Source: Candidatus Planktophila versatilis (lineage in GTDB: Bacteria; Actinomycetota; Actinomycetes; Nanopelagicales; Nanopelagicaceae). From it: a DNA stretch of 64,000 nucleotides. A model generated the notes under the pieces. It was given only the letters and a program-made list of their open reading frames with translations, was not told where the DNA came from and did not search any database. Positions 1 to 64,000 of the stretch are shown in pieces. Within the stretch, counting starts at the first letter, position 1, and the number at the start of each line of letters is the position of its first letter. The position numbers and the translations under genes are program-made. Location of the stretch: the NCBI RefSeq assembly GCF_002288105.1, contig NZ_CP016774.1:992001-1056000 (forward strand), in the 5' to 3' direction.

Positions 1-123
1 AAGATTGAGTAAATCTTCTTGCGTGGAACCCGTGACTTCGACCACGCTTACTCGCCAGTACCGCGAGATTTTTTCAGAGATCTGCACGGTATCTAGCGGT
101 GGTCTTGGCGTATCTGTACTCAC
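1..123 (-). CDS. birA: Biotin-protein ligase, N-terminal fragment (cut by window edge)
   Basis: The minus strand is open from a GTG at 123 to the window edge and gives 41 residues. They end in a V-V-E-V-T-G-S-T-Q-E-D-L stretch, the hallmark start of the BirA/LplA catalytic domain, where the GST(N/Q) motif contacts biotinyl-AMP. BirA attaches biotin to the carrier lysine of biotin enzymes, here most likely the AccA protein encoded at 2497-4215. No N-terminal DNA-binding domain precedes the catalytic fold, so it looks like a monofunctional ligase. It is divergent from accD with only about 18 bp between start codons. Family call is firm; the rest of the gene lies outside the window. Confidence 0.8.
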   Translation of the reverse strand, partial: MSTDTPRPPLDTVQISEKISRYWRVSVVEVTGSTQEDLLNL

Positions 124-129
124 GACTAG

Positions 130-136
130 TACCTTA
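130..136. promoter_or_regulatory. Overlapping divergent -10 elements for birA and accD
   Basis: The seven bases TACCTTA contain TACCTT (130-135) on the plus strand and TAAGGT (136-131) on the minus strand. Both fit the actinobacterial TANNNT -10 pattern. TACCTT ends 6 nt before the ATG at 142; TAAGGT ends 7 nt before the birA GTG at 123. These are the spacings expected when the transcript begins at the start codon, so both mRNAs are predicted leaderless. A weak -35 (TTGGCG, 105-110) lies upstream of accD. Prediction from sequence only. Confidence 0.45.
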
Positions 137-141
137 TGTTC

Positions 142-1713
142 ATGAGCCCAGATCTGCACACTACCGCGGGGAAAATTGAAGACCTCCGTGAGCGAATTAA
201 TGAAGCCGTTGACGCTGGTTCGACAAGAGCCCGAGAGAAACAGCATGCCAAGGGCAAAGGAACAGCTCGCGAGCGAATTGAGATGCTTGTCGATGCCGAT
301 TCCTTTACCGAGATAGATGAGTTCGCACGTCATCGCGCTCAGAACTTTGGAATGGATAAGAACCGTCCATATGGCGATGGTGTCATTATTGGAACAGCAA
401 CTGTCGATGGTCGCCCAATCGCTCTGTACTCGCAAGATTTCACCGTCTTCGGCGGATCACTCGGTGAGGTTCACTCGGAAAAGATTGTGAAGATTGCAGA
501 GTTTGCACTCAAAGCAGGTATCCCGCTTATCGGTATTAACGATTCAGGTGGAGCGCGAATTCAAGAAGGTGTTGCATCGCTCAATGGTTACGGAAAGATT
601 TTCCGTCTGAACACTCGCTCATCAGGAGTGATTCCACAGATATCCCTCATTCTTGGACCTTGCGCAGGTGGCTCTGCCTATTCACCTGCCCTCACAGATT
701 TCACCGTGATGGTTAAGGAAACTTCACATATGTTCATCACCGGACCAGATGTCATCAAGACTGTCACTGGTGAAGATGTTGGAATGGAAGAACTTGGTGG
801 CGCATTTACTCACAGTACAAAGTCAGGAAATGCTCACTACATGGCAGATTCGGAAGCTGATGCGATTGATTATGTGAAAGCGCTTCTGTCTTATCTTCCA
901 TCAAACAACATGGATGGTTCTCCAGTTTTACCTCCAACACAGAACCTTGATAAGAACTCATCTGATGTTGCACTCAATACTTTGATTCCAGATAGCCCTA
1001 ATCAGCCATACGATATGAAGTCACTGATTTCAGCAATTGTTGATGAAGGTGAATTCCTCGAAGTCCACGCTCTCTATGCGCCAAATATTGTTGTGGGTTT
1101 TGCACGTATTGAAGGACAATCAATCGGAGTTATCGCCAACCAACCTTCACAGCTAGCTGGAACACTCGATATCAATTCATCTGAAAAAGCAGCACGATTC
1201 CTGCGTTTCTGCGATGCCTTTAACATTCCAATTCTTACCCTCGTCGATGTTCCAGGATTTATGCCTGGCACCGAACAAGAGTGGGACGGAATCATTCGTC
1301 GCGGTGCAAAACTACTTTATGCGTACGCTGAAGCATCAGTTCCACTTGTCACACTCATTACCCGTAAGGCATACGGCGGAGCATTTATTGTGATGGGTTC
1401 CAAATACCTGGGCAGTGATATCAACTTTGCCTGGCCATCGGCAGAAATTGCGGTGATGGGTGCACAAGGCGCGGTCAATATCTTGTATCGCAAAGAGTTA
1501 TCTGAATCTAAGGATCAGAACGCTAAGCGAGCCGAACTCATTACTGAGTACACCGAGAAGTTTTCAAACCCATACTTGGCTGCAGAGCGCGGGACTATCG
1601 ATAGTGTGATTGAGCCTGAGGATTCACGTCAGTACATCACAAAGGCTTTCCGTACCTTAAAGACAAAGCGCGATACCTTGCCGGCACGTAAGCACGGAAA
1701 CATTCCGCTCTAG
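142..1713 (+). CDS. accD: Acyl-CoA carboxylase beta (carboxyltransferase) subunit
   Basis: Carboxyltransferase subunit of a biotin-dependent acetyl/propionyl-CoA carboxylase, 523 aa, the usual length for actinobacterial AccD/PccB. It transfers carboxyl from carboxybiotin to acyl-CoA to give malonyl- or methylmalonyl-CoA. Visible features are the N-terminal [10 protein letters not shown] motif, the oxyanion-hole segments GGARIQEG and [11 protein letters not shown] in the first crotonase half, and the VDVPGFMPG and ITRKAYGGA segments in the second. An ATG also lies at 136, but 142 fits the -10 spacing and gives the conventional N-terminus. It is followed by accE, maf and the biotinylated alpha subunit. 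Acyl-CoA preference cannot be read from sequence. Confidence 0.95.
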
Positions 1714-1715
1714 CA

Positions 1716-1898
1716 ATGAAATTCACCGTCATATCTGGAAACCCCACTCCAGAGGAACTCCTCGCGCTGCAAGCAGTTTTGGTCAACCATAAATCTGTTG
1801 ATCTCACACCAGTGATTAAGCGAAGCATCTTTGGGCGGCCTCAACTACGACAACCACTGCCTCATCACATTGCCTTTGGCCCAAGAAAGATGAATTAA
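1716..1898 (+). CDS. accE: Acyl-CoA carboxylase epsilon subunit
   Basis: A 60-residue protein two bases after accD, whose TAA overlaps the maf ATG as TAATG. It begins with a beta-strand, then shows the T-P-E-E-L-L-A-L-Q-A-V-L helix typical of the small actinobacterial epsilon subunit (AccE/PccE). In that family the protein bridges or stimulates the alpha-beta complex. The family is short and poorly conserved, so position between accD and maf is a large part of the evidence. The C-terminal half is basic and proline-rich and resembles nothing in particular. Confidence 0.8.
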   Translation: MKFTVISGNPTPEELLALQAVLVNHKSVDLTPVIKRSIFGRPQLRQPLPHHIAFGPRKMN

Positions 1899-2500
1899 TG
1901 CCGCGTATTGTTCTTGCTTCCCAATCAACTTCCCGCCGTAGACTCTTAGAAGATGCGGGACTTAATCCAACAATTATTGTAAGCAATGTTGATGAAGAAA
2001 CTGATTTTTTCAATGCCATGAGCCCAACGGATATGGTCATTGCGCTAGCAGTTTCAAAGGCTCATACAGTTCGCGAAATGATTGATTATCCAGCCATCAT
2101 CATTGGTTGTGATTCAACATTTGATGTTGATGGAGTTTCATTTGGAAAACCCGGAACAACAGATATTGCCATTGAACGCGCAAAGAAAATTAGTGGGCGC
2201 ACTGGGCTACTTCATACAGGTCACTGCATTATTGATACTGAGAAAGGTATTGAAATTGCAGATCGCGTCACCACGAAGGTGACATTCACCGATATGACCG
2301 AAGAAGAAATCACCGACTATGTTGCATCCGGTGAGCCCCTTCACGTCGCCGGTGGTTTTACTCTCGATGGCTTCGGTTCTCCATTTATTCCGGTAATTGA
2401 AGGCGATTACACTAATGTTGTCGGTATATCGATGCCCTTTCTTCGTGGCGCAATGAAGCAACTTGGATATTCTTGGCCACAGGTAAAGGAGATGTCATGA
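1898..2500 (+). CDS. maf: Maf-like nucleoside triphosphate pyrophosphatase
   Basis: Maf/HAM1-superfamily house-cleaning pyrophosphatase, 200 aa, that hydrolyses non-canonical or excess nucleotides (dTTP/UTP class by family knowledge). The N-terminus reads [12 protein letters not shown], the phosphate-binding S-x-R-R motif. An internal I-I-G-C-D-S-T stretch occupies the position of the conserved G-A-D-T motif with the metal-binding Asp. It sits between accE and the carboxylase alpha gene, a standard actinobacterial arrangement. The stop overlaps the next ATG by four bases (ATGA). Confidence 0.9.
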
Positions 2501-4215
2501 AGCGCGTTCTGATTGCTAACCGAGGCGAAATCGCTTTACGTGTTATTCGCGCCTGCAAAGACCATGGCCTGGAAAGTGTTGCCATGTACTCAGAAGAAGA
2601 TCGTGATGCGCTGCACGCCCAGAGCGCCGACTTTGCTTACTCACTGAATGGAACACTTGCCAAAGATACTTACCTGAATATTCCAAAGATCATCGCACTT
2701 GCCAAAGAAGCAAAGGCTGATGCGGTACATCCTGGCTATGGATTCCTCTCTGAAAATGCCGACTTCGCACAAGCAGTCCTTGATGCAGGTCTCATCTGGA
2801 TTGGACCTCCCCCAGCGGCAATCAGCGCGCTCGGCGATAAAGTCTCTGCTCGTCGCATTGCAGCAGCTGCTGGTGCGCCACTTGTTGCAGGTACAAAAGA
2901 TCCAGTTACTGGTCATGGTGAAGTATTGGCATTCGCGAAAGAACACGGGCTTCCTGTTGCAATTAAAGCTGCCTTCGGCGGAGGAGGGCGTGGTCTCAAA
3001 GTTGCTCGCACTATGGAGGAAATCCCAGAGCTCTATGACTCTGCGGTGCGGGAAGCGATTGCAGGTTTTGGACGCGGTGAATGCTTTGTAGAGCGCTACC
3101 TTGATAAGCCGCGCCACGTTGAGACTCAAGTACTAGTTGATAAGCATGGCCACGCAGTTGTTGTTTCAACCCGAGACTGTTCATTGCAACGCCGACATCA
3201 AAAACTTGTAGAAGAAGCGCCAGCACCATTTCTGACGGAAGCTCAGAATGAAGAGCTCTACCGCTCAAGTAAGGCGATTATGAAAGAGGCAGGCTATATC
3301 GGTGCCGGCACATGCGAATTCCTTGTTGGACAAGATGGAACAATTTCATTCTTAGAGGTAAATACTCGTCTGCAAGTAGAACATCCTGTTTCTGAAGAAG
3401 TTACCGGCATTGACTTAGTGCGTGAACAGTTCCGAATCGCAATGGGTGAAAGTTTAGGTTTCGATGATCCTGTAGTGCGTGGGCACTCAATTGAATTCCG
3501 TATTAATGGTGAAGATCCAGGGCGTTCATTCTTGCCAGCTCCTGGTCGCATTACTGCGTGGAGTATCCCCACTGGTCCTGGCGTTCGGGTTGATGCAGGT
3601 TTCCGTAACGGTGATGTTATTGGTGGAAACTTCGATTCACTTCTTGCCAAACTCATTGTTACCGGTGCAACTCGTGAACAAGCCATTGAACGTGCTCGTC
3701 GCGCTCTTGCCGAGTTTGTAGTTGGTGGACTAGCTACAGCACTTCCGTTTCACCGCGCAATTCTTGAAGACCCTGCCTACACAGAAGATTTCAAGATCTA
3801 TACCAGTTACATTGAAAATGAATTTATTAACGAGATTCCAGCATTTAAATCTGTTCCTTTAGATATTCAGACGAAGGTTGCTGCTGAGAAATTAGTTGCT
3901 GAAGTTAATGGAAAGCGGTTTGAGATTCTCGTTCATGCACCAGAACCAGTCGTAAAGCGCCACCGTGCAAAGCAATCTTCTGTTACTGGCGCAGCTGGCA
4001 CCGGACTCGCATCCCCGATGCAAGGAACGGTGGTAAAGATTGCCGTGGAAGAAGGACAGAGCGTTGAAGCGGGTGACCTTGTTATTGTGCTTGAAGCAAT
4101 GAAGATGGAGCAGCCATTAACTGCCCATACAAGCGGTGTGATTAAGAACTTAAAAGCTGTAATTGGTGAGACTGTGGCTAGTGGAACAGTTCTCTGTGAC
4201 ATTATTCAGGCATGA
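2497..4215 (+). CDS. accA: Acyl-CoA carboxylase alpha subunit (biotin carboxylase + BCCP)
   Basis: A 572-aa fusion of an ATP-grasp biotin carboxylase and a C-terminal biotin carrier. It carboxylates its own biotin with ATP and bicarbonate and passes it to AccD. The N-terminus has the IANRGEIA motif, the centre a GGGGRGLK glycine loop and [10 protein letters not shown]. The C-terminus carries the biotinylation motif E-A-M-K-M-E about 35 residues from the end. An ATG at 2473 is in frame, but the one at 2497 overlaps the maf stop as ATGA, has AAAGGAGA just upstream and gives the canonical [11 protein letters not shown] start. It ends in an ATGA overlap with the next gene. Confidence 0.95.
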
Positions 4216-5042
4216 CCTCAACCGATCTTCTCTACTCCGATCCTCTCGCCGCCGCTACACAAGCGGCGAAAGAAATCGCCCAGCGCACGGGTGTGCCCTC
4301 ACACGATGTTGCACTGGTGATGGGTTCGGGTTGGGTGGGCGCAGCTGATGCACTTGGCACTCCTGCCTTTGAATGTAACGCGGATGAACTCACTGGATTC
4401 TTAGCTCCAGCAGTAGAAGGTCACTCTGGAAAAGTTCGCTCATATGAAATCAGTGAAAATGGCAAGACGATACGAGCGCTAGTTTTTCTTGGTCGTACAC
4501 ACTTGTATGAAGGCAAGGGTATGGAGCCAGTTGTGCACGGTGTACGCACTGCAGTCAAAGCCGGTTGCAAGGTTGTCATTTTAACTAATGCCTGCGGTGG
4601 AATTAACACCTCCTACAAGGTTGGTCAACCAGTCATTATTCGCGACCATATTTCACTCACTGCCGCCTCACCACTTTCAGGTGCAACATTTATTGATCTC
4701 ACAGATCTTTATAGCAAGCGAATTCGTGAGATTGTAAAGAAGGAAGATTCGTCTCTTGCCGAGGGCGTCTACGTTCACTGGCGCGGGCCTACTTATGAAA
4801 CTCCAGCAGAAATTCTCATGATGCGCACCATGGGTGCCGATTTAGTCGGAATGTCTACGGTTCCGGAAGCAATTGCCGCTCACGCACTCGGTGCTGAAGT
4901 CCTAGGCATTTCCTTGGTAACAAATGCTGCAGCTGGTGTGACTGGCGAGAAGTTAAACCATGAAGAAGTCATTGCCGCAGGTAAAGCTGCTGCGAGTCGC
5001 ATGGGATCACTTCTTAAAACCACAATTCCAAAGCTCGTATAA
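4212..5042 (+). CDS. punA: Purine nucleoside phosphorylase (trimeric family)
   Basis: Phosphorolyses (deoxy)inosine and (deoxy)guanosine to base plus (deoxy)ribose-1-phosphate. The 276-aa length fits the trimeric PNP family. Visible are the phosphate-binding M-G-S-G-W near residue 36, N-A-C-G-G-I-N, the [10 protein letters not shown] segment, [12 protein letters not shown] and V-T-N-A-A; the Asn of the last is linked to 6-oxopurine specificity. It overlaps the carboxylase alpha gene by ATGA and starts a deoxynucleoside catabolic run (mutase, deoC, ALDHs). Adenosine would first be deaminated by the Add protein encoded at 9942-11036. Confidence 0.93.
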
Positions 5043-5061
5043 GGAAAGTTACTTTCTTCTT

Positions 5062-6678
5062 ATGGATGCATCACTGAAGGCAGAAGTAGAGGCATGGATA
5101 GCCGATGACCCGGATCCACAGACAGCCGGCGAACTTCAGAAAGCACTTGATGCCGGTGATGAAGAATTACTTAAGAAGTATTTCAATGGATTTCTCCAAT
5201 TTGGCACGGCAGGTTTACGTGGACCAGTAGGACCTGGTCCTTCAGCTATGAACCGCGCCGTAGTCGGCCGCACAGCAGCAGGTATCGCTGCCTATATGAA
5301 ATCTCATGGAATGAAATCAGTTGTTATCGGTCAAGATGCACGTCATGGATCGGCTGAATTTACCCAGGAGAGCGCATCAATCTTCAGCGGCGCCGGCATG
5401 GATGTATACGTTCTGCCCCGTCCGCTTCCGACGCCAGTATTGGCATTTGCTACGCAGTATTTGAAGTGCGATATCGGAATTATGGTGACTGCTAGCCATA
5501 ATCCTCGACAAGATAACGGCTACAAGGTTTATGTCGGACCGAGCGCCGATGGAATCAACTACGCCTGCTCGCAAATCATCAGCCCCACCGATCAGTTGAT
5601 TACCGATCAGATCACTTTAGTGAAATCCTTGAAATCACAGCCTCGCGGCAAAGAATGGAAAATCGTTGGTGAGGATTTAATTACCGAATACGTAAGGCGC
5701 ACTGCACAGTTAGCCCCCCGTCCCGGTGATCTCAAGATTGTCTACACCGCGATGCATGGCGTTGGAACCCAGACTGTGCAAAGAGTCTTTAACCATGCGG
5801 GTTTCGCCACCTTAATTCTGGTTGATGAGCAATGCACTCCTGATCCAGATTTCCCAACAGTTGCTTTCCCAAACCCAGAAGAACCTGGCGCAATTGATTT
5901 AGCACTGAAGAAAGCACAAGATTTTGGAGCTGAGCTGGTAATTGCTAATGACCCAGATGCTGATCGATGTGCGGTGGCAATTAAAGATCCTAAAGTCGGC
6001 TGGCGAATGTTGCGCGGAGATGAGCTTGGAATAATCTTCGGCGAATGGATTGCACGCACCAAGCCATCTGGAACATTCGCAACTTCTATCGTCTCTTCTT
6101 CAGCACTGGGCAAGATTAGTGCGAATTATGGAATCAACTATAAAGAAGTGCTCACAGGCTTTAAGTGGCTGGCAAAGATTGAGAACCTGTCCTTTGGATA
6201 TGAAGAAGCGATTGGTTACGCAGTTGACTCCGACAATGTTAATGATAAAGATGGAATATCAGCTGCAATCTTCTTGGCTCAGATCGCGATGGATTTAAAG
6301 CGCGATGGCCTCACTGTCTCTGACCTGCTCGATGAAGTATGGGCCCGACATGGTTTCCATGGCACGGAACAGATTTCAATTCGCGTCGCTGATCTATCGG
6401 TGATTACTGGTCTACTCGCACGACTACGCCAGCACCCACCACAAGAGATTGCCGGACGTGGCGTTGAAGCCATCGATGACTTAGCGGCTCCTACAAACGG
6501 ATTACCACCAACAGATGGGCTGCGAATCTGGCTTGCTGGAGGAATTCGAGTCATTGTGCGTCCCTCAGGTACTGAGGCGAAAATCAAGTGTTATATCGAA
6601 GTCGTGACAGCAACGTCAGGTGAGTCACAGAAAATACTCGACGAGATTCGCCAACCTCTGAAAGAATTCCTTTCATGA
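5062..6678 (+). CDS. Phospho(hexo/pento)mutase, alpha-D-phosphohexomutase family
   Basis: A 538-aa alpha-D-phosphohexomutase. The phosphoserine loop T-A-S-H-N-P, the metal loop D-P-D-A-D-R, the sugar loop G-Y-E-E-A-I-G and the C-terminal phosphate loop R-P-S-G-T-E-A-K are all present. Family members are annotated PMM/PGM. Its place between purine nucleoside phosphorylase and deoC argues that it interconverts (deoxy)ribose-1- and 5-phosphate (phosphopentomutase), since no DeoB-type gene is nearby. An in-frame ATG lies at 4960 inside the previous gene; 5062 was chosen because it gives the family N-terminus after a 19-bp gap containing AAGGAAAG. Substrate is inference. Confidence 0.88.
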   Translation: MDASLKAEVEAWIADDPDPQTAGELQKALDAGDEELLKKYFNGFLQFGTAGLRGPVGPGPSAMNRAVVGRTAAGIAAYMKSHGMKSVVIGQDARHGSAEFTQESASIFSGAGMDVYVLPRPLPTPVLAFATQYLKCDIGIMVTASHNPRQDNGYKVYVGPSADGINYACSQIISPTDQLITDQITLVKSLKSQPRGKEWKIVGEDLITEYVRRTAQLAPRPGDLKIVYTAMHGVGTQTVQRVFNHAGFATLILVDEQCTPDPDFPTVAFPNPEEPGAIDLALKKAQDFGAELVIANDPDADRCAVAIKDPKVGWRMLRGDELGIIFGEWIARTKPSGTFATSIVSSSALGKISANYGINYKEVLTGFKWLAKIENLSFGYEEAIGYAVDSDNVNDKDGISAAIFLAQIAMDLKRDGLTVSDLLDEVWARHGFHGTEQISIRVADLSVITGLLARLRQHPPQEIAGRGVEAIDDLAAPTNGLPPTDGLRIWLAGGIRVIVRPSGTEAKIKCYIEVVTATSGESQKILDEIRQPLKEFLS

Positions 6679-7622
6679 GTTTCTATGGCCTAGTTGATGG
6701 ATCTGAGAAATCTCTTCTTAAATTCTTAGAGCAACTATCTGGCGTTGACCAAGTGGGTGCAGACTCTCGAGCTGCAATGCTGGCAACTCGTAGTATTAAG
6801 ACAACAAGCAAGAAATGGGCGATTGATACCGCAATATCCATGGTTGACCTAACAACTCTCGAAGGTGCAGATACACCTGGGAAAGTTCGCGCCTTGTGTT
6901 CAAAGGCAGTCAGGCCTGATCCAACGGATCCAACAGTTCCTAGCGTAGGCGCAATCTGTGTCTATAACGATATGGTTGAAATAGCTCGCACACATTTAGA
7001 TGCAATTGGCGGGGAACATGTTCCAGTTGCCGCTGTCTCCACTGCATTTCCATCTGGCCGAGCTTCCATGGAGGTGAAGATTCAAGATACTCAAGATGCA
7101 ATCAATGCGGGTGCAGCTGAAATTGATATGGTGATTGACCGTGGAGCATTCTTGGCAGGTAAGTATGGAATGGTCTTTGATGAGATTGTAAAGATTCGAG
7201 AAATCTGTGGTGAGAAGGCGCATCTTAAAGTTATCTTTGAAACTGGCGAACTTGTCACCTATGACAATGTTCGAAAGGCTTCCTACCTTGCAATGCTTGC
7301 AGGAGCTGACTTCATCAAGACTTCCACAGGAAAGGTGGCTCCTGCTGCTACCCCGCCAGTTGTGCTTGTGATGCTTGAAGCTGTGCGTGATTTTTACACA
7401 CTCACACAACGAAAAATTGGAGTCAAGCCTGCCGGCGGAATCCGAACTACGAAGGATGCAATTAAGCAATTGGTTCTGGTAAATGAGACTGCAGGACCTG
7501 ACTGGTTAACTCCGCAGCTATTTCGAATCGGGGCAAGCGCGCTTCTCAATGATTTACTGATGCAACGCATGAAAATGTCAGATGGCTACTACGCTAGCCC
7601 TAACTACGTATCGATTGACTAG
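6675..7622 (+). CDS. deoC: Deoxyribose-phosphate aldolase
   Basis: Class I aldolase splitting 2-deoxyribose-5-phosphate into glyceraldehyde-3-phosphate and acetaldehyde. The Schiff-base lysine lies in D-F-I-K-T-S-T-G-K, and the second active-site lysine in G-V-K-P-A-G-G-I. At 315 aa it is the long form, with about 60 residues before the barrel core, closer in length to the eukaryotic enzyme than to the roughly 250-aa E. coli DeoC. It overlaps the mutase gene by ATGA and precedes the aldehyde dehydrogenase pair, which would dispose of the acetaldehyde. Confidence 0.95.
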   Translation: MSFYGLVDGSEKSLLKFLEQLSGVDQVGADSRAAMLATRSIKTTSKKWAIDTAISMVDLTTLEGADTPGKVRALCSKAVRPDPTDPTVPSVGAICVYNDMVEIARTHLDAIGGEHVPVAAVSTAFPSGRASMEVKIQDTQDAINAGAAEIDMVIDRGAFLAGKYGMVFDEIVKIREICGEKAHLKVIFETGELVTYDNVRKASYLAMLAGADFIKTSTGKVAPAATPPVVLVMLEAVRDFYTLTQRKIGVKPAGGIRTTKDAIKQLVLVNETAGPDWLTPQLFRIGASALLNDLLMQRMKMSDGYYASPNYVSID

Positions 7623-7635
7623 GAATGGGCGCAAG

Positions 7636-9084
7636 ATGACCTTCGAATATGCACCGGCGCCGGAATCTAGGGCGATCGTCTCAATCAAGCCTAAGTATGG
7701 TCACTTCATCAACGGCTCTTTTGTTGCCGGAAAGAAGCACTTCCCAACCATCAATCCTGCGACCGAAGAGGTGTTGAGCCTTATTTCTCTGGGTGGTGTG
7801 TCAGATGTTGATAAGGCGGTTGCAGCGGCACAAAAGGCTTATACAAAAACCTGGTCAAAGCTTTCAGGTAAAGAACGTGGAAAATATTTATATCGAATTG
7901 CTCGAATTCTGCAAGAACGTGCACGTGAGTTTGCCGTCCTTGAGACTCTCGATAATGGAAAGCCAATCCGTGAAACTCGCGATATTGATATTCCACTCGT
8001 TGCAGCACACTTTTTCTATCATGCAGGGTGGGCCGACAAATTAGATTACGCAGGTCTCGGTCACTCCCCTAAAGCCTATGGCGTTGCGGGACAGATCATT
8101 CCTTGGAATTTCCCACTGTTAATGCTGGCTTGGAAAGTTGCACCGGCACTTGCCACCGGTAACACCGTGGTTCTCAAGCCAGCAGAGACAACCTCGCTGA
8201 CTGCCCTTCTTTTTGCCGAAGTCTGTCAGCAAGCTGAATTACCAGATGGAGTAGTCAATATTGTCACCGGCGATGGCTCTACTGGTGCAGCGATAGTGAA
8301 CCATCCAGGAATACATAAGATTGCATTTACCGGTTCTACTGAAGTTGGGAAGAAGATTGCTCGCGCTATTGCAGCCACAGATAAGAAAGCGACCCTGGAA
8401 TTAGGTGGAAAGGGTGCCAATATTGTCTTCGACGACGCCCCAGTAGATGAAGCAGTCGAAGGAATCGTCAATGGAATCTTCTTTAATCAGGGACATGTCT
8501 GCTGCGCGGGATCAAGGCTAATTCTGCAAGAGAGTATCGCTGACGAAGTGATTGAAAAGCTCAAGGTCAGAATGTCTAAAATTAGAGTCGGAGATCCGCT
8601 CGATAAAAATACTGATCTCGGTGCCATCAACTCAAAGGAGCAGTTGGTAAAGATTAAAGAGCTCTCAGCAATCGGAGATGGCGAAGGTGCGCAACGTTGG
8701 AGCCCACAGTGCAATCTGCCTGATAAAGGTTTCTGGTTTGCTCCAACAATCTTTACTGGTGTCACTCAGGCTAACCGAATCGCGCAGGAAGAGATCTTCG
8801 GTCCAGTTCTGTCAATCCTAACTTTTAGAACTCCCCAAGAAGCTATCGACAAGGCAAATAACACTCCCTTTGGCCTATCTGCCGGTATCTGGAGCGAGAA
8901 AGGCTCGCGAATTTTCTGGGCTAGCCAACACCTAAAAGCTGGAGTTATCTGGGCGAATACCTTTAATAAATTTGATCCAGCATCGCCATTCGGAGGTTAC
9001 AAAGAATCTGGATGGGGTCGCGAAGGTGGCAAGCATGGTCTTGCTGCCTATTTGAAAAATGGCAAAGAGACTGGGGCGAAGTAA
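7636..9084 (+). CDS. Aldehyde dehydrogenase, catalytic subunit (ALDH16-like)
   Basis: A 482-aa NAD(P)-dependent aldehyde dehydrogenase with an intact active site. It has the P-W-N-F-P oxyanion-hole Asn, L-E-L-G-G-K-G with the general-base Glu, and catalytic Cys in G-H-V-C-C-A-G-S-R at about residues 289-290. It likely oxidises acetaldehyde made by DeoC. The ATG at 7636 lies just downstream of the deoC stop with a GGAATGGG-like RBS; an in-frame ATG at 7582 would overlap deoC by 41 bp and adds a non-family extension. Its TAA is followed immediately, with no gap, by the ATG of a second ALDH-like gene. The pair matches the two-domain layout of ALDH16. Confidence 0.92.
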   Translation: MTFEYAPAPESRAIVSIKPKYGHFINGSFVAGKKHFPTINPATEEVLSLISLGGVSDVDKAVAAAQKAYTKTWSKLSGKERGKYLYRIARILQERAREFAVLETLDNGKPIRETRDIDIPLVAAHFFYHAGWADKLDYAGLGHSPKAYGVAGQIIPWNFPLLMLAWKVAPALATGNTVVLKPAETTSLTALLFAEVCQQAELPDGVVNIVTGDGSTGAAIVNHPGIHKIAFTGSTEVGKKIARAIAATDKKATLELGGKGANIVFDDAPVDEAVEGIVNGIFFNQGHVCCAGSRLILQESIADEVIEKLKVRMSKIRVGDPLDKNTDLGAINSKEQLVKIKELSAIGDGEGAQRWSPQCNLPDKGFWFAPTIFTGVTQANRIAQEEIFGPVLSILTFRTPQEAIDKANNTPFGLSAGIWSEKGSRIFWASQHLKAGVIWANTFNKFDPASPFGGYKESGWGREGGKHGLAAYLKNGKETGAK

Positions 9085-9936
9085 ATGACTACTAAGAAGC
9101 AGCCTCGTGTTGATGTGAAGAAGACTTACAAACTCTTCATCAACGGTGCATTTGCTCGTAGTGAATCTGGTCGCGTATTTGAAGTAACCGCCAAGAATGG
9201 GGATTTCATTGCTAATCCTGCACTGGCATCACGTAAAGATCTACGTGATGCAGTCACAGCGGCGCGTGCTGCGCAATCAGGGTGGGCAAAAGCCACTGCA
9301 TACAATCGTGGTCAAATTCTCTATCGCATCGCTGAAATGCTTGAAGGCAGAGCAGAACAGTTTGAATCTGAAATTGCACTTACTTCGCAGATAACCGCGG
9401 CTAAAGCCAAGGCACAAGTAACAGATGCTATTGATCGTTGGGTTTGGTATGCCGGCTGGAGTGACAAACTTCAAGCAGTCAGTGGAGCCACAAATCCAGT
9501 CTCTGGTCCCTTCTTCAATTTCTCAATCTCTGAGCCGCAAGGCGTGATTGCCATCGCATCTGATGTGAGTTTTATCGATTTCATCGATGCTATCGCCGCC
9601 GCCGTAGTCTCAGGTAATACAACTCTTGTTCTCGTTCCTGGTTCACTTGCAGTACCAGCCATGACTTTCGCCGAGGTGTTGGCAACAAGTGACCTACCGG
9701 CTGGTGTCATCAATATCCTGACCGGATCACTTGATGAACTTGCCCCGTGGGCTGCATCTCATATGGATATTGATGGTTTTGATATCTCTGGTGTTAACAA
9801 GAAAAAACATGGAGAACTGAAAGTAGCTGGGGCTGAGAACTTAAAGCGGATTCATGCATTTAGTACTGGTCAAAGCCCGTCAAGAATCCTTGCATTTATG
9901 GAATCTAAAACTGTCTGGCACTCAGTTGGGGTGTAA
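9085..9936 (+). CDS. Truncated, non-catalytic aldehyde dehydrogenase-like protein (ALDH16 C-domain-like)
   Basis: A 283-aa protein that aligns by eye with the N-terminal NAD-binding and bridging part of ALDHs: Y-K-L-F-I-N-G, A-R-A-A-Q-S-G-W, W-V-W-Y-A-G-W-S-D-K and P-Q-G-V-I-A-I-A-S-D. It ends before the region that carries the catalytic Cys. The oxyanion-hole P-W-N motif is replaced by S-D-V-S, and no E-L-G-G-K is present. It therefore cannot be a working dehydrogenase alone. By analogy with bacterial ALDH16, where a full ALDH is followed by a shorter inactive ALDH-like domain, it is probably the structural partner of the preceding gene. The reading frame is intact, so it is not obviously a decayed gene. 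Confidence 0.8.
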   Translation: MTTKKQPRVDVKKTYKLFINGAFARSESGRVFEVTAKNGDFIANPALASRKDLRDAVTAARAAQSGWAKATAYNRGQILYRIAEMLEGRAEQFESEIALTSQITAAKAKAQVTDAIDRWVWYAGWSDKLQAVSGATNPVSGPFFNFSISEPQGVIAIASDVSFIDFIDAIAAAVVSGNTTLVLVPGSLAVPAMTFAEVLATSDLPAGVINILTGSLDELAPWAASHMDIDGFDISGVNKKKHGELKVAGAENLKRIHAFSTGQSPSRILAFMESKTVWHSVGV

Positions 9937-9941
9937 CGAAC

Positions 9942-11036
9942 TTACTCCTCTGAAATCTTTGCATACTGCGGTTTCACAACGCTTTCGATAATCGATAGCC
10001 GTTCCTCAAAAGGAATAAACGCACTTTTCAGGGCATTAATTGTCACTCGCTGCAAATCTTGGAAGGTCCAATCACATTGATTGACCATCTCTGTCATCTC
10101 ACGTGACATCGAAGTTGCAGACATCAAGCGATTATCTGTATTGATGGTCACTCTAAATCGAAGCTTTGCCAGCTTTGCTAGCGGATGGTGGGCAAATGAA
10201 TCTGCAACACCTGTTTGAATATTGGAAGATGGGCACATTTCAAGTGGCACTCTGCGATCTCTCACATAAGAAGAGAGACGACCAAGGCGGGCTGGTGTGT
10301 GATTAAAATCGATATCATCGGTAATGCGAACACCGTGACCTAAGCGTTCTGCTCCGCACAATTGAATTGCTTCCCAGATAGATGGCAGGCCGTAGGCCTC
10401 ACCAGCATGAATTGTGAAGTGGGCATTCTCGCGACGCAGATATTCAAAAGTATCTAGCTGATCACTCGGTGGGAATCCATCTTCTGGCCCTGCAATATCA
10501 AAGCCGACAACTCCTTGATCGCGATACTTCACTGCCAGTTCTGCAACTACTTGTGAGAGTTGATTTTGGCGCATTCCACAAAGCAGTGACATGACGCGAA
10601 TCGTGTTCCCTTCACTCTTTGCTTCAGCTTCACCTTCGCGGAAACCCTCGAGGATTGCTTCGATGGCTTGTGCAAGTGTCAGTCCTTTTTCGGTAATCAG
10701 TTCAGGTGCCATGCGAACTTCAGCATAAACAACACCATCGCGAGCAAGATCTACAGCGCATTCGCGCGCAACCCGGACAATATCTTGTCTGCGTTGCATC
10801 ACGGCAACCGTGTGGGCAAAAGTTTCTAAGTAGAGAACTAGTGAGCCTGAATCACATGATGATCTAAACCATTCGGCAAGCTCTGCCGCGTCATAAGTTG
10901 GGAGTTCATGGCCAATCTCTTTGGCAATGTCAATAATTGTTTGGGGGCGCAGTCCGCCATCGAGGTGATCGTGCAGCAACGCCTTAGGTAAACGCTTTAC
11001 CTGTTCAGCAGTTGGCTTCTTGGTGATGTTACTCAT
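9942..11036 (-). CDS. add: Adenosine deaminase
   Basis: Zinc-dependent deaminase, 364 aa, converting (deoxy)adenosine to (deoxy)inosine. The first metal site is H-D-H-L-D-G-G near residue 18. Later motifs are H-A-G-E-A (catalytic Glu), L-G-H-G-V and I-N-T-D-N (metal Asp). It is the last gene of the minus-strand nucleoside importer operon, overlapping deoA by 4 bp, and faces the ALDH pair tail to tail with a 5-bp gap. The product is the substrate for the phosphorylase encoded at 4212-5042. No terminator hairpin is visible in the convergent gap. Confidence 0.95.
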   Translation of the reverse strand: MSNITKKPTAEQVKRLPKALLHDHLDGGLRPQTIIDIAKEIGHELPTYDAAELAEWFRSSCDSGSLVLYLETFAHTVAVMQRRQDIVRVARECAVDLARDGVVYAEVRMAPELITEKGLTLAQAIEAILEGFREGEAEAKSEGNTIRVMSLLCGMRQNQLSQVVAELAVKYRDQGVVGFDIAGPEDGFPPSDQLDTFEYLRRENAHFTIHAGEAYGLPSIWEAIQLCGAERLGHGVRITDDIDFNHTPARLGRLSSYVRDRRVPLEMCPSSNIQTGVADSFAHHPLAKLAKLRFRVTINTDNRLMSATSMSREMTEMVNQCDWTFQDLQRVTINALKSAFIPFEERLSIIESVVKPQYAKISEE

Positions 11037-12322
11037 CCTTCGATTCTCTCCAAAACTAATGGCAGTCGGTTGACGGTTCCGCCTTCGACTATTGTGACAG
11101 CACTTTCTAGAATCTCTAAAGCGCGTTCGAATCTCGCTGGCTCATCGGTATGTAAGGTCATAAGCGGTGCACCTGCAGTGATGTAATCCCCTGGCTTTGC
11201 GTGTAACTCGATTCCAGCTCCCGCCTGGACCTTCTCGCCCTGCTTAGAGCGCCCCGCACCTAAACGCCAAGCACTGACACCCACCTTCATGGCATCCATG
11301 GTGGTCACTGTGCCGCTGTGAGCAGCTGCAATCACATGTTTTTCTCGCGCTACTGGCAGCGCTGCATCCGGGTCTCCCCCTTGGGCGCTAATCATTCTGC
11401 GCCAATGATCCATTGCACTGCCATCTTTCAGTGCAACTTCTGGATCTTTTCCAATAATTCCAGCAGCATCAATCATTTCGCGTGCAAGCAAAATTGTTAA
11501 TTCAACAACATCGCTGGGGCCACCCCCTGCTAATACCTCAACAGATTCACGCACTTCAAGTGCGTTGCCTGCAGTTAAGCCCAGTGGCACATCCATCGCA
11601 GTTACTAACGCGCGAGTCTTTACTCCGGCATCTGTACCAAGTTGCACCATCGTGCGAGCGAGCTCTGATGCCTTCTTGGGATCTGCCATAAAGGCTCCGC
11701 TGCCAGTCTTTACATCAAGAACAAGAGCGGAAGTTCCTTCGGCAATCTTCTTGCTCATGATTGATGATGCAATCAGCGGAATCGCCTCCACCGTTGCAGT
11801 GACATCACGTAGTGCATAAAGCTTCTTATCTGCCGGTGCTAACCCAGCACCAGCTGCGCAAATGACTGCGCCAGTCTCTTGTAATACCTTGAGCATCTCA
11901 TCATTAGAAAGAGATGCGCGCCAACCAGGAATTGATTCAAGTTTGTCGAGTGTTCCACCTGTGTGGCCCAGTCCGCGACCAGAAAGTTGAGGGACGGCGC
12001 CACCACATGCTGCCACAAGCGGTGCCAACGGAAGTGTGATCTTGTCGCCAACACCGCCGGTTGAGTGTTTATCTACAGTTTTGCGATCGAGCATCGACCA
12101 ATCCATACGCTCGCCACTATTTATCATCGCGTTGGTCCAACGTGATATCTCACGCGAGTTCATACCATTTAGCAGAATTGACATGAGAAGGGCCGACATC
12201 TGCTCATCTGCAACAACACCACGGGTGTACGCGTCGATTACCCAATCAATCTGTGTGTCGCTTAGTTCGTTTCGGTCTCGCTTAGTTGCAATGATTTCTA
12301 CAGCCGCAAAAGGTTCAATCAT
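11033..12322 (-). CDS. deoA: Thymidine/pyrimidine-nucleoside phosphorylase
   Basis: Phosphorolyses thymidine and deoxyuridine to base plus deoxyribose-1-phosphate; 429 aa, normal for the family. The signature region K-H-S-T-G-G-V-G-D-K is followed by S-G-R-G-L-G-H-T-G-G-T-L-D-K-L-E, the classic phosphate- and pyrimidine-binding segment. A C-terminal barrel-sandwich domain is recognisable (V-Q-A-G-A-G-I-E-L-H). Overlaps of 4 bp with cdd upstream and add downstream show translational coupling. Deoxyribose-1-phosphate would be handled by the divergently placed mutase and deoC. Confidence 0.95.
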   Translation of the reverse strand: MIEPFAAVEIIATKRDRNELSDTQIDWVIDAYTRGVVADEQMSALLMSILLNGMNSREISRWTNAMINSGERMDWSMLDRKTVDKHSTGGVGDKITLPLAPLVAACGGAVPQLSGRGLGHTGGTLDKLESIPGWRASLSNDEMLKVLQETGAVICAAGAGLAPADKKLYALRDVTATVEAIPLIASSIMSKKIAEGTSALVLDVKTGSGAFMADPKKASELARTMVQLGTDAGVKTRALVTAMDVPLGLTAGNALEVRESVEVLAGGGPSDVVELTILLAREMIDAAGIIGKDPEVALKDGSAMDHWRRMISAQGGDPDAALPVAREKHVIAAAHSGTVTTMDAMKVGVSAWRLGAGRSKQGEKVQAGAGIELHAKPGDYITAGAPLMTLHTDEPARFERALEILESAVTIVEGGTVNRLPLVLERIEG

Positions 12323-12717
12323 GAAAGGCGATTCTCAATTTCCTCGGGTCCAAAAGCCCATGGAAGTAAATCTGCCAAAGTCTTTACTCCCTGATCAGTC
12401 ATCATTTGTAGTGTGGAACCACCATGTTCTTGCAGTAATTGGCGACAGCGACCACACGGCATCAGTGCATTTCCCGCGATATCCACGCATACAAATGCCA
12501 CGAGACGGCCCCCACCTGTTGCAATCAGTGAGGAAACCAAGCCACATTCAGCACACAAGGTCAGTCCATAACTCGCATTTTCAACATTGCATCCAGAAAC
12601 AATTCGCCCATCATCGACAAGTGCTGCCACACCCACTGGAAACTTTGAATACGGCACATATGCCTTCTTCATCGCAGTTAGCGCCTCTGCGTGCAGTACA
12701 TCCCAATAAATATTCAT
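12319..12717 (-). CDS. cdd: Cytidine deaminase
   Basis: A 132-aa tetrameric-type zinc cytidine deaminase converting (deoxy)cytidine to (deoxy)uridine, feeding deoA. The first zinc ligand and catalytic Glu are in L-C-A-E-C-G, the two remaining Cys ligands in P-C-G-R-C-R-Q. The N-V-E-N-A-S-Y-G substrate loop is present. Its ATG overlaps the stop of the permease gene by one base, and its own stop overlaps the deoA start by four. Confidence 0.95.
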   Translation of the reverse strand: MNIYWDVLHAEALTAMKKAYVPYSKFPVGVAALVDDGRIVSGCNVENASYGLTLCAECGLVSSLIATGGGRLVAFVCVDIAGNALMPCGRCRQLLQEHGGSTLQMMTDQGVKTLADLLPWAFGPEEIENRLS

Positions 12718-14006
12718 TAGTGCGAGCCTCCGCCACGTTTATACGGAATTCCATCTGCCGCCGGCGCTCGAACTTTTCCAATAAATCCTGAGACGGCAAT
12801 GATTGTCGCAATGTATGGCGCCATCAACATAAATTCAGATGGGATTGGGGTGCCAATAATTGTCAGTAGCCCTTGGAGGTTATCGGCGAAGCCAAAGATC
12901 AATGCAGCTGCTACTGCGCCCATGGGGCTCCAGCGGCCAAAGATGAGCGCTGCCAAGGCGATAAAACCCTTACCTGCAGTCATTTCCTTACTGAAAGATC
13001 CAACTGCACCCAAAGTGAAGAAGGCGCCACCAAGACCTGCGATGGCACCAGCTAAAATTACGTTCTTAAATCGAATTGCGTTGACATTGATTCCAACGGA
13101 TTCTGCAGCAGTTGGATGCTCACCTACAGCGCGTGTACGAAGACCCCACCTGCTCTTAAATAGCGCAATGTGAATAATTGTTACGAAAATATACATGAGG
13201 TAAACAATTATGCTTTGGGCAAAAAAGATTGGTCCAATCACTGGAATCTGGGAAAGCAAAGGAATCTCTATGGGAGCAAATGCCGTTGCTGAATTCCATT
13301 CGCTTTGATATGGAATAAGAAGTTTCTTGTAGAGAAAGCTAGTTAATCCAATTACCAAAACATTGAGAACAAAACCAAGAACTACCTGATCAATTCCGTA
13401 TCTAATTGCAAAAATCGCAAGAAGGAGGGAAATTAGTGCTCCAGCTATGGGAGCAAAGAGAAGTCCCCACCAATTATTATTTAGCAGTGAAGCAATAACA
13501 CCTGAGGCAAAGGCCCCAGCTAGAAGCTGTCCCTCGATTGCAATATTGATAACTCCTGAGCGTTCTGATAGCACACCAGCCATTGCCCCAAAAATAAGTG
13601 GAACGGAAAGTAGTAAACCTCCTTGTAAGAGACCTGTAAGAGGAATGAACTTCCCTGCAGCTGCCCAACAGAGGAAGGACATAAGAAATGTAGATCCGAA
13701 AACAAGGCTGATGACTCTTGAATGCTTCCTCATCGTAAAGAGGCCCAATGCCACAAGCGCAGTAACTACTGACAGGACGGCGAAGAGTAAGGCGCCAGAT
13801 TTGGAGTCAACGACCCACTTCTCGAGCAGCACCCATTCCTTGCCTAAAATAAAACCATATGTGACAGGCTGGCTTTTATCCGGCAGGAGTGCAAAAACTA
13901 CAAGTGCAAAAATTCCTAGTACACCCATTGTGATTACCCCACGGAATTTTCGTCTCTCCGGAACAGACATTGTGCGCAAACTAATCTTTGCCATCAGCCA
14001 TTCCAT
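12717..14006 (-). CDS. Nucleoside ABC transporter permease (NupQ/BmpC type)
   Basis: A 429-aa integral membrane protein of the BPD_transp_2 (RbsC/YufQ) family, one of two different permeases of the BMP-type nucleoside importer. Several strongly hydrophobic helices are evident. The conserved segments V-L-S-E-R-S-G-V-I-N-I-A-I-E-G and G-E-H-P-T-A-A-E-S-V-G-I are typical. Compared with many homologues there is a longer N-terminal part, with two extra hydrophobic helices before the core. It overlaps the upstream permease by 13 bp and the downstream cdd by one. An alternative start at the second Met (residue 5) is possible. Confidence 0.92.
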   Translation of the reverse strand: MEWLMAKISLRTMSVPERRKFRGVITMGVLGIFALVVFALLPDKSQPVTYGFILGKEWVLLEKWVVDSKSGALLFAVLSVVTALVALGLFTMRKHSRVISLVFGSTFLMSFLCWAAAGKFIPLTGLLQGGLLLSVPLIFGAMAGVLSERSGVINIAIEGQLLAGAFASGVIASLLNNNWWGLLFAPIAGALISLLLAIFAIRYGIDQVVLGFVLNVLVIGLTSFLYKKLLIPYQSEWNSATAFAPIEIPLLSQIPVIGPIFFAQSIIVYLMYIFVTIIHIALFKSRWGLRTRAVGEHPTAAESVGINVNAIRFKNVILAGAIAGLGGAFFTLGAVGSFSKEMTAGKGFIALAALIFGRWSPMGAVAAALIFGFADNLQGLLTIIGTPIPSEFMLMAPYIATIIAVSGFIGKVRAPAADGIPYKRGGGSH

Positions 14007-15163
14007 CCCTTCGAAGAGATTGTCGCTCCTTGGTCTAGATTCTTTAATCTGAAAATTGCCTTAACCAAAGCTGGTGCCGCAATAAAGAGGACAACGAGAG
14101 CTTGAATTACTAGTACTAGATCCAGTGGTGTTTCCGTGCTCGCCTGCATCTCTAACCCACCAGCTCGAAGAGCACCAAAAAGTAGAGCAGCAAATACTGT
14201 TCCTATAGGGGTGGCGCGTCCAAGTAAGGCGACAGTGATTGCATCGAATCCAAAAGTTCCACCAACCCCAGCTGTGAGTGCTGGTTCCGAGCCAAGTATC
14301 TGCACTGCACCACCCAGACCAGCAAGAGCACCAGCGATAAACATCACCGTCGTCGTAGTTCGCCCAACTGATATACCCGCAGTCTTTGCTGCGACTGCAT
14401 TAGCTCCAACTGCGCGAAATCGAAATCCCCAAGTGCTGCGTTGCAAAAGCCACCAGACCAGGGCTGCTACAGCTAAAGCGATAATAAATCCTAAGTTTGC
14501 TCTGAGGTCGGCGCCAAAAAGCTTAGGCAATCTCGCGGTGAGCGCAACTTCGGGTGCAAGTGGATCTTGACGACCTGGTCGTAAAAAAGTTTCAGTGCTT
14601 AAAAGCCAAAGCAAAAAGTATCCTGCGACATAATTGAGCATAATTGTGACGATAACTTCGTGCGCACCAGTACGTGCCTTTAGTAGGCCCACAAATCCAC
14701 CGTAAATTCCGGCAGCAATTACTGCAGCCAGTATGGCCGCAAGTGCATGAATTACGACCGGAAGATCGAAATAAAATCCAACAAAACTTGCTCCAATTGC
14801 GCCTGCAATAAATTGTCCTTGGGCTCCAATATTAAATAGTCCTGCACGAAAGGCTAGTGCCACAGAAAGTCCTGTGAGAATTAAAGGTGAAGCGGCAACG
14901 ATTGTCTCTGAGAGTGGATAGAAGCCATTCCAGTATCCATTTCGAGTCAGATTTGGATCGAAAACTGAACCTTGCCATAGCGCCGCAAAAGCACCACCAG
15001 CTGTAGCAAAGGCCTTTACCAGCATCTGTAATGGAGAGGATTTAAGGGCTAACACTTCTGAATCAGAGAATGCAACAAGCAGGCCACTCACTAGGAGCGC
15101 CAAGGCAAATGCCAACAATGGAAGGGCTAGTTTCCTGGAGACTCTTTGCCAAAGGTTCTTCAT
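13994..15163 (-). CDS. Nucleoside ABC transporter permease (NupP/BmpB type)
   Basis: A 389-aa membrane protein of the same permease family and heterodimer partner of the previous entry. The core motif A-F-R-A-G-L-F-N-I-G-A-Q-G-Q is present, as is the cytoplasmic A-V-G-A-N-A-V-A-A-K-T-A-G-I loop thought to contact the ATPase. Its start overlaps the stop of the ATPase gene by 4 bp. Gene order (binding protein, ATPase, permease, permease) is that of characterised nucleoside importers such as Bacillus NupNOPQ. Confidence 0.92.
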   Translation of the reverse strand: MKNLWQRVSRKLALPLLAFALALLVSGLLVAFSDSEVLALKSSPLQMLVKAFATAGGAFAALWQGSVFDPNLTRNGYWNGFYPLSETIVAASPLILTGLSVALAFRAGLFNIGAQGQFIAGAIGASFVGFYFDLPVVIHALAAILAAVIAAGIYGGFVGLLKARTGAHEVIVTIMLNYVAGYFLLWLLSTETFLRPGRQDPLAPEVALTARLPKLFGADLRANLGFIIALAVAALVWWLLQRSTWGFRFRAVGANAVAAKTAGISVGRTTTTVMFIAGALAGLGGAVQILGSEPALTAGVGGTFGFDAITVALLGRATPIGTVFAALLFGALRAGGLEMQASTETPLDLVLVIQALVVLFIAAPALVKAIFRLKNLDQGATISSKGWNG

Positions 15164-16659
15164 CTCTTTACCCCCGCCATCAATAATCCAAGTTCTTCTC
15201 TTGAAGTTGTTGCAGGTACGATTGCAATAAATTTGCCTCGATACATCACTGCAATTCTATCTGCCAAAGAAATCACTTCATCTAGTTCGGTACTGAAGAG
15301 AAGAACTGCGCGGCCCGAATCACGTTCTGCTATGACTCTTTCGTGTACAAACTCGATTGATCCAACATCTAATCCACGCGTGGGCTGTGACGCTACTACT
15401 AATTTCACTGGCCGAGATAATTCACGGGCAAGGACCACCTTCTGCTTATTACCACCAGAGAGTGAAGACGCAGAATCTTTTGATGATTGCGCACGGATAT
15501 CAAACTCAGTAACTCTAGATGCTCCGTTTTCTGAAACAACGCTTTGAGAAATAACCGGACCTTTAGCAAAAGGCGGGAGATCATGTAAGTCGAGGATGAG
15601 ATTCTCTTCAATACTAAATGAAGATATCAATCCGTCCTCTTCTCGAGATTCCGGAACGAATGCAATTCCTGCATGCAGAGCTTTTCTCACAGAAACCTTC
15701 GAAATGTCCTTCCCTGCTAAAGTAATTTTCCCATCTACGTGGTCCTGTAATCCAACAATCGCCTCTGCTAGCTCGCTCTGACCATTTCCTTGCACGCCCG
15801 CAACTGCCAGAATTTCTCCAGCCCGGATAGAAAATGAGATATCAGAGACAAGTGCCCTGCCCGTGTGGTCTCGAATTGTTAAATTCTCCACATCGAGAAT
15901 TACTGAACCAAATGATGCAGGAGCTTTTTCAATTTCAAATGAGATAGGTCGGCCAACCATAAGAGAGGCAAGTTCCTCTTGTGAAGCCTCAGGTGAGGCA
16001 ATCGCTACAACCTTACCGCGGCGAATAATGGAGATCTTATCTGCTGCTTCTTGCACTTCACGTAGCTTATGAGTGATGAAGATTATTGCCGTACCTTGAT
16101 CCCGAAGTTTCCTCATATTTCGAAGGAGTTCATCTGTCTCCTGTGGGGTTAAGACCGCCGTTGGTTCATCCAAGATGAGCACCTTTGCGTTATAAATGAG
16201 AGCTCTAATGATCTCTACGCGCTGCTGGATTCCCACCGGCAAATCTTCAATCAAGGCATCGGGGTCAACATCAAAATTAAACTCAGCAGATACTCGGATT
16301 ATCTCTTTCTTTGCCGCTTCCAGATCGAGGAACCCAAACCCTCTTACCTTTTCGTGACCGAGAACTATATTTTCAGCGACCGTGAATACCGGAATAAGCA
16401 TAAAATGTTGATGCACCATTCCGATTCCAGCGGCAAGGGCATCAAGCGGTGAATTAATCGTAATTTCTTTCTCATCAACTAGAATTTTGCCTTCATCCGG
16501 TGCTAAGAGCCCGTAGACGATGTTCATAAGCGTAGATTTACCAGCACCATTTTCACCAAGAAGCGCGTGGATTTCGCCTGACTCAACTCTCAAACTAATT
16601 GAATCATTTGCGATCAAATCACCAAATCGTTTGGTGATGCCGCGGAGCTCAAGAGACAT
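15160..16659 (-). CDS. Nucleoside ABC transporter ATPase (double ABC domain)
   Basis: A 499-aa ATPase with two fused ABC modules, the pattern of sugar/nucleoside importers (RbsA, NupO). Module 1 has Walker A G-E-N-G-A-G-K-S-T near residue 36 and Walker B L-I-L-D-E-P-T. Module 2 has a degenerate Walker A (G-N-G-Q-S-E, no Lys) but a good signature L-S-G-G-N-K-Q-K. One competent and one degenerate site is usual in this family. It lies 99 bp after the binding-protein gene, with a strong stem-loop between, and is coupled to the permeases by a 4-bp overlap. Confidence 0.94.
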   Translation of the reverse strand: MSLELRGITKRFGDLIANDSISLRVESGEIHALLGENGAGKSTLMNIVYGLLAPDEGKILVDEKEITINSPLDALAAGIGMVHQHFMLIPVFTVAENIVLGHEKVRGFGFLDLEAAKKEIIRVSAEFNFDVDPDALIEDLPVGIQQRVEIIRALIYNAKVLILDEPTAVLTPQETDELLRNMRKLRDQGTAIIFITHKLREVQEAADKISIIRRGKVVAIASPEASQEELASLMVGRPISFEIEKAPASFGSVILDVENLTIRDHTGRALVSDISFSIRAGEILAVAGVQGNGQSELAEAIVGLQDHVDGKITLAGKDISKVSVRKALHAGIAFVPESREEDGLISSFSIEENLILDLHDLPPFAKGPVISQSVVSENGASRVTEFDIRAQSSKDSASSLSGGNKQKVVLARELSRPVKLVVASQPTRGLDVGSIEFVHERVIAERDSGRAVLLFSTELDEVISLADRIAVMYRGKFIAIVPATTSREELGLLMAGVKR

Positions 16660-16695
16660 AGCGTAAATCTACTCTGTAATTTACTTTATAGAAAG

Positions 16696-16731
16696 CAAAT
16701 GGGACTAGTGAATAATCACTAGTCCCATTTG
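16696..16731 (-). terminator. 16-bp perfect stem-loop between binding-protein and ATPase genes
   Basis: The arms at 16696-16711 and 16716-16731 are perfectly complementary over 16 bp around an ATAA loop. In the direction of transcription (minus) the hairpin is followed by CTTTCTATAAAG, only a weak U-rich tract, so it is more likely a leaky terminator or 3'-end stabiliser than a full stop. Its position, just after the binding-protein gene and before the ATPase, permease and enzyme genes, suggests it sets a high binding-protein to transporter ratio. The effect is inferred. Confidence 0.7.
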
Positions 16732-16758
16732 TTGGACTTGAAATCGGTCCTTTACAGA

Positions 16759-17820
16759 TTACTGAACAGCGACCTCACCTGATTTGATTGCATCACCAAG
16801 TGCTTCAATTTCAGCGCTGAGTTCTGCAGGAACCATATCTGCAAGATCATAGTATGGAGCCAAGTAGGTTCCACCATTCTCAAGATTGCCCTGGTAACCA
16901 GTTGCTGTGAATGTACCTGCAGCTGCTTCAAGAATTACTGCCTTAACAGATGTATCTACACCCTTCACAACTGAGGAAAGAAGTACTTCCTTGTACTGAG
17001 AAGCAGCCACGTAACCATCGGTGTCGACCCAGATTACATATGACTTCTTTGAGGCAATTGAATTACCTGCAGTTGCTCCACCAAGTCCACCAGCAACTGG
17101 GAAGATAATGTCTGCACCCTGTTGCTCGAAGTTCTTAGAGATTTGCAGTGCCTTTGCGGAGTCAGAGAACCCGCCAACGAATGTGCCGTCCTTTTTGGCG
17201 GTATCCCAACCAAGCACCTTTACAGACTTGCCTTTAACTTCGTTGTAGTGCGCGACGCCACGGGCAAAGCCATCCATGAAGATTGTGACTGGTGGAATGT
17301 TAAGTCCACCGTATGTAGCAACAGTTCCGGTCTTTGAAACTCCTGCTGATAGGTAACCTGCTTGGAAAGCTGACTCATTTGTTGAAAATTGAATTGGCTT
17401 CAAGTTGTCAAACTTGGTTCCTGGATAGATTGAACCATCTGGTCCGTGATCTTCACCATCCTGGTCAACGATTGCGAACTTAACATCTGGGTTCGCCTTA
17501 GCACCTTCAATGATTGCACCATTGATAAGGAAGCCAACGCCAATGATTGTTGTACATCCCTCATCTACGAGCTTCTTAATGTTTGGTGCGTAATCTGCAT
17601 CAGTTGCTGCAGCAAGATACTTAACTTCGATATCTGAATTCTCTTCAGCTGCAGCCTGAGCTCCAGCCCATGCTGATGCGTTAAATGACTTGTCATCCAC
17701 GCCACCTGTGTCGAGAGCAAGGCACGCTTTGGCTCCAGCACTCTCACTTGACGCACTACAGCCGCTTAATACAAGGGCAGCCGAGGCAAGTATCGCCATC
17801 AATGCTAATTTGTTTTTCAA
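16759..17820 (-). CDS. BMP-family nucleoside-binding lipoprotein
   Basis: A 353-aa solute-binding lipoprotein of the BMP (Bmp/Med) family, the extracellular receptor of the nucleoside importer encoded downstream. The start is taken as a TTG at 17820 with GGAGG six bases upstream. It gives a short basic N-terminus, a hydrophobic stretch and the lipobox L-S-G-C. An in-frame start 27 codons further out lacks an RBS and would bury the signal peptide. The mature part shows the family marks D-T-G-G-V-D-D-K-S-F-N-A and V-D-T-D-G-Y. It is first in the importer operon, likely from a promoter in 17821-17955. Confidence 0.92.
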   Translation of the reverse strand: MKNKLALMAILASAALVLSGCSASSESAGAKACLALDTGGVDDKSFNASAWAGAQAAAEENSDIEVKYLAAATDADYAPNIKKLVDEGCTTIIGVGFLINGAIIEGAKANPDVKFAIVDQDGEDHGPDGSIYPGTKFDNLKPIQFSTNESAFQAGYLSAGVSKTGTVATYGGLNIPPVTIFMDGFARGVAHYNEVKGKSVKVLGWDTAKKDGTFVGGFSDSAKALQISKNFEQQGADIIFPVAGGLGGATAGNSIASKKSYVIWVDTDGYVAASQYKEVLLSSVVKGVDTSVKAVILEAAAGTFTATGYQGNLENGGTYLAPYYDLADMVPAELSAEIEALGDAIKSGEVAVQ

Positions 17821-17955
17821 GGTTCCTCCAAGGAATAGTTGAATATTGCTTTGCCCGAGCCTAGTAGTTGAGGGTGATAATTCCCAAGAATTGAGGCGCA
17901 AAAACGTGGGCGTGGCATGTAACAGTTAGGAAAACTCTCAAGTTGAAGTTGAGTG

Positions 17956-18939
17956 CTATTCGGTGATTTTTTCAGCTGTGGCGGCTGCAATATTGATTGC
18001 ATCACTTTTCGCCAATAACTCCTTGGATCGGATGGTGAACTCTATGCCTCCGCCATCAATGCCGTAGCGGGTGCCAAATAGGCCGGCATCTAGGTCGAGA
18101 TAATCCAGAAATTGATCACCTGAAAGTGATTTGGAGATGATGTCAATAATTGCCTTATCCACTCGTTTAACAACTGTTGCAGCCAAAAATTTCTTGGTCT
18201 GGCTTGTCACGGCCAAGTATTGATCTGGCTCGATATTTATGAATGAAACTTTCTTGGCGTTTTTCTTCATATTGTTGGAGACAATTACCTTGAATACCTC
18301 GGCGTCAGATCCTTGAGTGCTCAAATAGATGACATCTGCACCAACAGAAATCACCTGACTTGCTGCCAATGAGTAGGAGCCAGAAACATATTTCACGATG
18401 GGAATAACCTTTTTCTTGCTAGCTAAGACGCCTGCGCTAAAACCATTTTTGAATAAATCAGCTTGATTTGTGTTGGCAATCATCGCAACCTTGCCAGTCT
18501 GTGAAATTTGTGCGGCGCTAAAACCCGCCAAGTAGGCTCCTTGGGTTTCAGCAAAGATGATAGAGCTGACATTTACTGCCGCAACGCTTGCGTCATTAAT
18601 AATGGCAAATTGCGTATTGGGGAATTCAAAGGCGAGTGCTTGCAAAGTTGGGCCGTATCCCTCGCCAACAGCGATAATCAGAGCGCACTTTTTTGCAATC
18701 AAGCTACGAATTCTCTTATCGCGGTCTTCAGAGGTTCCATCAGTAACCACTGCTTCAATACCAAAATCGAGTGACTTCTTAGCCTTTTCTAAGCCTGCTG
18801 CGGTGGCATCATTAAAAGATTTATCTCCACGTCCACCAAGATCGTAGGCAACTCCAATGGTGGCTGTATCTGCCGAACTGGGCGCCGGAGTGAGCACGCC
18901 AAAAATCAGCGCACAGGCAAGTGCCATGCGCAGTTTCAT
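17956..18939 (-). CDS. Second BMP-family substrate-binding protein, non-lipoprotein
   Basis: A 327-aa BMP-family protein with a Sec signal peptide (hydrophobic core, then P-S-S-A-D) but no lipobox Cys. It carries the family motif Y-D-L-G-G-R-G-D-K-S-F-N-D and a C-terminal D-L-D-A-G-L-F-G-T-R-Y-G segment. It is divergent from the lipoprotein encoded by the next gene and overlaps trpS as TAATG, so it is expressed with trpS rather than clearly with the importer. It could be a secreted or cell-wall-trapped nucleoside receptor, or have another ligand. No dedicated permease of its own is visible here. Confidence 0.85.
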   Translation of the reverse strand: MKLRMALACALIFGVLTPAPSSADTATIGVAYDLGGRGDKSFNDATAAGLEKAKKSLDFGIEAVVTDGTSEDRDKRIRSLIAKKCALIIAVGEGYGPTLQALAFEFPNTQFAIINDASVAAVNVSSIIFAETQGAYLAGFSAAQISQTGKVAMIANTNQADLFKNGFSAGVLASKKKVIPIVKYVSGSYSLAASQVISVGADVIYLSTQGSDAEVFKVIVSNNMKKNAKKVSFINIEPDQYLAVTSQTKKFLAATVVKRVDKAIIDIISKSLSGDQFLDYLDLDAGLFGTRYGIDGGGIEFTIRSKELLAKSDAINIAAATAEKITE

Positions 18940-19931
18940 TAAAGAACTACCCCGAGATTCTTATATGTATCTGCAAGAGTGGCTTCTGCAACTGTGCGGG
19001 CTTTAGCTGAACCCTGGTGCAAAATATCAAGTAGATGCTTCTCATCTTCTAGGAGCTCAAGTGCTCGAGTGCGAATGGGGCGTAGGTATTCAACAACTAC
19101 CTCTGCAACAGCTGCCTTAAAATCTCCGTAACCCTTGCCGGCAAATTCATTTTCGAGCTCGGCAATTGTTCTGCCAGAAAGCGCGGAATGGATAGTAAGC
19201 AAATTACTGATGCCAGGTTTTTCGGCCGCATCGAATGTGACTTCGCGGCCAGCATCGGTGACCGCACTCTTAATCTTCTTCAAGTTAGCATCCGGTGAAT
19301 CCATAATCTCAATGACTCCCGCAACGGCGCCTGATGACTTACTCATTTTGGCAGTGGGTTCTTGAATATCATTAATTTTTGCGGCAGTCTTTAAAATATA
19401 GGCTTCTGGCAATTGGAAGGTCTGGCCGTAGCGTGAATTAAACCGCCCGGCTAAATCGCGAGTAAGTTCGATGTGCTGACGTTGATCCTCACCAACTGGA
19501 ACATAGTGAGCTTGATAGAGCAAGATGTCTGCAGCTTGCAGCATGGGATATGTAAAGAGCGCAACACGAGAAGAATCAGCGCCAGATTTAGAAGATTTAT
19601 CTTTAAATTGCGTCATGCGGCTTGCTTCACCAAAACCAGTCAGGCACTCCATAATCCAACCCAGTTGATTGTGTTGTGGAACTTGAGATTGAACAAAGAG
19701 CGTTGATTTTTCAGGTGAGATTCCGAGTGCGATTAATTGCGCGGCAGAAGCAAGTGTGCGCTTTCGAAGTAGCGCTGGATCTGTCTCAACGGTCAGAGCA
19801 TGTAGATCAACAATGCAGTAGAAAGCATCATGGCCAGCTTGCAGCTCAACCCATTGCTTGACTGCACCTAGATAATTTCCTAAGTGGAAAGAATCACTTG
19901 TGGGTTGAATTCCAGATAAGACGCGCTTCAT
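18939..19931 (-). CDS. trpS: Tryptophanyl-tRNA synthetase
   Basis: Class I aminoacyl-tRNA synthetase, 330 aa, normal for bacterial TrpRS. The HIGH-type motif appears as F-H-L-G-N-Y near residue 17, with G-I-Q-P-T-S just before. The KMSKS loop is A-K-M-S-K-S-S-G-A. It is preceded by the CorC-family gene with a 20-bp gap and lacks a clear Shine-Dalgarno, and it overlaps the second BMP gene at its 3' end. Confidence 0.97.
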
Positions 19932-19951
19932 GGGTGTAATTCTCGCACGCC

Positions 19952-21247
19952 TTAGTAGTTACGTGAGATTAATAGTCGACCAGCGCGCTTGCCTTCCATG
20001 GAAAGCACTGTGATTCGAACTCCATTTACTCCAACGATGTCGTTCTCAACCGGAATACGCCCTAAATAATGCATGACAAATCCTCCTGCGGTCTCATATG
20101 GACCTTCGGGTAACTCAACCCCGGACTCTTCTTGTAAATCCTCGAGTGAAATCAGACCATCAATTTCGAAATCGCCGGTATGAGATTCCTCCGAAATTTC
20201 TACCTCATCTGAGTCATATTCATCTCGGATATCTCCGATGAGAGTTTCCACGAGATCCTCGAGCGTGACGATGCCATCGGTGCCGCCGTACTCATCAAGG
20301 ACAATAGCTAGGTGCTGACGTTGCTTTCGCATCTCAGTCAGGGCCGGCAAAATTGCTTTTGTCCCTGGCAGATACATAATGTTTCGAGCAAGCTCTTGAA
20401 TCTTTGCATTTGAATTAGCAAGGCTGGTATCTAAGAGATCGCGAACATGGATAAAGCCAATGACTTCATCAGAGGAACCACGCACAACCGGATAGCGAGA
20501 GTGTGCCTTCTCAATCGCAAGTGCAATCGCTTTTCCAACAGTGAGAGAAGCATCCATGAAATCTACTTCGGTGCGCGGAACCATAACTTCGTGCACTTGT
20601 CGCTCTGAAGCGTTAAATACTTCTTCCACAATGTCGCGTTCTTCATCGGTGAGGGCGGCATGGCCAGCCACAAGATCCAGCAGCTCTTCTTCAGAGATTG
20701 CTGTGCGCTGCTCCTTTGGATCAATACCGAAGAGGCGAACAATTAGGTTTGTAGAATGAGATAGGACCCAAATGATTGGTCGGAAAAGATTGGCCACGAA
20801 ATCAATGAATAAAGCAGAGGCGAGCGCAATCTGTTCGGTGCGAAATAGCGCCAAACGTTTTGGAACGAGTTCTCCAAATACAAGTGAAAAGTAGGCAATG
20901 ACTAAGGTGACGCCGATGAGTGACGTGGTGTCTGCAGATTTCGTTGGCACACCAAGATCTTCTAGCCATGGAATGACATAGACACCTAGTTTTTCTGCGC
21001 CCAATGCAGCGGAGAGAAAACCTGTAAGCGTGACACCAACCTGAAGTGCTCCAAGTAAGCGATTGGGGTTAGCTGCTAACTTGGCAACAATTGCTCCGCG
21101 CTTTCCACGCAAAGCTAATTGTTTTACTTGACTTTCACGCAATGAGATAAGAGCAATCTCAGCAGCCACAAAGAGTCCGCCAGTAACGATGAGGCCTACA
21201 ACAATCAGGATGGAGCTAATAAGTGGGGTACTCGGGTCACTTTCCAT
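19952..21247 (-). CDS. CNNM/CorC-family membrane protein with CBS pair
   Basis: A 431-aa protein with the HlyC/CorC architecture. It has an N-terminal DUF21 membrane domain with several hydrophobic helices ([18 protein letters not shown]), a cytosolic CBS pair beginning near V-M-V-P-R-T-E-V-D, and a C-terminal CorC_HlyC domain with [11 protein letters not shown]. Family members are implicated in Mg2+ or Co2+ export, though function is often unproven. Divergent from msiK. A TAGACT -10 lies 9 bp before its ATG. Confidence 0.9.
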
Positions 21248-21256
21248 GATGGGAGA

Positions 21257-21262
21257 AGTCTA
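21257..21262 (-). promoter_or_regulatory. -10 element of the CorC-family gene
   Basis: TAGACT on the minus strand, ending 9 nt before the ATG at 21247. It fits TANNNT and is identical to the hexamer placed 7 nt before pcrA. The predicted mRNA would have almost no leader, consistent with the absence of an RBS. Weak evidence on its own. Confidence 0.35.
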
Positions 21263-21272
21263 CCGAGCGTAA

Positions 21273-21301
21273 TTGCCTCCCGCCTGCCGCTGACATATCC
21301 T
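21273..21301 (+). promoter_or_regulatory. Promoter of msiK
   Basis: TTGCCT (21273-21278) and TATCCT (21296-21301) are separated by exactly 17 bp. The predicted start falls around 21308, at the foot of the first leader hairpin, giving a roughly 75-nt 5' UTR. Confidence 0.55.
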
Positions 21302-21303
21302 TA

Positions 21304-21372
21304 GCCACGCTGGTCACCCGACCAGCGCCTTACTCCACGGATCGTCGGGCACGTACCTGCCCGGATAAGGAA
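21304..21372 (+). ncRNA. msiK-type structured leader RNA
   Basis: The leader holds a perfect 8-bp hairpin (CGCTGGTC, loop ACCC, GACCAGCG; 21308-21327) and a second hairpin with CGGGCA/TGCCCG arms (21346-21363). The purine-rich ribosome-binding region AAGGAAAG follows at once. A conserved two-hairpin RNA upstream of actinobacterial msiK genes is a described Rfam family (msiK RNA). Position, size and hairpin layout fit, but I could not run a covariance search. Role: probably controls MsiK synthesis; ligand unknown. Confidence 0.6.
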
Positions 21373-21383
21373 AGTGAAAAAAG

Positions 21384-22466
21384 ATGGCATCAGTCATATT
21401 CGAAAATGCTTCACGTATCTATCCAGGAACCACAACTCCGGCAGTAGATAAGCTCAACCTCACCGTCGCAGATGGTGAGTTCTTAGTACTAGTTGGACCA
21501 TCAGGATGCGGTAAGTCAACATCACTTCGCATGCTTGCAGGTCTAGAAGAAATCGACGGTGGTCGAATTCTTATCGGTGATCGCGATGTAACAAATGTCG
21601 CACCAAAAGATCGCGATATCGCAATGGTCTTCCAGTCCTATGCGCTCTACCCACACATGACCGTTGCCGAAAATATGGGCTTCGCTCTAAAAATCGCCGG
21701 TATCGATAAGGCTGAACGCGATAAGCGTGTTCGTGAAGCTGCAAAGTTGCTCGACCTTGAACCATATCTAGAGCGCAAGCCAAAGGCTCTCTCTGGTGGT
21801 CAACGTCAGCGCGTTGCAATGGGTCGCGCAATTGTGCGTGAACCACAGGTCTTCCTTATGGATGAGCCACTGTCCAACCTTGATGCGAAGTTGCGTGTTG
21901 CAACTCGCACCCAAATCGCCGCGCTTCAGCGCCGTCTTGGAATTACTACTGTCTATGTCACCCACGATCAAGTGGAAGCGATGACTATGGGCGATCGCGT
22001 TGCAGTTCTTAAAGATGGACTCCTGCAGCAGGTTGATACACCTCGTAATCTCTATGACAAGCCAGGAAATGCATTTGTTGCTGGATTTATTGGTTCACCT
22101 GCCATGAACTTACTTATTGCTCCAGTATCTGGTGGCAAGGCACACCTTGGAGATCTTGATATCGATGTTCCCGCATCAGCAGGTTCAACTGTGACCGTGG
22201 GAATTCGTCCAGAAGGATTAGTTCCAGCAGATAAGGGATTCCAAGTTCATGTTGAAGTTGTCGAAGAACTTGGTTCTGATGCATTTGTCTATGGCAAGCC
22301 GGCCGATGCAAGCATCAAGTTCGCAAATGCTGTCGATGAAGGCGCTCAAGTAATTGTGCGCTGGGATCCAAAGAACCCACCAAAGGCGGGACAGATCGTT
22401 ACCGTCACTAACTTACCGGGTGCAGTTCACCTCTTTGATTCTGCAACAGGTGGGCGAGTTAATTAA
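21384..22466 (+). CDS. msiK: Multiple-sugar ABC transporter ATPase MsiK
   Basis: A 360-aa ATPase of the MalK/UgpC/MsmK family that energises several carbohydrate importers with separate permeases in actinobacteria. Motifs are Walker A G-P-S-G-C-G-K-S-T, signature L-S-G-G-Q-R-Q-R, Walker B V-F-L-M-D-E-P-L and a C-terminal TOBE/OB region (G-I-R-P-E-G). No permeases are adjacent, consistent with a shared stand-alone ATPase. It has its own promoter, a structured leader and a terminator. It is unlikely to serve the two importers in this window, because each encodes its own ATPase of another subfamily. Confidence 0.92.
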   Translation: MASVIFENASRIYPGTTTPAVDKLNLTVADGEFLVLVGPSGCGKSTSLRMLAGLEEIDGGRILIGDRDVTNVAPKDRDIAMVFQSYALYPHMTVAENMGFALKIAGIDKAERDKRVREAAKLLDLEPYLERKPKALSGGQRQRVAMGRAIVREPQVFLMDEPLSNLDAKLRVATRTQIAALQRRLGITTVYVTHDQVEAMTMGDRVAVLKDGLLQQVDTPRNLYDKPGNAFVAGFIGSPAMNLLIAPVSGGKAHLGDLDIDVPASAGSTVTVGIRPEGLVPADKGFQVHVEVVEELGSDAFVYGKPADASIKFANAVDEGAQVIVRWDPKNPPKAGQIVTVTNLPGAVHLFDSATGGRVN

Positions 22467-22491
22467 TCACAGCTAATATTTAAGTAAGTGG

Positions 22492-22515
22492 CCCGTCGTA
22501 GTTTTCTACGGCGGG
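22492..22515 (+). terminator. Intrinsic terminator of msiK
   Basis: The CCCGTCGTAG/CTACGGCGGG arms pair over 10 bp with one G-U, around a TTTT loop, followed by TTTCTTATT on the plus strand. It lies 25 bp after the msiK stop. The convergent peptidase gene ends 5 bp further on, and there is no comparable T tract in its direction. Confidence 0.8.
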
Positions 22516-22519
22516 TTTC

Positions 22520-23209
22520 TTATTCTGTGAAATCAAGGGATCCGCGCAGAACATGTACTTTCCCGCGTCCTGCCCGCCGCCATGAATCGGTATGCACAAG
22601 CGCCGTGTATTCATCTATTCCAAGAAGTACAGACTGAGAATCAGATTTTAAAACAAAGGATGCAACTCGCTCTGGTAGCCAACCTAACATTTTGTCATAG
22701 TGTGGAATCACTTCAATATCTGGCAAGAGTGATAGCCCTGGACTATGGTTTGAGCGACGCAAGCCCATAATGGTGCCCCCAAAAGCCATAGCGCCAGCAG
22801 AACACCCAGCAAGGGAAGTTCCTGAATTCCATTGCTTAATGATTTCTTCCCAGAGTGGAGAACCACTAAAGATTTCGGCAACTCTGTGTGGGTCTCCCCC
22901 AGAAAAATAGATAAGTCCAGCATCAGCAATCAAATCTAGAAAGTCTAGGTTAAATGCATCTTCACGTTCATGAATAGGTAAGTAAACGCACTGACTTCCG
23001 ATGCGATCTGCTTGCTCTCTTCCGAGTGATTGCCAATGTTCGCGGCGTGATTGCCCCTCATGCGAAGACGCAGTTGGGATCTGCACAAAAGTGTTTTTCT
23101 TACCTTTAGAAATAGCTAAATGCAGGAGCTCGGTTTCTAGCTCCTGCATCTGCAGTGAATATTCGCCAGAACCAACAAGTGCTATTGCACCAGAGTCCTG
23201 ATTTATCAA
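22520..23209 (-). CDS. Peptidase S51 (dipeptidase E / cyanophycinase-like)
   Basis: A 229-aa class I glutamine-amidotransferase-fold serine peptidase. The nucleophile elbow G-C-S-A-G-A-M and the F-S-G-G-D-P-H-R loop are characteristic of family S51 (PepE, cyanophycinase). Those enzymes cleave Asp-X dipeptides or beta-Asp-Arg polymers; which applies cannot be decided here. The start is a TTG at 23209, six bases after the icd stop, giving M-I-N-Q-D-S; no better start is seen. Probably the distal gene of an mdh-icd unit. Confidence 0.82.
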   Translation of the reverse strand: MINQDSGAIALVGSGEYSLQMQELETELLHLAISKGKKNTFVQIPTASSHEGQSRREHWQSLGREQADRIGSQCVYLPIHEREDAFNLDFLDLIADAGLIYFSGGDPHRVAEIFSGSPLWEEIIKQWNSGTSLAGCSAGAMAFGGTIMGLRRSNHSPGLSLLPDIEVIPHYDKMLGWLPERVASFVLKSDSQSVLLGIDEYTALVHTDSWRRAGRGKVHVLRGSLDFTE

Positions 23210-23214
23210 TTGAT

Positions 23215-24429
23215 TTAAGCCATTGCTTTCTTGAGATTCTCATCAATGGAATCAAGGAACTGCTCAGTTGTTTGGTATGGCGCATCTTTAGAAATCAGTA
23301 CCGCTAAATCCTTAGTCATCTTTCCCTGCTCGACCGTTTCAATACATACTCGCTCGAGAGTTTTAGTGAACTTAGCAAGCTCAGCGTTGTTATCAAGCTT
23401 GGCACGGTGGGCTAAGCCCTGGGTCCAAGCGAAGATGGAAGCGATCGGATTTGTTGAAGTCGCTTTACCTGCTTGGTGCTCACGGTAGTGACGAGTCACA
23501 GTTCCATGGGCTGCCTCTGACTCGCAAATCTTTCCATCTGGCGTCATGAGCACAGATGTCATGAGACCAAGTGAGCCATAACCTTGTGCGACGGTATCTG
23601 ACTGCACATCTCCGTCGTAGTTCTTACAGGCCCAGACATATCCGCCTTCCATACGCAATGACATGGCAACCATGTCATCAATCAGGCGGTGTTCATACCA
23701 AATACCTGCGGCCTCAAATTGCGTCTTGAATTCAACTTGATAGATCTCTTCAAAGATATCTTTGAAGCGTCCATCGTAGGCTTTAAGAATTGTGTTCTTG
23801 GTTGAGAGATAGACCGGGAACTTACGAAGAAGTCCATAGTTCAAGGAGGCACGAGCGAAGTCACGGATTGAGTCATCAACGTTATACATAGCCATTGCAA
23901 CGCCTGAAGATTCGAAGTTAAACACTTCAAACTCCTGTGGAGCAGATCCATCTTCTGGCACAAATGAGAGGGTGAGTTTTCCAGCTCCTGGTACCTTGAA
24001 ATCAGTTGCGCGGTATTGATCACCGAAAGCGTGGCGGCCAATGACAATTGGCTTAGTCCAGTGTGGAACTAAGCGCGGAACGTTGCTGATAATAATTGGT
24101 TCGCGGAATATAACACCACCAAGGATGTTGCGAATCGTTCCGTTAGGAGACTTCCACATCTTCTTGAGGTCAAATTCTTTAACGCGAGATTCATCGGGAG
24201 TAATGGTCGCGCACTTAATTCCCACGCCGTGCTTCTGGATTGCGCGAGCAGAGTCGATTGTTACTTGATCATCGGTTGCATCACGGTGTTCCATGCCAAG
24301 GTCGTAGTACTCAAGGTTTACATCGAGGTAAGGCAAGATTAATTTGTCTTTGATGAACTGCCAGATAATGCGAGTCATCTCATCGCCATCTAGCTCAACA
24401 ACTGTGCCTGCTACTTTAATCTTTGACAT
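23215..24429 (-). CDS. icd: Isocitrate dehydrogenase (NADP+), dimeric eukaryotic-like type
   Basis: TCA-cycle enzyme oxidatively decarboxylating isocitrate to 2-oxoglutarate. At 404 aa it belongs to the homodimeric eukaryotic-like subfamily rather than the monomeric 740-aa form common in some actinobacteria. Motifs are [10 protein letters not shown] at the N-terminus, the S-P-N-G-T-I-R-N substrate segment and [10 protein letters not shown] for NADP binding. It follows mdh in the same direction with a 28-bp gap and a GGGAGAAG RBS. Confidence 0.95.
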
Positions 24430-24457
24430 TATCTTCTCCCGATTAGCTTCTACTTAA

Positions 24458-25408
24458 TTACAGTGTTTGAACGTCTGCTTGCTTTGCACGAACAGCTTCT
24501 GCGGCTTCCTTCAGTGAGGCAACCTCTGCATCTGTCAGTGCGCTCTCCACAACTTTGCGAATGCCTACCTTGCCAATCTCTGCTTCCACACCGAGATAGA
24601 CGCCAGAGATTCCGTATTCGCCATCAACCCAGGCACAGACCGGCATGACATCACCAGAATCTTCAATTACTGCTTTAGCCATACGCGCTGCTGCTGCAGA
24701 TGGCGCGTAGTAAGCAGAGCCAGTTTTGAGAAGTGCAACTACTTCGGCGCCACCGTTGCGTGTGCGATCAACTAGTTCGTCAATTTCAGTTTGGGATAAC
24801 TTCTCAGAAAGTGCAACGCCATTAACTGTGCAGCGACTTGGAACCGGAACCATTGTGTCACCGTGTGAACCCAGCGTCAGAGTTTTCACTGAAGAAACCG
24901 GCACTCCCAGTTTTTCTGCTACAAAGTTGGTAAAGCGTGCAGTGTCGAGCATTCCTGCTTGACCCATCACGCGGTTCTTCGGAAAGTTGGTAGCAATCTG
25001 TGCCAGGGCTGTCATCTCATCGAGTGGATTAGAGACCACGATGATGACGGCATTTGGTGAATGCTTTGCAATATTTTCAGCAACTCCACGAACGATTCCG
25101 GCATTAACACCAATTAAATCCATGCGACTCATTCCCGGCTTACGTGGAAGTCCTGCGGTAATCACCACAACATCAGAGTTAGCTGTCTTTTCATATCCAG
25201 CACCTTCTGCCGTGGTTGTCGCGCCAGTAATGCGCGTTTCAAAACCTTCGATTGAGCGAGATTGGTTCATATCAAGGGCCAAACCTTCTGGCTTACCTTC
25301 AAGAATATCGGTGAGTACAACTTCATCGAAGATGTTGTATTCAGCTAACCGAAGGGCTGTTGTTGAACCATAGAAACCTGCACCTACAACGGTGACTTTC
25401 TTTGCCAT
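24458..25408 (-). CDS. mdh: Malate dehydrogenase
   Basis: A 316-aa NAD-dependent enzyme of the LDH-like malate dehydrogenase group. It has a Rossmann V-G-A-G-F-Y-G-S start, the R-K-P-G-M-S-R mobile loop, D-T-A-R-F and catalytic G-S-H-G-D-T-M-V-P. The usual GAGxVG is GAGFYG, a minor variation. An AAAGGA RBS precedes the ATG, and a 58-bp gap separates it from the DUF3017 gene, so a promoter may lie there. With icd, sucC and sucD nearby it forms a TCA-cycle neighbourhood. Confidence 0.95.
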   Translation of the reverse strand: MAKKVTVVGAGFYGSTTALRLAEYNIFDEVVLTDILEGKPEGLALDMNQSRSIEGFETRITGATTTAEGAGYEKTANSDVVVITAGLPRKPGMSRMDLIGVNAGIVRGVAENIAKHSPNAVIIVVSNPLDEMTALAQIATNFPKNRVMGQAGMLDTARFTNFVAEKLGVPVSSVKTLTLGSHGDTMVPVPSRCTVNGVALSEKLSQTEIDELVDRTRNGGAEVVALLKTGSAYYAPSAAAARMAKAVIEDSGDVMPVCAWVDGEYGISGVYLGVEAEIGKVGIRKVVESALTDAEVASLKEAAEAVRAKQADVQTL

Positions 25409-25466
25409 AGCGATCCTTTATCTACCTTGATGTATTGAACGTATTTATCTTGATATCGAGAGAATT

Positions 25467-25694
25467 CTACAACCCATTAGGTAGTGCAATTGCCAGCCCG
25501 AAAAGCACCACGGCTATCGTTAGCGGCAGATAGCGCTCGAAAGAGCGAGCCCCCCACTGCGAGAGCGCAATCACACCGGTGCCCGCCGAAATAAGCAGCG
25601 CTCCAGTACGGACAAATCCTGCAATACCAAGGAGAACTCCGAGTGAAATAACTATGTATGCAATACGAAGTTGTAGGGCGTTTATCGCTCGCAT
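25467..25694 (-). CDS. DUF3017 small membrane protein
   Basis: A 75-aa protein of about three hydrophobic helices ([32 protein letters not shown]). Its start lies within the last 13 bp of folD. Actinobacteria commonly carry a DUF3017 gene between folD and mdh, which is the position here. Function unknown. An overlapping frame from 25707 was set aside because it lacks coherent helices. Confidence 0.75.
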
Positions 25695-26524
25695 GCATCG
25701 ACCACATTCATCAGCAACATGGCACGAGTCATGGGCCCAACACCACCTGGCATTGGTGCAACGAATGATGCGACCTCGAATACACCTGGATCAACATCAC
25801 CGATGAGCCCAGCATCAGTTCGTGAGATTCCGACATCGAGAACTACTGCACCCGCTTTAATCATTGCCGCCTTTAAGAAGTGTGGTTGTCCGATAGCTGC
25901 AATCACAATATCGGCGCGCTTAGTATGAGCAAGCAAATCTTTGGTACCAGTGTGTGTCAGAGTTACCGTTGCATTTTCTTGCTTACGGGTAAGCAAGAGC
26001 CCAAGCGGACGACCCACTGTCAGCCCACGTCCAATGACAACAACTTCTGCACCTGAAAGTGGAATTTTATAGTGGTTGATGAGCTCAACAATTCCGCGTG
26101 GGGTGCATGGAAGCGGTGCTCGGTAGCCCGCAACGAGTCGACCTAAATTAAGTGGGTGCAAACCATCAGCATCTTTTGTCGGATCAATTGCTTCTAGAAT
26201 AAGTTGCGTATTAATCGAACCTGGGAGCGGAAGTTGCACGATATATCCAGTGCACTCTTTGGCGGCGTTGAGATCTTTAATGGCCACCAATACATCAGCT
26301 TGTGTTGCAGTTGCCGGTAGGTCTATCCGGATCGAATTGATTCCTACTTCCTGGCAATCTCGATGTTTTCCGCCAACATAAGAATGCGAACCTGGATCAT
26401 CGCCCACCAAGATCGTTCCAAGGCCTGGGATGATGCCTTTAGCTTTCAGTGCCTGCGTGCGCGCTGTGAGATCTTTCTTGATGGTTGCAGCAAGTGCCTT
26501 GCCATCAAGTATTTGTGCGCTCAT
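25682..26524 (-). CDS. folD: Bifunctional methylene-THF dehydrogenase/cyclohydrolase
   Basis: A 280-aa FolD interconverting 5,10-methylene-, methenyl- and 10-formyl-tetrahydrofolate, the formyl donor for the purN and purH products. The catalytic lysine motif Y-V-G-G-K-H-R-D is near residue 50. The Q-L-P-L-P segment and the NADP-binding G-R-G-L-T-V-G-R-P follow, with P-G-G-V-G-P-M-T at the end. It lies 21 bp after purH in the same direction. Confidence 0.96.
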
Positions 26525-26545
26525 GGCTTTATCTTAATCGTTGCT

Positions 26546-28093
26546 CTAGGCGTGCGAGAAATGTCGGGTTGAAGTGAAGAACATCGCTATTCCAGCCTTA
26601 GTTGCGGCAGCAATCACTTCCTCATCACGAACGCTGCCACCTGGCTGCACGATTGCTATCACCCCGGCTGCGCTAAGAATCTCAAGACCATCAGCAAATG
26701 GGAAAAATGCATCAGATGCGCCCACGCTTCCTGCAACACGAGCTCCAGCGCGATCAACAGCGAGCTTTGCAGAATCAACGCGGTTGACCTGCCCCATTCC
26801 GATTCCTACGGCCGCACCATCTTTAGCAAGAAGAATGGCGTTGCTCTTCACGGCGCGAACAGCTCGCCATGCAAATTCAAGATCGCGCATGACATCGGGT
26901 GAAAGTGGGGCGCCAGTTACTTGCTTCCAATTCTTTGGATCATCACCATCGGCTGCAATGAGATCAGTCTCTTGCACTAACACGCCACCTGAGACGGGGC
27001 GAATTTCAAGAGGCGAGATTCGAGTATGAGCGCATGTAAGAATTCGAATGGAGGGTTTCTTCATCAGTATTTCTAACGCAGCGCTCTCATATTCTGGCGC
27101 AATGATTACTTCAGTAAACACTTCCGAAAGAGACTGCGCCATCGCAGCAGTCACCGTGCGATTTGCCGCCACAACTCCACCAAATGCCGATACTGGATCG
27201 CATAAATGTGCCTTTGCATACGCTTGCGCAATATCTTTTCCGACTGCGATGCCGCATGGGTTAGCGTGCTTGATAATTGCCACACATGGTTCGACATGAT
27301 CCAAAGCCGCTCGCCACGCTGTATCGGCATCGGTGTAATTGTTAAATGACATCTCCTTGCCATGTGATTGCACTGCATTCACAATTCCCGATGGGCCACC
27401 GCGATAAATGGCAGCTTGCTGATGTGGGTTCTCGCCATAACGAAGGGAATTCTCGCGCTTAAAAATTAGACCTAGCCAATCAAGATCTTGAATCTCATCG
27501 CTCACTGTTGAGCCAAGCCAACTTGCGATGGTGAGGTCGTATTCCGCTGTTGTGCGAAATACTTCCAGAGCAAGTAACTTTCGCTCATCATCGCTAAATC
27601 CACCAGCTTTTATGGATGCAAAGAGCTGGTCATATTGCGATGTATTGCAGATAACTGCAACAGAACCATGGTTCTTCGCTGCCCCGCGCAACATTGATGG
27701 GCCACCGATATCAATCTGCTCAATACATTCGGCAAAATCAGCACCTGAGGCAAGTGTTGCTGCAAACGGGTACAGATTAATGACAACAAGATCAAAAGGT
27801 TCGATATCAAGATCGGCAATCGCTTTCAGATGTTCGGGATTATTCTGATCGGCCAAAATACCTGAATGAATCTTTGGGTGCAGAGTCTTTACACGACCAC
27901 CCATAATTTCTGGGAACCCGGTATAGGTGCTCACCTCGATTACTGGTATTCCAGCGTCCTGGAGTGTTTTGGCAGTAGAACCGGTGGAAAGTATTTCAAC
28001 GCCAGCATCATGTAGAACTTTGCCAAGTTCGAGCAAACGCACTTTGTCATAGACACTTACCAGCGCCCTGCGAATAGGTTTGCGATTAGCCAT
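26546..28093 (-). CDS. purH: Bifunctional AICAR transformylase / IMP cyclohydrolase
   Basis: Last two steps of purine synthesis (AICAR to FAICAR to IMP), 515 aa. The N-terminal MGS-like cyclohydrolase domain contains S-T-G-S-T-A-K-T-L. The C-terminal transformylase carries K-H-A-N-P-C-G-I-A. An in-frame ATG at 28135 would add 14 Arg-rich residues and overlap purN by 50 bp; 28093 has GGAGAAGAAG upstream and gives the usual [11 protein letters not shown] start with an 8-bp overlap. Confidence 0.96.
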
Positions 28094-28658
28094 TCTTCTT
28101 CTCCTGCGCAGCCAGTATCGATGCAATAGTCGCAACTATGAGACCGCGTTCCAGAATCTTAATGCGCTCGTGTAGAGACTCCTCGGTTTCAGCACTGCTT
28201 ATGTCGAGTTTTTCTTGAGCGATAATTTCCCCGGTATCTAACCCAGCATCAACCCAATGAATTGTTGTGCCGCTTTGAGTGGCTCCCGCTTGCAGGGCGT
28301 CACGAACTGCATGAGCACCTGGAAAGAGCGGCAGAAGTGAAGGATGGCTATTAATGATCTTAAATCTTTCAACTGTCTTAGCTGAGAGTAAGCGCATGAA
28401 CCCAGCGCTAACCACGAGGTCAGGCTTGAGTGCGCCAAGGAGTGTCTCGAGCTCTCGATCCCATTGTGTGCGATCGGCCATCATAGGAACAACAAAAGAC
28501 TCAATCTGCACTGCTTCTGCTCTGGAAATAACGTGAGCATCTTTCTGATCAGAGATGACTGCCACAATATCTACATCAGCCAAAGTTGTTGAGCGCGCAT
28601 CGAAAATGGCCTGTGCCAGCGTTCCACCGCCGGAAGCAAGAATGACAACTCGCTTCAC
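28086..28658 (-). CDS. purN: Phosphoribosylglycinamide formyltransferase
   Basis: GAR transformylase, 190 aa, using 10-formyl-THF. The N-terminal phosphate-binding loop A-S-G-G-G-T-L-A, the catalytic [12 protein letters not shown] (Asn and His) and D-T-G-E-I-I (Asp) are all present. It overlaps the upstream membrane-protein gene by 4 bp and purH by 8 bp. Confidence 0.95.
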
Positions 28659-29740
28659 CGAACGCCTCTATTTAATACCTTATTGGAAATAAATATTGTG
28701 ATAGCTAGACCTATTCCCATTTCGAGGGCGATGGAGAGTGCGAACTTCCAGATTGAAACGCCCATGGCGCCCATCTCTGCGGTAATCAGTGATCCACTTG
28801 CAAGATAGCCAAGAACTACCAGACCAACGACTGTAAAGAGATAACTCTGGATGATCGCGCGGAAATCGAAATTTGCTGTCAGATAACCTAAAAGTGCACC
28901 AAGGCCAATAAAGAAAAGTATTCCAAAGAGTGCAAGAGGTTTTGGGCCCACTGGAAGAATTCCAAGAAGTGGCAGGGCTGGAATCTCGCCCAAGCTATAT
29001 GAATGTGGTGAAATCAGAGTTCCGGCGCCAACTGCCAATCCAGTCCCTGAAAAATAAGACGCGCCGGCAATGGCTGCATTCGGTAGGTAGAGAATATTGA
29101 GAAAGAGAAGCAGTACTCCACCAAAGATTCCAGGCTGTAGCGAGGTCGTAATTGTTCTCACCTGAGAAAAATTGATGAAGATAAGTACTGATACGACGAT
29201 GAATGAAACTCCTAGGAGAACTGATAAAACTCGAGCACTCATTTGAAGTGGGCGTGATGGCACTACTCGACTACCCACTGTCATAGTTGAAATTAGAGCG
29301 ATGGCAAATGCAAAGAGTGGGGCTAAATACCACTGCACTGCAACCGTGTTTGATCTGCTCATGAACGCCAAGATGGTGACAAGTAGTGCATAAATAATTG
29401 AGAAGTTAAGTCTCACAACATTAAGGTCGTGGTAATCACCCTTGAGTCGCTCGAGGGCGCGCGTAAATGAGGAGCGAATAACAAGAATTGGCAGAACTAC
29501 TGCACCTATAGGCAAGTAGGTGAGATAGCCAGCAACACCAGTTGGCGGAAGGGAGAGTTGAAATGGAATGTGGTGAGCGCCAAGCCAGATCCAGAGCGCT
29601 CCACGTATGGGATCTGTAGTTGATCCGCTTGCGCTACCAGCTGTAGACCAAGCAATCAGTGCAATAAAAGAGAATGGCAGCAGCAGAAATGCAGCACTAC
29701 GAAACACATGAGACAACGAGACCAGGAGGACGCGTTGCAT
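28655..29740 (-). CDS. PerM-like (DUF6350) integral membrane protein
   Basis: A 361-aa multi-pass membrane protein with around nine or ten hydrophobic helices and short loops. In mycobacteria the gene between sucD and purN is perM (Rv0955), linked to cell division. Here the same slot (sucD - this gene - purN) and general character match that family (DUF6350), though sequence identity cannot be checked. It follows sucD by 7 bp and overlaps purN by 4 bp. No enzymatic motif is seen. Confidence 0.72.
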   Translation of the reverse strand: MQRVLLVSLSHVFRSAAFLLLPFSFIALIAWSTAGSASGSTTDPIRGALWIWLGAHHIPFQLSLPPTGVAGYLTYLPIGAVVLPILVIRSSFTRALERLKGDYHDLNVVRLNFSIIYALLVTILAFMSRSNTVAVQWYLAPLFAFAIALISTMTVGSRVVPSRPLQMSARVLSVLLGVSFIVVSVLIFINFSQVRTITTSLQPGIFGGVLLLFLNILYLPNAAIAGASYFSGTGLAVGAGTLISPHSYSLGEIPALPLLGILPVGPKPLALFGILFFIGLGALLGYLTANFDFRAIIQSYLFTVVGLVVLGYLASGSLITAEMGAMGVSIWKFALSIALEMGIGLAITIFISNKVLNRGVR

Positions 29741-29747
29741 CGTGGAA

Positions 29748-30629
29748 TTAACGACCTAGTATGTCGCGCATTAATTGCGCAGTTTCACTTGGTGTTTGTC
29801 CCACTCTCACGCCAGCAGCTTCAAGTGCATCTTTCTTAGCTTGCGCAGTACCTGATGAACCAGAAACGATGGCACCAGCATGTCCCATAGTTTTTCCTTC
29901 AGGGGCTGTGAATCCGGCAACGTAACCCACAACTGGCTTGGTGACATATTCAGCGATAAATGCAGCTGCCCGCTCTTCGGCATCGCCACCAATTTCACCA
30001 ATCATCACAATTGCAGTTGTTTCAGGATCATCTTGGAATGCACGTAGGCAATCAATATGGGTGGTTCCAATAACTGGGTCTCCACCAATACCAACTGCCG
30101 TTGAGAATCCGATGTCGCGAAGCTCATACATCATCTGGTAAGTAAGAGTTCCTGACTTTGATACCAAGCCAATCGGTCCACGCTTTGTAATATCTGCAGG
30201 GATAATGCCAACATTTGATTGTTCAGGGCTAATCAGTCCTGGGCAGTTAGGGCCGATGATTTGCGTGGTGCCTTTTTGAAGCGAGTAGGCATAGAAGAAT
30301 GCTGAATCGTGCACCGGAATACCTTCAGTGATGACAACAACGAGCGGCATCTTGGCATCAATTGCATCAATAACTGCTGCCTTGGCAAACTTCGGCGGCA
30401 CGAAGACCACTGAAACGTTGGCCCCCGTCGCTGTCATTGCCTCAGCTACTGTGTTAAATACTGGAAGTGACTTGCCATCGATATCGACTGACTGTCCACC
30501 CTTACCAGGTGTCACGCCGCCAACAACTTTGGAACCTGATGCCAGCATGCGGCGGGTGTGCTTGGTTCCTTCAGAACCAGTCATTCCCTGAACAATTATC
30601 TTGCTTGCTGAATTAATAAAGATTGACAT
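29748..30629 (-). CDS. sucD: Succinyl-CoA synthetase alpha subunit
   Basis: A 293-aa CoA-binding and phosphohistidine subunit. The N-terminal G-M-T-G-S-E-G motif binds CoA, I-G-P-N-C-P-G-L is the conserved segment, and the phosphorylated His lies in [10 protein letters not shown]. Its ATG overlaps the last base of the sucC stop. Works with SucC in substrate-level phosphorylation in the TCA cycle. Confidence 0.96.
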
Positions 30630-31795
30630 TACTTGGCCGCCAATTCTGCAGCACGCGATGCTGCTCCATCCATAGTCTGCGCCTGCTCCACCAATGGGTG
30701 GTTAGCTGCGCTAAGAATTGCACGCCCTTCAATAACGTTATTTCCATCGAGTCGAACAACGATTGGCTTTGTTGCCTTCGGTCCAAGTAGTTCCAGAGCT
30801 TGAACGATGCCATTTGCAACTGCATCACATGCAGTGATTCCACCAAAGACGTTAACTAATACGCTCTTCACATCTGAATCACCAAGGATGATAGAGAGTC
30901 CATCTGCCATCACCTGGGCAGATGCACCGCCGCCAATATCGAGAAAATTCGCTGGGCGCATTCCGCCGAATTTTTCTCCGGCATAGGCAACAACATCGAG
31001 GGTGGACATCACAAGACCGGCGCCGTTTCCAATGATTCCAACTTGACCATTATCAAGCTTGACGTAGTTCAGCCCCTTCTCTTTGGCAGCTGCTTCTAGC
31101 GCATTGGTGGAGTCGTGATCTACCAGAGCCTCATGATCTGGTTGGCGGAAATCAGCGTTCTCATCGAGAGTTACCTTTCCGTCAAGTGCGACAACACGAC
31201 CATCTTCTGTCTTTACAAGTGGATTTACTTCAACGAGCGTGGCATCTTCTGATTGGAAAGTTTCCCAAAGTTTGACCAGCACATCTGCAACTTGCGCCGC
31301 AACATCTGCGGGAAATTGTGCTTGGGTAACAATCTCTGTCGCCTTTGCCAATGAAATTCCATCGACGGCGCTCACTGGCACCTTTGCCAATTTCTCTGGC
31401 GCAGTATGAGCAACTTCTTCAATATCCATACCGCCGGCAACCGATGCCATCACAAGAAAGGTGCGGTTAGATCGATCAAGCAGTATGGAAACGTAATACT
31501 CATCAACGATAGGTGCGGCCTGAGCAATCATCACTTTATGAACAGTGTGGCCTTTAATATCCATTCCAAGAATGGCTCCTGCTTTTTCCTTTGCATCATT
31601 TGCGTCAACTGCCAGCTTTACACCGCCAGCTTTTCCGCGCCCACCAACTTTTACCTGCGCCTTAACAACTACTTTGCCACCCATCTTGGCGGCTGCATCG
31701 TGTGCTTGATCTGCTGTTGTAGCGACTGCTCCTTGTAATACTGGAACGTTATGCTTTTCAAAGAGATCGCGTGCTTGGTATTCGTAGAGATCCAC
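30629..31795 (-). CDS. sucC: Succinyl-CoA synthetase beta subunit
   Basis: A 388-aa ATP-grasp subunit. It starts [12 protein letters not shown] from a GTG at 31795, with GAAGGAG seven bases upstream. The [10 protein letters not shown] nucleotide loop, E-V-N-P-L-V metal segment and N-I-F-type G-G-I-T-A-C-D region are present. It is first gene of the sucCD-perM-purN-purH-folD run. The 65 bp between it and pcrA holds no strong hairpin. Confidence 0.96.
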
Positions 31796-31860
31796 TAATG
31801 GGCTCCTTCAGGTGTGGCTAATGAGCAGGACGTGTATGCCCCTAATCCTAAAGGCTTAAT

Positions 31861-34104
31861 TTATAGCGCTGTGACAGGGGCATATCGAAGCAGCAGGCGT
31901 TTATCACCGTAGGCGCCGAAGTTAATGGTCGCCTCTGATTTATCGCCCTCGCCAGCAAGTGAAACGACGGTGCCAAGTCCGAATGTGTCATGTGACACAC
32001 GCTGTCCCACGACAAGAGCCATCGCTGTTGATTTCTTTCCCGTGGCTCGTGGCGGTGGCCCTGATGGAAGTCGAGATTTCTTCACACTGGATGAGGATGT
32101 AATAGATGAACGAGCTTCGCTATTCCATTGAATAAGTTCAGCAGGAATCTCATCGAGGAATCGTGATGCCGGATTGTATTTAGGTGTTCCAAAAGTTAAG
32201 CGATATTCAGCGCGAGAAATGTAGAGACGTTTCTCCGCCCTAGTAAGACCCACATAGGCAAGTCTGCGCTCTTCTTCAATCTCTTTCGGATCATCGAGGG
32301 TGCGGGCATGAGGAAATATTCCATCTTCCATCCCGGTGAGAAAGACCGTTGGAAATTCCAAACCTTTAGCGGTGTGCAGAGTCATGAGGGTGACAACTCC
32401 CCCATGATCGGCTCCATCTGGAATTTCATCGGCATCGGCCACAAGTGAAACTTTCTCCAGGAATCCTGAAAGTGAAATCTCTTCATCTTCAATGAGCTCT
32501 TCAAATGGGCGCTCTTCATAATCCATCGAGGCTGAAACAAGTTCTTTCAGGTTCTCCACTCGCACTTCATCTTGCGGATCTGTACTTGCCTCAAGTTCAG
32601 TAAGCAACCCAGATTGCTCAAGGACTGCTTCAATAATCACGGAAGGTTTTGTCTTTGCTTCCACCAGAGTTTGCAGAGCTGTGAGCATGGAGGTGAAGGA
32701 ACTAATGGAGTGGGCAGCTTTATTTGGCACCGCTGTTGCCTCTGTTACTCGCAAAAGCGCGTTCCAGAATGAAATGCCGTGTAATTCGGCGAACAACTCA
32801 ACTTCTTCCAGGGCGCGATCTCCAATACCCCGCTTAGGAAAGTTAATAACTCGACGCAGTGAAACTTCATCATCAGGATTGGCCAGCACCCGAAGGTATG
32901 CCAATAGATCCTTTACCTCTTTGCGCTCATAGAATCGCAACCCACCAACGACTTTATATGGAATTGCTGCGCGCATAAACACTTCTTCGAAGATACGAGA
33001 TTGGGCATTTGTGCGATAGAAGATGGCGGTATCGCCCGGGTTTGAGTGGCCCATATCCTGCAGTGAGCGAATCTCGCCCTTAATGAATTCAGCTTCGTCA
33101 TACTCAGATTCCGCAACGTATCCAGTCAGTGGCGCACCTGCACCAGCATCAGACCACAGATTCTTCTCTTTGCGAGATTCATTCTTAGTGATGACCGCAT
33201 TCGCGGCGCTGAGAATATTCTGGGTGGAGCGGTAATTCTGTTCAAGTAAGACCGTAGTTGCGTTTGGGTAATCAACTTCAAATTGCAGAATATTTCGAAT
33301 TGTTGCCCCACGAAAGCCATAGATAGATTGGTCGGCGTCTCCAACAACACAGAGCTCTGCCAGTGGGAAGCCGTCTCCTTCAACGCCGGTAAGTTCCTTA
33401 ACCAATTGATACTGGGCATGATTTGTATCTTGGTACTCATCAATTAAAATATGGCGAAAGCGAGAACGAAAGCGAGCTTTGGCTTCAGGGAATTTCTGCA
33501 ATACCTGAACAGTCTTCATGATTAAGTCATCGAAATCCATGGCGTTAGCCTGCTGTAGCCGCTTTTCATAGAGGGTATAGACATCAGCAACGATGGTTTC
33601 GAATTGATTGCTAGCCAGACTTAAGTATTCATAAGGAGTCTGTAATTCATTCTTTGCATTAGAAATCAAATTCTGGAATTGGCGCACTGGATAGCGCTTG
33701 GAATCAAGGTTGAGCGTCTCCATGACTCGTGAAATGAGCTTCTGAGAATCGGCAGAGTCATAAATACTAAAGGTGCTGCTGTAGCCAAGTCGTTCCACCT
33801 CTTGGCGCAACATGCGCACACACGATGAGTGGAATGTAGAGACCCACATTGACTTTGCAACAGGGCCAACAAGTTCAGTGACCCGCTCTTTCATCTCACC
33901 GGCAGCCTTATTGGTAAATGTAATCGCCAAGATTTCATAGGGGCGCACATCGCGTCTAGCCATAATGTATGCAATTCGGCGTGTAAGTACCCGCGTCTTT
34001 CCAGAACCAGCACCTGCCACAACCAGCAGCGGTGGTCCGGCATGGGAAACCGCCTTCTGTTGCTGCGGATTGAGTCCGTCTAGCAATGGGTCGGTCGCGC
34101 TCAT
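31861..34104 (-). CDS. pcrA: UvrD/PcrA-type ATP-dependent DNA helicase
   Basis: A 747-aa SF1A 3'-5' helicase for repair and replication restart. The Q-motif L-N-P-Q-Q-Q-K-A-V, Walker A G-A-G-S-G-K-T-R, motif II D-E-Y-Q-D, motif III G-D-A-D-Q-S-I-Y-G-F-R-G-A, and motif V-like L-M-T-L-H-T-A-K-G-L-E are all visible. A PcrA-type C-terminal basic linker and Tudor-like tail (V-S-H-D-T-F-G-L-G-T-V) follow. Open frame extends upstream to 34245, but that part overlaps the divergent deacetylase; the ATG at 34104 lies 7 nt after a TAGACT -10, indicating a leaderless start. Confidence 0.95.
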   Translation of the reverse strand: MSATDPLLDGLNPQQQKAVSHAGPPLLVVAGAGSGKTRVLTRRIAYIMARRDVRPYEILAITFTNKAAGEMKERVTELVGPVAKSMWVSTFHSSCVRMLRQEVERLGYSSTFSIYDSADSQKLISRVMETLNLDSKRYPVRQFQNLISNAKNELQTPYEYLSLASNQFETIVADVYTLYEKRLQQANAMDFDDLIMKTVQVLQKFPEAKARFRSRFRHILIDEYQDTNHAQYQLVKELTGVEGDGFPLAELCVVGDADQSIYGFRGATIRNILQFEVDYPNATTVLLEQNYRSTQNILSAANAVITKNESRKEKNLWSDAGAGAPLTGYVAESEYDEAEFIKGEIRSLQDMGHSNPGDTAIFYRTNAQSRIFEEVFMRAAIPYKVVGGLRFYERKEVKDLLAYLRVLANPDDEVSLRRVINFPKRGIGDRALEEVELFAELHGISFWNALLRVTEATAVPNKAAHSISSFTSMLTALQTLVEAKTKPSVIIEAVLEQSGLLTELEASTDPQDEVRVENLKELVSASMDYEERPFEELIEDEEISLSGFLEKVSLVADADEIPDGADHGGVVTLMTLHTAKGLEFPTVFLTGMEDGIFPHARTLDDPKEIEEERRLAYVGLTRAEKRLYISRAEYRLTFGTPKYNPASRFLDEIPAELIQWNSEARSSITSSSSVKKSRLPSGPPPRATGKKSTAMALVVGQRVSHDTFGLGTVVSLAGEGDKSEATINFGAYGDKRLLLRYAPVTAL

Positions 34105-34111
34105 GCCGCGG

Positions 34112-34124
34112 AGTCTATTAGGCT
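34112..34124. promoter_or_regulatory. Adjacent divergent -10 elements for pcrA and the deacetylase gene
   Basis: Only 28 bp separate the two start codons and neither gene has an RBS. TAGACT on the minus strand (34117-34112) ends 7 nt before the pcrA ATG. TAGGCT on the plus strand (34119-34124) ends 8 nt before the deacetylase ATG. Both fit TANNNT at leaderless spacing. Predicted, not demonstrated. Confidence 0.4.
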
Positions 34125-34132
34125 TGTGCATC

Positions 34133-34858
34133 ATGGAGCCGATTGCAGATTCAGAGATCAAGCGCGTTTTAGTTATCAACGCCCACCCCGATGATTCAGA
34201 TTTCGGAGCCTCAGGAACTATCGCGCAGTGGGTGGCACAAGGCATTGAAGTCTCTTATGTGCTGTGCACAAATGGCGACCAAGGTGGCGAAGAATCTGGA
34301 TTTACGAAAGAAGAGATGCCGGCAGTGCGTCAGAGAGAACAACGCGCAGCATGTGCCGCACTCGGAATTAGTGATGTCACATTCCTGAATTATGTAGACG
34401 GTCATCTTGAACCGACTATCGCGCTACGCAAAGATATTGTCAGGCAAATTCGCCGAGTGAAACCAGATCGTATGATCTGCCAATCACCTGAACGCAATTG
34501 GGATCGCATCGGTGCCAGCCACCCAGATCACCTAGCTGCAGGTGAAGCCACTATCCAAGCGGTCTATCCAGATGCCCGTAACCCATTTGCCTTTACAGAT
34601 TTGTTGGAAAAAGAAGGTCTACAACCGTGGAAGGTGAAAGAAGTCTGGATGCAGGGTCACGCACATCCAGATCACTTCGTTGATATCACCGACACATTCC
34701 ACTTTAAATTGGCGGCGCTGAAAGAACATGCTTCCCAGACATCACATATGGAAAACCTGGAAGAAATGCTGCGCGAATGGGGCCAACGTAACGCTGGCTT
34801 AGGCGAACTTCCAGAGGGTCGAATCGCCGAAGCATTCAAAATCGTCAATACGAATTAA
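34133..34858 (+). CDS. PIG-L/LmbE-family zinc deacetylase
   Basis: A 241-aa deacetylase of the family that includes MshB (mycothiol synthesis) and Mca. The zinc motif A-H-P-D-D-S-D-F near residue 17, T-N-G-D-Q-G-G and S-H-P-D-H-L-A-A-G complete the metal site. Family substrates are N-acetylglucosamine conjugates; the exact one is unknown. The frame is open from 33965 but residues before 34133 are antisense to pcrA. It ends 3 bp from the convergent metallo-hydrolase gene with no visible terminator. Confidence 0.88.
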   Translation: MEPIADSEIKRVLVINAHPDDSDFGASGTIAQWVAQGIEVSYVLCTNGDQGGEESGFTKEEMPAVRQREQRAACAALGISDVTFLNYVDGHLEPTIALRKDIVRQIRRVKPDRMICQSPERNWDRIGASHPDHLAAGEATIQAVYPDARNPFAFTDLLEKEGLQPWKVKEVWMQGHAHPDHFVDITDTFHFKLAALKEHASQTSHMENLEEMLREWGQRNAGLGELPEGRIAEAFKIVNTN

Positions 34859-34861
34859 ATA

Positions 34862-35818
34862 TTAGATACTGAAGGTATCGATTCCCGCACTATTTTTGCT
34901 TCTCTTGATTTTTCCATAGGATTCAAGTACTTCAAGATGTCCAAGTACGGGGTAGACCAGATATTTGTATGCAGGATCTGGCCATGGTCCCATTCGAGTA
35001 TGTGCGATCTCAATCAGTTCTAGCATGGTTATCGGCTTAGCTACTTCTTGAATAGTCTCGAAGCAAATTTTTTCAATTCGATCCGTGTACGCAAGAGATA
35101 GATCTAGAAAATCAAGACCAAGTTGACCTTTATATCGTGGATAGTGTGATGTCAGTACTTCACTTGGTTTGTAGGCCTTTAAAAGTCGAATTGTTGAACG
35201 ATATGCCTCAACAAATCTATATGTGGGTGGGAATGCAGGAGCTCCATCTGCAAGGAGAACTGACTCCCCTAAAACTGCATCTCCGATAATTACTGCACCA
35301 GTCTGTTCGTCGAGTACAGATAAATGTCCCCATGAGTGTCCAGGTGTATGGAGTATCTCCACCATGCGTCCGCCTAAATCAATTCGCTCATTACCGGCAA
35401 AACCAATATCTATTTTACTTTCAAAGGCAACGGTACGAATGAAATCGACCGCTTCTTGCGATTCTGCAAACCCGTGGTCATGAGCAAATTCGTTATATCG
35501 ATCATCAATCATAATCTGAAGGTCTTCAATCATCGGACGATCTCGTTCACCACAACATATCAATGCATTTGGCATCAGCTCTTTGACTGCGCCATTGCCA
35601 CCAGTATGGTCGTAATCTGAGTGTGTATTAATGGCATAGCGAACTTTGCTCAGTGAAAGATTATGTTCTTTAAAGTATGGAACTAAGGTTTCACGTATCG
35701 AGCCATCAAAACCGGTATCGACAAGCAAAATATCAACTTTGCCAACGATGGCATATAGGGCCACATAACGAGGCCCAATTGGACATTCAATGCGATGTAA
35801 ACCTGGGAGTATCTCCAT
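34862..35818 (-). CDS. Metallo-beta-lactamase-fold hydrolase with variant metal motif
   Basis: A 318-aa MBL-fold protein. The canonical H-x-H-x-D-H motif reads H-S-D-Y-D-H (residues 66-71), with Asp at the second His position. The later H-T-P-G-H-S-W-G-H and I-G-D-A-V-L-G metal-ligand segments are intact. A family substrate cannot be named; being last in an operon with a CoA-transferase and crotonases, a thioesterase-like hydrolysis is one possibility. The ATG at 35818 has GGGAAGGG upstream; the longer frame to 35947 runs into the crotonase gene. Confidence 0.78.
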   Translation of the reverse strand: MEILPGLHRIECPIGPRYVALYAIVGKVDILLVDTGFDGSIRETLVPYFKEHNLSLSKVRYAINTHSDYDHTGGNGAVKELMPNALICCGERDRPMIEDLQIMIDDRYNEFAHDHGFAESQEAVDFIRTVAFESKIDIGFAGNERIDLGGRMVEILHTPGHSWGHLSVLDEQTGAVIIGDAVLGESVLLADGAPAFPPTYRFVEAYRSTIRLLKAYKPSEVLTSHYPRYKGQLGLDFLDLSLAYTDRIEKICFETIQEVAKPITMLELIEIAHTRMGPWPDPAYKYLVYPVLGHLEVLESYGKIKRSKNSAGIDTFSI

Positions 35819-35831
35819 TTTTAGCCCTTCC

Positions 35832-36620
35832 CTATCTTCCTTTGAAATTTGGTTTTCTTTTTTCGGTAAAGGCCGCACGGCCTTCATCGCTATCTTCGGT
35901 TGTGAAGCAATATGCAAAAGTGTCATTCTCGTACTGCAACCCAACATCTACGGCAGTTGACATTGCGACTCGCACCAGATGTTTTGCCAGTTCTGAAGCG
36001 ATAGGAGCATTTCCTGCGATTCGAGCTGCGAGATCGGCTACCTTTGCATCAATATCAGCATCATCGAAAATTCTGTCGACTAGGCCCCAATCACGCGCCT
36101 CCTCTGCGCTCACCATGTCCCCTGTGAGTAACATTTCAAGTGCTCTGCCAGGTGACATCACACGTGGAAGAAGCTGCGTGTTGCCTGCTCCTCCATGCCA
36201 TCCAAGTTTTATCTCCCCAGCAGCAAATCTGGAATCGGGAGTTGCATAACGAATATCAGACATCAGCGCCATTTCGAGTCCACCGCCGATGCAATAGCCT
36301 CTAATTTTCGCAATTACTGGTTTACGAATCTTCCAGAGTTCGCGAGCGTAATCAATCCGGTTTCGTAACTGCCAATTAGACCCATAGTCATCGAGAACTT
36401 TTACATCGCTACCGGCCGAGAACGCTCTACTTCCAGTTCCGGTCAGGATGACCACACGAATAGATTCCTCATTATTAATGTAGGTGACTAATTGGATGAT
36501 GGCCTTACCCATTGCAGGCGTCATTGTATTGAGCTTCTCTGGGCGATTTAAAGTAATAGTGGCAACTGCTCCATCTTGCACAAAGAGCAATTCATCTGGC
36601 AACCCTGGCAAAGTTCTCAT
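35832..36620 (-). CDS. Enoyl-CoA hydratase/isomerase family protein (crotonase)
   Basis: A 262-aa crotonase. The oxyanion-hole segments A-F-S-A-G-S-D and G-G-G-L-E-M-A are present. Both catalytic-type Glu are conserved, at E136 (A-G-E-I-K-L-G) and E162 (A-L-E-M-L-L-T-G), so hydratase chemistry is plausible. Its C-terminus, E-K-R-K-P-N-F-K-G-R, matches the other crotonase at 38429-39223, marking the two as paralogues. It sits between the GntR regulator, with which it shares TAATG, and the MBL-fold gene. Confidence 0.88.
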   Translation of the reverse strand: MRTLPGLPDELLFVQDGAVATITLNRPEKLNTMTPAMGKAIIQLVTYINNEESIRVVILTGTGSRAFSAGSDVKVLDDYGSNWQLRNRIDYARELWKIRKPVIAKIRGYCIGGGLEMALMSDIRYATPDSRFAAGEIKLGWHGGAGNTQLLPRVMSPGRALEMLLTGDMVSAEEARDWGLVDRIFDDADIDAKVADLAARIAGNAPIASELAKHLVRVAMSTAVDVGLQYENDTFAYCFTTEDSDEGRAAFTEKRKPNFKGR

Positions 36621-37339
36621 TATCGTGGAGATTTCTTACGAGCATCTGTCGATGCTTGTATCGCTTGGCTGAGAAGTACTTTCATGGCGGCTTCGGCTAG
36701 ATCAGCATCTTCCTCAACAATTGCGTCCAGAACTGCTTGATGTTGAATCAGAAAGTCTCCATCATCGACAACGTGGCGAACCATGTCATCTCTAATCTTC
36801 AAAAGTGGAATGAATAGTTTTCCAATACGTTTCATCAACTCATTCTGCGTAGCATCCAAAAGAGCTTGATGAAATGCAGCATCTGCTTCACCGATTGCTT
36901 CAGATTGTGGCCCCTCTTGATAAAAGGCATCCGTCATTTTCTTCAATGAATTGGTGAGGACAGAGATATCTTTACTTCCGCGTCGTTTCGCAGCAATTCG
37001 AGCTACCCATGGTTCATAGCTCGCTCGAACTTCTTCTAAATCACGAACCAATTCTCGGCCAAGCCCAGATGCCTGAAGCCAAGAGATAACGTCGGGATCC
37101 AATAAATTCCACTCATGTCGCTCCAGCACAATCGTTCCGGTCTTAGTGCGAGCACGAGTTAAACCCTTGTCGTGAAGCACTTTGAGAGCTTCCCGGACTA
37201 CGGTGCGACTAACTCCAAATTGAGCTTCCAACACATCAGATGTAATCACTGAGCCCGGCGCAACCTGTCCTGAGACTATTTGGTTGCCCAGTGAGATGAC
37301 AATCTGGGTTGGCAGGTTGCGCGCCATCTTAGTTTTCAT
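36620..37339 (-). CDS. GntR-family regulator with FCD domain
   Basis: A 239-aa FadR-subfamily repressor. The N-terminal winged helix contains F-G-V-S-R-T-V-V-R-E-A-L, the standard GntR recognition helix. The C-terminal FCD helical domain has D-A-A-F-H-Q-A-L-L and a later H-Q-A-V-L-D-A-I, His residues that commonly bind a metal and a carboxylate ligand. Such regulators typically respond to sugar acids (DgoR, UxuR, LldR types) and probably control the surrounding operon. Its start overlaps the GH105 stop by 4 bp; M5 is an alternative start. Confidence 0.9.
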   Translation of the reverse strand: MKTKMARNLPTQIVISLGNQIVSGQVAPGSVITSDVLEAQFGVSRTVVREALKVLHDKGLTRARTKTGTIVLERHEWNLLDPDVISWLQASGLGRELVRDLEEVRASYEPWVARIAAKRRGSKDISVLTNSLKKMTDAFYQEGPQSEAIGEADAAFHQALLDATQNELMKRIGKLFIPLLKIRDDMVRHVVDDGDFLIQHQAVLDAIVEEDADLAEAAMKVLLSQAIQASTDARKKSPR

Positions 37340-38424
37340 AGGAGTGAATCAGTTTCGCAGATAGCAAGTGCGACAGGTCCTTGTCCCCAAGGAACTGAGA
37401 ATCCACGTGGCGTAAATTCATAATGTGACTTTCGGGTTGATGCCATGACTGCGGCAGTCACATTTTGAAGTTCACCGGCAGAATCTGTATCTGCAATCAC
37501 TCCGGCAAGTGCTTTGATCATGGCTGGTTTCACAATCGCCTCATCAACTATTCCAAGCTTGATTGCGCGAGCAAAACCAGTTGCCATAAAGCCTGCAGTG
37601 GAACCTTCTTCACCTGATCGTTCGCTATCAACAACACACCACCAGCGACCATCTTCGCGCTGAAGTTTAATCATGGAATAAATCAGTTTCGTTGAAGCAT
37701 CTTCAATTTTTTTGCGTCCCGGATGATTGAGTGAAATGTTCTTCAGCACATCCATCATTCCGAGAAGAGCCCATCCTTGGCCACGACCCCAACCTGGCGC
37801 CCAAGTTCCTTCGACGCCATTCATAAAGAAGTGATCAAAGATTCCATTTTCTTTTTGTAGCGCATCAATATATGCGTGGGCCTGTTCGACTCCAACGGTA
37901 ACCAAATCTTCTCTACCTGTTTCTTTACCAAGTGCGGTGAAAAATGGTGGATCAAAGTGAAGACAGTCGATGCATGTTCCCCCTGGTGGGTTTGCCAGCC
38001 ACTTTGCTTCATTTGTTGGAAGCTCTTCCCCGCCATATGGTGGAATCAAACAGAGTGATTCCCAGGTGTCATAAATTCCACGGTCTTTTGTGCGGCTCAT
38101 TAGATATGCAGCTAATAGATTGAGTGAATCGATAATCGCTTTATCTTTTGTCTCATGAGCGATTTCCACCATTGCAACACCGGGTGCTGTGCAATCAAGG
38201 CGTCGAAATGGTTCTGGTCGGCTTGCCCAGGCGCGAATCCAGCCATTTGCAAATGAAAAATAAGTGGGATCCTTGAGTAGTCGGCCTGCTTCCAGAATTC
38301 CCTCAAATCCTGTGGAATCGCCAAAATTCCAACTCTTGTACGGCATTGCAAGCAGAGACTTGCCTACCTTTTCTAGAAGTAGAAGTCTTTCTTCTCGCGA
38401 TGGGAGTGCGGGTGCCTGAGTCAT
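37336..38424 (-). CDS. Glycoside hydrolase family 88/105-like (unsaturated uronyl hydrolase)
   Basis: A 362-aa (alpha/alpha)6-barrel candidate of the YteR/GH105 group. The W-G-R-G-Q-G-W-A-L-L-G motif near residue 220 and C-I-D-C-L-H-F-D-P-P-F-F, with a catalytic-Asp candidate at D153, match the family pattern. There is no signal peptide, so it acts inside the cell on imported unsaturated di- or oligosaccharides. Characterised members hydrate the 4,5-unsaturated uronyl end left by polysaccharide lyases. A good RBS (AAGGGACGG) precedes the ATG. Substrate not determinable. Confidence 0.78.
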   Translation of the reverse strand: MTQAPALPSREERLLLLEKVGKSLLAMPYKSWNFGDSTGFEGILEAGRLLKDPTYFSFANGWIRAWASRPEPFRRLDCTAPGVAMVEIAHETKDKAIIDSLNLLAAYLMSRTKDRGIYDTWESLCLIPPYGGEELPTNEAKWLANPPGGTCIDCLHFDPPFFTALGKETGREDLVTVGVEQAHAYIDALQKENGIFDHFFMNGVEGTWAPGWGRGQGWALLGMMDVLKNISLNHPGRKKIEDASTKLIYSMIKLQREDGRWWCVVDSERSGEEGSTAGFMATGFARAIKLGIVDEAIVKPAMIKALAGVIADTDSAGELQNVTAAVMASTRKSHYEFTPRGFSVPWGQGPVALAICETDSLL

Positions 38425-38428
38425 CTAT

Positions 38429-39223
38429 TTACCGTCCCTTAAATTCTGGTTTACGTTTTTCTGCAAAAGCTCTTTGGCCTTCAGCTGCATCTTCAGTTGT
38501 CATGCAGTATGCAAAAGAATCATTTTCGTAGAGCAGTCCGGTTTCTAGCGGAATGCTTTGTGAGATTCGCACCATGTGCTTGGTCATTTGCGCCGCAATG
38601 GGAGCTTTCTCAGCGATAGATTCCGCAATAACAATGGCGCGATTAAGCACTTCTTCTCTGGGTACTAACTCTTGGATCAAACCCATGCGAAGTGCATCAG
38701 CTGCCAAGACGGGTTCTCCGTGCAATAGAAAGAGCGAGGCATTTCCAGGACCCACTCTGTGTGAGAGCAATTGAGTCTGGCCGGAACCACCATGCCAACC
38801 CCATCTAATCTCACCTGCTAAAAACTTTGCATCAGGAGAAGCCACGCAAATATCTGAAGCACATGCCATTTCAAGTCCGCCACCAATTACCCAGCCGTGA
38901 AGAGATGCAACGACAGGTTTCTTGATAAGCCAGATTGCACGGGCATAATCAAGATTACGATCAAAGCGATTGCGATATTCCCAATTACTTCCATATTCAC
39001 CTAAATCAGTGAGGTCACTGCCAGCACAAAAACCTTTCTCGCCTTTGCCATAAAGAAGAACAGAGCGAATTTCTAAGTTGTTATTGATCTCATAGATGTA
39101 GCTATTCATCTGCTCATCCATAGTCACGGTCATCGCATTTATCTTCTCGGGGCGATTAAGAATGAGATGGGCAACTTTTCCATGAACTTCAAAATCGACC
39201 TGTCCTGTAAGTGGTGTAGCCAT
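38429..39223 (-). CDS. Enoyl-CoA hydratase/isomerase family protein lacking one catalytic Glu
   Basis: A 264-aa crotonase paralogous to the protein encoded at 35832-36620, sharing G-S-N-W, the W-H-G-G-(S/A)-G segment and the F-K-G-R end. E138 in A-G-E-I-R is kept, but the second Glu position is Leu164 (A-S-L-F-L-L). That points to an isomerase, racemase-type or decarboxylase reaction, or altered specificity, rather than classical hydration. Preceded by GAAGGAG and lying 3 bp after the CoA-transferase gene, the pair recalls the CaiB-CaiD arrangement of carnitine metabolism. Confidence 0.85.
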   Translation of the reverse strand: MATPLTGQVDFEVHGKVAHLILNRPEKINAMTVTMDEQMNSYIYEINNNLEIRSVLLYGKGEKGFCAGSDLTDLGEYGSNWEYRNRFDRNLDYARAIWLIKKPVVASLHGWVIGGGLEMACASDICVASPDAKFLAGEIRWGWHGGSGQTQLLSHRVGPGNASLFLLHGEPVLAADALRMGLIQELVPREEVLNRAIVIAESIAEKAPIAAQMTKHMVRISQSIPLETGLLYENDSFAYCMTTEDAAEGQRAFAEKRKPEFKGR

Positions 39224-39226
39224 TTC

Positions 39227-40438
39227 TTACTCCTTCACTGTTCCGACGGCGCCAGACTTAATGAGCTCTTCAACCTTCGTGGCCGGCATTCCAAGAAGAT
39301 CAATCAAAATTTCCTTCGTATGTTCACCTAAAGCAGGTGCCCCGCGGCGAATAGTTGGTGGAGTATCAGAAAGACGCACCGGAGGGCGTACAGTTTTTGC
39401 ACTTCCACCCCGCAGCTGCGGTTGTTCCCAGATGTACTTTGTTTCAATAATATGTGGATCTTTCACAAGAGCTTCGTAGTCATAGACCGGCCCACACCAT
39501 GCTCCGACTCGATCACAGATTTCAATCCACTCAGCAGTGGTCTTCTCTTGGAAACTATGTCGAATTAGCTTATAAATCTCATCACGATGTTTATGTCCGT
39601 CGTTGTAGTGCGTCAAGGTTCGCAGGAAATCATTATCCAGAACTTCGCCCAGAATTGAGAGCGGCACCATGGCCAAAGTTAGCCAAGCATCTTTTGTTTT
39701 ATACACGCCATATGGTGCTGGAATTGAGGCATGCGCACTTCGTTCTTCCATACGAGTTGGCATACGATCTGTATTTAAGAAAGTCACAATCTCTTGAAGC
39801 TGACAATCCATCACGACTGACAACATATCGATTTCAACGTGTTGACCAGTGCCTGTCTGATGGCGTGATTCAATTGCGGCAAGAATTCCAATAACTGCTT
39901 GATATCCAGTCATCACATCGGCGCCCCAGAGCGCACTCGGAGTTGGGTCATCACCTATTGCTCCAACGCTAAACATCGAACCGCTATAACCCTGCACAAT
40001 GAGGTCTTGCCCTGGGCGATCGCGATAAGGTCCAGTGGATCCGTAACCCGAAATAGAACAGTAAACAATTTTGGGGTTTATCTTCTTAAGGTCCGCGTAA
40101 CCAATTCCCAGGCGGTCTGCAGTTCCAAATCTAAAGTTTTGCAAGAAGACATCAGATTTCTTCACTAGCTCATAGAGAACTTCTTTTCCTTCAGCACTCT
40201 TAAGATCGATTGAAAGCGATCTCTTATTGCGATTGACTGCAAGAAATGTGGTCATCTCGCCATTACTCTGTCGATCTTCGAATCCGCGAGTTCTATTAAA
40301 TTCACCATTAACGGGCGGCTCAATTTTTATTACATCAGCGCCAAGATCACCAAGTCGAGTTCCGGCAATGGGTCCTGCCAACATCTGTGTTGCATCGATT
40401 ACGCGCAGGTTATCTAGGGCGCCTTTAGCTGAATTCAT
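39227..40438 (-). CDS. Family III CoA-transferase (CaiB/BaiF type)
   Basis: A 403-aa CoA-transferase. The N-terminus has L-A-G-P-I-A-G-T-R-L-G-D-L-G-A-D-V-I-K-I-E, and the catalytic Asp is D145 in R-P-G-Q-D-L-I-V-Q-G. These enzymes move CoA between carboxylic acids and so activate a substrate for the crotonases encoded downstream. The acid is unknown. The 93-bp gap upstream is the only sizeable break within this minus-strand run; it contains a perfect TTGACA but no convincing -10, and there is no clear RBS. Confidence 0.9.
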   Translation of the reverse strand: MNSAKGALDNLRVIDATQMLAGPIAGTRLGDLGADVIKIEPPVNGEFNRTRGFEDRQSNGEMTTFLAVNRNKRSLSIDLKSAEGKEVLYELVKKSDVFLQNFRFGTADRLGIGYADLKKINPKIVYCSISGYGSTGPYRDRPGQDLIVQGYSGSMFSVGAIGDDPTPSALWGADVMTGYQAVIGILAAIESRHQTGTGQHVEIDMLSVVMDCQLQEIVTFLNTDRMPTRMEERSAHASIPAPYGVYKTKDAWLTLAMVPLSILGEVLDNDFLRTLTHYNDGHKHRDEIYKLIRHSFQEKTTAEWIEICDRVGAWCGPVYDYEALVKDPHIIETKYIWEQPQLRGGSAKTVRPPVRLSDTPPTIRRGAPALGEHTKEILIDLLGMPATKVEELIKSGAVGTVKE

Positions 40439-40531
40439 GGATAGATACTTTCTTATGAAGAATTCAATGTCAACGAAATTTCGCTGCCATCTACCGGGTT
40501 ATTACCTTGCTGAACTGGGGTTTTATCCCAT

Positions 40532-41290
40532 TTATGCAAATCGGCAGCTCAGGCCGCCGTCAACGATCCAATCTGCCCCGTTCACAAATGAGGCATCATC
40601 GGAGAGAAGGAAGGTAACAACCTTTGCGATCTCTGATGTCTGTGCCATGCGAGCCATTGGTTGCACCGCCATTGATTCGGCCTTCTTTTCAGGCAGCATT
40701 TCAAACCACGACAGCAGTAACGGGGTGAGGGTGTATCCAGGTGAGACCGCGTTGGTGCGGATCTGGTGGATGCCTTCATCAAGTGCCAAGTTGCGGGTCA
40801 AACCAATGACGCCTGACTTTGCAGCTGCATATGGGAAATACTTTGGGTAGGTCATGCGCGCATGGATTGATGCAATATTAACAATCGCACCCTTCTTAGC
40901 TGCTCGCATTGAAGGTAATACTAATTTTGCAGTATGCCAGACGCTCTTTAAATCTACATCAAAGAATTTGTTCCACTCTTCATCGGTCATTTCAACTGCA
41001 TCTGCATTTGAATTCACACCTGCGTTATTGACTAAGCCTGTGATGGGACCGAGCTCTTTTACAATCGCATCGTGGGCCGTCTTAAGTGAATCAAACTTGC
41101 CCACGTCTGCTTGATGAAACATTACTTTAAATCCTTGCGCCGTCAATTCAGCTGCATAAGCTTCACCAGCTGGGACTACGATGTCACAGAACGAAACTCG
41201 AGCTCCTTGTTGAACAGCATCTAAAACAATTGCTGCACCAATTCCAGATGCTCCACCTGTGACAAAAACATGTTCATTTTGAAGTTTCAT
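40532..41290 (-). CDS. SDR-family oxidoreductase
   Basis: A 252-aa classical short-chain dehydrogenase. The NAD(P) loop is G-G-A-S-G-I-G-A-A, the N-N-A-G-V motif follows, and the catalytic Y-A-A-A-K is near residue 159. The C-terminal segment D-G-G-L ends as in sugar dehydrogenases. It lies 4 bp after the galactonate-type dehydratase, so oxidation of an aldose or of a deoxy-sugar acid is likely. Exact substrate not resolvable. Confidence 0.88.
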   Translation of the reverse strand: MKLQNEHVFVTGGASGIGAAIVLDAVQQGARVSFCDIVVPAGEAYAAELTAQGFKVMFHQADVGKFDSLKTAHDAIVKELGPITGLVNNAGVNSNADAVEMTDEEWNKFFDVDLKSVWHTAKLVLPSMRAAKKGAIVNIASIHARMTYPKYFPYAAAKSGVIGLTRNLALDEGIHQIRTNAVSPGYTLTPLLLSWFEMLPEKKAESMAVQPMARMAQTSEIAKVVTFLLSDDASFVNGADWIVDGGLSCRFA

Positions 41291-41294
41291 TTTT

Positions 41295-42458
41295 TCACCA
41301 ATCTGCTACTGAGCCGTCGTTGTGGAACCATTGAACCGGAGTACCCGATACAAATGGGTGTTTCGCTGCTTCTTTTTCATCCATCTCAACGCCGATACCT
41401 GGCGCAGTCGGTGGATAAATATGTCCATCTTTGATTTCTGGGACGCCAGAAAATACTTCTGAACGCCAAGAAACATCCGAGCGCATCACTTCTTGAATGA
41501 GGAAGTTCGGTGTAGTGAGACCAAGATGTACGTTGACCATAGTTGCAATAGGGCCAAGTGGGTTATGTGGGGCCATCGTGACTCCATATGTGTCACAGAG
41601 CGCTGAAATCTTTCGTAGCTCTGTAATGCCACCTGCATGACACACATCCGGTTGAGCGACATCAATAAGACCATCTTCGAGGAGCGGCAGGAAATCCTCA
41701 CGGTGAAGCAGGCGCTCACCCGTGGCAAGCGGAACAGTAATCTTTGCTCGAGCCCGCTTCAGCGCTTCATGTTGATCGGGTGGAACAATTTCTTCGAGAA
41801 AGAGTGGCTTATAAGGAGCTAAAACCTCAGCGAATTGAATCGCCATCGCAGCAGTTGTTCGCCCGTGGAAATCAATCATGATGTCTACATCTGGTCCAGC
41901 AGCACGTCTGGCTGATTCCATCAACTCTCCTGCATGGCGAAGTTTTTGTGCATCTCCAAGCGGTGCCGATTGCGGAACCGCAAGAATTTTCACTGCGGTA
42001 AATCCATCTTTGATGCTCTGCTTCATCTTATCTTCAAAGGAAGAGACACTGTCAGAGTTATAAACGGCATCAGAATTCCCACCACCAAGGTGGTCATACA
42101 TGCGCACTCGATCTCGGGCTAAGCCACCAAGAATGCGCCACAGTGGAACATTGAGATCTTTTGCCGAAATATCCCATAGCGCTTGATCAATTCCGCTTAT
42201 TGCAGACATTGTCACAGCTCCACCTTTAAAGAATGGGTGCCGGTAAAGAATTTGCCAATTGCGCTCGATTTCACGTGGGTCGCGGCCTACAAGTAGCGGC
42301 GCTAAATCTTCTACCGCACCAACGACCGCTTGTGTTTGAAACTCCAGAGTAGCTTCACCAATTCCAATAAGTCCTGCGACATCTGTATATACCCGGACAA
42401 CAACCCAATTGCGCATCTTGGCATTGACAACAGTTGTTGTTATTTTAGTGATCTTCAT
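41295..42458 (-). CDS. Mandelate racemase-family sugar-acid dehydratase (galactonate dehydratase-like)
   Basis: A 387-aa enolase-superfamily enzyme close to D-galactonate dehydratase (DgoD/GalD). Visible features are the D-F-H-G-R segment with the metal Asp and catalytic His, L-E-E-I-V-P-P and T-G-E-R-L-L metal Glu residues, and M-A-P-H-N-P-L-G-P with the second His. It converts an aldonate to a 2-keto-3-deoxy acid, the substrate for the kinase and aldolase encoded just upstream. It overlaps the aldolase gene by ATGA. Confidence 0.88.
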   Translation of the reverse strand: MKITKITTTVVNAKMRNWVVVRVYTDVAGLIGIGEATLEFQTQAVVGAVEDLAPLLVGRDPREIERNWQILYRHPFFKGGAVTMSAISGIDQALWDISAKDLNVPLWRILGGLARDRVRMYDHLGGGNSDAVYNSDSVSSFEDKMKQSIKDGFTAVKILAVPQSAPLGDAQKLRHAGELMESARRAAGPDVDIMIDFHGRTTAAMAIQFAEVLAPYKPLFLEEIVPPDQHEALKRARAKITVPLATGERLLHREDFLPLLEDGLIDVAQPDVCHAGGITELRKISALCDTYGVTMAPHNPLGPIATMVNVHLGLTTPNFLIQEVMRSDVSWRSEVFSGVPEIKDGHIYPPTAPGIGVEMDEKEAAKHPFVSGTPVQWFHNDGSVADW

Positions 42459-43075
42459 TTTCCACCCGATTTCACTCTCTTAATTTCTGCGATGAAAGCT
42501 GCAACTCTTGTAGGAATTTCTGGAATTCCGCCACCTAGTAAAGGTCCCCCGACTCCGAAGCCTAAAACACCTGCAGCAAACCAATCCTTAATGTTTTCTA
42601 CACTTACTCCACCGGTAGCCAACCATTTGGCTTCTGGGAATGGATCTCGAACCGCCTTCAAATATGCGGGGCCAAAGTGTGAGGCTGGAAAGAGTTTCAA
42701 AACTTTCGCACCAGCCTGCAGCGCACGAGCCACATCGGTAGGCGTGGCAACACCTGGAACTGATAGAAGGTTGAGATCAAGGGTCTTCTTAATGACTGCA
42801 GCATCTGTATGTGGTGAGAGAACAAATGTAGCTCCCGCCTTCTTTGCGCTAATGACATGTGCAGGGCTCATAGCTGTTCCAACTCCAACTGTGATTCCCT
42901 TGATGGCTGAGAATTCTTCAATCAGATCAAAGACATCGGGTGTTGTTGTCGTAAATTCAAAAGAGGTAATGCCTGCACTATGTAAGGCATGCGCCGCGCT
43001 CCTGCCTTCAGCCGATGTCTTAGTACGAATAATGGCAACTATCGAACTCTTCTCAAATTCCTCTAGTGCGCTCAT
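42455..43075 (-). CDS. eda: KDPG/KDPGal-type aldolase
   Basis: A 206-aa class I aldolase of the Eda/DgoA family that splits 2-keto-3-deoxy-6-phospho-sugar acids to pyruvate and glyceraldehyde-3-phosphate. The Glu in F-E-F-T-T-T-T-P and the Schiff-base Lys in V-L-K-L-F-P-A are present. The frame extends upstream to 43168, but the ATG at 43075 overlaps the kinase stop as ATGA and gives the normal N-terminus. D-galacto or D-gluco preference cannot be told. Confidence 0.92.
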   Translation of the reverse strand: MSALEEFEKSSIVAIIRTKTSAEGRSAAHALHSAGITSFEFTTTTPDVFDLIEEFSAIKGITVGVGTAMSPAHVISAKKAGATFVLSPHTDAAVIKKTLDLNLLSVPGVATPTDVARALQAGAKVLKLFPASHFGPAYLKAVRDPFPEAKWLATGGVSVENIKDWFAAGVLGFGVGGPLLGGGIPEIPTRVAAFIAEIKRVKSGGK

Positions 43076-44010
43076 GAACTCTTTACCAATCTCTGAGAGA
43101 TGACACCTGATGTGCCAAATGGAAGACCTGTCCAGTCCCCCAAGTGTGATGCAACGAGAGCGCCACATGTACTTCCTTGTAAAATTGATTCTCGCATTGA
43201 AAGTCCACCTAAAATTCCAGAAATCGTACCTCCCACAAAAGCATCCCCAGAACCAACAGGATCCACAGTTTCTACAACTTCTGGGGATATGTCGAACCTT
43301 TCGCCATTGTGCAGCACGCGCATTTTCTGATCACCCGCAGTCATGATTGCTGTTTTTGCACCCGCAGCACCAGCTAGTCGAAGATTTTCTTCCGGGTCGC
43401 TACTTCCCCAGACAACGGCGTATTCGTCCACGCCACCGATAACGATTTCAACATCATGAATGAGTGAATGAAGTGCCTGAGCAGCTTGCGATTCACTCCA
43501 TAGTTTGCGGCGCAGATTGATATCAAAGCTAATTGGAATGTTGTGCTTGCGGGCTACATCCATCGCCTTTGCAACTGCGCCAGCAGAACTTTCCGAGATT
43601 GCAACAGATATTCCAGTCATATGCACCCATCGAGCAGAGGCAATCTCTTCCTCTTTGATATCTGCTACCGAGATTGTTGAGCCGGCAGATGATTTACGAA
43701 GGTAGGTCACATCTATCGGATTCTCTTTGCCACGATTACGCACCAATGCAGGGGTATAAGAATCAACGGTTTTAATTCCATCAAGACTCAGTCCCTCATT
43801 TTTCAGTTTTGCAAGAATATTCTTTCCCAGCTGATCGGCTCCGAGCCGCGAAATCAAAGTTGCACGCAGCCCAAGGCGCGTCACCGCAACTGCAACATTT
43901 ACTTCGGCGCCGGCAACAGATAACTCGAATTTTTCAGCTGTTGCCACATCATCAGTATCAGTTGCAAGAAAGAGCCCCATGATTTCACCTAGGGTATAGA
44001 GATCAGACAT
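43072..44010 (-). CDS. kdgK: 2-keto-3-deoxy-sugar-acid kinase (PfkB family)
   Basis: A 312-aa ribokinase-family kinase. The N-terminal G-A-E-V-N-V-A-V-A substrate loop and C-terminal D-P-V-G-S-G-D-A-F catalytic Asp motif are clear (GSGD rather than the usual GAGD). With an Eda-type aldolase and a galactonate-type dehydratase as neighbours it most likely phosphorylates 2-keto-3-deoxygluconate or -galactonate. The ATG at 44010 overlaps the preceding gene by 8 bp; an upstream in-frame ATG at 44049 adds residues lacking family resemblance. Confidence 0.9.
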   Translation of the reverse strand: MSDLYTLGEIMGLFLATDTDDVATAEKFELSVAGAEVNVAVAVTRLGLRATLISRLGADQLGKNILAKLKNEGLSLDGIKTVDSYTPALVRNRGKENPIDVTYLRKSSAGSTISVADIKEEEIASARWVHMTGISVAISESSAGAVAKAMDVARKHNIPISFDINLRRKLWSESQAAQALHSLIHDVEIVIGGVDEYAVVWGSSDPEENLRLAGAAGAKTAIMTAGDQKMRVLHNGERFDISPEVVETVDPVGSGDAFVGGTISGILGGLSMRESILQGSTCGALVASHLGDWTGLPFGTSGVISQRLVKSS

Positions 44011-44905
44011 TTGTCTGCACCTCTTCAACGAGTGCGAGCATTTCTTCAATCTCTCTTAACGTATCTACATCAAGTGATACGGTCGGATTCCGACAGTAGT
44101 TCGTCTCAATAATTCCGCGCTTAAAAAGAACATCTTTCTCGGCAGCGATAAGTAAGTCGAGATTTGATATCCATCGAGCGATATGCGGGATAAACCTATC
44201 TAGCCGTGAATCAAACTCCTTGTGATCACCTGCGAGCAATGCTCGCTCTGCCCAGAGATACAGATCAGTGAGACCACACCCCGGCTGAAGTCCGTCAGCA
44301 CCTGCGGCAACTCCCTCTTTCCAAAAGATTCCACCCCAGCCAATAAGAGTTCTGACTCGACCGTTAGTTAAGGAATTAACAGTCTTGATTGATTCTGTAG
44401 GTGGATTCGCTTCACATTTAATAATTTGCAGATTCTCATATTTATTTGCAAGATTGACAAGCCCTGAAACATCAGCCATTCCACCGGCTTGCGGAAGGTG
44501 TTGAATTACCACTGGAATTTTGACCGACTTCAAAATAGATTCAAGATGAAAATCTATTTGCGCAGCAGTTGGCGCAAAGAATGTCGGTGGCAAAATATTG
44601 ATGTAATCGACACCCATTGCTTCATAGTCTTTTGCTCGAATTACTGCCAGCTCTGATGAGTGATCTGCCACCGTGGTAATGATCTTCAGATCTGAGCCAG
44701 CACGTTCGGTCAGCAGGATATCCAAGAGTTGATAACGCTCTGGGTCGGAGAGTTTTATATTCTCACTTGCCACCCCGAAGAACAGAGTGGACTTCGTTCC
44801 GATTTCGATAATCCAACGGCAGAGCGCGCGAAAGCTTTCGTAATCGACTTCACCTTTTGTTGTGAAAGGAACAGATAAAACCGGGCAAACGCCTTTGATG
44901 CTCAC
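44003..44905 (-). CDS. Dihydrodipicolinate synthase-family aldolase/dehydratase, variant active site
   Basis: A 300-aa (beta/alpha)8 protein of the DHDPS/NAL family. The Schiff-base Lys is present in I-I-K-C-E-A. The usual G-T-T-G-E motif reads G-V-A-S-E, and the catalytic Tyr of the Y-N-x-P motif is Gln (Q-H-L-P). Members acting on sugar acids (KDG aldolase, ketodeoxyglucarate dehydratase, KdpA-type) show variation here, so lysine synthesis is unlikely. It is placed 18 bp after the permease and coupled to kdgK by overlap, suggesting cleavage or dehydration of a keto-deoxy acid. Confidence 0.82.
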   Translation of the reverse strand: MSIKGVCPVLSVPFTTKGEVDYESFRALCRWIIEIGTKSTLFFGVASENIKLSDPERYQLLDILLTERAGSDLKIITTVADHSSELAVIRAKDYEAMGVDYINILPPTFFAPTAAQIDFHLESILKSVKIPVVIQHLPQAGGMADVSGLVNLANKYENLQIIKCEANPPTESIKTVNSLTNGRVRTLIGWGGIFWKEGVAAGADGLQPGCGLTDLYLWAERALLAGDHKEFDSRLDRFIPHIARWISNLDLLIAAEKDVLFKRGIIETNYCRNPTVSLDVDTLREIEEMLALVEEVQTNV

Positions 44906-44923
44906 CCGGTCTTATCCTAATTA

Positions 44924-45928
44924 CTAGCGCTTGATTTTCTTAGAAATAACTGCCTGCATAATCACGGATAAAATGATTACTAGCCCAAAGAATACTTGGG
45001 TGTAAAAGGCGTTGATTCCAGAGGCAACAATTCCGGCATTGATAGCTCCGATAATGAATGAGCCAACAAATGTGCCAGTGACGGTTCCGATACCACCGAA
45101 TACAGAGGTGCCACCCAAGAACACTGATGCAATTGAGTTCATCAGAAGTCCCTCGCCTAGCGTTGGCCAGAAGTATGAAACCTCAAAGGATGCTACTAGG
45201 CCGGCAAAGGCCGCGAAGAATCCCATGATTGCAAAGGTACGTCTCTTCACTTGGTTGACATTCACACCCATCAATTGGGCAGATGTTTTATTGTCGCCAG
45301 TTAAGAAAACATGCGCACCAAATTGAGTTCTATTGAGTACAAACCACAAAATGATTGTGGCTAGGACTGCCCACCAAAATTGATTTGCGATACCGAAAAA
45401 GGATCTACCTACAAGAAGGTTAGAGACGCCGGCTAGCTCCTTATCTGTAAGGCCAACTCCGGAGCCGTTCATCCAAGCAAGTTCGATTCCGCGGAATAGA
45501 AAACCAGTACCTATAGTGATTACAAGTGATGGAATAGCAAAGTAAGTTACTAGCCAGCCATTGAAATATCCAGAGAGAGTTCCGGCAATCAGTGCCCCTG
45601 CAAAGCCCAGCCAGATATTTCCCGTCCCAGAATAAATCTTTGCAAATGTTGCTGTGGATAGCGCCATCACGGCAGGGAATGAAAGATCGATCTCACCGGT
45701 AATAACAATAAGTGTGAGTGGAATTGCCATCAGGGCAAACAGTGGGGTACTCGAAGCAAAGGCTAAATAAATATCCTTAGAGGTAAATGCTTCGGAGGCT
45801 GTGACCACAAAAACGAGCCACATCGCAATTCCAACTCCCCAGATACCAAATTGCATGCCGAATCTGCGCCAAAATGATGGTGGACGTGCTGCGTTGTTCT
45901 TTACCTTTGAATCAGTTTTTTCGCTCAT
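44924..45928 (-). CDS. Sugar ABC transporter permease (RbsC/FrcC type)
   Basis: A 334-aa BPD_transp_2 permease with eight or more hydrophobic helices and the cytoplasmic G-D-N-K-T-S-A-Q-L-M-G-V-N coupling loop. I-T-G-E-I-D-L-S-F-P-A-V is the conserved membrane motif. Only one permease gene is present, so it should act as a homodimer with the single-domain ATPase encoded 7 bp upstream. Sugar unknown. Confidence 0.93.
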   Translation of the reverse strand: MSEKTDSKVKNNAARPPSFWRRFGMQFGIWGVGIAMWLVFVVTASEAFTSKDIYLAFASSTPLFALMAIPLTLIVITGEIDLSFPAVMALSTATFAKIYSGTGNIWLGFAGALIAGTLSGYFNGWLVTYFAIPSLVITIGTGFLFRGIELAWMNGSGVGLTDKELAGVSNLLVGRSFFGIANQFWWAVLATIILWFVLNRTQFGAHVFLTGDNKTSAQLMGVNVNQVKRRTFAIMGFFAAFAGLVASFEVSYFWPTLGEGLLMNSIASVFLGGTSVFGGIGTVTGTFVGSFIIGAINAGIVASGINAFYTQVFFGLVIILSVIMQAVISKKIKR

Positions 45929-45935
45929 AATCTCA

Positions 45936-46706
45936 TTACTCCTTTATAGACCCGGTGCGAGCAACTCGATACATGCTCTCGATTAATTCATCCATTGTAA
46001 TTTCACTCTTTTTATAGTTGCCGGCCACTTTGCCGCGATCGAGCACAATCATCCGGTCAACAGCCGGGTAGATATGGAAAATGTTGTGGTCAATAAAGAT
46101 TGCCGAACGACCAGATTTCTTGATGTTTTGAACAAAATCTAGCGTCTTCTTAGTTTCTGATAGAGACAAGCCTACTGTTGGCTCATCCAAAATCACGAGC
46201 TCGGCATCAAAATAAAGGGCTCTTGTGATTGCCACTCCTTGTTTTTCACCGCCGGACATAGTTAAGACTGCATTATCAGGATGCACTGCCGTTGATGTGA
46301 AACCCATGTGTTCGCTCATGAGGCGGGTTGCTTCGCTTCTCATTTTCTTAACGTCTAATCGACCAAATTTAGTTTTAATCTCTCTGCCCATGAACATATT
46401 GCGCCAGATTGGTTGCAGTTCACAGAGTGCTCGCTCCTGATAGATAGTTTCAATTCCAAGGTCGCGGGCTTTAGCCACGCTCCAGTCGGTTATCTTCTCG
46501 CCCTTAAACCAAATCTCGCCGCCTTCATCTGGCTTGTGGAAACCCATAATTGTCTTAACTAGGGTTGATTTGCCAGCGCCATTATCGCCAAGTAGGCCAA
46601 CAATCTCGCCAGGATAAATTTCTAGATCAACTCCAGATAGAGAGCGAACCTCGCCAAATGTTTTTGAAACATTTTTCAATTGAATTACTGGTGCACTACC
46701 GGACAT
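45936..46706 (-). CDS. Sugar ABC transporter ATPase, single ABC domain (FrcA type)
   Basis: A 256-aa ATPase with one ABC module, unlike the double module of RbsA-type partners. Walker A is G-D-N-G-A-G-K-S-T, the signature reads M-S-G-G-E-K-Q-G and Walker B L-V-I-L-D-E-P-T. The ATG at 46706 has GAAGGGG upstream; the earlier in-frame start at 46763 lies across the stem-loop and is unlikely. Works with the permease encoded next and the binding protein encoded upstream. Confidence 0.92.
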   Translation of the reverse strand: MSGSAPVIQLKNVSKTFGEVRSLSGVDLEIYPGEIVGLLGDNGAGKSTLVKTIMGFHKPDEGGEIWFKGEKITDWSVAKARDLGIETIYQERALCELQPIWRNMFMGREIKTKFGRLDVKKMRSEATRLMSEHMGFTSTAVHPDNAVLTMSGGEKQGVAITRALYFDAELVILDEPTVGLSLSETKKTLDFVQNIKKSGRSAIFIDHNIFHIYPAVDRMIVLDRGKVAGNYKKSEITMDELIESMYRVARTGSIKE

Positions 46707-46728
46707 ATGTCTGAACCCCTTCGAAAAG

Positions 46729-46765
46729 GTGTGTCGGTTGGGAATTACCTTCCCAACCGACACAC
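46729..46765 (-). terminator. 16-bp perfect stem-loop after the sugar-binding-protein gene
   Basis: The arms 46729-46744 and 46750-46765 are perfectly complementary over 16 bp around a 5-nt loop. In the transcribed (minus) direction it is followed by CTTTTCGAAGGGG, a weak U tract running into the RBS of the ATPase gene. Partial termination or 3'-end protection of the binding-protein mRNA is the likely role. Same stem length and slot as the hairpin at 16696-16731, with unrelated sequence. Confidence 0.72.
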
Positions 46766-46785
46766 ACTAATTTATCAGCTATTTA

Positions 46786-47805
46786 TTAGCGGATTTCTAC
46801 CTTTGCAAGTGGTGCTACGACTGCAACGTTTGACTTATCAACGAATCCACCAGCTGTATTCACATCAAGACCTGAGAAACCAAACTTCTTGGTTAGACAG
46901 ATTTGAAGGATTGGTAGGTATCCCTGTAAGAACGGTTGCTGATCGATTACGAGTTGTAGGTAGCCACTCTCGATAGCAGTTGTTGTTGCAGGAGATACGT
47001 CGAATCCACCGAAGTAGACAGATCCTGCCTTCAAGTTTGCTGCCTTCATATATGTTGCTGCAGTAGCAGTTAAGCCACCGTGATCAGTAACAACAGCCTT
47101 CACATTAGGGTTCTTTGCCATGATTCCAGCAAATGTTGGACCGCCTGATGCAGGTGTTGTGTTGGTAGCTTGATCGATTTCCTGATAGATAACTTTAACC
47201 TTCAGTTTTTCGAAGCCATCAATTACACCAACTGTACGCTGACCGCGATCTCCGCCTTGACCCTTAAGGCCCCAAACGAATGCTGAGTCGCCAGCAGAAA
47301 GTTTTCCACGCTTAACCATCTCTGATGCTAGATCTACTCCAGCTTTGTAGTTAACCGCACCGACATAGCCAAATCCCTGTGTTGAATACTGGGCTTGTAG
47401 ATCTACGAGTGATGTGTTCAATGTTGTGACGATGATGCCTTTCTTGAAAGACTCCTCGACGAGTGGTTTAGCAGCTTCTGGTCCCATGAAGCCGTACATT
47501 GCAATGCCGTTTGGCTTTGTTGCAATCGCTTCTTTCCACTGGGTTACCATTTTTGCAGGATCCCAATCTGAGAAGTAGTACTTCACTGTTGGGCCTAGAT
47601 CTCTTTGAGCTTGGCGATAACCGTTATAAACGTTATTTGCAAAGACACCACCTTGTGGACCACCAGGGAATGCGGCGATCTTTACACCTTTGCACCACTG
47701 GCCTGTTGCTGCTGCATTTGCAGATGTTGCACTGTTAAATGCGACAAGTGAAGAAGCTGCAAAGACAAGTGCAACAAAGCCAACTTTAGCTTTCTTGATT
47801 GACAT
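46786..47805 (-). CDS. Sugar ABC transporter substrate-binding protein (RbsB family)
   Basis: A 339-aa periplasmic-binding-type-1 protein with a Sec signal peptide (hydrophobic core ending S-A-N-A-A) and no lipobox Cys. The mature start K-I-A-A-F-P-G-G-P-Q-G-G and W-K-E-A-I-A segments fit the ribose/autoinducer-2 receptor group. An AGGAGG RBS 3-4 bp before the ATG and a strong promoter indicate high expression. It heads the 13-kb minus-strand operon. Ligand unknown; the downstream enzymes argue for a sugar, sugar acid or small oligosaccharide. Confidence 0.92.
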   Translation of the reverse strand: MSIKKAKVGFVALVFAASSLVAFNSATSANAAATGQWCKGVKIAAFPGGPQGGVFANNVYNGYRQAQRDLGPTVKYYFSDWDPAKMVTQWKEAIATKPNGIAMYGFMGPEAAKPLVEESFKKGIIVTTLNTSLVDLQAQYSTQGFGYVGAVNYKAGVDLASEMVKRGKLSAGDSAFVWGLKGQGGDRGQRTVGVIDGFEKLKVKVIYQEIDQATNTTPASGGPTFAGIMAKNPNVKAVVTDHGGLTATAATYMKAANLKAGSVYFGGFDVSPATTTAIESGYLQLVIDQQPFLQGYLPILQICLTKKFGFSGLDVNTAGGFVDKSNVAVVAPLAKVEIR

Positions 47806-47846
47806 TTATTCCTCCTAGAGTTTGAATCGTGAATCGACCCACCCCT

Positions 47847-47875
47847 TTTATACTTCATACTTAATGGAGAAACAA
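47847..47875 (-). promoter_or_regulatory. Promoter of the sugar importer operon
   Basis: On the minus strand TTGTTT (47875-47870) and TATAAA (47852-47847) are separated by exactly 17 bp, the best sigma-70-like match in the window. It is flanked by an inverted repeat ACCCCTT (47841-47847) / AAGGGGT (47874-47880), which could be an operator, perhaps for the GntR/FCD protein encoded in this operon, but the spacing is wide for that family. The remainder of the gap (47881-48048) shows nothing else I can name. Confidence 0.6.
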
Positions 47876-48048
47876 GGGGTTTGCATCACGGCTGAGTAAC
47901 GATTAGATAACTCCGCATAACGCATCTTTAGGGCACTTCTGAGCGCACATTAATTGAGACTTATCGCTAAGAAAAAAAGAATGAATACCGCACCCCACTA
48001 GACAAACTCTTAGACCCTCCTGTAGGGCTTGCCTAGTACTCCTTACGG

Positions 48049-48813
48049 CTAATACGTTGCCCGCCCGCCTGAGATATCAAAGGTGAATCCTGTGGTGAAG
48101 GAACATGCCGGTGATGCCATAAAGGCAATCATCTCAGCGACTTCTTCTGACTCTCCGATTCGGCCCATCGGGATTCGAGAGATCATGTATTTCATCGTAT
48201 CTTCAGTTGTATTTTCATTTATCGCGGTTCGAATTACCGCAGGGGCCAATGAGTTAATCACTACGCCAGATGCGGCAGCTTCCTTTGCTACACCTTTTAC
48301 ATAGCCAATTAATCCAGCCTTCGCAGTGTTATACGGCGACATTCCAGGGTTGCCTTCTTTGCCTGCAATAGAAACAACTTGCACAATGCGACCATACTTG
48401 CGCTCTTTCATCAGTGGCATCACTGCTTGCGTAATCCAAATCGCACCAAAGAGATCGATTGTTAGTGGCTTGAGGAATTGTTCCCAGGTTATATCTTCTG
48501 TCTGCATTCCAGTTGGTCCCGTAATTCCACCGGCATTCACCACTGAATCAATTCGGCCGTGCTCTTTCTCAATAGCTTTAATCCTTTGACGTACATTTTC
48601 CTCAGAACCCAAATCAAAGAGGTGGTAGGCGGCGCTGGCGCCACTACTTTTTATCTCATCCACAACAGATTTCAAGCCAGTTTCGTTGACATCGAGTGCA
48701 ATGACATGAGCACCACGGCGAGCAAGCAGAATCGCCGATGCTCGCCCGATGCCACTGGCGGCGCCAGTAACTACTGAGATCTGCCCAGCGAGTGATATGA
48801 GGTCTTCGGTCAT
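48049..48813 (-). CDS. SDR-family oxidoreductase
   Basis: A 254-aa classical SDR with T-G-A-A-S-G-I-G-R-A, catalytic Y-N-T-A-K and a D-I-S-G-G-R-A end. Typical of sugar or polyol dehydrogenases near lactonase genes. It is divergent from the SMP-30 lactonase, so oxidation of an aldose to a lactone followed by hydrolysis is a reasonable pairing. The ATG at 48813 has GAAGGG at good spacing; an ATG 33 bp upstream also has a weak RBS and cannot be excluded. Confidence 0.86.
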   Translation of the reverse strand: MTEDLISLAGQISVVTGAASGIGRASAILLARRGAHVIALDVNETGLKSVVDEIKSSGASAAYHLFDLGSEENVRQRIKAIEKEHGRIDSVVNAGGITGPTGMQTEDITWEQFLKPLTIDLFGAIWITQAVMPLMKERKYGRIVQVVSIAGKEGNPGMSPYNTAKAGLIGYVKGVAKEAAASGVVINSLAPAVIRTAINENTTEDTMKYMISRIPMGRIGESEEVAEMIAFMASPACSFTTGFTFDISGGRATY

Positions 48814-48930
48814 GATGAGCCCTTCGGTTGGCGTAAAAAGTTTCATTCACCTATTGAGTATTCACGGCAATTTACACTAACTTGAATACAGTAGAAACCT
48901 TTTTTAGTGCTTTTTTTAAGGGGCTGGCAG

Positions 48931-49821
48931 ATGTCGACTAAAATCTCAGTGGAAGTCTTTGACGAGCGAAAATGCCTTCTCGGTGAAGGCCCTACATCTT
49001 CAGGACCAGGAAACAACCACGTGATGTGGGTCAATATTCTTGAGAACCAAGTCATGTGGCGCAACCTTGAAACTGGGATTGCAGGCGGCTACGACACCTC
49101 AGAGCATGTCTCCTTCGCTATTCCTCGCACACATGGTGGTGAAGTTTTAGGAACTGTCAGTGGGCCGGTATTGCGAGATCCTGACGGAAAAATTCACCAG
49201 CTACCAACACGATCAACTGTCGTAGGCGATGTAGATACAACTCCTACTCGCTGGAATGATGCAAAAGTTTCTCGCAACGGTGACCTGTGGCTTGGCACAA
49301 TGGCTTATGACGTGGAGCCTCATGCAGGTGCGCTATATCGATACACGCCTAATAGTTCTTTTCTAGAGCGCATTGTTAGTGATATAACAATCAGCAATGG
49401 AATGGATTGGTCATTTAAAAATGACGCATTCTTCTACATCGATACCATGGCGCTGAGTATCGATCGATTTGATGTGGCTGCCGATGGTCGAACAATTTCC
49501 AACCGAAGAGCGATGTGGAAAGTCCCCGAAGGAGACCCGGCTCTTCCTGATGGCATGGCGATAGATGAGCAAGACGGCCTTTGGGTTGCATTCTGGGGTG
49601 GCTCTGTTGTGCGACGCTTCGATAAAGATTTCAGAATTACCGCTGAAATTGATATTCCTGCTCCTTTTGTCACGAGCTGTGTATTTGCCGGTCCTGATTT
49701 AGATACTTTGATAATCACAACCGCACATAATGGCCAAGCAGATGCCGTGCCACAGTCCGGTATGACCTTTATCTGCAAGCCCGGTGTCAAAGGGGTTGCG
49801 ACCAACCTCTTCCCTATGTAA
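48931..49821 (+). CDS. SMP-30/gluconolactonase-family lactonase
   Basis: A 296-aa six-bladed beta-propeller of the SMP-30/LRE group, hydrolysing aldonolactones to aldonates. L-L-G-E-G-P holds the first metal Glu, R-W-N-D-A-K and I-S-N-G-M-D-W the metal-binding Asn residues, and L-P-D-G-M-A-I-D the Asp; W-V-A-F-W-G-G follows. The ATG at 48931 has AAGGGG upstream; the ORF extends 24 bp further without support. It is divergent from the SDR gene over an 84-117-bp region and followed by the kinase-enolase operon after 80 bp. Confidence 0.9.
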   Translation: MSTKISVEVFDERKCLLGEGPTSSGPGNNHVMWVNILENQVMWRNLETGIAGGYDTSEHVSFAIPRTHGGEVLGTVSGPVLRDPDGKIHQLPTRSTVVGDVDTTPTRWNDAKVSRNGDLWLGTMAYDVEPHAGALYRYTPNSSFLERIVSDITISNGMDWSFKNDAFFYIDTMALSIDRFDVAADGRTISNRRAMWKVPEGDPALPDGMAIDEQDGLWVAFWGGSVVRRFDKDFRITAEIDIPAPFVTSCVFAGPDLDTLIITTAHNGQADAVPQSGMTFICKPGVKGVATNLFPM

Positions 49822-49845
49822 GTCCAGGGGTGGTTACACTTACGC

Positions 49846-49874
49846 TTAACTTTTATTCACTGCGGAAATAGATT
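49846..49874 (+). promoter_or_regulatory. Putative promoter of the kinase-enolase operon
   Basis: TTAACT (49846-49851) and TAGATT (49869-49874), 17 bp apart, lie 27 bp before the ATG at 49902. If real, the four-gene operon has its own start in addition to any read-through from the lactonase gene. Moderate match only. Confidence 0.4.
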
Positions 49875-49901
49875 TTCGCCTCCACAGATTGGGCTACACC
49901 T

Positions 49902-50825
49902 ATGGCTAACTGGCCTTCAACTCGAGATCCAAAAGGACCGATGAAGAAGTCAATTTCACTTCTTAAGAACCAAGGTGTGCAGAGCCAAGATGCAGATGCA
50001 ATTCCCGAATCTGCAAAGCGATTTAAAGATGGCAGTCGTTGGAAAATTGAGATTCCATCTGTCGAAGGTCCAGCAGCTTTCAAGGTTGTTCTTGAAGAAG
50101 CAAAGAAACGTAAACTAAAGATTGATCGCATCTCCCAAGGTTCCGGCATCATGATGCAGACTGATGATGAAATCGCGGAGATGGTGGCGATAGGCAAGAA
50201 AGAAAAGATTGAGGTCTGTCTCTTTGTTGGCCCGCGCGCTGCATGGGATATCGGAAAGCAACCTGTCTCATCCGCTGGCGGAGTAGCCGCGCCTACTCTT
50301 CGTGGTGCTGATCAACTTCGTTATGCAGTTGAAGATGTGCTCCATGGTGCAAGCCTTGGACTTCGCTCCGTTCTTGTTGGAGATCTAGGACTACTTGCCG
50401 TTCTTGGTGAAGCGAAGAAGAAAGGCGACTTGCCTAAAGATTTCATTTTAAAGACCTCAGTTGCCCTTCCCTGCACTAATCCAGCTACGGCAAAGATTTT
50501 GGAAGAGCTAGGTGCATCAACTCTTAATCTTGCAACAGATCTATCGCTGCAACAGATTGCTGCAATTCGTGCCCAGGTAGATGTTCCACTCGATGTTTAC
50601 GTTGAGGGTCCCGATGATTTCGGTGGGGCTGTTCGTCACTATGAAGTTCCAGACTTAGTACGAGTTGCCGCCCCTGTGTATCTGAAATTTACGGTGCGCA
50701 ACTCTCCTGGTCTCTATCCATCCGGCGGCCATATCCAAGGTCTCGTTGAATCAACAGCGCGCGAACGTGTGCGTAGAGCATCAATTGGTCACTCCATGCT
50801 TACGCGCTATGACTACAAGGGTTAA
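49902..50825 (+). CDS. Unrecognised cytosolic protein, probable TIM-barrel (U32-peptidase-like?)
   Basis: A 307-aa soluble protein without signal or membrane segment. Alternating hydrophobic strands and helices (L-R-S-V-L-V-G-D-L-G-L-L, S-T-L-N-L-A-T-D-L-S, L-D-V-Y-V-E-G-P-D-D-F-G-G, L-V-R-V-A-A-P-V-Y-L-K-F) suggest a (beta/alpha)8 barrel. The D-V-Y-V-E-G-P strand has some flavour of the U32 peptidase family, but I do not recognise the family with confidence. It is first of four tightly packed genes (SDR 3 bp later, then kinase and enolase paralogue). The RBS is weak. An acidic, Arg/His-bearing stretch (G-G-A-V-R-H-Y-E-V-P-D) may be the active site. Confidence 0.75.
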   Translation: MANWPSTRDPKGPMKKSISLLKNQGVQSQDADAIPESAKRFKDGSRWKIEIPSVEGPAAFKVVLEEAKKRKLKIDRISQGSGIMMQTDDEIAEMVAIGKKEKIEVCLFVGPRAAWDIGKQPVSSAGGVAAPTLRGADQLRYAVEDVLHGASLGLRSVLVGDLGLLAVLGEAKKKGDLPKDFILKTSVALPCTNPATAKILEELGASTLNLATDLSLQQIAAIRAQVDVPLDVYVEGPDDFGGAVRHYEVPDLVRVAAPVYLKFTVRNSPGLYPSGGHIQGLVESTARERVRRASIGHSMLTRYDYKG

Positions 50826-50828
50826 TTT

Positions 50829-51524
50829 GTGGCAACAAATAACGTTCTAATCTTTGGTGCAACGGGTGCCCTAGGAGGCGCTATCCATGCTCGATTTGTG
50901 AAAGCCGATTGGAACGTTTACTGCGCGGTGCGTTCACCATCAACACTTGCCCACTCTTTTCTCTTGCCAATAACCAAGGACCATCTTCCGGCTGAGATTG
51001 CAGATGTTGAATTCGATGCCGTTATTTTTGCGCAAGGAACGAACACAAATGACAGTGTGATAAGCGGTCAGACTCAAGAGCTGCTACGTGTATTCGAAGG
51101 TAACGTGGTCGCAATCACCGAGGCAACTGCTGGATTGATGCACCACGATAAAATCAAACAAGGTGCGCGAATAGTTATCTTAAGTTCACTGTGGGAGCTA
51201 TCTACTCGCCAAGATAAAATGTCTTACACCGTCTCTAAAGCCGCGGTAGGCGGACTAGTAAGGTCAATGGCGGTAGATCTTGGTCGTGCAAAAGGAATTC
51301 TTGTTAACGGAATCCTCCCCGGAATCGTAAAAACACCAATGGCGGAGAAATTGCTTACAGCTGCACAGATAGCGAATGTGGAAAATGCAACCCCAGGTGG
51401 AAGATTGGTTACTCCGGAAGATGTAGGAAATAGCGCTTACTTATTAGCCAGCGAATCAAATACAGCGATTTCAGGACAAAGCATCTTCGTAGATAATGCA
51501 TTCTCGGTTTCGAGAGTTATTTAA
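50829..51524 (+). CDS. SDR-family oxidoreductase
   Basis: A 231-aa SDR read from a GTG at 50829, 3 bp after the preceding stop. The coenzyme loop G-A-T-G-A-L-G-G, I-L-S-S with the catalytic Ser, and Y-T-V-S-K are present; the C-terminal S-G-Q-S-I-F-V-D is typical of sugar-alcohol or ketoacyl reductases. The N-terminal half is shorter than in the other two SDRs here. Probably the oxidoreductive step of the kinase-enolase pathway. Confidence 0.85.
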   Translation: MATNNVLIFGATGALGGAIHARFVKADWNVYCAVRSPSTLAHSFLLPITKDHLPAEIADVEFDAVIFAQGTNTNDSVISGQTQELLRVFEGNVVAITEATAGLMHHDKIKQGARIVILSSLWELSTRQDKMSYTVSKAAVGGLVRSMAVDLGRAKGILVNGILPGIVKTPMAEKLLTAAQIANVENATPGGRLVTPEDVGNSAYLLASESNTAISGQSIFVDNAFSVSRVI

Positions 51525-51527
51525 GTA

Positions 51528-52523
51528 ATGAGTGTTGAACTTCTCACTGAAGATACGGTAGTTGCATATCTTCAAGCTAGAGGGGTCATTTCTGACACTG
51601 AAAAAGCGACAGTTGAAATCCTGACTGGTGGAGTTTCCAATGTAGTTCTTGCTGTTCAGACTCCATCGAAAGACTTGGTATTAAAGCAGGCACTTGCAGA
51701 ATTGAAGGTGGCAACAAAATGGGAGGCAGATCAACGCCGGGCCATCGTTGAAGCCCATGCGATAGAGACTTTCCATGCACTCTCCCCTCAACAAGTCCCG
51801 GCACTTGTTGATTACGATCCTGACTTATTTACCCTCGTACTCGAGCGAGTTCCACATTCTGCAACGGTCTGGAAGTCAGATTTACTTGAAGGAACTATCT
51901 ATCCAGAGATTGGGGCAAAACTTGGCCACACGCTAGCCACGTGGCATAACTTTGGGCGTAGCTCCGAAGAATCAAGAAAGAAATTCTCGGAAGATTTACT
52001 CTTTGAACAACTTCGCATTACTCCCTTTTATGGCACCGTTGCTGGTAAGAATCCGCCGTTATCTCCAAGAATTATGAGCTTGGTCAAGGAGTTAAAGAGT
52101 GAAAAAACGACGCTAGTTCATGGCGACTTTTCACCGAAGAACATAATGATCAGTGAAGCACAAGATGTATACATTCTAGATTTTGAAGTGACGCATACTG
52201 GTAATCCAGTATTTGACTTAGCGTTTCTCACTGCCCACTTACTCTGTAAATTTCATCGAGCGCAAGATTCTCATAACCGAGGACTCCTTCGTCAAACAGC
52301 GCAGGATTTCCTTAAGGCATACGATGCTGAGAGCGAGATTACACATGCACCCTCTCTTGCTTGGCACACCGCGCTCATCGCACTTGCCCGAGTTGAGGGA
52401 ACTTCACTAGTAAATTACTTAGATGAATCAGCTCAAATCGGGCTGACCAAGCTATGCAAGGGTGCGCTCTCTGAGACAGCTCCCATGAATTTATTAGAAC
52501 TATTTAACGGGGAATCTCAATGA
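51528..52523 (+). CDS. APH-fold small-molecule kinase (methylthioribose-kinase-like)
   Basis: A 331-aa kinase of the aminoglycoside/choline/MTR-kinase superfamily. The nucleotide loop is G-G-V-S-N-V-V (34-40), with K53 as the ATP-binding Lys, the Brenner motif L-V-H-G-D-F-S-P-K-N (D200 catalytic) and the metal segment L-D-F-E (D218/E220). No antibiotic-resistance context exists; its start is 3 bp after the SDR stop and it overlaps the enolase paralogue by ATGA. It therefore probably phosphorylates the hydroxyl of a sugar or sugar acid whose phosphate the enolase-like enzyme then needs. Confidence 0.85.
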   Translation: MSVELLTEDTVVAYLQARGVISDTEKATVEILTGGVSNVVLAVQTPSKDLVLKQALAELKVATKWEADQRRAIVEAHAIETFHALSPQQVPALVDYDPDLFTLVLERVPHSATVWKSDLLEGTIYPEIGAKLGHTLATWHNFGRSSEESRKKFSEDLLFEQLRITPFYGTVAGKNPPLSPRIMSLVKELKSEKTTLVHGDFSPKNIMISEAQDVYILDFEVTHTGNPVFDLAFLTAHLLCKFHRAQDSHNRGLLRQTAQDFLKAYDAESEITHAPSLAWHTALIALARVEGTSLVNYLDESAQIGLTKLCKGALSETAPMNLLELFNGESQ

Positions 52524-53788
52524 AGATCACAAGAGTTCAGGCATTCCAAGTCCTTGACTCCCGGGGTCGCCCAACAGTTGCTGCAGCGATCTCCCTTGCT
52601 GACGCATCTGTTCATACCGCTCGAGTTCCATCAGGTGCCTCGACAGGTGCTCACGAAGCACTTGAATTACGAGATGCCGGCACTGCTCTTGCCGAGAAGT
52701 TCTATGGTGGCAAATCAGTATTTGCCGCAGTTGCAAATATAAATACAAAAATTGCACCAGCACTTGTAGGTAAAGAAGTTGCCCTCCACACAATTGACAA
52801 TCAAATAAGGGAAATTGATCCGAGTACCAGCCGTAAGGGGTTAGGAGCAAACGCCACGCTTGCAGTCTCACTTGCTGGCGCAAAAGCGGAGGCACATAGT
52901 AAGAACCAATCACTGGCTCGTTTTTTCACCCCCACCGGCAATCTCTTACTTCCGATGCCGATGGTCAATATCCTCTCAGGTGGTGCTCATGCCAACCGCA
53001 CATTGGATATTCAAGATGTACTTGTACTTCCACATGGTGCTAAATCTTTCTCAGAAGCCCTTTCCTGGATTGTTGCAATACGAGAGCTTGCTGCGGTTCG
53101 AGGCAAGGAGAGAGGCCTAGTTACTCACCTAGTTGCAGATGAAGGTGGTCTCGGAATTCCATTTGATTCGATAGAGGAAGCTTGCTCTTTTGTGGTCTCA
53201 TGTATTGAGGGGTTTGGCCTAAAGCCAGGTGTCGATGTCTCCCTTGCGCTAGATATTGCATCCACACAATTCTTTGAAAATGGCCAGTATCAACTTCATA
53301 ATGCAAAGCAGAGTTACACATCAGCAGAATTTGTAGATTTCATCACCAATCTTGTGAAGAACCAACCCATCATCTCGATTGAAGATCCTTTCGCTGAAGA
53401 TGACTGGGATTCATGGAAAAATTTTGCATCAGTTGCACCGCCACATTTGCAATTACTTGGTGATGATTTGTTTACAACGAGCCAGTCGCGACTTGAGCGT
53501 GGGATTGCGGAGAAGAGTGCAAACGCAATTCTCATCAAACCAAACCAAAATGGGCTGGTCTCTGACACCCTTCGCGTCCTCGAAAGCGCCCATGGGGCGG
53601 GCTTTAAGACTGTTGTCTCCGCTCGCTCTGGTGAAACGGAAGATAGTTGGCTGGCAGATTTAGCAACAGGTTGGAAGGCGCAGCAAATTAAAGTGGGCTC
53701 AACCCATGGCTCAGAACGCACTGCAAAATGGAACCGCTTACTTGAGTTAGAAGCTACGGAAGAGACGAGCTTCGCTCAACCATTCTAG
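52520..53788 (+). CDS. Enolase paralogue, predicted novel phospho-acid dehydratase
   Basis: A 422-aa enolase-family protein. Compared with yeast enolase numbering it keeps the Ser39 loop (P-S-G-A-S-T-G, 37-43), His159 (H157), Glu211 (E208 in A-D-E-G-G), the Mg ligands Asp246/Glu295/Asp320 (D245, E288, D315), Lys345 (K340), Arg374-Ser375 (R369-S370) and Lys396 (K391). Glu168 is Asp (D166) and His373 of the H-R-S-G-E-T-E-D motif is Ala (A368). Proton abstraction and Mg-enolate chemistry should work, but the substrate pocket is changed. Context (kinase, SDR, sugar-acid genes) argues against a second glycolytic enolase. Confidence 0.88.
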   Translation: MKITRVQAFQVLDSRGRPTVAAAISLADASVHTARVPSGASTGAHEALELRDAGTALAEKFYGGKSVFAAVANINTKIAPALVGKEVALHTIDNQIREIDPSTSRKGLGANATLAVSLAGAKAEAHSKNQSLARFFTPTGNLLLPMPMVNILSGGAHANRTLDIQDVLVLPHGAKSFSEALSWIVAIRELAAVRGKERGLVTHLVADEGGLGIPFDSIEEACSFVVSCIEGFGLKPGVDVSLALDIASTQFFENGQYQLHNAKQSYTSAEFVDFITNLVKNQPIISIEDPFAEDDWDSWKNFASVAPPHLQLLGDDLFTTSQSRLERGIAEKSANAILIKPNQNGLVSDTLRVLESAHGAGFKTVVSARSGETEDSWLADLATGWKAQQIKVGSTHGSERTAKWNRLLELEATEETSFAQPF

Positions 53789-53802
53789 GTAATGCGATTT
53801 AG

Positions 53803-55530
53803 TTAGTGTGAGTGACGCGGAATTCCCGATCCACTTCCACCTACCAGGAAGTCAAAGTCTGCACCTAAATGTGCCTGCTGAACATGTTGCACATAAAGCC
53901 GTGACCAACCACGATCGGGAAGCGGATTTGGATTACTCCACTTGGCTCGGCGCTCGGCCAGCACTTCCTCGCTCACATGTAGCGTAAGTGATCGATTCGC
54001 AACATCGAGTTCAATCTCATCGCCGTTTTCAACCAGCGCAAGTGGGCCACCTGCGGCACCTTCTGGTGAAACATGAAGTACAACTGTTCCATAGGCAGTT
54101 CCGCTCATGCGAGCATCAGAGACGCGCACCATGTCGGTAATACCCATCTCAAGAATCTTCTTAGGAAGGGGCATGTTTCCAACTTCCGGAAAACCTGGAT
54201 AACCCATTGGGCCAGCGTTGCGAAGAACGAGAACAGTATCTGGAGTGACATCTAGATCTGGATCATCTGCAACTTCTAAATACTCTTCTATGCGGTCAAA
54301 GACCATTGCCACACCGCGATGTTGCAGGAGCGAAGGAGTAGCTGCCGAAATTTTTAGAACAGCACCATTTGGTGCCAGCGAGCCACGTACGACAACGATG
54401 CCCGAGCCCGACTTCTGGAACGGCTTGGCCATGGGAGTAATGACATCGTCATTCCATGATTTAGCGTTCGCAATATTTTCTGCAACAGTTTTTCCAGAAA
54501 CAGTGATGTGATCTGTATGGAGCAAGCTTTCAATTTCTTTCATAACCACAGGAAGGCCACCAGCATCGAAGAACTCTTCCATCAAATACTTACCTGATGG
54601 CATGAGGTTTACTAGGACTGGAACGTCGCGTGCTAGTCGGTCGAAGTCATCGAGCTCTAGTTTCACGCCAATACGGCCGGCGATTGCAAGGAGGTGAACA
54701 ACAGCGTTTGTTGAGCCACCAATAGCGGCGTTTACCCGGATCGCATTTTCAAAAGCTTCTCGGGTGAGGACTTTAGAAAGTCGTTGATCTTCATGGACCA
54801 TCTGAACAATGCGACGGCCAGCTTCATGGGAAGTTGAGTATCTGCGAGCATCAACTGCCGGAATTGCGGCGCTTCCTGGCAATTGCACGCCGAGCGCTTC
54901 GGTAACACATGCCATTGTGGACGCGGTTCCCATAGTCATACAACTTCCGTTGGAACGAGCTGAGCAGCTCTCCATCGCAAAGAATTCTTCGATTGTCATT
55001 TTGCCAGCGCGAAGTTCTTCGCTGTATTTCCACACTGCAGTGCCAGAACCAAGAGTCTTTCCTTGATAGCGACCATTGAGCATTGGTCCACCGGTAATCA
55101 TCAGAGTTGGAAGATCCACACTTGCAGCTCCCATAAGCAATCCCGGAGGTGTCTTATCGCAACCTGCAAGAAGTACAACGCCATCTAAAGGATTAGCACG
55201 AATTAATTCTTCGGCCTCCATTGCAAGCAAATTGCGATACAACATAGTTGTTGGGCGCATAATTGGTTCACCCAATGACATGGCAGGAAATTCAAGTGGG
55301 AAACCACCAGATTCCCAGACTCCACGCTTAACAGCCTCTGCGACTCGGTTGAGGTGGCCATTGCAAGGATTGAGCTCAGACCAAGTAGACGCAATACCAA
55401 TGACAGGTTTATTGATGAAGACATCTGGGGCGTAGCCTTGATTGCGTAAGCGTTCGCGATAAATGAATCCATGCTTGTCCTTTAGCGCAAACCAGTTTTC
55501 ACTTCTACGAGCAAATACTTCTTCGGACAC
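53803..55530 (-). CDS. IlvD/Edd-family aldonate dehydratase (arabinonate/xylonate type)
   Basis: A 575-aa Fe-S dehydratase. Cluster cysteines match the pentonate dehydratase pattern at C56 (N-P-C-N-G-H), C124 (A-G-C-D-K-T-P-P-G) and C197 (N-G-S-C-M-T-M-G-T). The S-D-A-R-M-S-G-T-A-Y-G substrate motif is present. Length and motifs favour a sugar-acid dehydratase over branched-chain IlvD. It starts with GTG at 55530 behind an AGGAGG RBS and is convergent with the enolase paralogue (14-bp gap). Upstream 55531-55716 must contain its promoter; it holds a repeated GCTAGT but no clear hexamers. Confidence 0.9.
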   Translation of the reverse strand: MSEEVFARRSENWFALKDKHGFIYRERLRNQGYAPDVFINKPVIGIASTWSELNPCNGHLNRVAEAVKRGVWESGGFPLEFPAMSLGEPIMRPTTMLYRNLLAMEAEELIRANPLDGVVLLAGCDKTPPGLLMGAASVDLPTLMITGGPMLNGRYQGKTLGSGTAVWKYSEELRAGKMTIEEFFAMESCSARSNGSCMTMGTASTMACVTEALGVQLPGSAAIPAVDARRYSTSHEAGRRIVQMVHEDQRLSKVLTREAFENAIRVNAAIGGSTNAVVHLLAIAGRIGVKLELDDFDRLARDVPVLVNLMPSGKYLMEEFFDAGGLPVVMKEIESLLHTDHITVSGKTVAENIANAKSWNDDVITPMAKPFQKSGSGIVVVRGSLAPNGAVLKISAATPSLLQHRGVAMVFDRIEEYLEVADDPDLDVTPDTVLVLRNAGPMGYPGFPEVGNMPLPKKILEMGITDMVRVSDARMSGTAYGTVVLHVSPEGAAGGPLALVENGDEIELDVANRSLTLHVSEEVLAERRAKWSNPNPLPDRGWSRLYVQHVQQAHLGADFDFLVGGSGSGIPRHSH

Positions 55531-55716
55531 AATTGCCTCCTGATATTGAGTTCACCAACTAGCGTGACTAGCTACCTGTCTACCTTAATGTCATGATTCT
55601 AATAGCAAATGCATCCCTGAAGATAGGTCCCTCGGCTTGCTCACTTTTGTTATGAGATTCAGGCCATTATTTATGACAAATGAAGGAAAGTTCTTCTCAA
55701 AGTTTGCAACGTTACG

Positions 55717-56355
55717 TTATTTAACAACAACTGATTCGATAGCAACCTTTATCTTTGGCGCTCCGATTCCACTTGGATCATTAACGCCTTTGGATGCGAT
55801 GTATTTCAACACATCAAGGCCCTTTGTAATCTTTCCCCAAATTGAATATGAGGGCCCCAGAGCAGGTGAATCTCCAAATACGAGGAAGAACTGGCTGCCA
55901 TTTGTATTTGGCCCAGCGTTTGCCATTGCCACTGTGCCTGCTGGATATGCCAAGGATTTACCTATCGGCAAATTTTCATCAGGATATGTAAATCCCGGAC
56001 CACCGGCACCTTGCGCAGTTGGATCGCCACATTGCAACATTTCAAAGCCAGATACCGCTTCTCGATGACAGAGACTCTTGTTGTAGTAACCAGCTTTAGC
56101 TAGTGCGGTAATTTGAGTAACAGTAAATGGTGCCTTTGCATCGAGTGCTATTACTACATCGCCACAGTTTGTTTTAAGTGTCATTGACTTGGGAAGAGGC
56201 TTAGCAGGCTTCTGTGGCGGAACTGTTTTTAAGGGCGCGTGCGCTTTAGCCGTTGTTGGCTTGCAAACTATAGGCGCAGCACTTGCCTGTGGCACTGAAA
56301 TGAGTGCACCAGCTAGAACCAATACAGATACTGCAATCACACTTACTTTTTTCAT
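55717..56355 (-). CDS. Secreted cyclophilin-type peptidyl-prolyl isomerase
   Basis: A 212-aa PPIase with an N-terminal signal peptide ending A-S-A-A and no lipobox. A Pro/Lys-rich linker (residues about 27-55) joins it to the cyclophilin domain. The domain shows G-S-Q-F-F-L-V-F-G and a Y-S-I-W-G-K-I-T end; the usual F-H-R is C-H-R (S-L-C-H-R-E). Probably assists folding outside the membrane. It is 12 bp downstream of guaA in the same direction. Confidence 0.88.
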   Translation of the reverse strand: MKKVSVIAVSVLVLAGALISVPQASAAPIVCKPTTAKAHAPLKTVPPQKPAKPLPKSMTLKTNCGDVVIALDAKAPFTVTQITALAKAGYYNKSLCHREAVSGFEMLQCGDPTAQGAGGPGFTYPDENLPIGKSLAYPAGTVAMANAGPNTNGSQFFLVFGDSPALGPSYSIWGKITKGLDVLKYIASKGVNDPSGIGAPKIKVAIESVVVK

Positions 56356-56367
56356 TCTCTTTTTTTC

Positions 56368-57918
56368 CTATTCCCACTCAATCGTGCCGGGTGGCTTGCT
56401 TGTGACGTCAAGGACAACGCGATTTACTTCACGAACTTCATTGGTAATGCGGGTAGAAATTTTCTCGAGCACATCATAGGGAACTCGCGACCAATCGGCT
56501 GTCATTGCATCTTCACTTGAAACCGGACGCAGCACGATGGGATGGCCATATGTGCGTCCGTCGCCTTGCACGCCAACACTTCGAACATCGGCCAACAGAA
56601 CTACTGGGCACTGCCAAATTTCACGATCAAGGCCAGCAGCTTTTAGCTCTTGGCGAGCAATCAGGTCCGCCTCGCGCAAGATATCTAAACGCTCTTGTGT
56701 TACTTCACCAATGATGCGAATGCCAAGGCCTGGCCCAGGAAATGGTTGGCGCCAAATAATCTCTTCCGGTAATCCAAGTTCAAGGCCGACCTGACGTACT
56801 TCATCTTTAAAGAGAGTGCGCAGCGGTTCAATTAATGCAAACTTTAAATCATCGGGCAGGCCGCCCACATTATGGTGAGATTTAATATTGGCAGTTCCGG
56901 TGCCACCCCCTGATTCCACAACATCCGGATACAAGGTGCCTTGCACGAGGAATTCAACATCTCCCCCAGCTGCAATATCGCGGGCTGCCGCTTCAAATGA
57001 GCGAATGAATTCGCGGCCAATAATCTTTCGTTTTGTCTCCGGATCAATCACGCCAGCAAGGGCGGAAAGGAATTGCTCCCGCGCATCAACTACAACGAGT
57101 TCGATTCCAGTTGCGGTGACAAAATCACGTTGGACTTGTTCAGATTCTCCGCTGCGCAGTAAACCGTGATCGACAAAGACACAGGTGAGTTGGTTTCCGA
57201 CTGCCTTTTGCACAATTGCTGCGGCAACTGCAGAGTCAACCCCACCAGAGAGGCCACAAATTACTCGCTTTGCGCCAATTGCAGCTTTCGCTTTGGCAAC
57301 TTCTTCTTCGGCAATATTTGCAGTCGTCCATGATGGAATACACCCTACGATGGTAATAAGCCAATTCTGCAAAATCGCCTGGCCATGTTCTGAGTGCAGA
57401 ACTTCTGGGTGAAATTGCACGCCAGCTAATTTTCCACTTGCATCTTCAAAGGCGGCAATTGGAGTGTCGGCAGTGGATGCCGAGATGCTAAAGCCACGCG
57501 GTACTTCCGAGACAGCGTCACCATGTGACATCCATACGGATTGTGATGCAGGAAGTCCAGCAAAAATCTTAGATCCGGCCCTTACCTCAAGTGGCGTGCG
57601 ACCAAACTCTGATTTACCGGTCTGGGCAACTACGCCAGCAAGGGCGGCGGCCATTGTTTGAAATCCGTAACAGATTCCGAAAACCGGAATGCCGAGTGTA
57701 AATATTGCTGCATCAACTTTTGGTGCGTGATCTGCATAGACTGAAGATGGGCCACCCGAGAGAATGATTGCTTCTGGGTTCTTTGCACTTACTTCAGCTG
57801 CCGTAATAGATGATGGAACTATCTCTGAATATACCTTTGCTTCCCGCACGCGACGGGCGATGAGCTGTGCATACTGCGCGCCGAAATCGACGACAAGTAC
57901 TCCGTGCTTATCGGCCAT
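56368..57918 (-). CDS. guaA: GMP synthase (glutamine-hydrolysing)
   Basis: A 516-aa enzyme making GMP from XMP. The N-terminal class I amidotransferase has G-I-C-Y-G-F-Q (nucleophilic Cys) and G-V-Q-F-H-P-E-V. The ATP-pyrophosphatase domain shows [10 protein letters not shown], and the C-terminal dimerisation part ends [10 protein letters not shown]. Its start overlaps guaB3 by 11 bp. With guaB and guaB3 it forms the guanine branch of purine synthesis. Confidence 0.97.
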
Positions 57919-59020
57919 GCTGCATAACGATTTCTACGCGCTGGAATGACTTCACATCTGAGTATCCGCAGGTGGCCATCGCACGACGTAGTGCACCAAA
58001 TAAATTCATAGAACCATCGGATGCATGTGATGGCCCATTCAAAATTTCTTCCAGCGTTCCGACGGTTCCCACATTCATGCGCTGACCACGAGGAACCTCA
58101 GGATGGTATGCCTCAGAACCCCAGTGCCAACCAAGACCTGGAGATTCGACAGCCTTTGCAAGTGCTGCGCCCATCATGACCGCATCTGCTCCACATGCAA
58201 TTGCCTTTGCAATGTTTCCAGATTTTCCAACGGCGCCGTCGGCAATAACATGGACATAACGTCCGCCAGATTCATCGAGGTATTCACGACGCGCTGCTGC
58301 AACATCGGCAACTGCTGTTGCCATCGGAACTTGAATTCCCAAAACAGTTTGCGTGGTGTGAGCAGCTCCGCCGCCAAAACCGACAAGAACTCCAGCTGCA
58401 CCGGCGCGCATGAGGTGTAGTGCACCAGTTGTTGTTGCAACCCCGCCCACAATCACTGGCACATCTAGTTCATAGATAAACTTCTTCAAGTTCAGTGCTT
58501 CATTTTCGGCGGCAACATGCTCAGCTGACACTGTTGTTCCACGAATCACAAAGATATCTACACCTGCATCGATGACAGCCTTGTGAAGTTGGGCGGTGCG
58601 CTGTGGTGAAAGTGATGCCGCAACAGTGACACCTGAATCTCTAATCTGTTTAATACGTTCTTTAATAAGTTCGGGGCGGATAGGTGCGGCATAAATCTCT
58701 TGCATACGACGTGTTGCATGTTGATCTGGCATCGATGCGATTTCACCCAGTGGAATACGTGGATCCTCATAACGTGTCCACAAGCCCTCGAGATTGAGAA
58801 CTCCAAGCCCGCCCAGTTTTCCTATCGCAATCGCAGTCTCTGGTGAGACCACTGAATCCATAGGTGCTGCAATCAGTGGCAGATCAAACTTATAGGCATC
58901 TATCTGCCAGGTAGTGGAAACATCTTCCGGGGTACGAGTACGACGACTTGGCACAATGGCGATATCGTCAAATGAATAGGCGTGACGGGCTCTTTTTCCG
59001 GGTGCGATTTCGTAATCCAT
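57908..59020 (-). CDS. guaB3: GuaB3-family IMP dehydrogenase-related protein
   Basis: A 370-aa IMPDH/GMPR-fold protein of the actinobacterial GuaB3 family, starting [15 protein letters not shown]. The C-terminal G-A-D-A-V-M-M-G and the V-P-R-G-Q region are typical. The catalytic-loop motif G-x-S-C-T of true IMPDH is absent around residues 200-220. Family members are usually encoded next to guaB and their role is debated. 2 bp separates it from guaB. Confidence 0.93.
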
Positions 59021-59022
59021 AG

Positions 59023-60165
<1,143 letters not shown>

Positions 60166-60182
60166 CTAGTCTAACTTGAGAA

Positions 60183-61070
60183 TTAAGCGCCGATTGCCTG
60201 CTTGATTTCAGAACAGGCGAGCGCTAAATCCTCAGCAAAGGCAACCTCTTGGCATTGATCTCGGTCCCAGCCAGGGCCACCAAGGACAACTCGCGGGGCT
60301 GGGCGAACATTCGGAATATCCTTAAAGAATTTAGGATCGCCATTTTTTGCTAACTGTGCCCAGAGAAATACCGCAGGTGGGGCGCTGCGAGTTACGACCG
60401 AAGATAGCGCTGCCAGCGGAGTTCGCGCCCCCATTACCTGACATTCGATATCTAATTCAGCAAGTGCGGCGGTAAGTGCATGCAAGGCTAGACAGTGCAG
60501 CTCCTCCCCGACAGATGCCAGCAGCACCGGACGAGGATTGATAGGGCTCTTAATCTCCCTTGAGAAATCACGCAAAACATTTGTGATTGATTCCGAAAGT
60601 AAGTGCTCTACTTCAATTCCTTCACCAGTTTGCGCCCAGATATCGCCAACGATAATTAAGACCGGAACCATTACCTCATGCCAACTATCAATGACTCCGA
60701 ATTGAGAAATCTCCTGACGCAATAACGCCTCAACAAAATTGTGATCAAGTGATTGCGCAGCGCTCACAATCGCATCCACCACATCAGAGCGCTCGTGAAC
60801 CGTCTCAACGATCTGCTCCAGGTTGAGACTGCCCTTATGAGATAGGGCTTGTTCGGCAGCCTCTGCCGGACTCACTCCGGCAACAATCAACCGTCGCATC
60901 ATGATCAATTTGGCGAGGTCTTGCGGGAGATACTTACGATGCTCACCGGCTTCGTGGCCCGATGGACCAAGGCCATATCTGCGGGCCCAGGTGCGAAGAG
61001 TTGCCGGGGCTACGCCAATCCGGCGAGCCACCGCCGCCACGGTGAGTTTCTCTTCACCTATGGCAGCCAT
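60183..61070 (-). CDS. MerR-family regulator with cobalamin-binding domain (LitR/CarH-like)
   Basis: A 295-aa regulator. The N-terminal MerR helix-turn-helix (residues 8-60) has V-A-A-V-A-R-R-I-G-V and T-W-A-R-R-Y-G-L. A four-helix segment follows, containing the W-x9-E-H signature (W145, E155-H156) that caps adenosylcobalamin in CarH. A Rossmann-like part has E-x-H (E190, H192), the position of the lower axial ligand, and L-G-G-P-G. These marks predict a B12-dependent light-responsive repressor. It is divergent from whiB, so the two may share control. The partner genes regulated are not visible here. Confidence 0.82.
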   Translation of the reverse strand: MAAIGEEKLTVAAVARRIGVAPATLRTWARRYGLGPSGHEAGEHRKYLPQDLAKLIMMRRLIVAGVSPAEAAEQALSHKGSLNLEQIVETVHERSDVVDAIVSAAQSLDHNFVEALLRQEISQFGVIDSWHEVMVPVLIIVGDIWAQTGEGIEVEHLLSESITNVLRDFSREIKSPINPRPVLLASVGEELHCLALHALTAALAELDIECQVMGARTPLAALSSVVTRSAPPAVFLWAQLAKNGDPKFFKDIPNVRPAPRVVLGGPGWDRDQCQEVAFAEDLALACSEIKQAIGA

Positions 61071-61128
61071 GACGTAATCCTGTCGGAAAGTGGCTCAACT
61101 CACCACCTGAAAAACGGACATTTTGGCC

Positions 61129-61179
61129 CTTGAACAAGACACGGAACGATTGCCTCTTGAACAACCTATGAAACGATTG
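61129..61179 (+). repeat. Two-copy 27-bp-period direct repeat upstream of whiB
   Basis: CTTGAACAA, seven variable bases, then AACGATTG occurs at 61129-61152 and again at 61156-61179. All 17 fixed bases match and the period is 27 bp. The second copy places TTGAAC (61157-61162) 17 bp before TACCCT (61180-61185), so it overlaps a possible whiB promoter. Tandem direct sites in the whiB/merR divergent region look like operator half-sites, possibly for the MerR/B12 protein. The rest of 61071-61215 shows nothing else definite. Confidence 0.75.
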
Positions 61180-61215
61180 TACCCTCTGATATCCCTAGGG
61201 AAAAGGAGAACCATC

Positions 61216-61518
61216 ATGGCTGAACTATCACGACTTCCTCAACCTATTGCTGAGCAATGGGAATGGCAGTACCAAGGTGCCTGCCGATCGATGGACTCTG
61301 AGAAGTTCTTCCATCCTGATGGAGAACGTGGACCCCGTCGTCGCAATCGCGAGAATGCCGCGAAGACTATCTGCGCATCATGTCCGGTCATTGCAGCCTG
61401 CCGCGCCCACGCGCTCGCCGTCCAAGAACCCTATGGAATCTGGGGCGGTCTATCAGAAGATGATCGCAGCGCAATCTTGATACAGCGCGGCATACCAGTT
61501 ATTTCACACGCATCATAA
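61216..61518 (+). CDS. WhiB-family Fe-S regulator (WhiD/WhiB3 position)
   Basis: A 100-aa WhiB-like protein. Four cluster cysteines are spaced C23-x29-C53-x2-C56-x5-C62, followed by the G-I-W-G-G turn (74-78) and a short basic tail. In Streptomyces whiD and in mycobacteria whiB3 lie in the same groEL-guaB interval, which supports orthology. The ATG at 61216 has AAAAGGAG upstream; the in-frame start at 61123 would translate the direct repeats and is rejected. Such proteins work with the main sigma factor in redox or developmental control. Confidence 0.92.
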   Translation: MAELSRLPQPIAEQWEWQYQGACRSMDSEKFFHPDGERGPRRRNRENAAKTICASCPVIAACRAHALAVQEPYGIWGGLSEDDRSAILIQRGIPVISHAS

Positions 61519-61542
61519 TTATCAAATAATTACTAGAAGAGA

Positions 61543-61571
61543 AAAACCCCCGTACTCAGTACGGGGGTTTT
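61543..61571. terminator. Bidirectional terminator between whiB and groEL
   Basis: A perfectly complementary hairpin, AAAACCCCCGTACT at 61543-61556 with AGTACGGGGGTTTT at 61558-61571, flanked by A and T tracts. It yields a U tail in both directions and sits between convergent whiB and groEL. The strongest terminator in the window. Confidence 0.92.
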
Positions 61572-61587
61572 CTTATTAACTTTTTTA

Positions 61588-63225
<1,638 letters not shown>

Positions 63226-63519
63226 TTACTTCTCGATAATCGCGAGGATGTCGCGAGCAGAGAGAACGAGGTACTCCTCGTTGTTGTACTTCACTTCAGT
63301 TCCGCCGTACTTGCTATAGAGAACAACGTCGCCAACTTTTACATCCATTGGTACGCGAACGCCATCATCGAAGCGGCCTGGGCCAACTGCAACAACTGTG
63401 CCTTCTTGTGGCTTCTCTTTCGCGGTATCTGGGATAACAAGACCTGATGCAGTTGTGGTCTCAGCTTCATTTGCCTTAACAACAATGCGATCTTCGAGTG
63501 GCTTAATGGCAACTGCCAT
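63226..63519 (-). CDS. groS: 10-kDa co-chaperonin GroES
   Basis: A 97-aa co-chaperonin starting [14 protein letters not shown], with the mobile loop [10 protein letters not shown] and the [16 protein letters not shown] roof region. An upstream in-frame start at 63576 is not used: GAAGGAG lies 8 bp before the ATG at 63519. Under a CIRCE-like operator. Confidence 0.97.
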
Positions 63520-63597
63520 GGTGGTACTCCTTCTTATTCGAGTGTGTGTTTCGAGTCTTAGCTTTGATATTTCCACTATGTCGGGACTTACCTGCCG

Positions 63598-63624
63598 TTA
63601 GCAGTGTGGGCCCGAGAGTGCTAA
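63598..63624 (-). promoter_or_regulatory. CIRCE-like HrcA operator upstream of groES
   Basis: TTAGCAGTG, nine bases, GAGTGCTAA. The CIRCE consensus is TTAGCACTC-N9-GAGTGCTAA. The right arm is perfect; the left arm differs at two positions. Spacing is exactly nine. It lies about 80 bp before the groES start codon, so HrcA repression of groESL is expected. Confidence 0.88.
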
Positions 63625-63667
63625 CGCCAAGCCTAGGGGCGCTTATTCCACCCGGCAAATCCAGGAG

Positions 63668-64000
63668 CTAAAGGTTGACCTGCTCCACCTTCAGGCTCGA
63701 ATCGGCATCAAAGGCACCGTGTGTGGCTGGTCTGCCCGAACTGAGCATCAGGGAGCCCAGAGCCGCCACCATCGCCCCATTATCGGTACAAAGGCCAGCG
63801 GCAGGGATACGAAGCTGCACCCCGGCTTTTTCACAGCGATCAGCTGCCACCGCGCGAAGACGTGAATTAGCAGCTACCCCACCGGCAATTACCAATGAAT
63901 TAATCCCAGTTGATTTACATGCAGCCAGTGCCTTAAGCAGCAAGACATCAACTACCGCCTCTTGAAATGATGCTGCCACATCTGCGCGAACAAATCTTGG
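63668..64000 (-). CDS. tsaD: tRNA threonylcarbamoyladenosine biosynthesis protein TsaD, C-terminal part
   Basis: The last 111 codons of TsaD (Gcp/Kae1 family), continuing beyond the window edge. [26 protein letters not shown] and C-T-D-N-G-A-M-V-A are the family's conserved C-terminal segments; the Asp binds the metal. TsaD makes the t6A37 modification of ANN-decoding tRNAs. tsaD upstream of groES is common in actinobacteria. The frame is open to base 64000. Confidence 0.95.

Follow-up and report, generated by a model that had tools for sequence, protein, structure and literature searches.

An APH-fold kinase and an altered enolase form a recurrent gene pair, probably for phosphate-first removal of water from sugar acids and other acids

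What does an enolase with altered active-site residues do beside a small-molecule kinase gene in the middle of a sugar-acid island? Such kinase-enolase pairs are found in gene islands for the catabolism of sugar acids and of other compounds, and they probably serve an uncharacterised removal of water from such acids in which phosphate is added first.

The locus and its surroundings

The window, a stretch of 64,000 nucleotides from Candidatus Planktophila versatilis, holds four ORFs in a row, separated by 3, 3 and -4 bp, the kinase and enolase ORFs overlapping by 4 bp. These ORFs, their gaps and the enolase residues given in a preliminary description of this DNA were reproduced, and the sugar-acid catabolism setting proposed there was borne out by Pfam and NCBIfam profile matches of the neighbours. 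The features are as follows.

40532..44905, - strand: remaining island with DHDPS-family lyase, PfkB kinase, KDPG-type aldolase, MR/MLE dehydratase and SDR (Pfam)
44924..47805, - strand: sugar ABC importer, three genes
44924-45928, - strand: importer permease (by-eye reading of the ORF translation)
45936-46763, - strand: importer ATPase (by-eye reading of the ORF translation)
46786-47805, - strand: importer substrate-binding protein (Peripla_BP_4, 103.9 bits; rhizopine SBP model, 74.4 bits, under the cut-off of 420)
48049..48846, - strand: SDR, divergent (Pfam adh_short_C2, 178.4 bits)
48907..49821, + strand: SMP-30/gluconolactonase-type lactonase, upstream of the row on the same strand (Pfam SGL, 200.7 bits)
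49902..50825, + strand: U32-like protein, 307 aa (Peptidase_U32, 39.3 bits)
50829..51524, + strand: SDR oxidoreductase, 231 aa (Pfam adh_short_C2, 99.3 bits)
51528..52523, + strand: APH-fold small-molecule kinase, 331 aa (Pfam APH, 60.4 bits)
52520..53788, + strand: enolase paralogue of the altered subfamily (D166, A206, A368), 422 aa (Enolase_C, 253.9 bits; Enolase_N, 129 bits)
53803..55530, - strand, convergent with the pair: IlvD/EDD-family sugar-acid dehydratase (PRK06131, 881 bits, cut-off 539)

The IlvD/EDD dehydratase scored 856.5 against the PRK13016 L-arabinonate dehydratase model, under the cut-off of 882, and the PRK14017 galactonate dehydratase model matched within 40532..44905 (357.9 bits, cut-off 311). 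The divergent SDR is proposed to act as a sugar dehydrogenase. The first protein of the row, previously taken for an unrecognised barrel, has a recognisable, though partial, U32-family match (PF01136, cut-off 22.4 bits), which covers residues 150-236 and only model positions 12-92 of 233; no PDB sequence relative was found for it at E 1. Seven of 12 examined U32-like relatives adjoin an MR/MLE or IlvD dehydratase, and the protein is probably a lyase or an accessory step of sugar-acid catabolism. The SDR of the row is proposed as a putative C4 (or C1) dehydrogenase of the route, by analogy with the SDR/FAH route in PMC11199699.

The altered enolase and its pairing with the kinase

Alignment confirmed that the window paralogue keeps the Mg ligands D245, E288 and D315, the base K340, K391 and E208, as previously described, and also S41, H157, R369 and S370. 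Three residues are replaced: D166 for Glu and A368 for His, at positions that we take to be Glu168 and His373 in yeast numbering and that had been described before, and A206 for Gly, a third change absent from the preliminary description. Among 144 aligned enolase rows, with some genes entered twice, D166/A368 was found in 106, E/H in 37 and another combination in one (L088). Position 206, which was not used for sorting the rows, held Ala in 106/106 D/A rows and Gly in 37/37 E/H rows, and the metal, base and phosphate residues were retained in every altered row. Altered and canonical enolases lay on opposite sides of a branch with SH-aLRT 100 in a quick tree with 25 canonical rows. The aligned sequences support the Asp/Ala/Ala state as a fixed feature of the altered family. 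A solved structure with the same residues was sought, and the best 60 of 67 PDB matches all carry the name enolase or phosphopyruvate hydratase. In each of the five alignments whose residues were read, His occupies the His373 position. Glu163 of M. tuberculosis enolase aligns with D166 and Glu204 with E208. According to PMC10619443, Glu204 acts on the C3 hydroxyl and Glu163 is one of the residues that touch the carboxylate of the substrate; the replacement at 166 is thus not confined to the C3 side, a point against the reading preferred below.

That this might be the only enolase of the genome, an objection named in the preliminary description, was tested and fails, a canonical second copy (441 bits) being present at C1:125403-126245 of the 1.33-Mb window genome. 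A canonical enolase was likewise present in 24 of 25 genomes with an altered copy (residues checked in 23 of these), the single genome without a match being G364 (1.5 Mb); the altered enolase is not the housekeeping copy. Since annotation names the altered copies phosphopyruvate hydratase or enolase, these genomes seem to own a spare enolase, which is probably a different enzyme.

The window kinase matched the APH domain (PF01636) above its cut-off of 23.2 bits and carries the motifs HGDxSPKN and DxE, invariant across 29 aligned rows, as are residues H198, G199, D200, N205 and D218. Its best NCBIfam model was TIGR01767 (MTR kinase; 89.7 bits, well under the cut-off of 275), and a search of its own genome with the classical glycerate kinase domains PF02595 and PF05161 gave no match in this kinase. 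The loci from which the kinase profile (A1) was made all had an enolase paired with the kinase, and the kinase was found in 31/337 sampled Alphaproteobacteria genomes and 33/344 sampled Actinomycetes genomes, centre genomes included. Kinase matches were present in 38 plasmid records, of which 10 were examined, two of these being unannotated and unused; G055/G731 and G057/G733 each represent one place fetched twice.

The claimed kinase-enolase association held up, the pair recurring widely across unrelated genomes of Actinomycetota, Pseudomonadota, Chloroflexota, Rhodothermota and Acidobacteria and in one haloarchaeon. Of 43 loci with an altered enolase, 39 also gave a kinase match, as against none of 39 canonical loci (82 loci; Fisher p 3e-19). 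The four altered enolases without such a match are L031, L040, L081 and L020, the last of which begins at the end of a contig. Of 59 mapped regions found by the kinase alone, 53 contained the enolase and six did not (L237, L243, L244, which ends at a contig end, L249, L251 and L279). Where both genes were called (96 loci), the 4-bp overlap was seen in 68 (count from the locus list), and in seven the two genes were not same-strand neighbours within 200 bp of each other (L007, L086, L130, L242, L262, L274 and L278). Kinase and enolase were co-inherited beyond species history (partial r 0.52; 0/2000 permutations as high) in 21 genomes, 22 having been mapped and L023 dropped for want of a row. Of the four families in the row, only these two were confirmed as a widely recurring set: among 104 kinase loci, the full barrel-SDR-kinase-enolase row also occurs in 14 apart from that of the window, and each of these belongs to an actinobacterium whose genome is small, as that of the window is. 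Beyond these, a fixed four-gene unit was rejected, neither kinase nor enolase being present in any of the 12 barrel loci from other genomes. The conserved unit is the kinase-enolase pair, not the quartet.

A redundant or moonlighting enolase, still converting 2-phospho-D-glycerate to PEP and merely carried with a sugar kinase, would explain why the paralogue passes the TIGR01060 enolase model (415 bits, cut-off 300), a score that counts against the reading preferred below, and why metal, base and phosphate residues are all kept. Three replacements fixed together family-wide, the well-supported branch and the strict pairing with one kinase family make this explanation improbable.

Neighbouring genes and the candidate substrate

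Neighbours were labelled by BLAST against a reference set built from these loci (at least 60 bits, within 7.5 kb of the kinase). From 72 non-redundant loci, five under 10 kb were removed; L088 was excluded, and the 3.5 kb of L228 did not suffice for mapping. In the remaining 67 loci, partners were FAH in 27, SDR in 28, D-2-hydroxyacid dehydrogenase in 20 and lactonase in 7, and a dehydratase, a label that covers IlvD, MR/MLE and UxuA relatives only, was found in 15, window included. None of the five partner families was seen in 17 loci; in all these counts, contigs that end early hide neighbours. D-2-hydroxyacid dehydrogenase and SDR never occurred together beside the pair, and 20 of the 27 FAH loci were without a dehydratase of these types within 7.5 kb. 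None of 24 canonical control loci held FAH, SDR, D-2-hydroxyacid dehydrogenase, dehydratase of these types or kinase, a contrast that may be partly taxonomic because the controls belong to different lineages (cyanobacteria, planctomycetes, Bacteroidota and others). Nine relatives hold FAH beside IlvD (L004, L005, L007, L009, L011, L019, L254, L255 and L280), and a Roseibium FAH scored 342 bits against the 2,4-didehydro-3-deoxy-L-rhamnonate hydrolase model, under the cut-off of 500. The window genome has two FAH genes, outside the cluster, one at C1:370042-370890.

From the pairing, residue changes, second enolase copy, neighbours and co-inheritance, we infer, with a probability of roughly 0.5, that the pair works as one unit that dehydrates a 2,3-dihydroxy acid other than D-glycerate, whether larger or distinct in another way, via an enol phosphate; chemical steps, substrate size and stereochemistry are all put forward conditionally. 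The kinase would transfer the ATP gamma-phosphate to the C2 hydroxyl of the acid. The paralogue would then hold the carboxylate via two Mg2+ and the phosphate via Ser41, His157, Arg369 and Ser370, and Lys340 would abstract the C2 proton, the C3 hydroxyl leaving to give the enol phosphate; the missing Glu168 and His373 side chains may provide space for, or a new reading of, the C3 substituent. Loss of phosphate (ADP, hydrolysis or an unknown enzyme) would yield a 2-keto-3-deoxy acid, which could be oxidised at C4 by the SDR and cleaved by an FAH-family enzyme, leaving pyruvate and an acid of shorter chain. Clusters with SDR and lactonase would act on an aldonate derived from a sugar, and in other clusters the D-2-hydroxyacid dehydrogenase would turn a 2-keto acid into the 2-hydroxy acid. 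None of the 104 kinase loci contains a homologue of pyruvate kinase, so the saving of phosphate energy previously suggested is without support.

With an ordinary dehydratase already present in 15 of the 67 loci, the window included, the pair does not everywhere stand in for a lacking one, and the main rival is salvage of glycerate to PEP, in which the kinase would form 2-phosphoglycerate, possibly as the L isomer, and the paralogue PEP. The glycerate would arise by dehydratase, SDR and FAH splitting a hexonate to pyruvate and glycerate, or by D-2-hydroxyacid dehydrogenase reducing hydroxypyruvate to D-glycerate; that dehydrogenase recurs in the 20 loci above, and the Sphingobium enzyme has PGDH as its best model (207 bits, under the cut-off of 454). 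The same dehydratases, which lie close by on the strand of the pair in L021, L022 and L130, weaken the order previously described, kinase then enolase on an aldonate, and a later fragment such as glycerate is a possible substrate. Six of 20 altered-enolase genomes, including that of the window, are without a classical glycerate kinase (PF02595 or MOFRL), but the other 14 already have one, and with a canonical enolase in nearly all genomes D-2-phosphoglycerate needs no second enolase. Glycerate salvage is rendered rather unlikely by these last two points, by the three changed active-site positions, by the FAH loci without a nearby dehydratase and by the absence of IlvD or MR/MLE from 45 kb around the Paracoccus pair (incomplete gene table). 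An L-2-phosphoglycerate substrate was also considered: it would suit hexonates that yield L-glycerate on cleavage, but clusters with D-2-hydroxyacid dehydrogenase would argue for 2R acids.

Two single loci would fit glycerate and PEP and count against the preferred reading. A PEP carboxylase gene lies near the pair in a Rhizobium cluster, and L226 contains a gene that, judged by eye, encodes an aminotransferase of the serine-glyoxylate type.

About 14-21 kb from the Paracoccus pair lies a gene set (two UxaA-family genes, hydroxyacid dehydrogenase, Ldh family, sulfate exporter) that resembles what we take to be the set for sulfolactate degradation. The leaving group could then be other than hydroxide, as in 2-phospho-3-sulfolactate losing sulfite, presumably with the chemistry of ComA, and the acid-side residues would be unnecessary. 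The catalytic Glu208 is retained in 106/106 rows, and a sulfite/sulfate exporter was not noticed among unlabelled neighbour clusters common to at least two kinase loci (sequence starts, by eye), making loss of sulfite very improbable.

With dehydration of a 2,3-dihydroxy acid as the preferred reading, the pair may represent a widespread undescribed catabolic module, a broader proposal that we hold tentatively, at a little short of even odds. In it, a C2 kinase and a re-tuned enolase would together dehydrate 2,3-dihydroxy acids, sugar acids among them, at the expense of ATP and without an iron-sulfur cluster, via 2-phospho and enol-phosphate intermediates. In different settings a lactonase or a D-2-hydroxyacid dehydrogenase would act upstream of this module, and an SDR and an FAH hydrolase downstream of it. 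Literature searches in an open-access library showed nothing resembling the pair, which is weak evidence of absence. If correct, this would be new dehydration chemistry in sugar-acid catabolism, in addition to the dehydratases of the IlvD and mandelate-racemase types, with lake actinobacteria among its hosts, and a highly conserved enzyme would have been re-tuned through three fixed residue changes.

Relation to known systems

The paralogue shares with enolase (phosphopyruvate hydratase, TIGR01060 / PF00113) its domains, the metal residues D245, E288 and D315, the base K340, the residues for phosphate and carboxylate S41, H157, R369, S370 and K391, and E208. It differs in having D, A and A at 166, 206 and 368 in place of E, G and H, in being a surplus copy that almost always adjoins a small-molecule kinase gene, and in lying across a well-supported branch. 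Carboxyphosphonoenolpyruvate synthase is an enolase homologue recruited to another phospho-substrate in a natural-product pathway; compared by description only, the paralogue resembles it in recruitment and differs in the kind of pathway. The kinase has the APH domain and catalytic HGD loop of 5-methylthioribose kinase (TIGR01767, PDB 2olc) and other APH-fold kinases, but scores far below the cut-off of that model, has its own motifs SPKN and LARVDGxSPVxYL, and is paired with an enolase.

The non-phosphorylating "route 3" for L-fucose and L-rhamnose, as given in PMC11199699, comprises an SDR 1-dehydrogenase, a lactonase, a dehydratase, an SDR 4-dehydrogenase and a 2,4-diketo-3-deoxy hydrolase. 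SDRs, a lactonase and an FAH-family hydrolase are repeatedly found next to the pair, and IlvD and FAH stand together in the nine relatives of the window island. The window cluster itself has the SDRs and the lactonase of this set, its FAH genes lying elsewhere in the genome, and, unlike in route 3, a kinase and an enolase are added to the dehydratase or replace it.

The operon and its island

The preliminary description had placed four closely packed ORFs, with gaps of 3, 3 and -4 bp, in this region, and the same ORFs and gaps were recovered at 49902-53788 on the forward strand, with the following domain matches in gene order.

49902..50825, + strand, 307 aa, barrel protein with a partial Peptidase_U32 match
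50829..51524, + strand, 231 aa, SDR
51528..52523, + strand, 331 aa, APH-fold kinase
52520..53788, + strand, 422 aa, enolase paralogue

The surrounding island encodes a lactonase, further SDRs, an IlvD/EDD dehydratase, a galactonate-type MR/MLE dehydratase, a KDPG-type aldolase, a PfkB kinase, a DHDPS-family lyase, a class III CoA-transferase and a sugar ABC importer. A single contig (C1) of 1,331,009 bases makes up the genome, which is given as 100% complete. The kinase was found in 3/59 relatives' genomes at E 1e-20, own genome not counted, and in 1/36 of the same genus, many of these being incomplete; since it is patchy among relatives, the operon region was classed as an accessory island. 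The nearest named locus is in a Candidatus Planktophila MAG (enolase 92% identical). The class III CoA-transferase gene (39227-40438) lies at the island's edge, and a 77% identical relative of it directly follows the kinase-enolase pair in another genome (locus L014); in Candidatus Planktophila lacus (L018) an L-arabinose isomerase gene (4105-5616) is upstream of the pair.

The altered enolase and its kinase

Alignment confirmed each enolase residue named in the preliminary description. The window gene is a second copy, a canonical enolase being present at C1:125403-126245 (441 bits on Enolase_C vs 255 bits for the window copy). A higher-scoring enolase was likewise present in 24/25 genomes with the altered enolase, and all 23 of these 24 that were aligned had canonical residues. 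Among 144 aligned enolase rows, sorted by positions 166 and 368 (window numbering) without use of position 206, D166 and A368 occurred in 106, Glu and His in 37, and a different combination in one (L088); position 206 was Ala in 106/106 D166/A368 rows and Gly in 37/37 Glu/His rows, and the metal, base and phosphate residues were identical in 106/106 D166/A368 rows. In the enolase tree, all 25 canonical enolases were grouped together by a branch with SH-aLRT 100.

In the M. tuberculosis enolase study (PMC10619443), Glu204 is assigned to C3 hydroxyl removal and Glu163 is among the carboxylate contacts, both having been mutated. These residues are the alignment counterparts of E208 and D166, respectively. 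With Glu168 and His373 (yeast numbering) close to C3, the altered positions lie mainly around C3 and those on the phosphate side are unchanged. This pattern favours a C2-phosphorylated acid, unlike 2-phosphoglycerate at C3, as the substrate.

A kinase match was present in 39/43 loci with the enolase signature and 0/39 without it (82 enolase loci; Fisher p 3e-19). Both genes were called in 96/103 kinase loci, on one strand and within 200 bp in 89 of the 96, most commonly with a 4-bp overlap; in Rhizobium they are on opposite strands with 4.3 kb between. Kinase and enolase distances were correlated beyond the host canonical enolase (partial r 0.52, 0/2000 permutations, 21 genomes). The kinase-profile search, centre genomes counted, found the kinase in 31/337 Alphaproteobacteria and 33/344 Actinomycetes genomes, and both genes occur in, for example, Embleya, Nonomuraea, Kribbella, Arthrobacter, Nocardia, Parafrankia, Rudaea, Sphingobium, Methylobacterium, Rhodococcus, Rhizobium, Roseibium, Paracoccus, Rhodothermales, Caldilineaceae and the haloarchaeon Haladaptatus. 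The best named model for the window kinase was methylthioribose kinase, scoring far under cut-off.

L088 (Enterobacter chuandaensis plasmid NZ_CP097174.1, 6205-16838) carries an enolase-like gene, annotated hypothetical, with Asp at 168, Lys at 211 and Gly at 373, divergent from genes for an APH kinase, a U32-like protein related to the window barrel protein (29% identity), a D-2-hydroxyacid dehydrogenase, an aminotransferase, an iron-containing redox enzyme, an MFS protein and a nucleotidyltransferase. The locus resembles a biosynthetic cluster that uses the same kinase-enolase principle.

Genes neighbouring the pair

Across 67 non-redundant loci, neighbours included an FAH-family hydrolase (27), SDR (28), D-2-hydroxyacid dehydrogenase (20), ordinary sugar-acid dehydratase (15), lactonase (7) and sugar transporter (25); 17 loci had none of these enzymes, transporters aside. 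SDR and D-2-hydroxyacid dehydrogenase occurred together in 0/67 loci, with ~8 expected under an independence that related loci do not have. FAH, SDR, D-2-hydroxyacid dehydrogenase, dehydratase and kinase were found in 0/24 canonical-enolase control loci, a contrast that may partly reflect the origin of the controls in other bacterial groups. A UxuA-like gene is added in the Nonomuraea and Embleya operons, and nine relatives of the window island have an FAH gene directly after IlvD. Two FAH-family genes are present in the window genome, both outside the island, one of which (C1:370042-370890) adjoins an apparent FAD-linked 2-hydroxyacid oxidase gene, read by eye. For the Roseibium FAH, the nearest model was 2,4-didehydro-3-deoxy-L-rhamnonate hydrolase (342 bits vs cut-off 500).

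Seven loci (L036, L054, L058, L059, L062, L085, L086) combine the pair with a D-2-hydroxyacid dehydrogenase and at least one FAH gene, and most also hold an HpaD-like extradiol dioxygenase, a carboxymuconolactone-decarboxylase-like gene, an alcohol dehydrogenase and a cupin, which suggests an aromatic or related substrate and not a sugar. In L241 and L245, the enolase gene is directly followed by two genes (about 720 and 512 aa) that, by eye, resemble the two components of an indolepyruvate-type ferredoxin oxidoreductase.

The U32-like barrel family was present in 31/296 sampled genomes of the phylum, own genome counted. Among 12 barrel loci from other genomes, seven (L115, L116, L123, L124, L126, L127, L128) held an MR/MLE or IlvD dehydratase with sugar ABC importer parts, three of them also an SDR; a dehydratase was not seen in the other five, and a kinase or enolase was labelled in 0/12. 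The barrel protein therefore frequently accompanies sugar-acid dehydration, and its place beside the window kinase and enolase is circumstantially compatible with the pair doing a dehydratase's job.

Proposed role of the pair

From sequence and neighbours, the pair most likely fills the slot of a dehydratase. No ordinary dehydratase lay within 7.5 kb in 20/27 FAH loci, and none of the IlvD or MR/MLE type was seen in 45 kb around the Paracoccus pair, where the gene table is incomplete; that table shows only two UxaA-family genes, some 20-21 kb from the pair, along with genes for an HpcH-type aldolase and a semialdehyde dehydrogenase at about 7-10 kb. The closest MR/MLE gene in the Roseibium gene listing is ~12.5 kb from the pair. 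All three observations were counted as support. Counted against a dehydratase role were the 15/67 loci with an ordinary dehydratase, the window among them, and L130, in which an MR/MLE gene, kinase, lactonase and enolase stand in a row.

Some 14-21 kb away from its kinase-enolase operon, the plasmid of Paracoccus seriniphilus (L283) carries two UxaA-family genes and genes for a hydroxyacid dehydrogenase, an Ldh-family oxidoreductase and a sulfate exporter (31034-38665), which together resemble a sulfolactate-degradation set.

Salvage of glycerate to PEP by the pair would account for the clusters that also hold an ordinary dehydratase and for the PEP carboxylase gene in the Rhizobium cluster, and in 6/20 altered-enolase genomes, the window's own included, the kinase could be the sole glycerate kinase. 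However, a classical glycerate kinase is already present in the other 14/20, which salvage does not explain, nor does it explain the need for a second enolase with changed active-site residues beside the canonical copy.

With dehydration via a 2-phosphate, the input would be an aldonate made by SDR and lactonase, or a 2-hydroxy acid made by D-2-hydroxyacid dehydrogenase; the kinase would phosphorylate it at C2 and the altered enolase would eliminate to an enol phosphate, which would lose its phosphate before SDR and FAH act. The energy saving proposed for this order in the preliminary description found no support, a pyruvate-kinase homologue not being found near any pair. In PMC11199699, the SDR and hydrolase of the non-phosphorylating 'route 3' convert a 2-keto-3-deoxy acid to pyruvate and a 2-hydroxy acid; the FAH and SDR neighbours of the pair match these two enzymes as described there, and the pair would most likely act ahead of them.
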